This document shows, piece by piece, positions 1 to 36,479 of a DNA stretch of 36,479 nucleotides. Below the pieces are notes generated by a model that worked only from the letters and a program-made list of their open reading frames with translations, was not told the DNA's origin and made no database searches. Position 1 is the first letter of the stretch; each line of letters begins with the position of its first letter. Source of the DNA: an uncultured Lachnospiraceae bacterium (GTDB taxonomy: Bacteria > Bacillota > Clostridia > Lachnospirales > Lachnospiraceae); the NCBI GenBank assembly GCA_947588675.1, contig CANPYY010000022.1, positions 1 through 36,479 of the forward strand. The letters run 5' to 3'. The translations under genes were made by a program, and so were the position numbers.

Positions 1-221
1 CTGTTTGTAAACAATTAATAGTTTTTTCTTATGAATTGCAATGAAAATACATTACTCTGCAATTTGGGGCGGTTTATTACGGCTTCGGGCAAATCGTTGA
101 AGTCCGTATGTTTGGTATCGGAAATAAATACAACTTGTCCAAACCGCATAAATAAGTTTATCTTTGCCGGCATGGCGCACAGTCGCAAAATAGTGTATAA
201 TAATATTATTATGTATATTCT
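1..221. other. Intergenic region upstream of the GH13 gene
   Basis: No convincing gene is seen here. A 66-codon open frame (31-231) has a composition unlike its neighbours and no ribosome binding site. A TATAAT sequence at 196-201 could be the -10 element of the GH13 gene, but no good -35 box lies 16-18 bases upstream, so the promoter is not firmly placed. A short TTGT-AA-ACAA palindrome lies near the left edge (5-14). Confidence 0.4.
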
Positions 222-235
222 AAGGAGATGAAATT

Positions 236-1543
236 ATGTGGATTGACAACAGCGTATTTTACCAGATATACCCTTTAGGGTTTTGCGGCGCCCCTTTTGA
301 GAATGACGGAGTGCTTGCGCACCGTATAAATAAAATTGAAAACTGGATTCCGCACATTAAAAAACTTGGCGCAGATGCAATATATTTTTCGCCCCTGTTT
401 GAATCTGATACACATGGCTACAATACAAGGGATTACAAGAAAATAGATACACGGCTTGGAACTAATGATGACTTTAAAAATCTGTGCAGGAAACTCTCTG
501 ACAACGGAATCCGTGTTGTACTTGACGGAGTATTTAACCACGTAGGACGCGGCTTTTTTGCTTTTCAGGATGTTCTTAAAAACAGACATGAATCACGTTA
601 TAAAGACTGGTTTTATATCGATTTCGGCGGTAATTCCAACTACAATGACGGTCTGTGGTATGAAGGATGGGAAGGCAACTATGACCTTGTAAAACTTAAC
701 CTCAGAAATGAAGAAGTCATTAACCATATATTTGAAGCAATCCGTTACTGGATTGAGGAATTTGACATAGACGGATTAAGACTGGACGTTGCATATTGTC
801 TGGATATGGATTTTCTTAGAAGATTGAGAAAATTCTGCGACTCCCTAAAACCTGATTTTGCTCTTATAGGAGAACTGCTGCATGGCGACTACAACAGATT
901 CGTAAACGATGATATGCTTCATAGTTGTACTAATTATGAATGTTACAAAGGATTGTTCTCAAGTTTTAATTCAATGAATATGTTTGAGATAGTCCACTCG
1001 CTTCTCAGGCAGTTTGGTCCTGAAAACTGGACTCTTTACAAAGGCAAACATCTTTTGTGTTTTGTCGATAACCATGACGTATCCCGCATCGCAAGCACGC
1101 TTACCAATGAAATGCACCTTAAACCGATTTATGGAATGCTGTTTGGTATGCCGGGAATCCCCTGCATATATTACGGAAGCGAATGGGGCGCAAAAGCCCA
1201 CAAAAGCGAAGGCGACCCTGCATTAAGGGCGTGTTTTGATGCCCCTGTTGAAAACGAGCTTACAGAATACATATCCACGCTTGCTTTTGCGCATAAAAAC
1301 AGCGACGCATTGTGTAACGGCGCTTTTTATTCCAAGGTACTCCAGAACAGGCACTGCGTATTTGAAAGAAACAGCGGCTCTGACAGAGTATACGTTGCGA
1401 TAAATGCCGACTGCGAAGCCGTTACAGTCCATTTCGATGCCGGCTGTAATAAACTTTCTGACCTGATTACCGGAAATCTGTTTGAATTTTACGGAAGTAT
1501 CACAATACCCGCTTACGGAGTAATGTATCTCGGGGCAGTGTAA
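236..1543 (+). CDS. Intracellular GH13 alpha-amylase family glycoside hydrolase
   Basis: This 435-residue protein is a GH13 retaining alpha-glucan hydrolase or transferase, with a (beta/alpha)8 barrel and a short C-terminal beta domain. The GH13 motifs are visible: DGVFNHVG (residues 97-104), GLRLDVA with the nucleophile Asp184, IGELLHG with the acid/base Glu213, and FVDNHD with the transition-state Asp281. No signal peptide is present, so it should act in the cytoplasm on imported maltodextrins; maltodextrin glucosidase, cyclomaltodextrinase or small alpha-amylase are the likely specificities, and sequence alone does not separate them. The ATG at 236 follows AAGGAG (222-227) at 8 bases. The gene stands alone on the plus strand with its own terminator, and no sugar transporter or regulator is adjacent. 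Confidence 0.93.
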   Translation: MWIDNSVFYQIYPLGFCGAPFENDGVLAHRINKIENWIPHIKKLGADAIYFSPLFESDTHGYNTRDYKKIDTRLGTNDDFKNLCRKLSDNGIRVVLDGVFNHVGRGFFAFQDVLKNRHESRYKDWFYIDFGGNSNYNDGLWYEGWEGNYDLVKLNLRNEEVINHIFEAIRYWIEEFDIDGLRLDVAYCLDMDFLRRLRKFCDSLKPDFALIGELLHGDYNRFVNDDMLHSCTNYECYKGLFSSFNSMNMFEIVHSLLRQFGPENWTLYKGKHLLCFVDNHDVSRIASTLTNEMHLKPIYGMLFGMPGIPCIYYGSEWGAKAHKSEGDPALRACFDAPVENELTEYISTLAFAHKNSDALCNGAFYSKVLQNRHCVFERNSGSDRVYVAINADCEAVTVHFDAGCNKLSDLITGNLFEFYGSITIPAYGVMYLGAV

Positions 1544-1558
1544 AAACACTGCCTTTCT
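1534..1558 (+). terminator. Rho-independent terminator of the GH13 gene
   Basis: A perfect 8-bp stem (GGCAGTGT / ACACTGCC, 1534-1541 and 1546-1553) with an AAAA loop is followed by TTTCT. The stop codon TAA (1541-1543) lies inside the hairpin. The T tract is short. No T run exists on the opposite strand, so it should not serve the convergent MATE gene. Confidence 0.65.
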
Positions 1559-1562
1559 GATA

Positions 1563-2921
1563 CTACTTCGTATCTTCCATATGCTTAAAATACTTTTTCA
1601 TCGTAACCGCGAATAATATTGCCGAAAGCATTACCGCAATATAGTCGGTAACCGGCTGTACCCTCGCAAGCATATATGGCGAGTTAAATAATTTATTAAA
1701 CAAAAACAGCAGAGGCAAAAATACCAGTCCCTGTCTGCTTATTGATAAAATAAGTGAAGGAAGGGCTGCTCCCGTAGACTGTATCGCATTAATAAGCACA
1801 AAAAGTATTCCAAGTACAGGTCCCGAATATATGTATATCCTGGAAAACGCAAATCCATATGAGAAGGCGTCTTTATTTTCCAGAAAGGCCCTTACAAGCG
1901 GCGCTGCTCCAAAATAACAAAGCACTGTCATTACGGCGCTCATGCAAAAAGCGAGTAACAATGAAAATTTTAATATTGCCATATATCTTTTTTTATTTCC
2001 CGCGCCATAACAATAACCCAGAAGCGGCTGTATACCCGTTCCCAGTCCGATAAGCAGCATAACAACTATCATGTTTACTTTCATCGCAACTCCAAGTCCT
2101 GCAACCGCCATATCGTCAAAATGGCTCATAAGATTATTAATTATTATGTTAGACGTACTCATAAGCACACTGTTAAGTGAAGCAGGAATACCTATTGCAA
2201 ATACTCCCGTTATTATTCTTTTATTAACTTTATAATCCGACGGTCTAATTGAAAGCATTGTCTTTTTGGAAAGCAGATGACTGACATATACAATAGTAGA
2301 TACTATGTTTCCAATCACTGTAGCTATCGCCGCACCTGCAACATCCCAGCCAAACCCAATTATCATGACAGGGTCAAGTATGATATTTGTAATATTTCCA
2401 AGTACCATTCCAAGCATGGCTTTATTTGCATTGCCATCTGCACGTATTATATTACTGAAACTGTTGCTGACAATAAGAAATGGTATTCCGGTAGCTACTA
2501 TTCCAAGATACTGTTTTGTATATCCTATTGTTTCATTGCTCGCGCCAACAGTCCTGCATATAGGCTCATTAAAAATTATAAGCATAACCATTGCTATTAT
2601 TCCTGTTACAAGCCCCGTCCAGAAACAAAATGCCGACGTATATTTAGCGTGCTGATTTTTCCCCTCGCCGAGCATTCTTGATATAAGCGAAGTTCCTCCA
2701 ATACCAAATAACATTCCTATCGCCATAAAGATAAGAAATACCGGCGTGGCGAGCGATACTGCCGCCACCATATAAGCATTTTTTGTCTGCCCTATAAAAA
2801 ATGTATCTGCCAAATTATATACAAGAACCATTATCATACTTATTATAGATGGTATTATATTACTTAATACGGCTTTTGGAACCGGAGCATTTTTAAATAT
2901 ATCAGTTGTATTTTTCTGCAT
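1563..2921 (-). CDS. MATE family multidrug/cation antiporter
   Basis: The 452-residue protein has about 12 hydrophobic segments and two homologous halves, typical of the MATE family (MepA/DinF-like branch), which exports drugs or metabolites in exchange for Na+ or H+. The N-terminal region reads IPSIISMIMVLVYNLADTFFIG, as in MepA-type proteins, followed by GIGGTSLISRMLGEG; the second half contains GLGTGIQPLLGYCYGAG. The length matches the family norm of about 450. The ATG follows an AGAGGAG ribosome binding site, and a good promoter lies upstream (2966-2994). No dedicated regulator is adjacent and the substrate is unknown. Confidence 0.93.
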   Translation of the reverse strand: MQKNTTDIFKNAPVPKAVLSNIIPSIISMIMVLVYNLADTFFIGQTKNAYMVAAVSLATPVFLIFMAIGMLFGIGGTSLISRMLGEGKNQHAKYTSAFCFWTGLVTGIIAMVMLIIFNEPICRTVGASNETIGYTKQYLGIVATGIPFLIVSNSFSNIIRADGNANKAMLGMVLGNITNIILDPVMIIGFGWDVAGAAIATVIGNIVSTIVYVSHLLSKKTMLSIRPSDYKVNKRIITGVFAIGIPASLNSVLMSTSNIIINNLMSHFDDMAVAGLGVAMKVNMIVVMLLIGLGTGIQPLLGYCYGAGNKKRYMAILKFSLLLAFCMSAVMTVLCYFGAAPLVRAFLENKDAFSYGFAFSRIYIYSGPVLGILFVLINAIQSTGAALPSLILSISRQGLVFLPLLFLFNKLFNSPYMLARVQPVTDYIAVMLSAILFAVTMKKYFKHMEDTK

Positions 2922-2965
2922 GTAAAATCTCCTCTCTGTTATATATCTGACAGCGTATGAAGCAT

Positions 2966-2994
2966 ATTCTACTATATTTAAAAATAAAAGACAA
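2966..2994 (-). promoter_or_regulatory. Sigma-A-type promoter of the MATE gene
   Basis: On the minus strand, TTGTCT (2994-2989) and TAGAAT (2971-2966) are separated by 17 bases. It sits about 45 bases upstream of the MATE start codon, so the MATE gene is probably transcribed alone. Confidence 0.6.
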
Positions 2995-3026
2995 GTGTAA
3001 ATTGGTGATATTATGTGTTTATGCTA

Positions 3027-4280
3027 TTATTTTATCATATACTTAGTACCCCTTCCCCTGCCTTCAATTTTTACAACACCTTTTTTGCCCATCTCTTTCA
3101 GTAACTGTGTTGTCTTTGATTTGCCAAATGTAACATAGGGAGCAATTTCACTGATTGATTTCAACATCGTCTTGCTTAAAATCTTATATATTTTTCTTTC
3201 GTCTTCCGTTAAATTCAGGTTTTTCTCAAAAACTGGTAGTACAATCTTAATCGTATTTTCCGACAATTCAAAGTCAGGCTGTTTTAATCCTTCTGCATAG
3301 AGTTGTTTTATTCGTGTAATTCCTGTACCGAATATTTCAACAAGCCCCAATCTGTAAAATACATTGGCCAAATTTCTATTTCTTAAAACCGAAAGTTTTC
3401 CCGCCAAATACTCATCTTCTGTGATTCCAGATGGCAGCCCTCCCGGAGAAATAATTTCTATTCTGTCATCAAACAGCGAAACCTTTATCTGTGACTCTAC
3501 ATCCCACACTCTATGAATCAATGCATTTGCAATTGCTTCTCTGAATGCAGCTTCCGGTATTCTTTCCACCTTTTTCCTGTCGACGCCTTGTATTTCTTCA
3601 TATTGATAATAATCTCTGAACACTTCTAATACTTTTTCATATACTGTCAAAACAGATATATTATCAAATGTCACTCTCTTATGTATCACGCTAATGTTTT
3701 CACCAAACTTCACAATATCAATTCCCGGAAAATGATTTTTATCTGCTAAAATACCGGCCGCATTATTATATCCAATGTTGCTGTTATATAAATCAAGCGT
3801 TTTCAAGGTATCCTGATTAAAGGTTTCTATCTGAATACATTCCTTTAATTTTTGGCATAACGTATCAAACGTCAGTTTTTGATCTTCACACGGCAATTCT
3901 TCAAATCTGATATTTTTCCCTTCTAAAATAAGTCTTGACAACTCCAGTGTATCCACCTCTATTGTTGCTGTATCATTTCGTTTGTATGCTTTTGATTTAT
4001 ATAAATATGGCTTTTGAGATCCGCTTTTTACAGTTAGTTTTATTGTTCTGTCATTATTCTGTGGTTCCAGTGTATAATCAGGCTGCGGAGTAATATTGTC
4101 ATTCACTTTGTTTTCAATATCCATACACGCTTGTTTTACATCTGGCAGTCCTTTGATATTACCTTTGTCATCAATACCAAAAAATATTTCTCCCCCATCG
4201 TAATTTGAAAAAGCACTGACTGTCTTTAAAAATGTATTGGTAATTTTTTCTTTGAACTCTGTTATTCTTGTTTCACGCAT
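3027..4280 (-). CDS. AlbA_2/Schlafen-type putative DNA-binding protein with GHKL ATPase-like domain
   Basis: The 417-residue product has an N-terminal AlbA_2 (divergent AAA_4/Schlafen-like) domain, seen in RITEFKEKI, the FSNYDGGEIFFGIDDKGNIKG stretch (about 25-45) and the following region to about residue 120. It continues into a domain with AFREAIANALIHRVWD and ISPGGLPSGIT, typical of the HATPase_c_4 region of these RecG-like proteins. A winged-helix-like C-terminus follows (TFGKSKTTQLLKEMGKKGVVKIEG). These proteins are usually called transcriptional regulators, but several lie in defence or mobile islands and no role is proven. The ATG at 4280 was chosen because GGAAAGGAAG precedes it at about 9 bases; the longer open frame starts with TTG inside the inverted repeat and lacks a binding site. 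Confidence 0.85.
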   Translation of the reverse strand: MRETRITEFKEKITNTFLKTVSAFSNYDGGEIFFGIDDKGNIKGLPDVKQACMDIENKVNDNITPQPDYTLEPQNNDRTIKLTVKSGSQKPYLYKSKAYKRNDTATIEVDTLELSRLILEGKNIRFEELPCEDQKLTFDTLCQKLKECIQIETFNQDTLKTLDLYNSNIGYNNAAGILADKNHFPGIDIVKFGENISVIHKRVTFDNISVLTVYEKVLEVFRDYYQYEEIQGVDRKKVERIPEAAFREAIANALIHRVWDVESQIKVSLFDDRIEIISPGGLPSGITEDEYLAGKLSVLRNRNLANVFYRLGLVEIFGTGITRIKQLYAEGLKQPDFELSENTIKIVLPVFEKNLNLTEDERKIYKILSKTMLKSISEIAPYVTFGKSKTTQLLKEMGKKGVVKIEGRGRGTKYMIK

Positions 4281-4321
4281 ACACTGTACTTCCTTTCCAG
4301 TTTTACTGCTTATATTATACG

Positions 4322-4379
4322 CAAAAGCACTCAAAAAATCAATCGTAAAAAAATACGATTGATTTTTTGAGTGCTTTTG
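4322..4379. repeat. 26-bp perfect inverted repeat with 6-nt loop
   Basis: The left arm 4322-4347 and right arm 4354-4379 are exact reverse complements, separated by six A residues. The arms contain CAAAAGCACTC, AAAAAA and TCAATCGTA blocks and are AT-rich. It lies about 40 bases upstream of the AlbA_2 start codon and downstream of the ImmA/IrrE-Fic gene. It may terminate the latter, act as a regulatory hairpin, or be a small miniature element; it lacks the GC-rich stem and asymmetric T tail of a classical terminator. Confidence 0.8.
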
Positions 4380-4452
4380 ACATTAAATCTCTTCCCCAAA
4401 TAGTGAAGTAATAATGTAATAAACGCCTTTTCCCGCCGTGAAACCATTGATT

Positions 4453-4554
4453 TTACAAGCTTTTCCAGAATTTTTCAACATCCTGCCGTGGCAGACGAAA
4501 AGTATTATAATCATAAGGAGTTCTCTCTTGAAATGCCGTGATATTCCCCGTACA
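4453..4554 (-). pseudogene. Possible gene remnant reading on from the Fic stop codon
   Basis: Directly after the TAA of the ImmA/IrrE-Fic gene, the same frame stays open for 33 codons up to a stop at 4453-4455. The translation looks protein-like (ITAFQERTPYDYNTF, then RLPRQDVEKFWKSL). It may be the decayed end of another gene or an ancestral extension of the Fic protein. I do not recognise its family, and chance is possible at this length. Confidence 0.25.
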
Positions 4555-5934
4555 TTACACTTCACAATTCTCACCTATAGATATCTTATTAAGTTTCATC
4601 GCACTTCGAATTGTCTCTCTCATAAAGACTTTATACAATTTATCATAATTTCCTTTTGTGTCAACATTCTTCAATCCATCATAATATTCATCTTTTTCAG
4701 GAAATTTAATGTAAATAGGCGGAAGTCCTTTCAATCTATACGTCCAGTTTAATAATGCCCGTGAACAACGTCCATTACCATCTCCAAAAGGATGTATTAC
4801 AGTCAATCTGTGATGTATTGCTGCTGCTTGTTTTATTACTTCTGAATTTGACATATTATCAATATTTTTTATCAGTTCGTCCATTGGTCCTGACAATTTA
4901 ATTACTTCCCGGACTATAAGATGATAGTCTACAGTCTCAAATTCCGCACCAGTAACATAATTATTATCTTGTCTATATACACCTCCCGCATCCGGAAACG
5001 GAGCATACTGATACAACATCTTATTCAACTTTTGTATTTTATAAATATCCAATTTATCTGTTGTTTCATATATGTAATCATACAATGCAGAATGTCCTGC
5101 CACTTGAATGATTTCTTCACAGTTTTCTCTACAATACTGGCTTTTTGATTTGTTATAACGCAAATCTGCAATAATTTCTGCCACAACATCTTCATCTAAG
5201 TTAAGCTTTTCCAGCCGGTTTTCATGGTATATAAAATTATTCTTGAAAATGTACCAAGCATACTTGTTACTTACACTCCAAAAATATTCATAAGAATTAA
5301 CAACTTGCTCCCACAAATTTACATTTTCAAGATCCAATCCCAACTCTATTTTTCTCTGTTCCGGCTTGTATTTCTTATTATCTCTTCTTATTATTTTAGA
5401 ATCTTTGTCCTCAGACCAAAAAGTTGTTTTATATGCTACTGAAAAAACAGCCGATTCAAAACTAACTCCAAAAAATTCAGCAATTTTCAAAATTCCATCT
5501 CTATTCACCTTACCATTGATTGCGTATTTTGAAGCCATCATTTTAAGATATTTTGCAGGCATAAGCAATTCAGAAGCAAATGCATCTGCATATTTTTCAA
5601 TCATGCTTTTCTTCCCACTAATAGGACATATACTATTTCCCCTGTCTTTTATATGATGGCATAGTTCATGCGCTGCTGTATATCTTTGACGAGTTATTGG
5701 CCTTCCAAAATTAATACCAATAACAGGTATATCATCCGAATCCTCCGGCAAAACATAAATACCCTCCAAATCCTTAAATTCTATAAATTGATATACTATT
5801 CCAAAATCACGTATCATTTTAAATGGATCAATAGGAAAGGAGGGAGCTTTATCACCAAAATATAATCTTAATACCTCTTGAGCCAATGTCTCTGCCGACA
5901 TTCCCCTATGATATAATTCTGCAACATCTCTCAA
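4555..5934 (-). CDS. ImmA/IrrE metallopeptidase-Fic domain fusion protein
   Basis: This 459-residue protein joins two domains. Residues 1-180 form an ImmA/IrrE (DUF955) zinc peptidase: HELCHH gives the HExxH motif at 89-93, and EKYADAFASELLMP (from 113) supplies the probable third ligand Glu113. Family members such as ImmA and IrrE/PprI cleave XRE-type repressors. Residues about 240-445 form a Fic domain with HPFGDGNGRCSR at 381-392, a full match to the HxFx(D/E)GNGRxxR active site that transfers AMP or other nucleotide groups to target proteins. By eye I found no exact (S/T)xxxE(G/N) inhibitory helix. The gene overlaps the upstream XRE gene by 4 bases (ATGA), so they are probably translationally coupled. 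A toxin-antitoxin, defence or stress-switch role is inferred. Confidence 0.9.
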   Translation of the reverse strand: MRDVAELYHRGMSAETLAQEVLRLYFGDKAPSFPIDPFKMIRDFGIVYQFIEFKDLEGIYVLPEDSDDIPVIGINFGRPITRQRYTAAHELCHHIKDRGNSICPISGKKSMIEKYADAFASELLMPAKYLKMMASKYAINGKVNRDGILKIAEFFGVSFESAVFSVAYKTTFWSEDKDSKIIRRDNKKYKPEQRKIELGLDLENVNLWEQVVNSYEYFWSVSNKYAWYIFKNNFIYHENRLEKLNLDEDVVAEIIADLRYNKSKSQYCRENCEEIIQVAGHSALYDYIYETTDKLDIYKIQKLNKMLYQYAPFPDAGGVYRQDNNYVTGAEFETVDYHLIVREVIKLSGPMDELIKNIDNMSNSEVIKQAAAIHHRLTVIHPFGDGNGRCSRALLNWTYRLKGLPPIYIKFPEKDEYYDGLKNVDTKGNYDKLYKVFMRETIRSAMKLNKISIGENCEV

Positions 5935-6242
5935 CTCATATTCTCCTTGTATCTACGCTTAAAGTTTATTAAATTCATAATCTCTTTTTTATCTATATCA
6001 GATAATTCTGAAAAAGTTCGTGCAAATGCCTTAACTTCATTTTCCTCAGATACATCGCCGTATAACAATTCATCTATTGTTACACCATATAGTTCAGAAA
6101 ATTTTGTCAATTCATCAGTAGTCACTTTTCTTGTTCCAGCTTCTATTGCGACTATAGTAGTCCTAGTCATGCCTAATTGTTTTGCTACAAATTCCTGTGA
6201 AAGTTTCAATCCTTTACGTACTTGTTTTAATCGTTCATTCAT
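5931..6242 (-). CDS. XRE family transcriptional regulator paired with ImmA/IrrE-Fic
   Basis: The 103-residue protein has an N-terminal Cro/C1 helix-turn-helix (LKQVRKGLKLSQEFVAKQ, then LGMTRTTIVAIEAGTR, about residues 4-40). After YGVTIDELLYG comes a charged C-terminal tail of about 40 residues. It is the expected repressor, and possible cleavage substrate, of the metallopeptidase encoded immediately downstream with a 4-base overlap. The ATG at 6242 follows AAGGAG (6258-6253) by 10 bases; the longer open frame begins with TTG and lacks a binding site. A palindrome at 6306-6332 next to the predicted promoter is its likely operator. Partnership with the fusion protein is inferred from gene order. 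Confidence 0.9.
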   Translation of the reverse strand: MNERLKQVRKGLKLSQEFVAKQLGMTRTTIVAIEAGTRKVTTDELTKFSELYGVTIDELLYGDVSEENEVKAFARTFSELSDIDKKEIMNLINFKRRYKENMS

Positions 6243-6274
6243 ATTCCTCTTTCTCCTTTCATCAGTCTCTATAT

Positions 6275-6332
6275 ACCATACCACCAACAGATTGATTTTG
6301 CAACATAAAATGTCAGAATTTACGACATTTTA
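6275..6332 (-). promoter_or_regulatory. Promoter and candidate operator of the XRE/ImmA-Fic unit
   Basis: A perfect inverted repeat with 9-bp arms and a 9-bp spacer, TAAAATGTC-N9-GACATTTTA, occupies 6306-6332. Immediately downstream on the minus strand are TTGCAA (6303-6298) and TATGGT (6280-6275) with a 17-base spacer, a plausible -35/-10 pair. The arrangement fits autoregulation by the XRE protein. The palindrome is seen directly; its use as an operator is inferred. Confidence 0.5.
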
Positions 6333-6376
6333 TCTCTGTCAAATCAGAAATATTGGAATTACCTTATGCCATTACC

Positions 6377-6493
6377 TTATAGAATACTTCTCATAAGGAT
6401 AAAAAATTTTGCATATCCCTGTTTCATTGTACCAGCTACCTTTACGGCAGGATATGCTCTAAGCTCGTTAATTTTTTGTTCCAGCTTGTCCAT
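6377..6493 (-). pseudogene. Short 38-codon reading frame, possible truncated gene
   Basis: An ATG at 6493, just after an in-frame TGA and about 12 bases after AAAGGA, opens a 38-codon frame. Its protein-like start is MDKLEQKINELRAYPAVKVA, and it continues GTMKQGYAKFFILMRSIL and stops. It may be the 5' remnant of a gene cut off when the neighbouring XRE/Fic block was acquired, or a small protein. No family is recognised. Confidence 0.35.
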
Positions 6494-6537
6494 TTGTCAC
6501 ATCATCCTTTTTTAATTTAGTATAACCTATTCCCATC

Positions 6538-6573
6538 AAAAAAAGCAGCCGGCAAATGGAATCTGCCGACTGC
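6538..6573 (-). terminator. Rho-independent terminator of mscL
   Basis: On the minus strand, GCAGTCGGCA and TGCCGGCTGC form a 10-bp stem with one G-T pair and a 9-base loop (6573-6545), followed by seven T residues. It lies 45 bases after the mscL stop codon. Confidence 0.9.
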
Positions 6574-6618
6574 ATATCATATATGTGTTTATTCTATTTT
6601 TGCTTTCTTCAAATAATT

Positions 6619-7035
6619 TTATACATCCGACGTACAGTGAGGACATTTTGTTGCTTTAATCGGAATTTCACTGCAGCAATAAGGGCATATCTTGGTTGTA
6701 GCAGGAGCTTCTTCTTCCTCTTTTTTAGAGCCAAATCTGGATGTTGCGCCATTCATAATCTTGACTATAACAAATATTACAAGCGCCATAATCAGGAAAT
6801 TAATTACTGCGGTAATGAATTTACCATAGTTAAGTGTTGCTTCTCCGAGGAGCGTAACGCTGAACCTGTCAAAATTCATTCCTCCGAACAATCCAAGAAG
6901 CGGATTGATAATATCCTCTACCAAAGAGGAAACAATAGTGGTAAATGCTCCGCCTATGATAATACCTATTGCCATATCCATTACATTACCACGGCTGACA
7001 AATTCTTTAAACTCTTTAAAAAATTTCTTTATCAT
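6619..7035 (-). CDS. mscL: Large-conductance mechanosensitive channel MscL with C-terminal zinc ribbon
   Basis: This 138-residue membrane protein is MscL, the pentameric channel that opens under high membrane tension to release solutes in hypo-osmotic shock. The N-terminus (FKEFVSRGNVMDMAIGIIIG), the first helix up to about residue 45 and the second helix (TAVINFLIMALVIFVIVKIM) are typical. Unusually, the acidic linker KKEEEEAP is followed by a two-knuckle cysteine motif, CPYC at 117-120 and CPHC at 131-134, which looks like a zinc ribbon replacing the usual C-terminal helix bundle. The ATG follows AAAGGAG, a strong promoter lies at 7077-7106, and a terminator follows, so the gene is monocistronic. 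Confidence 0.95.
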   Translation of the reverse strand: MIKKFFKEFKEFVSRGNVMDMAIGIIIGGAFTTIVSSLVEDIINPLLGLFGGMNFDRFSVTLLGEATLNYGKFITAVINFLIMALVIFVIVKIMNGATSRFGSKKEEEEAPATTKICPYCCSEIPIKATKCPHCTSDV

Positions 7036-7076
7036 GTTATGTACTTCTCCTTTCGTATCTTGTATATTTATCTATG

Positions 7077-7106
7077 ATTATATCCTTAATCCGGACATAC
7101 TGTCAA
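7077..7106 (-). promoter_or_regulatory. Promoter of mscL
   Basis: Consensus TTGACA (7106-7101) and TATAAT (7082-7077) are separated by 18 bases on the minus strand, between the end of the subtilase gene and mscL. The initiation point would be about 35 bases upstream of the mscL start. Confidence 0.8.
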
Positions 7107-7110
7107 TGCC

Positions 7111-8868
7111 TTACTTTGGTATGCTTTCAGAAAGGCACAACGCCCCGAATCCCGTAAGCGGATTCGGAGTTATTTCCGCCTGGGTAAGCTGTCTTGCGCC
7201 GCTTATCAGATATGCTTTTACCTTTTCTCCATACAAAAACTCATCATTACCGTCCGTTATTCCCCACTGCATCAGACACGCCGCCGCTCCTGTAACAAAC
7301 GGTACTGCCATAGATGTTCCGGTACGTATGTCATATGCACCTCCCGGCGCGGCAGACGTTATATTTACTCCGGGCGCTACAATCTCCGGTTTATTATAAA
7401 AAGCTTCCGTCTGATAACCCCTTCCGGAAAAATATGCGGGCTGCCCCGTTCCCGAATCATATGCCCCAACAGATATTACCCGGCGCGCAGTCGAAGGAAT
7501 GGTCAACGTAGTATCTGCCGAGGGCGTAAGAAATGAAGTATTGGTATTTAATGCTCCTCCCGATGGAAGCCACATATTGTACGCCCCGTATGTAATTCTG
7601 TTAGGATAAAGCGTAATCAGCCATATTCCGCTATTAAAATAATTTCCCTTAGGTATCATTTCAATATATATTTCCTGAAGCACGCTATACGGCGTGGGTT
7701 CTCCAAAATAAACTATTATATCGGTATTATCGAGAGTAAAATTGTTAATGCCCGGTTTTATCACCATACGCCCCGTCATACTTTTATCAGGCGCGGTAAT
7801 GGAAAGATCAAATTCATCATAATAATTTTTCCATATCTGTATACTGAAAGCAGGCGTATATTCATATACAATAATCTCTGCAGTCTGCGGAGCTGCTCCA
7901 AGCTTTTTTGAAAAATGCCTGTCAGCCGCGCCTTCATTACCGGTACCTACACATATGGAACTGCTCCATACTCCCGATATATCGTCGATAAATGTTTCCA
8001 GCAGAGAGTCGCCCGTATGAGAACCGTAACTGTTTCCTATACTTATATTAATTGCAACGGGCATACGCAATTCGGCGGACTTTTTTATTACGTAATCAAT
8101 TCCCTGCATAAGCTCAGTAGTCATTGGAAATGGGTTGTTCTGCGAATTACCAAGTTTTACAACGATAATATCGCTGTCCGGCGCACAGCCGGCATACTTG
8201 CCTCCGCTTGCCCTTCCGTTCCCTGCCGCTATTCCGAGTACATGAGTACCGTGTCCGCTTGTATCATTTTCCGGAACAATTCTATACCTTTCCTGAAAAT
8301 CAGGTTCATTAAGAGCTTCATTTATCTGTTTGGCCGTATATTCCGTTCCTATATTATATCCCTCCGGCGGATTACCCGATACCGACTGGTCCCATATATA
8401 CCTTATCCTTGTAGTTCCGTCATCATTAATAAAATCAGGATGGGAATAATCCACACCGCTGTCTATAACCGCAACGATGACTCCTTTTCCCGTAAGTCCC
8501 GTAAATTCATATCCGCCCTGCAAATTATTACTTCTTTTCTGTACTGCTGAAAAACACGATGCCGATTTAGACTGCTGTACATGAAAAAACAGGCTTTTAG
8601 GTTTTTCCATATATTCTATTTCCGGCATTGCGGCAACTATCTCAATAAGTTCCTCTTTCAGATTAAGTATTGCATAGCCTCCCGTAAGAATTGTAACTGT
8701 AACACCCATATCAATAAGCGAATCCAGATTTCCGTTATACCTTACTACAACTTCCCACTTTTCGCTTTCACTATTATAACCGGTATCCAGATCAAATGTC
8801 CTTTCTCTCTCTGCTTCAGGTACAGCCAGCGCCATATTTAACTGACTTTCAATTTTCTGGTCCTGCAT
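7111..8868 (-). CDS. S8 subtilisin-like serine protease, Csp-like, cytosolic
   Basis: The 585-residue protein is a subtilase with the full catalytic triad: Asp136 in VIDSGVDYSHPDF, His206 in SGHGTHVLG, and Ser519 in GTSMAVPF; GTGNEG carries the oxyanion Asn. It has an N-terminal prodomain-like region (about 35-90) but no signal peptide. An inserted beta-rich domain of about 130 residues (about 330-460) lies before the serine motif. This layout matches clostridial CspB-type proteases and their Lachnospiraceae relatives. Csp proteins act in spore germination in some clostridia, but no germination genes are nearby, so that role is not assigned. The gene follows degV on the same strand. Its weak start site (GCGGGTGATTTT-ATG) lies against a hairpin at 8876-8910. 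Confidence 0.9.
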   Translation of the reverse strand: MQDQKIESQLNMALAVPEAERERTFDLDTGYNSESEKWEVVVRYNGNLDSLIDMGVTVTILTGGYAILNLKEELIEIVAAMPEIEYMEKPKSLFFHVQQSKSASCFSAVQKRSNNLQGGYEFTGLTGKGVIVAVIDSGVDYSHPDFINDDGTTRIRYIWDQSVSGNPPEGYNIGTEYTAKQINEALNEPDFQERYRIVPENDTSGHGTHVLGIAAGNGRASGGKYAGCAPDSDIIVVKLGNSQNNPFPMTTELMQGIDYVIKKSAELRMPVAINISIGNSYGSHTGDSLLETFIDDISGVWSSSICVGTGNEGAADRHFSKKLGAAPQTAEIIVYEYTPAFSIQIWKNYYDEFDLSITAPDKSMTGRMVIKPGINNFTLDNTDIIVYFGEPTPYSVLQEIYIEMIPKGNYFNSGIWLITLYPNRITYGAYNMWLPSGGALNTNTSFLTPSADTTLTIPSTARRVISVGAYDSGTGQPAYFSGRGYQTEAFYNKPEIVAPGVNITSAAPGGAYDIRTGTSMAVPFVTGAAACLMQWGITDGNDEFLYGEKVKAYLISGARQLTQAEITPNPLTGFGALCLSESIPK

Positions 8869-8875
8869 AAAATCA

Positions 8876-8910
8876 CCCGCAAATATTATTATTACAACAA
8901 TACTTGCGGG
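8876..8910 (-). promoter_or_regulatory. Hairpin next to the start of the subtilase gene
   Basis: Arms 8876-8887 and 8899-8910 are complementary over 12 bases with one mismatch and an 11-base loop. On the minus-strand transcript the 3' arm ends in GCGGG, directly before TGATTTT and the subtilase ATG, so the hairpin could block the ribosome binding site. It could also weakly terminate transcription coming from degV, since a TGATTTT tail follows. Confidence 0.5.
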
Positions 8911-8942
8911 CGTTAAATATTATTCATTAAATTTCATATAAA

Positions 8943-9815
8943 CTATCTGTATTTCCTCGTATAGGCAAGCGCCAGCGCTCCCGGTCCTATATGGCATGAA
9001 ACGCTTAACGACAGAGGATTCATTACAATATCCTTATCCGGAAACATATCCATAATTTCTTTTTTATATAACTCTGCCGCAACAATATCATATGTATATG
9101 CAATCTGCAGATAAAAATTTCCGTTATCATAATCATCAGGAAACCTGTTTTTTATATCCTGTATCTGCCCTTCAGTCATGATACGCTTGGCATGTTTTAC
9201 CGACCTCGCTTTCGCATATGCGTCAAGTTTTTCACCGTATATCTGAAGTACAGGTTTAATTCCGAGTATCGTTGCAAGCGCTGCGCCTGCGGGAGTAACC
9301 CTGCCCCCTTTTTTCAGATATTTCAAATCATTGACCATAATAAATATATTGGAATCCATGCTTGTATCAAGCAGTACCTGTTTGATTTCGGCTGCGCTCA
9401 TGCCTTCTTCCGACATTTCTTTTGCCTCCAGTACAGCCTGCCTTTGCGTCACGGATATTCTTTTATTATCCACAACATATACTTTCCCCTCGTAGTCGTT
9501 TGCCAACATCTCCGCAGTTTCACATGAACCGCTAAGTCCGCTTGACATTGGTATATGTACAATCGAATCATACTCGTCCATTTCAAGTATCGAATCCCAC
9601 AGCGCAAGCACATCGCCTACGGTCGGCTGGCTCGTACACACCTCTGCGCCGTCTGCCAGAAGTTCGTAAAATCCTTCCTGCGTAAGGGTAATGTCTTCAA
9701 AATATTCTTTACCGTTAATAAGAAATGGCATTGGCAGAACAAATACTCCTGTTTCCTTAGCCTCCATCTGGGTAATTCCACTGTTACTATCAGTTACTAT
9801 AGCTACCTTAGACAT
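8943..9815 (-). CDS. DegV family fatty acid-binding protein (FakB-like)
   Basis: The 290-residue protein belongs to the DegV family, whose members bind a fatty acid and present it to fatty acid kinase FakA for phosphorylation and phospholipid synthesis. The N-terminal VAIVTDSNSGI, TSQPTVGD, and MSSGLSGSCETA stretches are family signatures around the acyl-binding pocket. IKPVLQIYGEKL and a C-terminal GPGALALAY are also typical. The ATG at 9815 follows GGAGG at about 8 bases; an upstream in-frame ATG at 9884 has no binding site and would add 23 atypical residues. A promoter (9838-9866) between prfC and this gene suggests at least partly independent transcription. No fakA gene is in the window, so the lipid role is from family knowledge. 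Confidence 0.9.
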   Translation of the reverse strand: MSKVAIVTDSNSGITQMEAKETGVFVLPMPFLINGKEYFEDITLTQEGFYELLADGAEVCTSQPTVGDVLALWDSILEMDEYDSIVHIPMSSGLSGSCETAEMLANDYEGKVYVVDNKRISVTQRQAVLEAKEMSEEGMSAAEIKQVLLDTSMDSNIFIMVNDLKYLKKGGRVTPAGAALATILGIKPVLQIYGEKLDAYAKARSVKHAKRIMTEGQIQDIKNRFPDDYDNGNFYLQIAYTYDIVAAELYKKEIMDMFPDKDIVMNPLSLSVSCHIGPGALALAYTRKYR

Positions 9816-9837
9816 GCAAAAACCTCCGTTCCAACTT

Positions 9838-9866
9838 ATAATAACATTTATCCGGCAGCTTGCCAA
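9838..9866 (-). promoter_or_regulatory. Promoter of the degV-like gene
   Basis: TTGGCA (9866-9861) and TATTAT (9843-9838) are 17 bases apart on the minus strand, in the 87-base gap between prfC and the degV-like ATG. Confidence 0.5.
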
Positions 9867-9902
9867 TGTATTCTTAATATCCATAAAATATAGTATTTAA
9901 TA

Positions 9903-11486
9903 CTATTTTCCAAATTCAGTAAGCACAAGTCCTTCATTCCTGTCAAGTACCGTACCGACGCTCCACGGATGCGTAAATAAAAGCAGCGGACGGCCGTGCA
10001 TGTCTTTTACTTTCTTTGTATCAGAAGTAACCGATAATCTGTCTATATAAATATCCTCATTTTCTATCCACCTGATATGCTCGTAAGGAAGCTGCTCCAG
10101 CCGTATCTCAACCCTGTATTCATTTGCCAGCCTGTACTCCAGGACTTCAAACTGCAGCACGCCTACAACACCTACAATAATTTCTTCCATTCCGGTATTA
10201 TATTCCTGAAATATCTGCACTGCGCCTTCAAGCGCAATCTGCTCAATTCCTTTTATAAACTGCTTTCTTTTCATGGTATCAACCTGTCTGATTCTGGCAA
10301 AATGTTCCGGCGCAAAAGTAGGTATACCCTCATAACAGAATTTTTTTCCCGGAGCGCATATCGTATCGCCTATTGCAAATATTCCGGGATCAAATACCCC
10401 GATAATATCTCCTGCATAGGCTTCTTCAACATGTTTACGTTCCTCCGCCATCATCTGCTGCGGCTGCGTAAGCCTTAATTTCTTTTCTCCCTGAACGTGA
10501 TAAACCTCTTTCCCCGCTTCAAATTTTCCTGAACATATCCTCATAAATGCAATTCTGTCACGGTGCGCCTTATTCATATTTGCCTGTATTTTAAATACAA
10601 AGGCCGAAAAATCATTACCAAACGGGTCGATTATACCTTCATTGCTTTTTCTCGGAAGCGGCGGCGTAGTCATTTCAAGGAAATGCCTGAGAAATATCTC
10701 AACGCCAAAGTTCGTGAGCGCAGAACCAAAAAATACCGGCGAAAGTTCTCCTGCCCTTACCTTTTCCAAATCAAATTCGTCGCTTGCTCCGTCCAAAAGC
10801 TCCGAATCTTCCGAAAGCTTATCATAAAGCTCCTTTGTAATAACCGATTCAATATCAGGCGCGTCAAGCGAAGTTTCTATCACTTCCGCCCTGTGTCCGT
10901 TATCGCCCTGTATAAATCTTGATATGACTCCGCTTTTTCTGTCATATACTCCTTTAAAACTTTTACCCGACCCTATAGGCCAGTTAATCGGACATGTATG
11001 TATGCCCAGCACGTTTTCTATCTCGTCAATTAAATCAAACGGGTCGTTAGCCTCCCTGTCCATCTTATTTATAAATGTAAATATAGGTATATGTCTCATT
11101 ACACATACTTTAAAAAGCTTGATAGTCTGGGCTTCTACACCTTTAGAACCGTCAATCACCATGACTGCCGAATCAGCGGCCATAAGAGTACGGTACGTAT
11201 CCTCCGAAAAATCCTGATGCCCCGGCGTATCAAGTATATTAATACACATACCGTTATATTCAAACTGCATTACAGAAGACGTAACCGATATTCCTCTTTC
11301 CTTTTCAATTTCCATCCAGTCCGACACAGCGTGTTTTGCAGCTTTTCTCCCTTTTACGCTTCCTGCAAGATTAATAGCTCCTCCATATAGGAGAAACTTT
11401 TCCGTAAGCGTTGTTTTTCCCGCATCCGGATGAGATATAATTGCAAACGTTCTTCTTCTGTTAATCTCTGTATTCAAATCTGACAT
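9903..11486 (-). CDS. prfC: Peptide chain release factor 3
   Basis: This 527-residue translational GTPase matches RF3, which recycles RF1/RF2 from the ribosome after termination. Visible GTPase motifs are SHPDAGKTTLTEK (G1), RGISVTSSV (G2), DTPGHQDFSEDTYRTL (G3) and NKMDREA (G4). The SEDTYR sequence after G3 separates RF3 from EF-G. The C-terminal EF-G domain III-like region runs through QEYNTGMEEIIVGVVGVLQFEVLEYRL. The length equals that of RF3 in other bacteria. The ATG is preceded by GGGGA at 9 bases and by AAGGAG further upstream. It follows miaB by 32 bases on the same strand and probably shares its transcript. Confidence 0.97.
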   Translation of the reverse strand: MSDLNTEINRRRTFAIISHPDAGKTTLTEKFLLYGGAINLAGSVKGRKAAKHAVSDWMEIEKERGISVTSSVMQFEYNGMCINILDTPGHQDFSEDTYRTLMAADSAVMVIDGSKGVEAQTIKLFKVCVMRHIPIFTFINKMDREANDPFDLIDEIENVLGIHTCPINWPIGSGKSFKGVYDRKSGVISRFIQGDNGHRAEVIETSLDAPDIESVITKELYDKLSEDSELLDGASDEFDLEKVRAGELSPVFFGSALTNFGVEIFLRHFLEMTTPPLPRKSNEGIIDPFGNDFSAFVFKIQANMNKAHRDRIAFMRICSGKFEAGKEVYHVQGEKKLRLTQPQQMMAEERKHVEEAYAGDIIGVFDPGIFAIGDTICAPGKKFCYEGIPTFAPEHFARIRQVDTMKRKQFIKGIEQIALEGAVQIFQEYNTGMEEIIVGVVGVLQFEVLEYRLANEYRVEIRLEQLPYEHIRWIENEDIYIDRLSVTSDTKKVKDMHGRPLLLFTHPWSVGTVLDRNEGLVLTEFGK

Positions 11487-11518
11487 AATAAACAGTCCCC
11501 GCTCCTTTTAAATTACTT

Positions 11519-12970
11519 TTACTTATTAATAATTTCGCCTATGTAATAAAATCCTTTACATTCGGAAAGCTTTACATCCACAATCTGACCTATAAGGGAG
11601 GCGTCGCCGGCAAAATGCACTACAGTATTATTTTCAAGCCTTCCGGTAACCATATTCGGATTATGCTCGTTTATTTCCTCCACAAGCACCGGTTTTACAT
11701 GTTCCTCAAATCTTCCTGTTCTTTCGTTTGCCGCTTCCTGGACAGCTAAAAGAAGCCTGTCAAACCTTTCTTTCACAACATCGTCCGGCACCTGGTTATC
11801 CATCGAAGCAGCAGGAGTTCCCGTCCTTTTAGAATATTTAAATGTAAAGGCGCTGTCAAATTTTACTGTCTTTACTACATCTAACGTTTCCTTAAAATCT
11901 TCCTCCGTTTCGCCCGGAAAGCCTGTTATAATATCGGTAGTTATTGATATGTCGGGCATCGCCTCGCGTAATTTATATACAAGGGCAAGATAATCTTCCT
12001 TAGTATAGCGCCTGTTCATCTTCTGAAGTATCCGCGTACTTCCTGACTGCAGCGGCAGATGTATGTGCCTGCATATCTTTTTCTGCTCTTTCATGGTAGT
12101 TATAAGTTCATCCGACAAATCTTTAGGATGAGACGTCATAAACCTTATTCTTTCCAGTCCGTCTATATCCGCTACCCTTTTTAAAAGTTCTGCAAACGTA
12201 ATTTCCGGTTTCAGGTTCTTTCCATATGAATTTACGTTTTGTCCAAGCAGCATTATCTCCTTAACTCCTTCGCCTGCAAGTCTTTCAGCTTCCGAAATAA
12301 TATCCTCAGGCTTTCTGCTTCTTTCACGTCCTCTTACATACGGAACAATACAATAACTGCAAAAATTGTTGCAGCCATACATTATATTAAGTCCTGTTTT
12401 AAATGAAAATTTTCTCTGTACGGGAAGTTCTTCAACTATACCGCCCGCTTCTTTCCATATATCTATTATCTGTCTTTCAGATATAAACCTCGTATATAAA
12501 AGCTCGGCAAACTTATATATGTTATGAGTGCCAAATATGAGGTCCACATAACTATAAGATTCCCTTATTTTTTTAATTACATGCTCCTCCTGCATCATAC
12601 ATCCGCATAACGCAATTATGCTATCGGGATTTTTCTTCTTGCGCGCTTTAAGCTGACCAAGTCTTCCATATACTCTTTCATTTGCATTTTCACGTACTGT
12701 GCATGTATTATAAATAACAAAATCCGCATCCTCAGAATCAATATTCTCATATCCAATCTGCTGCAGTATTGCTATGATTTTTTCAGAATCATGAAAATTC
12801 ATCTGGCATCCAAATGTAAATACTCCGCATGTAAGTTTTCTGCCCTTCTCCTTTTCTTTTTCCAAAAGATACCTTCTGCACATATCAATATAAAAATACT
12901 GTCTTTCCGGTTCTTCTTCAGGAGGGGACAGTTCAGTATTTATTTTTTCTAAATCTGATTCAGTATACAT
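11519..12970 (-). CDS. miaB: tRNA-2-methylthio-N6-dimethylallyladenosine synthase MiaB
   Basis: The 483-residue product is the radical SAM methylthiotransferase that converts i6A37 to ms2i6A37 in tRNAs reading UNN codons. The N-terminal cluster cysteines are in FTFGCQMNFHDSE (Cys55), YNTCTVRENA (Cys90) and CGCMMQEE (Cys124). The radical SAM motif CNNFCSYC (200-207) follows, and a TRAM domain ends the protein (PVLVEEINEHNPNMVTGRL). The start at 12970 is chosen because GAGAGGT lies 6 bases upstream; the longer frame begins with TTG inside that site. The N-terminal extension of about 40 residues before the methylthiotransferase domain is usual in Clostridia. A promoter lies at 12991-13018. The gene heads the run miaB-prfC-degV-subtilase. 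Confidence 0.96.
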   Translation of the reverse strand: MYTESDLEKINTELSPPEEEPERQYFYIDMCRRYLLEKEKEKGRKLTCGVFTFGCQMNFHDSEKIIAILQQIGYENIDSEDADFVIYNTCTVRENANERVYGRLGQLKARKKKNPDSIIALCGCMMQEEHVIKKIRESYSYVDLIFGTHNIYKFAELLYTRFISERQIIDIWKEAGGIVEELPVQRKFSFKTGLNIMYGCNNFCSYCIVPYVRGRERSRKPEDIISEAERLAGEGVKEIMLLGQNVNSYGKNLKPEITFAELLKRVADIDGLERIRFMTSHPKDLSDELITTMKEQKKICRHIHLPLQSGSTRILQKMNRRYTKEDYLALVYKLREAMPDISITTDIITGFPGETEEDFKETLDVVKTVKFDSAFTFKYSKRTGTPAASMDNQVPDDVVKERFDRLLLAVQEAANERTGRFEEHVKPVLVEEINEHNPNMVTGRLENNTVVHFAGDASLIGQIVDVKLSECKGFYYIGEIINK

Positions 12971-12990
12971 GTTTTTACCTCTCAATAATA

Positions 12991-13018
12991 ATTATATCCG
13001 GTTATTTTGCCACCACAA
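12991..13018 (-). promoter_or_regulatory. Promoter of miaB
   Basis: A perfect TATAAT (12996-12991) has TTGTGG (13018-13013) 16 bases upstream on the minus strand. The -35 element is imperfect and the spacer slightly short. Confidence 0.5.
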
Positions 13019-13037
13019 CTAATATACATAAATAATC

Positions 13038-13057
13038 CCAAGGTTACAATACCTTGG
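13038..13057. repeat. Short inverted repeat between divergent miaB and exchanger genes
   Basis: CCAAGGT and ACCTTGG form a perfect 7-bp repeat around TACAAT. It lies between the two divergent promoters, upstream of both. It could be an operator or a small hairpin; no T tract follows on either strand. Confidence 0.4.
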
Positions 13058-13081
13058 CATAAAAATAATTTTATAAAATAA

Positions 13082-13110
13082 TTGACAAGCTTTCGTAAAT
13101 ATGTGACTAT
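13082..13110 (+). promoter_or_regulatory. Promoter of the exchanger gene
   Basis: TTGACA (13082-13087) is followed after 17 bases by GACTAT (13105-13110), with TG one base upstream as in extended -10 promoters. Initiation would give a leader of about 30 bases before the ATG at 13149. Confidence 0.55.
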
Positions 13111-13148
13111 ATTATTTAATATTTTATTTACCCCGGAGGAATGAAATT

Positions 13149-14138
13149 ATGTATATCGTATTGCCTTATATAATACTTATAGCGGGATTTATACTTTTAA
13201 TAAAAGGCGCAGATTTATTTGTAGACGGCTGCGTGGGCGTAGCAAAGCTATTTTCAATACCTTCCGTCATTATAGGGCTTACAATCGTCGCTTTCGGAAC
13301 AAGCGCTCCGGAGGCCGCAGTCAGCATCACTTCCTCCCTTAAAGGCGCAAATGCAATGGCGGTCAGCAATGTGCTTGGCTCTAATATATTTAACCTGCTT
13401 ATGGTTATCGGAGTATGTTCCATAATAAAACCGGTAAAGGTAACGAAGGATATTATAAAACGTGATTATCCTATATCTATAATAATAACGGTATTATTAT
13501 TGTTTCTTTCAACAGGCTTTTTTACAAAAGGTATCGCCGCAGGCAATCTCAGCCGTATAAGCGGACTGATAATGCTTGTATTGTTCTTTGCGTATATAGT
13601 TCTTCTTATAAACGATGCCCTCAAAAGCCGAAAAAGTTCCGATATAAATACAGACGAAGAAGATGAAAGCCAGCCTCTGTCAATACCAAAATGTATAATT
13701 TATATTTTACTCGGTATCTGCGGCATAGCTTTCGGCGGTGATTTTGTGGTGGACAGCGCTTCTGCTATTGCAAAAACTTTCCACATATCTGAAACCCTGA
13801 TTGGTCTGACAATAGTAGCTCTCGGAACATCCCTGCCCGAGCTGGTCACATCTATAGTGGCGGCACATAAAGGTGAAAACGACCTTGCGCTTGGCAATGT
13901 CGTAGGTTCAAATATATTTAACATACTCATGGTCCTTGGCATGGCAGCAACGGTATGTCCTATCAATCTTTCAGCTATTGCAAACCCTATGTTTACGATA
14001 TATGATACCTTTATATTACTTGGGATTACAGCTGTAGTATATATATTTATCCTTATCAGAAATAATATAAACCGGCTTGAAGGAGCCGTAATGGTACTTA
14101 TGTATTCTTCTTATCTTGCCTATATTATTCTACGCTAG
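13149..14138 (+). CDS. Sodium/calcium exchanger family antiporter (YrbG/CaxA-like)
   Basis: The 329-residue membrane protein has two homologous halves of about five helices each, as in the CaCA family of Ca2+/cation antiporters. Each half carries the alpha-repeat: IGLTIVAFGTSAPEAAVSI (42-60) and IGLTIVALGTSLPELVTSI (218-236), each followed by N(V)LGSNIFN-type motifs. The acidic residues in the SAPE and SLPE motifs bind the ion. A charged cytoplasmic loop (KSRKSSDINTDEEDESQ, about 159-175) separates the halves. The ATG follows CGGAGGA at 8 bases. The 3' end overlaps the convergent alkyltransferase gene by 14 bases. Ion specificity cannot be read from sequence. Confidence 0.94.
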   Translation: MYIVLPYIILIAGFILLIKGADLFVDGCVGVAKLFSIPSVIIGLTIVAFGTSAPEAAVSITSSLKGANAMAVSNVLGSNIFNLLMVIGVCSIIKPVKVTKDIIKRDYPISIIITVLLLFLSTGFFTKGIAAGNLSRISGLIMLVLFFAYIVLLINDALKSRKSSDINTDEEDESQPLSIPKCIIYILLGICGIAFGGDFVVDSASAIAKTFHISETLIGLTIVALGTSLPELVTSIVAAHKGENDLALGNVVGSNIFNILMVLGMAATVCPINLSAIANPMFTIYDTFILLGITAVVYIFILIRNNINRLEGAVMVLMYSSYLAYIILR

Positions 14139-14664
14139 AAGAATGATTCATCATTTCCAGTGTAAGCAGGCTTAATTTAGTTTTAACTCCGGCGGCATAT
14201 CCCGTCAGGCTTCCGTCTTTTCCCACAACTCTGTGGCATGGTACAATAATAGATATAGGATTATGTCCTACCGCGCCTCCTACAGCCTGTGCGGATACTT
14301 TCTTTTTATTCATATCCGCCGCAAGACTGTCTGCTATTTCTCCGTATGTAACCGTCGTACCATATTTAATATTTTTCAGCTTTTCCCATACTTTCATCTG
14401 AAAAGGCGTACCCTGCATATACACCGGCGGCATAAAATCCGGTATACCGCCTGAAAAATATTCATCAAGCCACCTGTCAGTTTTTTCAAATATTGCAAGT
14501 TTATCTGAAATTTTACTGCTGCACATATATTTTTCCGGATAATATTTCTGTCCTTCAAACCAAAGTCCGGTCAGTCTTCTTCCGTTACTCGCTTCAATCA
14601 GAATACCAAAAGGCGACTCGTATATGTGTCTGTATTTATATATATCAGCGCATATATTATCCAT
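14125..14664 (-). CDS. ogt: Methylated-DNA--[protein]-cysteine S-methyltransferase
   Basis: This protein of about 179 residues is an O6-alkylguanine-DNA alkyltransferase. It repairs O6-methylguanine by irreversible transfer of the alkyl group to its own cysteine. The active site is IIVPCHRVVG with Cys143, and the DNA-binding helix region FQMKVWEKLKNI and YGEIADSLA precede it. GKDGSLTGYAAGVKTKLSLL follows the active site as in the family. The start is uncertain: the ATG at 14664 has GGGAG 12 bases upstream, while an ATG at 14688 would add eight residues and has no clear site. It is convergent with the exchanger gene and lies downstream of the pilus operon on the same strand. Confidence 0.93.
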   Translation of the reverse strand: MDNICADIYKYRHIYESPFGILIEASNGRRLTGLWFEGQKYYPEKYMCSSKISDKLAIFEKTDRWLDEYFSGGIPDFMPPVYMQGTPFQMKVWEKLKNIKYGTTVTYGEIADSLAADMNKKKVSAQAVGGAVGHNPISIIVPCHRVVGKDGSLTGYAAGVKTKLSLLTLEMMNHSSSVE

Positions 14665-14776
14665 ATTTACACGCAACTCCCATATCATATTATCTTTGCA
14701 ACGGCCTCCGGCAGACCGCCTGTTACCTTGCCTGCCATAAGACTGTTTTATAATTCAAACCTTTCCCCGTTACGTC

Positions 14777-15913
14777 TTATTCGGGATATGTTTTTATTGA
14801 CACTACTGCCGGCGGTTTATTTTTCCCGGTTGCCTGAAAAGCAAAATTTATACTTCCGTTTATCTCCACAGCAGCATTCCAACCATATTTGGAAGTAAAA
14901 GTAACCTTATTGCCATTAATATCATAGTTATAATTATCGAATGTGTCAATACTTTCAATGTCATCATCAAATATAACTTCTACACTCCATGGAATAACCC
15001 TTATATCACTAATATTCTTTAATTCCAAACTGAAATGTCTTGTAACATTATGCCAGTCACTTGCAGGAGTAATTACACACGTCAGCAATCCCTCATCTGC
15101 AGGATATGTAGGTTCCGGTGTTTCCGAAGGCTCCAGTGTTTCTGAAGGCGACGGCGTTTCTGAAGGCGACGGCGTTTCTGTTGGCAGCGGAACAGGAGTT
15201 GGCGTTGCAGGCGTCGGATTACCTTCTTCTATAATCTTATCCGTATCATCTTTAAAATTATAACACTCTATGTATCGGGTTGTTTCATATAACCCATATG
15301 CCTCGCTGGCAAGCTTTAATTCTACTTTAATAATATTCCACGGATACTCGTTATAATCAGGGCGCGAAAATTTAAGTCTTTCTATATGGTATCCCTGATA
15401 TGCTTTTTTATCAAATGTCCAGTCTACGGGTTCATACACCGTTTCTCCGCCTGCGCCTGATTTTATCACAAAATAATGAACAATGAGCTGATTATCCCAA
15501 TTTGCCGGATTATCGGCTTCATATGGCATGGCGTCTTCCCTGTCCATGCTCTCGTTATAACGATATGTCATAGGCCGTCCACTGTATATTTTCACAAGGC
15601 TTCCGTTTTCATCACGAAATTCAACAGCTTTACCCAAATCCTGTATTTTCATTGTGCAGGAATCCGTACCTCCTAAGGAATCATACTGTACTCCTGTCAC
15701 CTGTGCGCCCGATAATTCTCCCGCAATTTTATTCATTATAGTATCCGATACCTGTTTCCCATATTCTACGCTTTGTATCTCTGTATATACTTTTATTGCA
15801 GAAGCTACTATCTGACCGGTAAGCACAACAAATATACTGATTAGTGCAAACGTCACTATCAGCTCTACAATTGTTACGCCTTTTTTGTTATGTATAGGAT
15901 TCTTTTTTCTCAT
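14777..15913 (-). CDS. Type IV pseudopilin with Pro/Thr/Ser linker and C-terminal CBM2-like domain
   Basis: The 378-residue product begins with a class III signal: a basic leader ending NKKG, then VTIVELIVTFALISIFVVLT with Glu at position +5, so PilD should cleave after the Gly. A pilin-like region follows to about residue 230. Residues about 230-272 form a Pro/Thr/Ser-rich linker (NPTPATPTPVPLPTETPS and SET repeats). Residues 273-378 resemble a family 2 carbohydrate-binding module: aromatic DWHNV, LELKNIS, IPWSVEVIF, YGWNAAVEI and GSINFAFQATG in CBM2 order. The ATG at 15913 follows GGGGAG at 5 bases; a GTG at 15949 would overlap the upstream gene and lacks a site. It is the last gene of the pilus operon. 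Pilus-linked polysaccharide binding is inferred; the CBM call is by eye. Confidence 0.85.
   Translation of the reverse strand: MRKKNPIHNKKGVTIVELIVTFALISIFVVLTGQIVASAIKVYTEIQSVEYGKQVSDTIMNKIAGELSGAQVTGVQYDSLGGTDSCTMKIQDLGKAVEFRDENGSLVKIYSGRPMTYRYNESMDREDAMPYEADNPANWDNQLIVHYFVIKSGAGGETVYEPVDWTFDKKAYQGYHIERLKFSRPDYNEYPWNIIKVELKLASEAYGLYETTRYIECYNFKDDTDKIIEEGNPTPATPTPVPLPTETPSPSETPSPSETLEPSETPEPTYPADEGLLTCVITPASDWHNVTRHFSLELKNISDIRVIPWSVEVIFDDDIESIDTFDNYNYDINGNKVTFTSKYGWNAAVEINGSINFAFQATGKNKPPAVVSIKTYPE
15120..15190 (-). repeat. 18-bp tandem repeats encoding the SETPSP linker
   Basis: Three 18-bp units (15120-15137, 15138-15155, 15156-15173) and a partial fourth unit lie inside the linker of the CBM-bearing pseudopilin. 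The middle two units are identical. They encode Pro/Ser/Glu/Thr hexapeptides and could change linker length by slippage in steps of six residues. Confidence 0.75.
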
Positions 15914-15941
15914 TTTTCTCCCCTGCCGGAATATCTGCCGC

Positions 15942-16952
15942 TTAATCACTAAGAACCGTCGGCTGCTTTAATGTCATCCAGTGATTTAACGTCAAATCAG
16001 TGTCATAAGGTCCTATATCCTGTCTTGCAAGATGATACTCGCTTCCATCCCAAAACAGTTCTCCTTTTTTAGGTCTTTCTTCATCTTTATCGCTAAAAGT
16101 TTTTATATTGCCGTTATCTTCATAATATTGACGGATATCATCATATGTAAATACTTTTTCGTCTTCCGTAAATTTTACAAAAGCTCCCGGATTATTTTTA
16201 ATAACATCTTCCCTTGTATCCCCGACATTAATCGTCAGTTTCCAGTCATTCCATATACATACGTAAGCTTCTTTCGTTCCATCTTCATTAACAAGGATAT
16301 ATACATGTCCTTCGTCCATTATATAAGTAAAATTCTGTTCTCCGGCAGCCTCCGCCTTATCCATTTCATCTTTAATAGCAGTATCCCAATCATTATATTC
16401 ATATATTTTTTCTTTTTCCCCATTTACTTTTACCTCTATATAAACTCCGCTTCCTGTTGCTCCGGGTTTTGGAGTAGGAGTAGGCGAAGATGATGGCGAT
16501 GGCGCCGGCGATTCAATGGAGTTTCCTGCCGGAGGTATTATAGCTTCCGGCTTCTGTGTAGATACAGGTGCGCCATGATTCGCATATTTCCCTACGCTTA
16601 CCGCATACATATCGTATCCGCCCGGCTCAGCCCAGTATACTATTCCGCTGTTTTCATTTAAAGCAAGCGTTTTTCCGGAAGCTGTTGCATCTTTTGTTTT
16701 ATCCATGTCAACAACAAGTGATAAACGTCCCGCTGTATATGTACGCGCCTCATAATTAGCAGTCTTATAATAGTCGCGGTTAAATTCTTCTGTTTCATCT
16801 ATTATATCCATTGATGCGCCAAATAATTTTGTGGAAACCGATATTATATGTGAAAACGTCGCCGTGACTAAAAGCACGACAATTACCGCCACCAGCACTT
16901 CAATCATGGTAGTCCCGTCTTTAGCCTTAAAACATCTGAGCAGCTTTCTCAT
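15942..16952 (-). CDS. Type IV pseudopilin with Pro/Ser/Thr-rich linker
   Basis: The 336-residue protein carries a class III signal, CFKAKDG then TTMIEVLVAVIVVLLVTATF, with Glu at +5 of the mature form, so it should be processed by PilD and inserted in the pilus base or tip. The first extracytoplasmic part (to about 140) resembles PilV/PilW-type minor pilins. A low-complexity stretch SPAPSPSSSPTPTPKPG (about 148-166) leads to a C-terminal domain of about 170 residues, rich in aromatic and acidic residues (YEYNDWDTAIKDEM, CIWNDWKLTINVGD), that I do not recognise. The start codon overlaps the upstream stop (ATGA), and the downstream pseudopilin begins 28 bases after its stop. Together these indicate one cotranscribed minor-pilin cassette. 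Confidence 0.85.
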   Translation of the reverse strand: MRKLLRCFKAKDGTTMIEVLVAVIVVLLVTATFSHIISVSTKLFGASMDIIDETEEFNRDYYKTANYEARTYTAGRLSLVVDMDKTKDATASGKTLALNENSGIVYWAEPGGYDMYAVSVGKYANHGAPVSTQKPEAIIPPAGNSIESPAPSPSSSPTPTPKPGATGSGVYIEVKVNGEKEKIYEYNDWDTAIKDEMDKAEAAGEQNFTYIMDEGHVYILVNEDGTKEAYVCIWNDWKLTINVGDTREDVIKNNPGAFVKFTEDEKVFTYDDIRQYYEDNGNIKTFSDKDEERPKKGELFWDGSEYHLARQDIGPYDTDLTLNHWMTLKQPTVLSD

Positions 16953-17584
16953 GACGACTCATACTCCTTTCTCCATGTCCATGCGTTACCGTTTTCCGTA
17001 TCCACACTAAGCTCATATTGTGTTGTAACTGTCGTTTCTTCATTATTATCATTACAGGTAACCATTACGGTAAGAATTATACCGTTTTCAGCTTCATCTA
17101 TATTTATATCAGGATTAGTGTTATCGCTTTCCCAATACATCGCAACCGTAGTATTATCCAGCAATTGATTTCCGCCGTCTTTCAGTTTACTGTCAACCCC
17201 GCCAAGCAAAAGAGAGTCAAGTTTAAAATATCTGTAAGCATCTTCTTTTTCATGCCTGTATTTTCCCGGCTCATAATATGGCCATTTTGCAGGAACTACA
17301 TTTCTGTTAGCCGCAATACTTATATTTTCCTTCAGATATTTCCATACAGGATATTCAGATTCATGTCCCGCCTCAGGCGGCAAAACGGTAATTTCTTCAG
17401 TAAGCTGTCTGCTTATAGTCTGCGCCAGTTCCCTGCTCTGCGACAGATTCTGCTGCCTGTTCGCAGTTGCAAACAATGTATAGGAAACCAGCAATAATGC
17501 AAGGGCAAGAAACATCAGCACAATCATAATCACAATTGCAACCATTAGCGCAGAACCGTCTTTTTTATTAAGAATCTTTTTCAT
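16949..17584 (-). CDS. PilX-like minor pseudopilin
   Basis: The 211-residue product starts with a short basic leader KKILNKKDG, then SALMVAIVIMIVLMFLALAL, a hydrophobic helix like that of PilX/GspK-type proteins. It lacks the Glu at +5 found in the other pilins here, as is common for PilX_N-type members. The remainder is an alpha/beta extracytoplasmic region with no recognised domain. The ATG at 17584 follows AAGGAG at 7 bases; the longer frame starts with GTG within the binding site. Its 3' end overlaps the next pseudopilin by 4 bases. It probably primes pilus assembly together with the two downstream pseudopilins; this role is from family knowledge and context. Confidence 0.82.
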   Translation of the reverse strand: MKKILNKKDGSALMVAIVIMIVLMFLALALLLVSYTLFATANRQQNLSQSRELAQTISRQLTEEITVLPPEAGHESEYPVWKYLKENISIAANRNVVPAKWPYYEPGKYRHEKEDAYRYFKLDSLLLGGVDSKLKDGGNQLLDNTTVAMYWESDNTNPDINIDEAENGIILTVMVTCNDNNEETTVTTQYELSVDTENGNAWTWRKEYESS

Positions 17585-17604
17585 CGCCAATCTCCTTTCC
17601 ACTA

Positions 17605-17710
17605 TTATTCAGGAAGCTGCTTTGACTCTGTGTACCCGCTCCACTTACTGATATTTTCTCCCGTATTTATGTCTGCCCCTCTCAGCACTATAAATTTATT
17701 TTTATAACTG
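17605..17710 (-). other. Displaced 3' coding end of the giant pilin gene (+1 frame)
   Basis: This stretch follows the stop codon of the giant gene, yet in the +1 frame it encodes fluent protein: IYNSYKNKFIVLRGADINT, then GENISKWSGYTESKQLPE and a double stop at 17602-17607. The second stop leaves about 20 bases, containing AAGGAG, before the next ATG, which is the normal spacing in this operon. A two-base change in the (AT)n tract at 17712-17720 would join it in frame to the giant gene. Confidence 0.75.
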
Positions 17711-20700
17711 TTATATATATCTTCCTGCAACGCTATAAGAGTCCTTATTATAATCTCTTAATGTAACGGTTTTTGTAGTCCAATTATCATTATTCTTTAT
17801 ACGATACCAGTTGCATATCGGAGAACTTTCATATCTTTCAAGATGTTCATCTCCAATCACTGCCGCCTGTACCGACACCTGGGAAGTGTTATAATAATCA
17901 TCCGGATTTTCATATTCCGTTCCGCTAAATGATATCTTTTCAACATCCGGCAATACTATGCCGACAACAGCCTCGTCACCTTTACCGGATTTATAGTACA
18001 GCAATGATACAATATTTATTCCCGTATCATCATCCGAAGATAATGGCACTGAAGCAGATATAGGAAGCTCTACGTAGCCATCCTCCTTTAGTTCGCCGAC
18101 AAATACCGCTGTATCATCCTCTTTGCATACCGGTATATCTTTATTGTCCTGTTTATTATCCGACTGTTCTTCCGCTCTTTTCTTCATTGCCTCCGTAAAT
18201 CCGTCCTCTGATGTTACCGCAAAGACGTTATATACGTTTTTCTTTTCGGAAGGTTCAAGATATATCCAGTCTATATCCTGTTTTGCATATACGGTATCGT
18301 CAAAAGTCTTGTTATTGCTAAGGCTTATCCTCTGAATACGGTAGCTGTCCGCATATTCCATAAATCCAAATTCAAGCGTAGTCTGCGTTACGGTCGCCTC
18401 ATAACCGCCCTTACCGCTTTCTTTACTCCATTTACCGGTATCCATATCATAAAATACTTTAGTCCGGGTTTCTTCCGCTTTAGTTTCATCTACCTGTATT
18501 CTTGGAATACGAATCCAACCGTAATTAATCGTCAGTCCATTTTCATCTTCATCAGACCACCATGAACTTATATTATTATCAGATACATTCCTTAATACAA
18601 TCTTTAACCATTTACCTGCATCGTCGCTGTCAATTCCCGATGCAATATTATAAGAAGCGCTCTTTAGATTACCTTCCATTGCAGTTTGGGATGCTTTAGT
18701 CACAATGGTCTTATATGCGCCTGAGTTCCAGTATGATTTATCCGATGTATCTTTTGCATCTCCCGCTTTCATGCGTATAGTATTCGTCTTATCTTCTTCA
18801 GGCTTATCGTAGACCGCTGCGGCAAGTTCATATCTGCCGCTGCTATCCGTAACGGTATTGTCCTCTAACATAAGTCTGATACCTTTTTCAAATTCTTCCA
18901 TTGTCATATAAGTAACGTCGCCGCTTTCATCATGAGGCATGTATTCCGGATGCGTTATAAGCTTCGTTACATCCGGCGTATGCTGACGTACCGGCAACGT
19001 CATTTCCCTTACAACTCCCTTTATGCCGTCGCGGTAAATTTCAGCGCCATCTTTCGCAATTGCGCGAACCGAGAACCTGAGTTTCTGTCCTCCACTGTAT
19101 CCATTCAAATCAATTGTTTCTTTCATAACATCCGCCGAACTGTCAGCCGGACACATTATCGTATCTTCAGAAACTGTTCCATCATCTTCAAATGCCTCAA
19201 TAAGAATCTCATAATAATTCACTTCATTTCTCTGTGATTCAGGTACAGTATTCCAGCTCATATCATATATCAGGGTATCCTTATCCGTTACGCCATTATT
19301 GCGATGAAGCGATACCGCAGGTCTTGCAATCTGTGAAAACCTTACCCTGACCTTGAAATTTTCTTCGCTGTACGCCGGGAAAATCTCCGTTTTTCCGGTG
19401 CTGTCAGATACGCCCTTTCTTACAACCGATAAGGTAATATCACGATAATTCCAATTATTATTTTTATCTGTAAATGTGTAACTGAACAAAGAATCGCCCG
19501 ATATGTTCTTATCTACGGTAACGGTTTCCAGAAGGACGTCCTGAACAGCCCCTTCATTATTATCTGTATCATATCCTATAAGCTGCAGTTCATATACCGC
19601 ATCTTCATCGGCGCTTCCTTTATCCCAGTAAAACGTATACTTACTGCCGTCATCCGAAAGCAGCATATCTTTTTCAATGACCGGAGGCTTCTGCAGTTTT
19701 CTGCTATAATCCCCCGACGTAATCTTTCCTGACTTACGGTCTACGTTATATACTTTTTCATCAATCTGCCTTCCGTAAATACTCCTGTAATGAAGAATAC
19801 TGTTATAAATTATTGAATAATCTCCATTCCTGTTAAGGCATAATACATAACCGTCATTCAGGGTTTTCTTTCCGTTTACCGTAACAAATACTTTTTCATC
19901 ACGTTTTGTATCCGTAAGCGAACAATCTTTTATATAGTTAATTATTTCTTCTTCAGTGAATGTGTTTTGTTCGCCATTATCTACCGGATGGCCATACCAG
20001 CATATATATGACTGGCTTTTCCACGGGTATGACCTTACCGTAATATCTCCATAGTTGAACATGTCTTTTGGAAGCCTGTTAAGTACGGAAGCAACTTTAC
20101 CGCCGTAAGATGTTACATGCGTATTGCCATTTGCCACCGACACAGGAAGGGTAATCAGTTCCCCTGAGTCATCGGCGCCTACAGGATAATCATTTATGAC
20201 TATCTCCGAATCAACGTATAACTCAGTATTGCTTCCCTCATGTGAATCCAGGTCAATCTGAGTGGATATTTCACCCGGCGCATCGCCCGAAAAATCTTCA
20301 AACACAGTATCCACATAATCCCTGTCTGCAAGCAGCTTATCATCATAAAACGCAAGCATATATGATTTAACCATCGAATCGGTATATTTGTCATTTGCTT
20401 TTGCTTTTATATTAAGCGTGCTGCTGGTTATCTTATTATCTTTCATTTCCGAACTTAAAACAAATGGTTCCGAACGTCCGTCTTCAGTATTAAATTCAAT
20501 CTTATCAGGCGTACCTCTAATTCCGTCAATCGTAATGACAGTCGCCCTGTCGCCGGCATAATCTTCAGGATTATCCAGTATTGCCGTAAATGCCTTATTA
20601 TTACTTTCAGTAGGCGTAAACTCTATATGTACCTGCGGTATAACCTGGTTTGTTTTAAGCGTATCAAATTTTTTCTTAACCCAACTGCCTGTATATGCCT

Positions 20701-23700
20701 CCCCGCCCTGACTGTCAGGTCCGTACATGGCAAGCCATTCCGGGGTTGCAGCCATATTTATATCGTAATTATTTCCATAAGTACGAACTGCTATCTCTAT
20801 ATTTTTACCGCCCATACCGGAGTCGTTTATTATATAACGTTCAACTCCATAGGCTACGTTAAACGGTCCTTTCCATTCCCCGCCTTCTATTCTGTACATT
20901 AACTGATCGCCGGAATATATCCCGTTACTGCCGTCATGTTTCCATTCGACTACAAGGTGTCCGCCTGTATTCGTAACCTTAATACTGTCCAAAGTTATAC
21001 CACAGAGATTGTTTCCTTTATCAAGTCCTGCATAATATGCTTTTACCCTGGGGTCTGTATCCAGATAATGTTTCTGCCTGTATCTTCCTGCATCTCCTGC
21101 AGCATTCATATCTGTAATGGTATAATCATATTTACTTTTAATATCCTTTCTGATATCACTGTTATTAACATCATGTTTCAGCTCTGTAATTATCTTATTA
21201 TTTTTATTATTATAATAAAGATAACGGGAACTGCTGTTACTTCCGTCATAAGTTAGGCCTTTTCCATATTCGGGGTTGTTGTTATTCCGTATTACGTAAT
21301 AGCTTTCCTGCAGTTTTCCCGCAATATTCTTTCCAACAAGACCTAACGGATATTCATTTGCATTAAAGCCAAAGTTAAAGCAATCCCATACCCTCTGTAT
21401 ATTATTACCGTTTCTTACGATTCCTGCATCCTGCTCACTCCTGTTTACATTTCCGTAATTACGGCATCTGTAAAAATAAGCTTCCTGATTATCCGTAGAA
21501 TATGTAATGCCTCCATATTTATTAGTTTCCGCATTAATTGCTCCCGTATTTACACAATCATAATAAGTCACCCTTACTATGGATTCGCTTCCCGCATATC
21601 CCGTTATTCCTCCTGCATTCTGTTTAGCGTTAATATTTCCATGGTTTATACAGGAGTTAAATGTAATATAATCATTCACTTCGCTATTTATCATAAAATT
21701 GGCTACAAGTCCGCCGGCGGCTTTACCGCTGTCGCCTTCGCTTGTTATCGTTCCGTAATTAATACAGCCGTTAAGCGTAAACCCTTTAAATTTAGTACGG
21801 CCTACCGCTCCTGCCGCTATAACTCCAGTAATATCGCCATAATTCTCAAAACCGTTAATTACCATTCCGTTTCTGCTGTTATTCTCAAGACGGCCTATAA
21901 GTCCTGCCACGGCAACATTATCAGAGTTTTTATATTCTGCAGTTACTTTTGCCCGGTTAATACAAAAACTAATGTCGTTCCCCGATATACTGTAACCTAT
22001 AATACCGCCTGTTCCTCCGGTACTTATATACCATTTTGCCAATACTTCCCATTTATCTCCGGTTTCACATCTGTTTATATCGCCGGTGTCCGAAAGTTCT
22101 CCTATAATACCGCCTGTATTTCCTGCATGATTAATTATTTTTACTGTATAGGAGGAAGCCGTATCTTTATTGTATCCGCTATCTTTTACGCTTCCATAAC
22201 TGATTCCGGCAATTCCTCCGACGTATCCCGCCGCAGCATCTCCATTGTCTCGTCCCGATTTTATTTCCGTATTTTTATCCGTTCCAATATAACACTCGGA
22301 AATATCAGAGCCGGTATATAACCTTCCGGCAATTCCTCCTATAGATACCATATTATCTGAAGAACCGTTCGCATTAAGTTCTCCGCTGTATTTGCAGGAG
22401 GATATCTTACCCCTTGCGGTACCCGCTATACCGCCATATCCCGTATCTGAACTTCCCATATTGCCCGATATATCTGCTTTAACAGTACATCCCGTAATAC
22501 TGCCTCCATTCTGAGTGCCTGCAATTCCACCCATATTGGCGTATGAAAGAGCTTTATCGGCAAAACATATCTTAGTATTATCAACTTCTATTGTTTCTGC
22601 CTTACCCTGTGTTTTTCCAAAAGCGCCGCCTATATTTATATTGTTTCCCGATACATAGCTTAATACCTTACTTCCTGACGTATTGCTTACTACAACTTCT
22701 GCCTCCGCTCTATTGATGCCCGCAATACCTCCGATATTGCTTTCTTTTTTACCGCTGTCTTTTGTATTGCATATCTTAACATATTTTACAGTACATTCCT
22801 GAATTGTTCCGCTGCTGTTGTTTCCTGCAATTCCTCCACTATTGTTAAGGCCTTCCACCGTAATATTTTTATCTGTACTTTCACCCTGCGAATCACTGTT
22901 CTTTATTGTCGCTGTATTTAACGCCGCTATACCGCCGGCATCTCCGTTTGCCGACGATACATACCCCTTATTTATACATTTATTTATGATACTTGCATTT
23001 TCAGCAACTATACCGCCGGCGTTTCCCGAAGTCGTTGCAGATATTATTCCGCTGTTCACACAGTTTTCTATCTGTGAGCTGCTGAATCCTGCTATACCAC
23101 CGGCATTTCCTTTCACTGCCGTTACAGTTGCGCGGTTTTCCCATTGTGATATAACGTTAGAAGATTTGTTGTTTCCTATTATGCCTCCCGCCATATCTCT
23201 GCCGGTTATATTTCCTTTAAGCACAAACATACCGGCTTTATTATATGAAACTGAAGCTTCCGGTTCATTTTTTCCTGTAAGCCCTCCAATCTCTCCTTTG
23301 TTTCCCGAGGCATTTACAACTATATCGGCTTCTTTTATATTCTCAAATACTATACTTCCGTAATTATCCGCTGCGATACCTCCTGCATATGAACCGTATG
23401 CTTTAACGTTACCGCCGCTTAGTCTTATATCCGTAATAGTTCCGTAATTCTCAGCCGCTATGCCGCCGACATAGGAATTGCCGGTTACTGTCACATCATC
23501 TGTCAGATAACATCCGGTAATCTTTCCGTTTTTCTTATTGAGTCCCGCTATACCGCCGACGTAATCTTTTTGCGCTCCTCCTATTGCCGATACCGGACAG
23601 TCTTTTACAACGCCTTCATTTACTTCGCATATGCCTCCGAAATATTTTCCTTCATATTTAGCCGTACTTCCCTCCGCGCGATTCTCACATTTTTCAACCA

Positions 23701-26700
23701 CTGCATTTTTAGTTACTTTACTTATAATTCCTCCGCTGTATGAATATGAAATATTATTTTTATCAGAAGGATGTTCATAGTTATTTTGAGTAAATACCGA
23801 TGCAGTTACCGATGTATTATTTATTATATTTTTAATATGCAGCCCGGTATTTCCGGCATTATATCCGACGATACCTCCCGCATATATACATACCGTCAGT
23901 TCTTCTAAACTTGAGGAAGTCATTTTGTCATTTGCGCCGCCTGTAATAACAAGTTTTCCCGCCGAATCCATATAAGATGTTGTATCCATATCCCTTATAT
24001 TTTTTATAACATCTGCATATTTCTCCCTGAGCGTATCAATTACAATTGAATTATCCCATTTATCTGCGTCTGCTTCTTCTTTACATATCTGTCCGGCATA
24101 TTCCGCTGCCTTATCCGCTCCCGCTTCTTTACTAAGAAGATGGTTATATCCTATATATCCTCCTGCAAACGCCTCGGCAGTTACAGAGCCAAGGAAATTA
24201 TTCACCTGAAATTTCACATATACATCATTTTCGGAAAGCGGCACGATATTTCCGCCGATTACGCCTCCCACGCAGAAATCTCCGCTAACCTCGTTAGGAT
24301 TAACCTCTATCGTTTTCTGCAGGGCTGTATTTTCATCGGGGTAAAATAATTCAGCCGATGCGTTAAGCCCGATGAATCCTCCTATGAAAGCTCCCGTTCC
24401 CTTTATATATCCTCCTATAAGATTATATCCTGTAACCCCGGCGCCTTCATCATTATAACCTACAATTCCGCCAACATAATTTTTTCCTGTTACATATGCC
24501 GTTACGTTAGCGTTGTCAGCAGTTACCAATCCTGCATTATAACCGGCTATTCCGCCTGCATAATTTCCTTTGAGTATTTCAAGCTTATCTATGTTATCCG
24601 TTATGCTTCCCGAAGGCGTTTCGCTTATACATTCTTTTATAACCGCTCCTTTTTCATTATATCCCGCTATACCTCCAACATAATTTCCCATTGCAGCCGA
24701 CATTCCCCGGTTATCCCAGTCTGTAAGCGTAACGTTATTGGCTCCGCATACGCCACCGACATATGTATATCCTATTACATTAGTGTCCACAACTCCTTTT
24801 CCGGTAATTTCATTATTACCGGAAAGCTCTGCTGTACCTGCATTTCCATCATTATATCCCGCTATGCCTCCAACATAACTGTAACCGAACAGATAACTGC
24901 TGCTGCCGGCAAGATTCTGTGCATTGCATTTTTCAATCACGGTATTCTTATTATATCCTACAATGCCACCGACATATTGTCCGTTAAGTTTGGATTTAAG
25001 CAATTCATCATCAGAAAATATATCATTAATCTCTGTATCCGTATAATGCGGCGAACCTGTACAGTTCACAAAATGGATTTTATCCTGCGCGGCGTCGTTT
25101 ACCGCATACCCTGCTATACCTCCTATGTACTTATATAGGGTTCTCGCCTCTTTACTGTATTCCGAAACCTCTGCTGCTTTTACTTCTCCGTAATTTTTGC
25201 AGCTATCTATTATTACACCCGCCTGAGAAGCTCCCGGAAGATATATCCTGCCGACGATACCTCCGACGGCTTCCCGTCCGGTAACTTTAGCGCGATTATC
25301 AAGCCTGAGATACATTCTGTTCTCATTATCCATACCCGTTATGTCACTGCCTGCTATACCTCCGACATTACTTTTTCCCTCTATACGGCTTTCCGTACTT
25401 ACATTTCCCGCTCCTGAATTATTAACGGTAAGCGTCAGAAGATTGCCCTCATTATTACCGCAAAAAGCTCCTACGTTATCCGTACCCGACACTTTAACGC
25501 CATCCAAAGAAACATTATTAATAAGTCCCTTATTTACCGCAAATATACCTGCCGGGCCATTATTGTTCATACTTCCTTCAAATCCTGCTGCCGGACCCGT
25601 CCCTGTTTCCGCATACAGAAGCGTATATCTGTTGTCGTCTTCATTAATAACAATATCTTTTATAACTGCCGCCGTAACACTGTTGCTTGTCAAAACGGAA
25701 TCTTTACGAAGCATACCTATAGACGGAAACGGAATATCATCATCCGTTACAGGCTGTATATCATTTGCCGCTTTGCTGTAAATAACTGATTCAATTTCAT
25801 CCGAGCTCTGCAATTCCCTAATCTTACTACTGTAGTATAATCCTTCGTTATTAACAAACTGCTTCCAGCTTATATTTCTGCTTATACGGTATTCCACGCT
25901 TATTCCGGAATATATATCCCCATCCTCAATATAACGCATATTATAAAGATGCCTTCCGTTTGCAACCGTATATACTTTATGTAAACCGGCATTTGTACTT
26001 GTTTCAAAATATACACTGCTGCTGTTGCTTTGTTTTTTTACGGCTGCTTTATATACAGAACCTGCGCCCCCGACAGTACAGTAAATATCATCTGCTATGA
26101 TTCCAAAACGGCTGAAACTATATGTTTTTATATAGTTCTTATATATATCGGAACTTGCACCCGTTTCTTCTGCAGTAAGTTCCGGCATTGCAAATTTATA
26201 CAGTTTTCCTGCCGCAGAAATATCAGCGGCGTCAAGGATAATTCGTATTGTATTATCCTCCGACTGCTCAACAATAACCGGAAACGTCACCGGAGCGCTG
26301 TCATTCATATCTTTAACCCAGCCGGTAACGCCGTCTTCCCTGTATCTTATAATACGGCAGTCAATCTTATTTTTATAATGGCTTCCGGCATACTGAAGCT
26401 TACTTCCGTCAAGCAGTATATCCATACGTTTCATTCCCGTATATTTATCATATAAAGATATAGTATAAGTCATACGGTTAATAGCTTCTCCAACTTCGCT
26501 TATCCTGAAAGACAGGTTAAGCGTTTCTTCATTGTTGAGCCTGACATTATCAAATACCGGTTTTTCAGCATCTGTACCTATAATTTTAGACAGGCTTCCC
26601 ACGCCGTAATAACCGACCATTCTTTCTTCCCTGTAATCGGATTTACGGTTATGGATACTTACCTGTCCGCGTTTGGTATCATTATCCTCATATACAAAAT

Positions 26701-27316
26701 CATATTCGGTGTTTTTTCCGACATTGCTGTAAAATACAGAATAGATTTGTCCGTCGTCCGGAGTAAACTCCACGCAGACGGTCGCTTTTAAAATAGCAGA
26801 ATCATACAGATATGGTACGAGCATGTCATACATCATACGGGTTTCGGATTTGCCTTCCGCAGCCAGCTTATCCGGGTCGTCACAGTATATTTCATAATCC
26901 TTCTCTGTTCCCATTGCATAACATACCGTCCCGGTATATCTGGCAGCTTCCGGTTTTCCCTGCCGTGCAGGCCACAACGTATCAAGCTTTATGACATTTC
27001 CATCCGGACCAACAAGTTTCAGGGCATCAAAATCAATGACATTACGGTAGTTATTACCTGTATCTGTCATTGTTTCCCGTACTTTTGATTCAAGCTGACC
27101 ATGTGCGCTGTATTCTCCTATCTGGTTCTGCGCCACGGAATATAATGTACGCGCATATTCATTCTGCTCTTTAAAGTGAACCCATTTCAACCATGAACTT
27201 ATTCCGAATACGGCAATACCTGCAAGAATCAGAAGTATGCAGATTACCACGATAAGTTCAACCATGGTAAATCCCGCTACATTCTTTTTTCTGCCATTTT
27301 TCATAGAATTTTTCAT
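17711..27316 (-). CDS. Giant type IV prepilin-like surface protein with GLUG repeats
   Basis: At least 3201 residues. The N-terminus is a canonical prepilin: a basic leader ending KNVAG, then FTMVELIVVICILLILAGIA with Glu +5, followed by an amphipathic helix and a pilin-like head to about residue 200. Residues about 610-1940 hold roughly three dozen GLUG-like repeats (YVGGIAGYN, YVGGIVGYN and variants) spaced about 30-40 residues, expected to build a long right-handed beta-helix. From about 2090 to the end there are beta-sandwich, fibronectin-like segments with no sortase motif. PilD should process it. It lies 20 bases after pilT and before three minor pilins, so it may be displayed by the pilus machine as an adhesin. 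The ribosome binding site is weak. The last codons appear frameshifted at an AT tract (17712-17720). Confidence 0.9.
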   Translation of the reverse strand: MKNSMKNGRKKNVAGFTMVELIVVICILLILAGIAVFGISSWLKWVHFKEQNEYARTLYSVAQNQIGEYSAHGQLESKVRETMTDTGNNYRNVIDFDALKLVGPDGNVIKLDTLWPARQGKPEAARYTGTVCYAMGTEKDYEIYCDDPDKLAAEGKSETRMMYDMLVPYLYDSAILKATVCVEFTPDDGQIYSVFYSNVGKNTEYDFVYEDNDTKRGQVSIHNRKSDYREERMVGYYGVGSLSKIIGTDAEKPVFDNVRLNNEETLNLSFRISEVGEAINRMTYTISLYDKYTGMKRMDILLDGSKLQYAGSHYKNKIDCRIIRYREDGVTGWVKDMNDSAPVTFPVIVEQSEDNTIRIILDAADISAAGKLYKFAMPELTAEETGASSDIYKNYIKTYSFSRFGIIADDIYCTVGGAGSVYKAAVKKQSNSSSVYFETSTNAGLHKVYTVANGRHLYNMRYIEDGDIYSGISVEYRISRNISWKQFVNNEGLYYSSKIRELQSSDEIESVIYSKAANDIQPVTDDDIPFPSIGMLRKDSVLTSNSVTAAVIKDIVINEDDNRYTLLYAETGTGPAAGFEGSMNNNGPAGIFAVNKGLINNVSLDGVKVSGTDNVGAFCGNNEGNLLTLTVNNSGAGNVSTESRIEGKSNVGGIAGSDITGMDNENRMYLRLDNRAKVTGREAVGGIVGRIYLPGASQAGVIIDSCKNYGEVKAAEVSEYSKEARTLYKYIGGIAGYAVNDAAQDKIHFVNCTGSPHYTDTEINDIFSDDELLKSKLNGQYVGGIVGYNKNTVIEKCNAQNLAGSSSYLFGYSYVGGIAGYNDGNAGTAELSGNNEITGKGVVDTNVIGYTYVGGVCGANNVTLTDWDNRGMSAAMGNYVGGIAGYNEKGAVIKECISETPSGSITDNIDKLEILKGNYAGGIAGYNAGLVTADNANVTAYVTGKNYVGGIVGYNDEGAGVTGYNLIGGYIKGTGAFIGGFIGLNASAELFYPDENTALQKTIEVNPNEVSGDFCVGGVIGGNIVPLSENDVYVKFQVNNFLGSVTAEAFAGGYIGYNHLLSKEAGADKAAEYAGQICKEEADADKWDNSIVIDTLREKYADVIKNIRDMDTTSYMDSAGKLVITGGANDKMTSSSLEELTVCIYAGGIVGYNAGNTGLHIKNIINNTSVTASVFTQNNYEHPSDKNNISYSYSGGIISKVTKNAVVEKCENRAEGSTAKYEGKYFGGICEVNEGVVKDCPVSAIGGAQKDYVGGIAGLNKKNGKITGCYLTDDVTVTGNSYVGGIAAENYGTITDIRLSGGNVKAYGSYAGGIAADNYGSIVFENIKEADIVVNASGNKGEIGGLTGKNEPEASVSYNKAGMFVLKGNITGRDMAGGIIGNNKSSNVISQWENRATVTAVKGNAGGIAGFSSSQIENCVNSGIISATTSGNAGGIVAENASIINKCINKGYVSSANGDAGGIAALNTATIKNSDSQGESTDKNITVEGLNNSGGIAGNNSSGTIQECTVKYVKICNTKDSGKKESNIGGIAGINRAEAEVVVSNTSGSKVLSYVSGNNINIGGAFGKTQGKAETIEVDNTKICFADKALSYANMGGIAGTQNGGSITGCTVKADISGNMGSSDTGYGGIAGTARGKISSCKYSGELNANGSSDNMVSIGGIAGRLYTGSDISECYIGTDKNTEIKSGRDNGDAAAGYVGGIAGISYGSVKDSGYNKDTASSYTVKIINHAGNTGGIIGELSDTGDINRCETGDKWEVLAKWYISTGGTGGIIGYSISGNDISFCINRAKVTAEYKNSDNVAVAGLIGRLENNSRNGMVINGFENYGDITGVIAAGAVGRTKFKGFTLNGCINYGTITSEGDSGKAAGGLVANFMINSEVNDYITFNSCINHGNINAKQNAGGITGYAGSESIVRVTYYDCVNTGAINAETNKYGGITYSTDNQEAYFYRCRNYGNVNRSEQDAGIVRNGNNIQRVWDCFNFGFNANEYPLGLVGKNIAGKLQESYYVIRNNNNPEYGKGLTYDGSNSSSRYLYYNNKNNKIITELKHDVNNSDIRKDIKSKYDYTITDMNAAGDAGRYRQKHYLDTDPRVKAYYAGLDKGNNLCGITLDSIKVTNTGGHLVVEWKHDGSNGIYSGDQLMYRIEGGEWKGPFNVAYGVERYIINDSGMGGKNIEIAVRTYGNNYDINMAATPEWLAMYGPDSQGGEAYTGSWVKKKFDTLKTNQVIPQVHIEFTPTESNNKAFTAILDNPEDYAGDRATVITIDGIRGTPDKIEFNTEDGRSEPFVLSSEMKDNKITSSTLNIKAKANDKYTDSMVKSYMLAFYDDKLLADRDYVDTVFEDFSGDAPGEISTQIDLDSHEGSNTELYVDSEIVINDYPVGADDSGELITLPVSVANGNTHVTSYGGKVASVLNRLPKDMFNYGDITVRSYPWKSQSYICWYGHPVDNGEQNTFTEEEIINYIKDCSLTDTKRDEKVFVTVNGKKTLNDGYVLCLNRNGDYSIIYNSILHYRSIYGRQIDEKVYNVDRKSGKITSGDYSRKLQKPPVIEKDMLLSDDGSKYTFYWDKGSADEDAVYELQLIGYDTDNNEGAVQDVLLETVTVDKNISGDSLFSYTFTDKNNNWNYRDITLSVVRKGVSDSTGKTEIFPAYSEENFKVRVRFSQIARPAVSLHRNNGVTDKDTLIYDMSWNTVPESQRNEVNYYEILIEAFEDDGTVSEDTIMCPADSSADVMKETIDLNGYSGGQKLRFSVRAIAKDGAEIYRDGIKGVVREMTLPVRQHTPDVTKLITHPEYMPHDESGDVTYMTMEEFEKGIRLMLEDNTVTDSSGRYELAAAVYDKPEEDKTNTIRMKAGDAKDTSDKSYWNSGAYKTIVTKASQTAMEGNLKSASYNIASGIDSDDAGKWLKIVLRNVSDNNISSWWSDEDENGLTINYGWIRIPRIQVDETKAEETRTKVFYDMDTGKWSKESGKGGYEATVTQTTLEFGFMEYADSYRIQRISLSNNKTFDDTVYAKQDIDWIYLEPSEKKNVYNVFAVTSEDGFTEAMKKRAEEQSDNKQDNKDIPVCKEDDTAVFVGELKEDGYVELPISASVPLSSDDDTGINIVSLLYYKSGKGDEAVVGIVLPDVEKISFSGTEYENPDDYYNTSQVSVQAAVIGDEHLERYESSPICNWYRIKNNDNWTTKTVTLRDYNKDSYSVAGRYI
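21500..25480 (-). repeat. GLUG-motif repeat array within the giant pilin-like gene
   Basis: By hand count about 36-38 copies of a GG(I/V)(A/V/I)G core, most preceded by an aromatic or small residue plus V/A and followed by an Asn-containing turn, are encoded here. The units are diverged at both DNA and protein level, so this is an old protein repeat rather than a recent DNA amplification. The array ends are approximate. Confidence 0.85.
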
Positions 27317-27336
27317 TGTATCACTATTCCATTCTA

Positions 27337-28389
27337 TTAAAACCCATATTGCTCCAAATCACGTCTGTCGTTGGTATATTCAAATGCCGTCTGCCTGTCT
27401 ATTGTTCCTTCTCGCATAAGGCGCATCAAATCCATATTAAGGGTATGCATCCCCATTGATGCACCCGACTGCATAATGCTTCCCATCTGGTGGCTTTTGT
27501 TTTCACGTATAAGATTCGTAACTGCATCAGTTCCAAGAAGGATTTCTGTTGCCGCCACACGTCCGCCTCCGCCTGCTACAGGCATAAGGCATTGTGTTAT
27601 AACACCTTTTAATACCCCTGCAAGCTGTGTACGCACCTGATTCTGATTACCTGAAGGACAGGCATCTATAACTCTGTCAACAGTCTGTGCTGCGCCCGTA
27701 GTATGAAGCGTTGATAATACAAGATGACCTGTTTCTGCCGCTGTCAGCGCCGCCATTATTGTTTCGTAATCCCTCATTTCCCCTACAAGTATAATATCAG
27801 GGTCCTCACGGAGCGCACTCCTTAATGCCGCCGCAAAGTCTGTTACATCCCTGCCGGTTTCCCTCTGATGAATCAGCGCAAGTTTACTGTCATATGTATA
27901 TTCTATAGGGTCTTCAATCGTAATTATGTGATCCTGCCTTGTCTGATTAATATGCTCAATCATAGCCGCGAGTGTTGTTGATTTACCGCTTCCGGTCGGC
28001 CCCGTAATAAGAACAAGCCCTCTCGGTTCTTCTGCAAGTTTATACAGCAGTTCCGGCATATGAAGCTCATTAAGCGTAGGAATATAATTGTTAAGAAGTC
28101 GTATTGTTGCGGCTATTTTTCCTTTCTGGCGGAAAATGTTTACCCTCTGACGGTTTCCGTCGCTGGTTTCTATAGCAAAATCTATATCAAGTCCTTTGTC
28201 AAAATCTTCCTGCTGTTTTGCGCTTAACAGATTATAAAGCATCTCCGCAGTCTGTTTTTCATCCGGCTGGTCAATTGTCTGCATCAGTTTTCCATGCACC
28301 CTCATCATAAGCGGAAGCCCTGCGGATATATGTATATCCGACGCTTTTTCCCTCCTGCATTCAATAATAAATTCATCTATATCATACAT
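27337..28389 (-). CDS. pilT: Type IV pilus retraction ATPase PilT
   Basis: The 350-residue protein is a hexameric ATPase of the GspE/PilT family; PilT powers pilus retraction, twitching and surface pulling. Visible motifs are the N-terminal KASDIHISAGLPLMMRVHG, Walker A GPTGSGKSTT (130-139), the Asp box TIEDPIEY, Walker B DPDIILVGEMRD and the His box HLVLSTLHTTGA. Near the C-terminus VAATEILLGTDAVTNLIRE is typical of PilT. The length is standard. The ATG at 28389 follows GGGAG at about 7 bases; the longer frame begins with TTG inside pilB. Its place directly before the giant pilin gene suggests that the displayed structure can be pulled back. Confidence 0.96.
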   Translation of the reverse strand: MYDIDEFIIECRREKASDIHISAGLPLMMRVHGKLMQTIDQPDEKQTAEMLYNLLSAKQQEDFDKGLDIDFAIETSDGNRQRVNIFRQKGKIAATIRLLNNYIPTLNELHMPELLYKLAEEPRGLVLITGPTGSGKSTTLAAMIEHINQTRQDHIITIEDPIEYTYDSKLALIHQRETGRDVTDFAAALRSALREDPDIILVGEMRDYETIMAALTAAETGHLVLSTLHTTGAAQTVDRVIDACPSGNQNQVRTQLAGVLKGVITQCLMPVAGGGGRVAATEILLGTDAVTNLIRENKSHQMGSIMQSGASMGMHTLNMDLMRLMREGTIDRQTAFEYTNDRRDLEQYGF

Positions 28390-28435
28390 AGCCAATCTCC
28401 CTTTACTTTTTATTTTAAATATACTATGGACAGCC

Positions 28436-30118
28436 TTATACGTAAGCAACCTTCTTTAATTCTTCAATTGACGAAATTCCTTCTTTTACCATTTTGACCC
28501 CTGCGGCGTGCAGTGTATGCATGTTCTGGTTATTTACTGCATAATCCTGTATTTCTTCGGCGGTAACTCCATCCATAATCATTTTACGTATATTTCTGTC
28601 TATCATAAGCACTTCATGTATTGCCACACGTCCGCGATAGCCTGTATAATTGCATTGCGGACATCCTTTCGGATGCTTAATCTTTATCGGTCCGGTATTC
28701 ATTATTTTCTGTTCTTCCTCGTTTGCCGTTACTTCTTCCGCGCAGTCCGTGCATACTTTTCTCATAAGACGCTGCGCTATAACCCCTACAAGCGAGTTTG
28801 CAACCATATACGGCATAAGCCCCATATCTTCAAGACGTATTACTGAAGATGCAGCGTCATTAGTATGAAGCGTTGAAAATACCAGGTGTCCTGTAATTGC
28901 AGAACGAACAGATATATTAGCCGTTTCAAAATCCCTGGTTTCACCTACCATAATAATATCCGGGTCCTGACGAAGCAGGGCCCTGAGTCCGCTTTCAAAT
29001 GTAAGGCCTGCCTGATTATTTACCTGCGACTGGTTAATCTTAGGAAGATTTTTTTCAACAGGATCTTCTATTGTAGATATATTAACCGCTCTTTTAGACA
29101 GCTCGGAAAGAATCATATACAAAGTAGTGGTTTTACCTGAACCCGTCGGTCCCGTAAAATAAATTATCCCGTTTGGCGAACCGAGCATTGTTTTAAGCTT
29201 TATAAAATCCTCCTCCTGCATACCGAAAGTATCAGGATAATCTATAGGCGCGTTATTGGCAAGAAGTCTGAGAACGGCTTTTTCGCCAAAGACCGTAGGG
29301 ATAACAGACACTCGCAGGTTTACCGGATCTCCTGCAATCTTCATGCGAAAATGCCCATCCTGCGGTATTCTTCGTTCTGCAATATCCATGCCGCCAAGAA
29401 TCTTGATACGTGCGATAAGCGATGCATGAATATTTTTCTGCAATGTTACAAATTCTACAATTATACCGTCTATACGCATACGTACCGTAGTTTTATCTTC
29501 AAACGGTTCTATATGTATATCAGAAGCATGTGTCGCATAAGCGCGCTCCACAAGGCGGTTAAGCAGATTGATGACCGGAGTATCGTCATCACCTTCTTCA
29601 TCAATATTAAATTCGTCTGAATCCGCTATCTGCTCAAAGCTTTCATTGGCAATGCTTGCCGCATTTCTCGCCTGTATTTCACTGTAATAAAAGTTTATTG
29701 CGTTTTTAAGTTCTTTCCTCTGGCATAATACTATCTCCATCTGCATACCGGTAGTCTGATGTATATCTTCAATTCCATAAAAATTTAACGGGTCATTTAC
29801 AACTACAGTAAGCATTCCTTCCTGCATCTTAATGGCAAGCATTTCATACTTCTCTGCAAGAGGCCTGGGTATTTTCTTTACAGCCTCTAAATCTACATCT
29901 TCGCCGGATATGTCAATAACCCGTTCGTTAAGCTGCTCCGCCAAAGCTCCGAGCACCTTATCTTCCGTTACAAATCCCATCTCTATCAGCGCGCCGCCAA
30001 GACGCAGCCCTTTGTGCGTTTTCTGATAATCAAGAGCCTGCGTAATCTGGTCGTCCGTAACGTATCCATATTCTTTTAACACATCTCCTATTCGGAGATT
30101 TCTGAAATTATTTTCCAT
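28436..30118 (-). CDS. pilB: Type IV pilus assembly ATPase PilB
   Basis: The 560-residue ATPase drives pilin polymerisation at the cytoplasmic face. The N-terminus has two consecutive MshEN-type motifs, RIGDVLKEYG...LDYQ (9-32) and RLGGALIEMG...LAEQ (39-62), the pattern known to bind cyclic di-GMP. The core contains Walker A GPTGSGKTTT (323-332), IEDPVE, Walker B DPDIIMVGETRD and HLVFSTLHTND. Four cysteines in CTDC and CPQC near residues 470-505 form the usual zinc site of PilB/GspE. The ATG at 30118 lies just after GGTGGA; the longer frame starts with TTG within that site. The gene follows pilO by 36 bases. Confidence 0.96.
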   Translation of the reverse strand: MENNFRNLRIGDVLKEYGYVTDDQITQALDYQKTHKGLRLGGALIEMGFVTEDKVLGALAEQLNERVIDISGEDVDLEAVKKIPRPLAEKYEMLAIKMQEGMLTVVVNDPLNFYGIEDIHQTTGMQMEIVLCQRKELKNAINFYYSEIQARNAASIANESFEQIADSDEFNIDEEGDDDTPVINLLNRLVERAYATHASDIHIEPFEDKTTVRMRIDGIIVEFVTLQKNIHASLIARIKILGGMDIAERRIPQDGHFRMKIAGDPVNLRVSVIPTVFGEKAVLRLLANNAPIDYPDTFGMQEEDFIKLKTMLGSPNGIIYFTGPTGSGKTTTLYMILSELSKRAVNISTIEDPVEKNLPKINQSQVNNQAGLTFESGLRALLRQDPDIIMVGETRDFETANISVRSAITGHLVFSTLHTNDAASSVIRLEDMGLMPYMVANSLVGVIAQRLMRKVCTDCAEEVTANEEEQKIMNTGPIKIKHPKGCPQCNYTGYRGRVAIHEVLMIDRNIRKMIMDGVTAEEIQDYAVNNQNMHTLHAAGVKMVKEGISSIEELKKVAYV

Positions 30119-30154
30119 ACTATCCACCAAATTTCAAAAATCTTTTTGTCTTAT

Positions 30155-30877
30155 CTACTGTAACGGCTCAGTTGTTGCTTCCGCAGTCTGGCCGGCTTTT
30201 TCTTCTGCCTCAGCCTTTGCCTGTAATTCTTTCTGTTTTGCAATATAGGTATCTATATCCTCACACATATACAGATTAACTGATAATGCAAGAGAATATG
30301 GATTATTGTTTATGGAACTGTTCTCGTTTAAGGAAAAACTAATGACCTGCTGTTTTGGCCGTTCCGCCATGCACATATCAATCATATTCTGCAATTCTTT
30401 CCGATTTCCGCTTAACGTCATGTCCACCTTAACACAGTAGGTCCCGTCATACCCTGCCGCCTCTGACTGTGTGGAAGTACCCTCTGCCAGAAAAATATCA
30501 TTATATGAATTTACCGCTGCATATGTTTCCATATCAGGCATAGTAATTTGGAGGTTTTCAACATAGGCGTTATTTTTAAGGGCTATTCCCGTCATAAGAC
30601 GGTCTATATCCTGGCTTCCCATAAGCGGGTAATAGGTACTGCTAAGCATTCCGTATTGTGAAAACACTTCCTCCTGTCTTCCAAGCAGTCCCGGATATCC
30701 GCCAACCTTAACTTCCTTCTCCTGTTTAACAAGCTGCTCCGTAACAATATCATCGCTAAGTTTTCTGCCTTTATCTATAAGCGGCATAAGCGCCAGAAAC
30801 ACCAAAAGTACAAGCACTACAATTGTAGCACCTATAACAATTATCTTTTTATCCCTTTCCGTTATTTCAAGCGTCAA
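30155..30877 (-). CDS. pilO: PilO-like type IV pilus alignment subcomplex protein
   Basis: This 240-residue bitopic membrane protein has a short cytoplasmic N-terminus (TLEITERDKKI), one transmembrane helix (IIVIGATIVVLVLLVFLALM), a coiled-coil-prone segment to about residue 60 and a small ferredoxin-like extracytoplasmic domain. This matches PilO in size and order, although sequence conservation is weak. PilO pairs with PilN to align PilM and the motor with the pilin platform. The likely start is TTG at 30877, overlapping the stop of the pilM-pilN gene by 4 bases (TTGA), so translation is probably coupled. The C-terminal tail is Ala/Glu/Thr-rich. Assignment rests on topology and position between the pilM/N and pilB genes. 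Confidence 0.8.
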   Translation of the reverse strand: MTLEITERDKKIIVIGATIVVLVLLVFLALMPLIDKGRKLSDDIVTEQLVKQEKEVKVGGYPGLLGRQEEVFSQYGMLSSTYYPLMGSQDIDRLMTGIALKNNAYVENLQITMPDMETYAAVNSYNDIFLAEGTSTQSEAAGYDGTYCVKVDMTLSGNRKELQNMIDMCMAERPKQQVISFSLNENSSINNNPYSLALSVNLYMCEDIDTYIAKQKELQAKAEAEEKAGQTAEATTEPLQ

Positions 30878-32421
30878 TTTGCTGCCCCCTCTCCCTGTGG
30901 CTGCGCTGTTTCAGCGCCGGATACTTCCGTATCCTGCGAAACCGGTTCTTCAGTTGCTTCCGGCACTTCACCGGGTGCCATTACACATGACACGTTTAAA
31001 CTCCAGGTACCTTCTCTGTCCTGTGCATATCCCGTATAATCTACAGACGCAAATACCTCCTGCATCGTAAGCCTGTCTATGAATTTATTTATCTGTTCTA
31101 CGTTTCCTGCTTTTGCCTGCAGGCTGAGAACGCCGTTTCCGGCATCATATCCGCTTATATTTGCCGTAACAAGACCTTCCGCGCACTGCGTTACTATATT
31201 TTCAGTATCACTGTTTACCACAGGATATGTACGGAGCATATCCGTAAGTCCTTTAAGTCCGTCTGTTATTCCCTGCGCCGCATTAATATTGGCGTTCAAC
31301 ACATCATACTCTGCGCACGTCTTTATTATCTGCGGGTCATTATTATAATCAGTAAGCAATTTAAGTTTATGGGAAAGATACATATTCCTGCCAAAAAGTA
31401 CGATTGATATAACTGCAAGTATTCCACAGACAGCCGCCGCAGGTACAATAAGCCTCTTTCTTTTTTTTCTTGCCTCAAGTTCTTCTTCGGTATATTTAAT
31501 ACGTGAAATAATATTTATTCCGTCGTCCGCCTTTATAAGTCCACCAATAGCAAGCGCATTTTTAGAAAACAGTTCATCGTTTCCGCCTTTATCAATTACT
31601 ATTCTGTCGCCGCCGGTAAGCGGTTCCGTTACAAAGTCCGGATTAATATTTCTGATACTGTCTTCATATATTTCCAAGTCCCCTCCGGTAATACCTGCAA
31701 CAAATACATGAGTTATATATTCATCTATATTCTGCGTCTTGGCAAACTGAATTACATTCGTGACCGCCCTTGCAGCCTCAACCACATACCCGGGAGTACC
31801 CGCCTCGGCAAACAGCCTTTTCCTGCTTGAAGTTTCAATATTACCATTATAATAAAGTATACTGGTAAGGTTCATATCTTCCACAAACTGTATTATACAG
31901 GTTTTATTTTTTATCTGGCTCAGCATATCAATCATACGGTTCATTGAAGCATTCACGCTTTCAATGCCTGTAAGCTGTATACCAAGCTTTTTAAAAAGCG
32001 TCATAAACTGCACTGCATAATCTCTTGGCGTCGCCATTGCAGTTACAAGGTCCATTTTGCCTTTTTGAAGCTTTTTTATACGGAAATAGCCGTGTACCAG
32101 GCTGTCTACATTCTCCATACCGGTAAATTCACGTTTAATATACTCAAGCTTTTTACTGTTGCTCATCTGCGGCACCTGCATATTCCTTGTATGGAACTGC
32201 GTACTGTCAAGCACAAGGTTTACTTCCTTTTTAGGGAGCTTATATGCTTCCCACAAATCGGAAATAAGCTCGCTTAAAGCAGCCTCATCAACTATTGCTC
32301 CGTTTATGATTGTCCCCTTATTGTCAACAGTTTCATACGCCTGTCTTATGCGCAGGCGGTTACCCGACATATTTCCTTCTACTGCTCTTATGTATTTGTT
32401 TCCAAGATATACTGTAAGCAT
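30874..32421 (-). CDS. pilM: Fused PilM-PilN type IV pilus assembly protein
   Basis: The 515-residue protein combines two normally separate parts. Residues 1 to about 315 form an actin-fold PilM-like ATPase domain (MLTVYLGNKYIRAVEG, KEVNLVLDSTQFHTRN, YVVEAARAVTNVIQFA, NALAIGGLI). A basic stretch EARKKRKR and a transmembrane helix (about 323-343, PAAAVCGILAVISIVLFG) then lead to a PilN-like extracytoplasmic domain ending about residue 475 (VSCVMAPGE). The tail is acidic and Thr/Glu-rich. In most species PilM is soluble and binds the short N-terminal peptide of PilN; here both are covalently linked. The ATG at 32421 follows AAGGAG at 10 bases; the longer frame overlaps pilC and lacks a site. 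The gene begins 19 bases after pilC. Confidence 0.85.
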   Translation of the reverse strand: MLTVYLGNKYIRAVEGNMSGNRLRIRQAYETVDNKGTIINGAIVDEAALSELISDLWEAYKLPKKEVNLVLDSTQFHTRNMQVPQMSNSKKLEYIKREFTGMENVDSLVHGYFRIKKLQKGKMDLVTAMATPRDYAVQFMTLFKKLGIQLTGIESVNASMNRMIDMLSQIKNKTCIIQFVEDMNLTSILYYNGNIETSSRKRLFAEAGTPGYVVEAARAVTNVIQFAKTQNIDEYITHVFVAGITGGDLEIYEDSIRNINPDFVTEPLTGGDRIVIDKGGNDELFSKNALAIGGLIKADDGINIISRIKYTEEELEARKKRKRLIVPAAAVCGILAVISIVLFGRNMYLSHKLKLLTDYNNDPQIIKTCAEYDVLNANINAAQGITDGLKGLTDMLRTYPVVNSDTENIVTQCAEGLVTANISGYDAGNGVLSLQAKAGNVEQINKFIDRLTMQEVFASVDYTGYAQDREGTWSLNVSCVMAPGEVPEATEEPVSQDTEVSGAETAQPQGEGAAN

Positions 32422-32440
32422 TCTTTGCTTCTCCTTTTTA

Positions 32441-33637
32441 TTACATTCCTCCGATTGCGCTATAAGAACCGTACATTGCGCTAAGCACCGATACAAGTAC
32501 AAACGCAACTATAATACCCATTACTATGAGCATGACCGGCTCTACATACGAAACCATCTTTGATATTGCTATATCCGCATCATATTCAAGTGAGTCCGCT
32601 GTAGAACGAAGCATATTATCAAGCTGTCCCGTTTCTTCCCCCACACGTATTGAGTCCGTCATTTTATGTACAAATCCATCAGTCATATCGAGCCCGTCGC
32701 TAAGATTGTTACCTGCCCTTACAAATGGAATTACTTTGTCAAACTGATCATCCATATAGTCATTACCAATGGTTTTTCTTGCTATCTGCAGACACGATAC
32801 AATAGGTATACCTGCTGCATAAAGCGAGCTTAATGTCCTGGCAAATCTTGATGTGCAGATTGTTTTATTCAGTTTACCAAATACAGGTATTTTTATTTTT
32901 GCCTTCGACCATATAATTCTCGCTTTTCTGTTCATAAGAATCGCTTTAAACAACACTATAAGCAACGCCACCCCTATAATTACGCCTATCCAGTAATCCT
33001 GTATGAAATCACTGAATCCCATGAGTATACGCGTAGCAGTGGGAAGTTCCGGCATCATATTAAAAAGGTCTGCAAACTGCGGAAGTATATATTTTGTAAT
33101 GATAATTATTACTCCAAGTATCATTACCGCAAGTATTTTCGGATAGGTCATTGAGCTTGAAAGCTTGGCCTCAAGCCTGTGCGTCTTTTCATAATGTTCC
33201 GCCATCTGCATCGTTACCTGGTCAATATTACCACTGCTTTCTGCCGAACGGTACATATAAATCATAAGTGTCGGAAATGCGCCGTTTTGCGCTTCCATTG
33301 CATCGGACAGCGGTATTCCCTGACGGAGCTGTTTTAATATATCATTATATATTGCTCTTTCTTTTGGCTTTACCGATTCTCCCGCCGCAATAATATTTAT
33401 TGCACGCACAAGCGTCACTCCTGCCGAAACAAGCGTACTTAACTGTCTTGAAAAATCCGCAAGAACCTTTGGTTTAAGCTGCCTCGAAAACCTGTTCCTG
33501 CCTGCTTCTTTTGCCGACAGCAGAAAGGCGTCCTGCTCATGCAGCCGCTGTTGAAGTTCCGTTTCATCCGCCGCATTCATCACGCCTTTTATGCGTTTAC
33601 CATTGGAATCTGTGGCTTTATATTTATATTGTGCCAT
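32441..33637 (-). CDS. pilC: Type IV pilus inner membrane platform protein PilC
   Basis: The 398-residue protein is a GspF/PilC platform protein, on which pilins are assembled by PilB and disassembled by PilT. The N-terminal MAQYKYKATDSNGKRIKG is typical. Two GspF domains follow (about 60-185 and 265-390), each with the conserved core: FSRQLSTLVSAGVTLVRAI and FARTLSSLYAAGIPIVSCL, and SAESSGNID and RVGEETGQLD. Three transmembrane helices lie at about 170-190, 215-235 and 365-390. The length is normal. The ATG follows AAAGGAG at about 9 bases and lies 13 bases after the pilD stop codon. Confidence 0.96.
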   Translation of the reverse strand: MAQYKYKATDSNGKRIKGVMNAADETELQQRLHEQDAFLLSAKEAGRNRFSRQLKPKVLADFSRQLSTLVSAGVTLVRAINIIAAGESVKPKERAIYNDILKQLRQGIPLSDAMEAQNGAFPTLMIYMYRSAESSGNIDQVTMQMAEHYEKTHRLEAKLSSSMTYPKILAVMILGVIIIITKYILPQFADLFNMMPELPTATRILMGFSDFIQDYWIGVIIGVALLIVLFKAILMNRKARIIWSKAKIKIPVFGKLNKTICTSRFARTLSSLYAAGIPIVSCLQIARKTIGNDYMDDQFDKVIPFVRAGNNLSDGLDMTDGFVHKMTDSIRVGEETGQLDNMLRSTADSLEYDADIAISKMVSYVEPVMLIVMGIIVAFVLVSVLSAMYGSYSAIGGM

Positions 33638-33650
33638 TATATGCTCTCCT

Positions 33651-34436
33651 TTAGAGTTGTAAATATCCTATATACCATCCTGCAAGCGTTTCCCCGAAAA
33701 ATATTGCAAGCGCCATGCCCATACAGAGAAACGGTCCGAAAGCAAAGTGTTCTTTTCTTCCCTTTTTCCTTGTTATAAGCAGTATAATTCCCCACAATCC
33801 TCCGGTGAGCAGCGCAATCACCATAGATACTACTATCAGTTTCCAGCCCAGAAACAAGCCTCCGGCCATCATAAGCTTAATGTCGCCTCCGCCAAAAGCC
33901 CCTGGAATCGCCAGAGCTATTATCAGCATTGGCACGCTAATACACACAAGACCGATTAATCTTGAAACAAGCGTTATTCCCGTTCCCGTATATGTATTTA
34001 TTACAAATGATATAACCGCCAGAACTGCTATAACTATATGGCATCCGTTTGGTATTTCCATTGTATCTATATCCGTCCATGTTACTACTGTAAGCACGCA
34101 TATAAATGCAAATGCCAGAACTGCTTCTACAGGAGTATCCCACCAATACCACGCACATATTATCGCTATTACTCCTCCTGAAATTTCAAGCAGTGTATCC
34201 CTTACTCCTATCTTTTCCTTACAGTATCTGCACCTGCCCCCAAGCGCCAGATAACTTAATACCGGTACAAGGTCCCACGCCTGTAATGTATGGTTACATA
34301 CCGGACATATCGAACGTCCTTTTATGAAATCCATCTTTCTCGGCGTCCTGTATATTATGACATTAAGAAACGAATATATACAGCTTCCCAAAATAAACAA
34401 AAGAACCCAAATTATGATTGTCATTGTTCTTTCCAT
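33651..34436 (-). CDS. pilD: Prepilin peptidase / N-methyltransferase PilD
   Basis: The 261-residue polytopic membrane aspartyl protease cleaves class III signal peptides after Gly and methylates the new N-terminus. The cytoplasmic zinc-binding cysteines are CPVC (44-47) and CRYC (69-72), which indicate the full bifunctional form. The catalytic aspartates are Asp122 in TWTDIDTMEIPN and Asp185 in FGGGDIKLMM (GxGD-type motif). About eight hydrophobic segments are present. The ATG follows AGGAGG at about 8 bases. It is the first gene of the pilus operon; a terminator of the preceding unit lies just upstream (34505-34544). All four pilin-like proteins encoded downstream are its expected substrates. 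Confidence 0.97.
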   Translation of the reverse strand: MERTMTIIIWVLLFILGSCIYSFLNVIIYRTPRKMDFIKGRSICPVCNHTLQAWDLVPVLSYLALGGRCRYCKEKIGVRDTLLEISGGVIAIICAWYWWDTPVEAVLAFAFICVLTVVTWTDIDTMEIPNGCHIVIAVLAVISFVINTYTGTGITLVSRLIGLVCISVPMLIIALAIPGAFGGGDIKLMMAGGLFLGWKLIVVSMVIALLTGGLWGIILLITRKKGRKEHFAFGPFLCMGMALAIFFGETLAGWYIGYLQL

Positions 34437-34504
34437 TTGGTATTCCTCCTACTTATCAGGTTTGGATTTTTTTGTTTATTCAGGTAAATACAGGATTTTT
34501 GACT

Positions 34505-34544
34505 AAAAAAGGATTCCCTTTGGCTATATTACCAAACGAATCCT
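34505..34544 (-). terminator. Rho-independent terminator between the small membrane protein gene and pilD
   Basis: On the minus strand AGGATTC...TTTGG pairs with CCAAA...GAATCCT around an 8-base loop, with a small internal asymmetry, and six T residues follow. It separates the upstream unit from the pilus operon, whose own promoter should lie in 34437-34504; no convincing boxes were seen there. Confidence 0.85.
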
Positions 34545-34553
34545 CCTTTCCGT

Positions 34554-35003
34554 TTATCCCTCATATACATGCGTTCTCCGGTAAATTGTCCATTCACCGT
34601 TTTCCTCTCCTTCGTCTTTTTCATATCTTATCAGATATCTTTTTTCAGTGTATGTCATACTCATTACACTTCCTGTGGTCCGGTCCCACGCTGTAAGTTT
34701 TATCTCTCCTTCTGCCCCGGAATAGGATTTTATTTGTTCCTCCGCTTCTTCAGACAACCCGCTGGGCCTCGAGTTGTCAAGAAACGGTATTTGTTGTCCA
34801 TCTAACATGACAGACAATAATTCTATGTTTAGTTGTACGTTTTTTGCATTTCTGAAAACGCCATGCATCTCTATCGATGCCGTCCAATACCATAGCAGTG
34901 GTGCAAGAACTGCTATACAGATGATTATCGTTATTACTGCTGCTTTTACTGCCCTTTTAAATTTATTAACCCTGGTCAGAGTTTCATAATCACGAGTTTT
35001 CAT
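34554..35003 (-). CDS. Small single-TM protein of unknown function
   Basis: I do not recognise this 149-residue protein. A basic N-terminus of 18 residues (TRVNKFKRAVK) precedes one hydrophobic helix (AAVITIIICIAVLAPLLWYW, about 21-40). The rest (about 108 residues) should be outside the membrane and contains two or three beta-rich stretches, ending RYLIRYEKDEGEENGEWTIY. There is no lipobox and no class III signal. The ATG is 12 bases after AAAGGAG. It lies in a separate unit between a gene remnant and a terminator, just upstream of pilD, so a pilus-related accessory role is possible but unproven. Confidence 0.75.
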   Translation of the reverse strand: MKTRDYETLTRVNKFKRAVKAAVITIIICIAVLAPLLWYWTASIEMHGVFRNAKNVQLNIELLSVMLDGQQIPFLDNSRPSGLSEEAEEQIKSYSGAEGEIKLTAWDRTTGSVMSMTYTEKRYLIRYEKDEGEENGEWTIYRRTHVYEG

Positions 35004-35052
35004 TTGTTCTTATGGCTCCTTTCAGGGTGAGATAAATTTAAAATTTAATCAC

Positions 35053-35178
35053 CTACTCTTTAAAATCTTTACTATCTACATTTGTCCAACCTTTTTCCTG
35101 ATCCCAACTAACAAAATGAGTGCCGTCAGTATAAGTAAATGCTTTAACTCCACCATTATCTACCTTTATTATGAATAC
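35053..35178 (-). pseudogene. Remnant 3' end of a coding sequence
   Basis: A 41-codon frame directly after a TGA stop has no start codon but reads as fluent protein: KVDNGGVKAFTYTDGTHFVS, then WDQEKGWTNVDSKDFKE and a TAG stop. It ends 49 bases before the start of the small membrane protein gene. It looks like the C-terminal end of a secreted or pilin-like protein whose 5' part has been lost. The family is not recognised. Confidence 0.55.
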
Positions 35179-35202
35179 TCATAATGTGAAAACCATCAAC
35201 TA

Positions 35203-35334
35203 ATACAGGCAATAAATACATTACCGCCTGTATCCGGTTTTCTTTTTAATCCGTCTGCCCATACGGATATTTTCCGATGCCGCACCTCTACAATTAAGGA
35301 AATCTGCACCCGATTTCGAGGTTACAGCTTCTTA
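35203..35334 (-). ncRNA. Structured leader RNA of unassigned class
   Basis: Downstream of the strong promoter at 35341-35369 the minus-strand transcript would fold several stems. P1 (35318-35322 with 35284-35288) is stacked on P2 (35312-35317 with 35299-35304, 7-base loop). A 6-bp hairpin lies at 35249-35268, and an 8-bp stem (35203-35210 with 35226-35233) closes the element. Unpaired purine-rich segments lie between them. I compared it from memory with lysine, c-di-GMP-I and -II, SAM, THF, M-box, T-box and ZTP classes and found no match beyond a short AGAGGTGC resembling lysine elements. A riboswitch or small RNA is possible. Confidence 0.45.
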
Positions 35335-35340
35335 TAATAT

Positions 35341-35369
35341 ATATTATAATATTTCATTGATTTTGTCAA
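35341..35369 (-). promoter_or_regulatory. Strong promoter for the leader RNA unit
   Basis: A consensus TTGACA (35369-35364) is followed after 17 bases by TAATAT (35346-35341); an overlapping TATAAT at 35348-35343 would give a 15-base spacer. The surrounding sequence is very AT-rich, and TTATAATATATATTATAA (35332-35349) is palindromic. Confidence 0.7.
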
Positions 35370-35452
35370 AAGTTTTTTATTTTTTTATATTTTTTTTCTT
35401 TTCCTGCTGTTTAATATAGATTTATAGACCTCGTATAATCATTTTTCAAATT

Positions 35453-35824
35453 CTATCTCTCATGATACTGCTCCATAATCTCCGCTGCCAGTCTTAACAT
35501 TAAAGAAACCTCTTTCATAATATTACTGCTTCTATTCTCCCCGGCGACCTTATTAACATTGTCTTTAATACTTTTTAATATAAACTCAAATATATCTTCG
35601 CTGCCATAAATAAAATTCATATCACAACCATACTCATTAGCAAGAATATATGCGTATTCACTGGATAAACCTGTTTCACCTCTTTCAATTCTGTACACGG
35701 CATCATATGAAATATGGAATTTCTCCGCCAGTTCTTTACGCTGTATATCGTATATTTTCCTAAATATTTCTATTTTACTTCCTACTGACTCATCAACACT
35801 TCGATTTTTCTTTACATCTTTCAT
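35453..35824 (-). CDS. XRE family transcriptional regulator
   Basis: The 123-residue protein has a Cro/C1-type helix-turn-helix: IEIFRKIYDIQRKELAEKF, HISYDAVYRIERGETGLSSE and YILANEYGCDMNFIYG, about residues 19-72. A C-terminal helical part of about 50 residues (FEFILKSIKDNVNK, VSLMLRLAAEIMEQYHE) may mediate dimerisation. The ATG at 35824 follows GGAG at 8 bases; the longer frame begins with GTG in the binding site. It stands alone, between the leader RNA promoter downstream and an Rpn-type gene terminator upstream. Its target is unknown. Confidence 0.88.
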   Translation of the reverse strand: MKDVKKNRSVDESVGSKIEIFRKIYDIQRKELAEKFHISYDAVYRIERGETGLSSEYAYILANEYGCDMNFIYGSEDIFEFILKSIKDNVNKVAGENRSSNIMKEVSLMLRLAAEIMEQYHER

Positions 35825-35925
35825 CAAAAACACTCCTTTATATTTAATATTAGTAATAAAAGAGTATAATTTAATTTACCGCTTATCTCATCAATTGAAT
35901 ATTTAAATATTTTATAATCAACTAC

Positions 35926-35976
35926 AAAAATACAGGACATTCAAATTCACATATAGAACTCCTAATGTCCTGTATT
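35926..35976 (-). terminator. Hairpin terminator downstream of the Rpn-type gene
   Basis: AATACAGGACATT and AATGTCCTGTATT (35964-35976 and 35929-35941) form a perfect 13-bp stem with a 22-base loop. On the minus strand three further T residues follow. It lies about 110 bases beyond the stop of the Rpn-type gene and before the XRE gene. Confidence 0.7.
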
Positions 35977-36012
35977 CTTATTATAAGATTCCCCTGCAAA
36001 ACTTTACGATTA

Positions 36013-36027
36013 TGACCGATTCGGTCA
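36013..36027. promoter_or_regulatory. TetR-type palindrome without an adjacent gene start
   Basis: TGACCGA-T-TCGGTCA is a perfect 15-base palindrome of the type bound by TetR-family repressors. No TetR gene is in the window. A 31-codon open frame on the plus strand starts inside it (MTDSVRLL), and nothing clearly functional follows. Confidence 0.4.
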
Positions 36028-36088
36028 GGTTACTACTCTTGAAAGGCATTGTTGTGCCCCGTCTGATTAACTTACGATATCCAGAATA

Positions 36089-36479
36089 TCATACAATCTC
36101 ATTATAGTTCTTTACAAATTCCTCCATGGAGTCCGCTTTTGCTGCCATCTTCAAAATCCTGTTAAGTATGTCAACATCTTCTTCAGCCTCAATACTTTCT
36201 TTTATGTCGTCAGGTACACTGCCCAGTTCTGAAAGCAGTTCAAATATGGATTCTATTTTCCCGATAATAATTCCTGCCTCACGTTCATCGCTGAGCATTT
36301 CCTCAAGCAGCATATAGTTCCCCTCCATTTCCCTGTCATTCTTTATTTTGGCTACGCTCTCCTGCAGCCTGCTTACATATTCATCCTTAAAATCGTTCCC
36401 GCTTTCTCTTTCCTCTGCTACATATTTAAGGAATCTTACAAGCTCCTCCGGCACTTCATCCTCATTCTCTCCCCTGGTG
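36089..36479 (-). CDS. Rpn family recombination-promoting nuclease/putative transposase, 3' part
   Basis: The gene is cut by the window end; about 129 C-terminal residues are visible and the frame is open to the edge. The pattern ELVRFLKYVAEERESG, then YVSRLQESVAKIKNDREMEG, LLEEMLSDEREAG and a helical tail is typical of the C-terminal half of Rpn (YhgA-like, PD-(D/E)XK) proteins, which are abundant in Lachnospiraceae and often occur in many copies. The catalytic nuclease domain would lie outside the window. A GTG at 36454 is not the true start because the family sequence continues upstream. A hairpin terminator follows at 35926-35976. Confidence 0.75.
   Translation of the reverse strand, partial: TRGENEDEVPEELVRFLKYVAEERESGNDFKDEYVSRLQESVAKIKNDREMEGNYMLLEEMLSDEREAGIIIGKIESIFELLSELGSVPDDIKESIEAEEDVDILNRILKMAAKADSMEEFVKNYNEIV

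Follow-up and report, generated by a model that had tools for sequence, protein, structure and literature searches.

Why does a type IV pilus operon contain a gene for a prepilin about 20 times the size of an ordinary pilus subunit? The question is raised by the genome of an uncultured Lachnospiraceae bacterium, of which we analysed a stretch of 36,479 nucleotides (here called the window). A preliminary description, made from the window's letters, had read the locus as a type IV pilus operon that encodes a true pilin module joined to a giant protein of beta-helical build, and our data support that view. We asked where the pilin ends, which position in the pilus the gene occupies, and how the locus has changed among relatives, which are denoted by our own handles (G and L numbers).

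Results

The gene and its operon

The gene lies at positions 17711..27316 on the minus strand, as a single frame of 3201 codons from one ATG to one stop. It stands between pilT and three minor-pilin-like genes downstream, as the preliminary description had it; the strand was not given there. The product, the giant, begins with a class III signal (AGFTMVELIVV, Glu at +5) and a hydrophobic alpha1 segment, the two marks of a type IV pilin. Residues 1-15 (27272..27316, minus strand) would form the leader, with a predicted prepilin peptidase site at Gly15/Phe16. The N_methyl family (PF07963) scored 19.3 bits in hmmscan (cut-off 21.2) and 27.4 bits, above the cut-off, in a search of the genome. When a profile of 17 giants was compared with solved pilins, its alpha1 part matched, best with PilE1 of S. 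sanguinis (E 6.9e-8). Judged by the 27.4-bit score and the PilE1 match, the class III signal, already described as canonical, is genuine.

For the mature product we computed a mass of 346 kDa, a pI of 4.8 and a net charge (K+R-D-E) of -110, and by the same count all of the giants collected below (64/64) are acidic. No LPxTG tail was detected in the window giant or in 63 further frames, and a second hydrophobic segment was absent from 64/64, one frame (G355, 1681 aa) being cut before its tail. Neither peptidase families (Pfam and NCBIfam) nor the PilY1 beta-propeller (PF05567) matched the giant at E <= 0.05, and PF05567 had no match in the six frames of the genome at E <= 1. Homologous single frames occur in records without a MAG label (Eubacterium sp. 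MSJ-21, Diplocloster agilis and Lachnospiraceae AC2029), which argues that the giant frame is not an assembly artefact.

In the order of transcription, all on the minus strand, the operon starts with a 149-aa membrane protein kept in relatives' operons (34554..35003) and the prepilin peptidase gene pilD (33651..34436; A24_N_bact and Peptidase_A24 above cut-off). There follow pilC, for the PilC/GspF platform protein (32441..33637; HMM matches), a pilM-like gene (30874..32508) and a pilO-like gene, whose PilO/GspM-like product was assigned from position and a weak GspM match (30155..30877; E 0.034). Next come the extension ATPase gene pilB (28436..30130; HMM matches, with an MshEN domain), the retraction ATPase gene pilT (27337..28449; TIGR01420, 436 bits, cut-off 319), the giant gene and the minor pilin genes X (16949..17602), V (15942..16952) and W (14777..15949). 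The pilM-like frame, which gave weak PilM matches, probably has an over-extended start, as relatives start ~54 codons later; a later hydrophobic segment suggests that its product is perhaps fused to a PilN-like part. X lacks Glu at +5 and has homologues beside other giants, and V carries the class III signal GTTMIEVLV. W matched N_methyl (19.5 bits) and, at its C-terminus, CBM_2 (22.1 bits, cut-off 24), both just below cut-off. The CBM_2 match was not repeated in the W of G001, G003 and G045, and in G011 both V and W matched Flg_new above cut-off, with a sub-threshold MucBP match in W. We treat these hints as leads only, which may point towards glycans or mucin.

The window itself contains no major pilin. 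Together with the presence of PilT and PilB, this could favour the earlier suggestion that the locus builds a short pseudopilus, a piston serving solely to extrude and retract one giant stalk. We find this very unlikely. A 166-aa ordinary major-pilin candidate is encoded on contig C5 of the same genome, one adjoins the operon in G003, G021 and G045, and the minor pilins resemble a normal T4aP tip set. Moreover, the other T2SSE frames above cut-off in the genome, besides the window's PilT, measure 416, 416, 416 and 360 aa; all are too small for a T4aP PilB, so the window's machine probably builds pili.

Fold of the extension

The strict motif GG[IV][AV]G occurs 17 times in the giant, against a mean of 0.1 and a maximum of 3 in 1000 shuffles. 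A looser form occurs 28 times (1000 shuffles: mean 0.8, maximum 4) and the loosest form 32 times, between residues 616 and 1925; the ORFs L124, L129 and L133 were left out of the analysis that gave the shuffle counts. The repeats announced in the preliminary description are therefore present, but the number of 36-38 given for them was too high. The HMM searches for GLUG (PF07581) and N_methyl that it had suggested both gave matches above cut-off, N_methyl in the genome search mentioned above and GLUG at three places in the frame (21.9-23.4 bits; in the hmmscan of the whole giant GLUG reached only 14.9 bits, below cut-off).

An AlphaFold model of residues 1-1000 (17 sequences, mean pLDDT 82.8) placed, in this order, alpha1 at residues 18-71, a pilin head, a low-confidence stretch at 242-249, a beta-rich part at 255-418 and a beta-solenoid from ~440. 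Based on this model, the PilE1 profile match and the ends of short homologues (see below), we assign residues 16-240 (26597..27271, minus strand) to a pilin module, predicted to consist of a 54-residue alpha1 helix and a beta head. Residues 242-249 (26570..26593, minus strand; pLDDT <50) would be the linker that joins the module to the extension; they lie near the short-homologue ends and the G021/G338 break described below. The model contains several low-confidence stretches, of which this is one. We read residues 255-418 (26063..26554, minus strand) as a beta-sandwich from the modelled secondary structure.

A GLUG beta-solenoid is predicted for residues ~440-1990 (21347..25999, minus strand), with motifs to residue 1925 and a model to residue 1000. 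In Foldseek the 1-1000 model had a single PDB match under E 0.001, the putative IgA1 protease 3n6z (E 3.3e-4); its TM-scores, 0.16 by query and 0.39 by target, were low. The three PF07581 matches above cut-off, the modelled solenoid and the 3n6z match together point to a GLUG beta-helix. In the whole-protein PDB sequence search, residues 1098-1182 matched TATA-binding proteins; these matches were weak and chance-like and were discarded.

Residues ~2100-3201 (17714..21019, minus strand) can be aligned to five relatives at 22-49% identity and may form tandem Ig/Fn3-like domains. The AlphaFold model of residues 2005-3201 was poor (pLDDT 61). Its Foldseek matches were multi-Ig/Fn3 receptors, fibronectin type III fragments, alpha2-macroglobulins and other multi-domain beta-sandwich proteins, with E down to 1e-11 and TM-scores by query length of only 0.08-0.17. 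By sequence, hmmscan found no Fn3 match in the window giant and one of 13.7 bits, below cut-off, in one relative; three other giants gave only N_methyl, GLUG and sub-threshold Fn3 and CBM_2 matches. The fibronectin-like C-terminus proposed earlier thus has some support from fold. With a coil rise of ~0.5 nm and an Fn3 domain of ~4 nm, we estimate that the extension might measure roughly 60 nm.

A beta-solenoid on a pilin recalls ComZ of Thermus, for which a tip position has been argued and which binds DNA (PMC6561018), and by analogy the giant might be a DNA-uptake receptor of the ComZ kind. This is highly improbable in our view: all 64 giants are acidic by the charge count above, and the solenoid of ComZ is inserted inside the pilin fold, whereas that of the giant follows it.

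Relatives of the giant

A search with residues 1-600 of the giant matched 19/98 related genomes, counting the window's own, and in 13 of these a match lay in a frame >2000 aa. A profile search matched 183/396 genomes of the family; most of the matches listed were small pilins, but at least 50 genomes had the match in a frame >=1000 aa and at least 39 in a frame >=2000 aa. In at least 48/396 genomes the pilin start opens a frame of >=1000 residues, G165 and G300 having no listed pilin-start match and so being left out of this count. Such a survey of Lachnospiraceae had been suggested in the preliminary description. In G411 and G415 a stop lies inside the matched part. The largest frame among the matches listed (7662 aa, G207) stands beside pil genes.

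In the BLAST ranking the giant itself was followed by eight entries (two from the same locus) with 37-49% identity, all of which align essentially end to end except the lowest, G045, which aligns in three pieces. A profile scan of genome contigs gave 80 loci, the lower-scoring ones mostly small pilins that share alpha1 only, and a contig scan with the whole giant as query gave 4 pattern-matching stretches, none confirmed. A phylum-wide profile search, with a profile biased to the family Lachnospiraceae, matched 288/398 genomes; nearly all matches listed were small pilins that have only alpha1 in common with the giants, and only G000, G208, G628 and G782 had frames >=1000 aa among them. Giants of this family therefore look concentrated in the window's order. 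Many of the relatives' loci are metagenome bins, and because long frames were selected, split or broken giants are under-counted. We also checked whether the pilin start and the repeats are separate genes in relatives, the outcome that the preliminary description had named as fatal to its reading; the check did not refute it, many homologues being single frames.

For G000/G001, dN/dS was 0.19-0.28 along the whole giant gene, with synonymous sites near saturation. The pilin module was the most conserved segment in 5/6 pairs (exception: G024/G341). The best Foldseek match, a putative IgA1 protease, might suggest an ordinary GLUG surface protein or M26-type peptidase with an accidental pilin start. 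We give this next to no credence, as no peptidase family matched at E <= 0.05 in Pfam or NCBIfam and as the well-conserved pilin module is also found alone in the identical slot (see below).

Gene order around the giants

We counted neighbours for 64 giant frames >=1400 aa at 60 loci. Six further loci (L092, L093, L094, L100, L101 and L105) lie on the same contigs as G regions and were left out here and in the tree, tail and +5 counts. Within four ORFs of the giant, X was found in 55/64, V in 49/64, W in 55/64 and all three in 47/64; the genes were labelled by HMMs for which the window's genes served as seeds, and these HMMs can cross-react among pilins. A machinery gene lay within six ORFs in 50/64. 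The 17/64 frames without at least one of X, V and W include some explained by a contig end or a missed label, and two or three of them were missing at G035, G081, G207 (twice), G252, G355 (twice), L113 and L118. Glu or Asp at +5 was found in 0/53 X (one without a readable motif), 50/53 W (three unreadable) and 25/48 V (three unreadable), and in 64/64 giants, where the selection pattern required it.

In the HIJK set, the K subunit is a minor pilin without Glu5 that sits at the very tip (PMC9934059). Since X lacks Glu5 and is therefore K-like, and the two further minor pilins can be taken as I and J, the position left for the giant is H. Judged from gene order, the giant occupies the H slot of an HIJK tip set; this assignment is by slot and elimination, not by a structural match to GspH/FimU, and V and W are I- and J-like only by order. 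Only N_methyl was above cut-off in Pfam for the four short H forms described next, and the giant's PDB sequence matches lie mainly in alpha1.

Loci with a short pilin

In four genomes the giant's slot is filled by a short pilin (G201, 213 aa; L107, 237 aa; G186, 198 aa; G403, 204 aa). These pilins match only positions 6-234 of the 497-position profile of the giant N-terminus (E 5e-35 to 2e-58) and end, in the numbering of the window giant, at residues 210 (G201), 242 (L107), 238 (G186) and 212 (G403). Each stands directly before X, with a spacing of <=63 nt (the G403 contig ends inside X). The order in G201 is major pilin-D-C-M-O-B-H-X-V-W, with no pilT in that stretch. At the four loci no fetched ORF had >=2 GG-type motifs or a match to the repeat HMM better than E 0.8.

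In a tree of the pilin modules, from which seven rows with short or weak profile matches had been removed, the five short rows (these four and the interrupted one of G384) were scattered among giants. The tree implies five changes between long and short, at least four of them forced by well-supported branches; the branches of G403 and G186 are long, and G186 groups with G088, a long row. The simplest reading of the tree, though not a proven one, would be repeated loss of the extension, which appears to be dispensable for keeping the operon. Because the slot stays filled by a bare pilin when the extension is missing, we take the extension to be an effector and not a scaffold.

These loci also bear on the possibility that the giant is a stationary surface protein, which alpha1 merely anchors and whose extension, tens of nanometres long, crosses the wall unaided by the pilus machine. 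An extension as long as estimated above from coil rise and domain size would reach across a Gram-positive wall, and a membrane anchor needs no sorting motif. Against this stand the position of the gene in a pil operon, beside core minor pilins in 47/64 frames, and the short orthologues, which are plain pilins in the identical slot. We therefore regard a stationary protein as unlikely and continue with the giant as a subunit of the pilus.

A divergence break within the gene

The same-genus pair G021/G338 marks the border of the pilin module. Across 5 kb upstream, 250-nt windows are 88-99% identical, and in codons 1-240 the identity of 60-nt windows is 87-100% (one window just before the ATG, 70%). 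Identity then falls to 80% at nt 720-780, 72% at nt 780-840 and 53-73% thereafter. The synonymous difference is 0.19 in codons 1-240 versus 0.61 in codons 251-490 (Fisher p 1.4e-14). It amounts to 0.67-0.69 in the codons from 481 onwards, to 0.62 in X, 0.78 in V and 0.56 in W. Upstream, in PilB, PilT, PilO and PilM, it is 0.09-0.18, and in housekeeping genes 0.22 (miaB), 0.18 and 0.11 (two aspS-like genes). Three fast ORFs near the housekeeping genes reach 0.32-0.36, which is above the upstream operon and below the block. Starting 11.2 kb after the giant start, patches of 267-446 nt are again ~90% identical, with rearrangement. As faster evolution driven by selection would not triple synonymous change, the sequences indicate that the history of the ~8.9-kb extension, together with that of the three minor pilins, differs from that of the operon upstream; the block was either exchanged or is an old allele pair.

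We tested 11 pairs for such a break; the pairs share sequences and are not independent. It was strong in G021/G338 (1.4e-14), G000/G003 (1.5e-6) and G000/G001 (1.3e-5), local in G001/G003 (2.2e-4, ending near codon 440) and weak in G024/G341 (0.003) and two G212/G428 comparisons (0.0005 and 0.001, near saturation). The window's own giant has a weaker break than G021/G338, with synonymous difference rising from 0.43 to 0.69 with G001 and from 0.48 to 0.75 with G003, partly masked by saturation. No break was found in 4/11 pairs: G414/G001, G193/G416, G160/G397 (at saturation or with almost equal values) and G388/G147.

Three borders fall near one another: the short forms end at 210-242, the linker spans 242-249 and the break lies at 240-260. 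The AlphaFold model, the short forms and the break thus agree on a pilin module, a short linker and a non-pilin module, the composition of a modular pilin, and related bacteria appear to lose or exchange the extension at the seam between the two modules.

Discussion

In this study we find that a giant prepilin of Lachnospiraceae combines a genuine pilin module with a long extension and stands in the slot of a core minor pilin. We think it probable that the giant is the core minor pilin in the H slot of a type IVa pilus and that its C-terminal extension of ~2960 residues is a beta-solenoid/Fn3-like adhesin, which a retractable pilus displays at its tip. In this model, the alpha1 helix would insert the chain in the membrane, PilD would remove the leader after Gly15, and the extension would fold outside the membrane into a beta-sandwich, a GLUG beta-solenoid of ~1500 residues and a row of Fn3-like domains. 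A filament-priming complex would be formed by the pilin module together with the K-like X, which lacks Glu5, the I-like V and the J-like W. Addition of major pilin below this complex by PilB/PilC would drive the extension across the cell wall and expose it on the surface, and PilT would retract the filament, and the giant with it, after the extension has bound. Such a pilus may act like a fishing line whose hook is very large and can be replaced.

A further reading, which we put forward tentatively, is that the pilus tip of Lachnospirales is a horizontally exchanged cassette. The H pilin module would stay with the host machine while the extension and K, I and J would be replaced together by recombination at the seam. 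One giant tether per filament (346 kDa; up to 7662 residues elsewhere) would be pushed through the peptidoglycan and retracted, and each exchange could act as a 'serotype-like' switch of binding.

Surveys based on PilFind would miss such giants because of its length limit of 350 residues, and pilin-started frames of >=1000 residues, present in at least 48/396 genomes, fall outside such length filters. If the tip model is true, monoderm gut bacteria provide an example of the extremes to which a pilus machine can be taken for the purpose of display. The crossing of thick peptidoglycan by a pilus would become testable with a tip cargo of 346 kDa, and natural variants with no extension or with a swapped one would be available for experiments.

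We found no description of giant GLUG-bearing prepilins in the open-access literature, which was searched mostly at listing level. We take IPR011493 to be the GLUG entry. The pair IPR012902-IPR011493, like the giant a union of N_methyl with IPR011493, is among 264 architectures surveyed in PMC8179133, where its second part is read as an M26 peptidase module. Among multi-domain proteins, that survey names as the extreme an 860-residue protein with 12 domain copies (PMC8179133). The slot, the size series and the exchange reported here are absent from the survey's description in the parts available to us.

The statement in the preliminary description that no described system works this way was too strong, given the modular tip pilins of S. 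sanguinis and the beta-solenoid tip pilin of Thermus. PilB and PilC of S. sanguinis likewise have a small pilin module, to whose C-terminus a functional module is attached (PMC8179133, PMC9934059). They belong to a monoderm T4aP without PilY1, for which a tip complex including a minor pilin without Glu5 has been proposed (PMC9934059, PMC8179133). However, they are described as proteins of 50.5 and 52.8 kDa with one vWA or lectin module (PMC8179133, PMC9934059), whereas the mature giant has 346 kDa, carries a beta-solenoid and an Fn3-like row, and occupies an H slot next to pilins of the K-, I- and J-like kinds. The closest precedent for a solenoid is ComZ of Thermus thermophilus, a minor pilin that carries a beta-solenoid and for which a tip position has been argued; in contrast to the giant, it has 554 residues, bears its solenoid between the last two strands of the pilin fold, binds DNA and belongs to a diderm (PMC6561018).

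PilY1, the usual tip adhesin of diderms, is reported to be absent in monoderms (PMC9934059). On HIJK it is likewise a large tip adhesin displayed by core minor pilins, but it is a separate, non-pilin protein (PMC10191384), while the adhesin-like part of the giant is fused to a core pilin. The Kil Tad tips of Myxococcus xanthus resemble our loci as exchangeable minor-pilin tip complexes that expose variable domains; they differ in belonging to a Tad pilus and in that four tips are combined in one cell (PMC12075869), whereas the giants represent one locus with alleles differing between species. In its anatomy the giant is a modular pilin, and it differs from the known ones in its scale, the type of its extension, its H slot and the evidence of exchange at the seam.

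Giant prepilins of the relatives

The size record among the prepilins of this analysis is held by a single frame of 7662 residues in the related genome G207 (contig C19, about 310577-333565, minus strand; loci L200-L201). It adjoins pil genes and carries 59 GG-type motifs, the GLUG-like glycine repeats that we counted in the giant prepilins. In another relative, G212, giants of 3220 and 3165 aa lie side by side in tandem (L187-L188, contig C36). Their pilin modules are 88% alike, whereas residues 2001-2500 are only 52% alike, and we conclude that the pair is a duplication in the course of diverging.

A different pairing occurs at loci L102, L103, L104, L105 and L109, where a further large prepilin of 1129-2082 aa is situated immediately upstream of the giant; G416 likewise has a second large prepilin in this position. 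All of these second prepilins have a major-pilin-like start and contain only 0-2 GG-type motifs. At these loci and in G416, one operon thus encodes two giant pilins. Large frames were also present at the corresponding place in G397, G193 and G160, each cut by the end of the stretch.

The pilin start of the G384 giant (L225, 9823-11204) runs for 338 aa and is followed by a short ORF, judged by eye to be transposase-like. This giant has probably been broken by an insertion element.

Minor pilins and other genes

The minor pilins V and W, encoded downstream of the giant, are enlarged too in some relatives, reaching up to 629 aa. In W of the window (14777-15949), residues 296-380 match CBM_2 with a score below threshold; no such match was seen in W of G001, G003 and G045.

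Elsewhere in the window (4555-6287), an XRE-like regulator precedes a protein with two motifs spotted by eye, HELCHH, which we take to be peptidase-like, and HPFGDGNGR, presumably Fic-like. A second GLUG-bearing frame of the window's genome, of 646 aa, was found on contig C14 (16097-16171; L001).

Further genes of the pil operon

Judging by the relatives, pilM (30874-32508) probably begins some 54 codons downstream of its listed start, and pilT (27337-28449) some 20 codons downstream of its own. A 149-aa membrane protein with one helix (34554-35003) is kept in the T4P operons of relatives. PilB (28436-30130) exceeded the cut-offs for the MshEN domain (54.8 bits) and the c-di-GMP motif NF053729 (58.6 bits). 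Because PilB carries an MshEN domain, pilus extension may be under c-di-GMP control.
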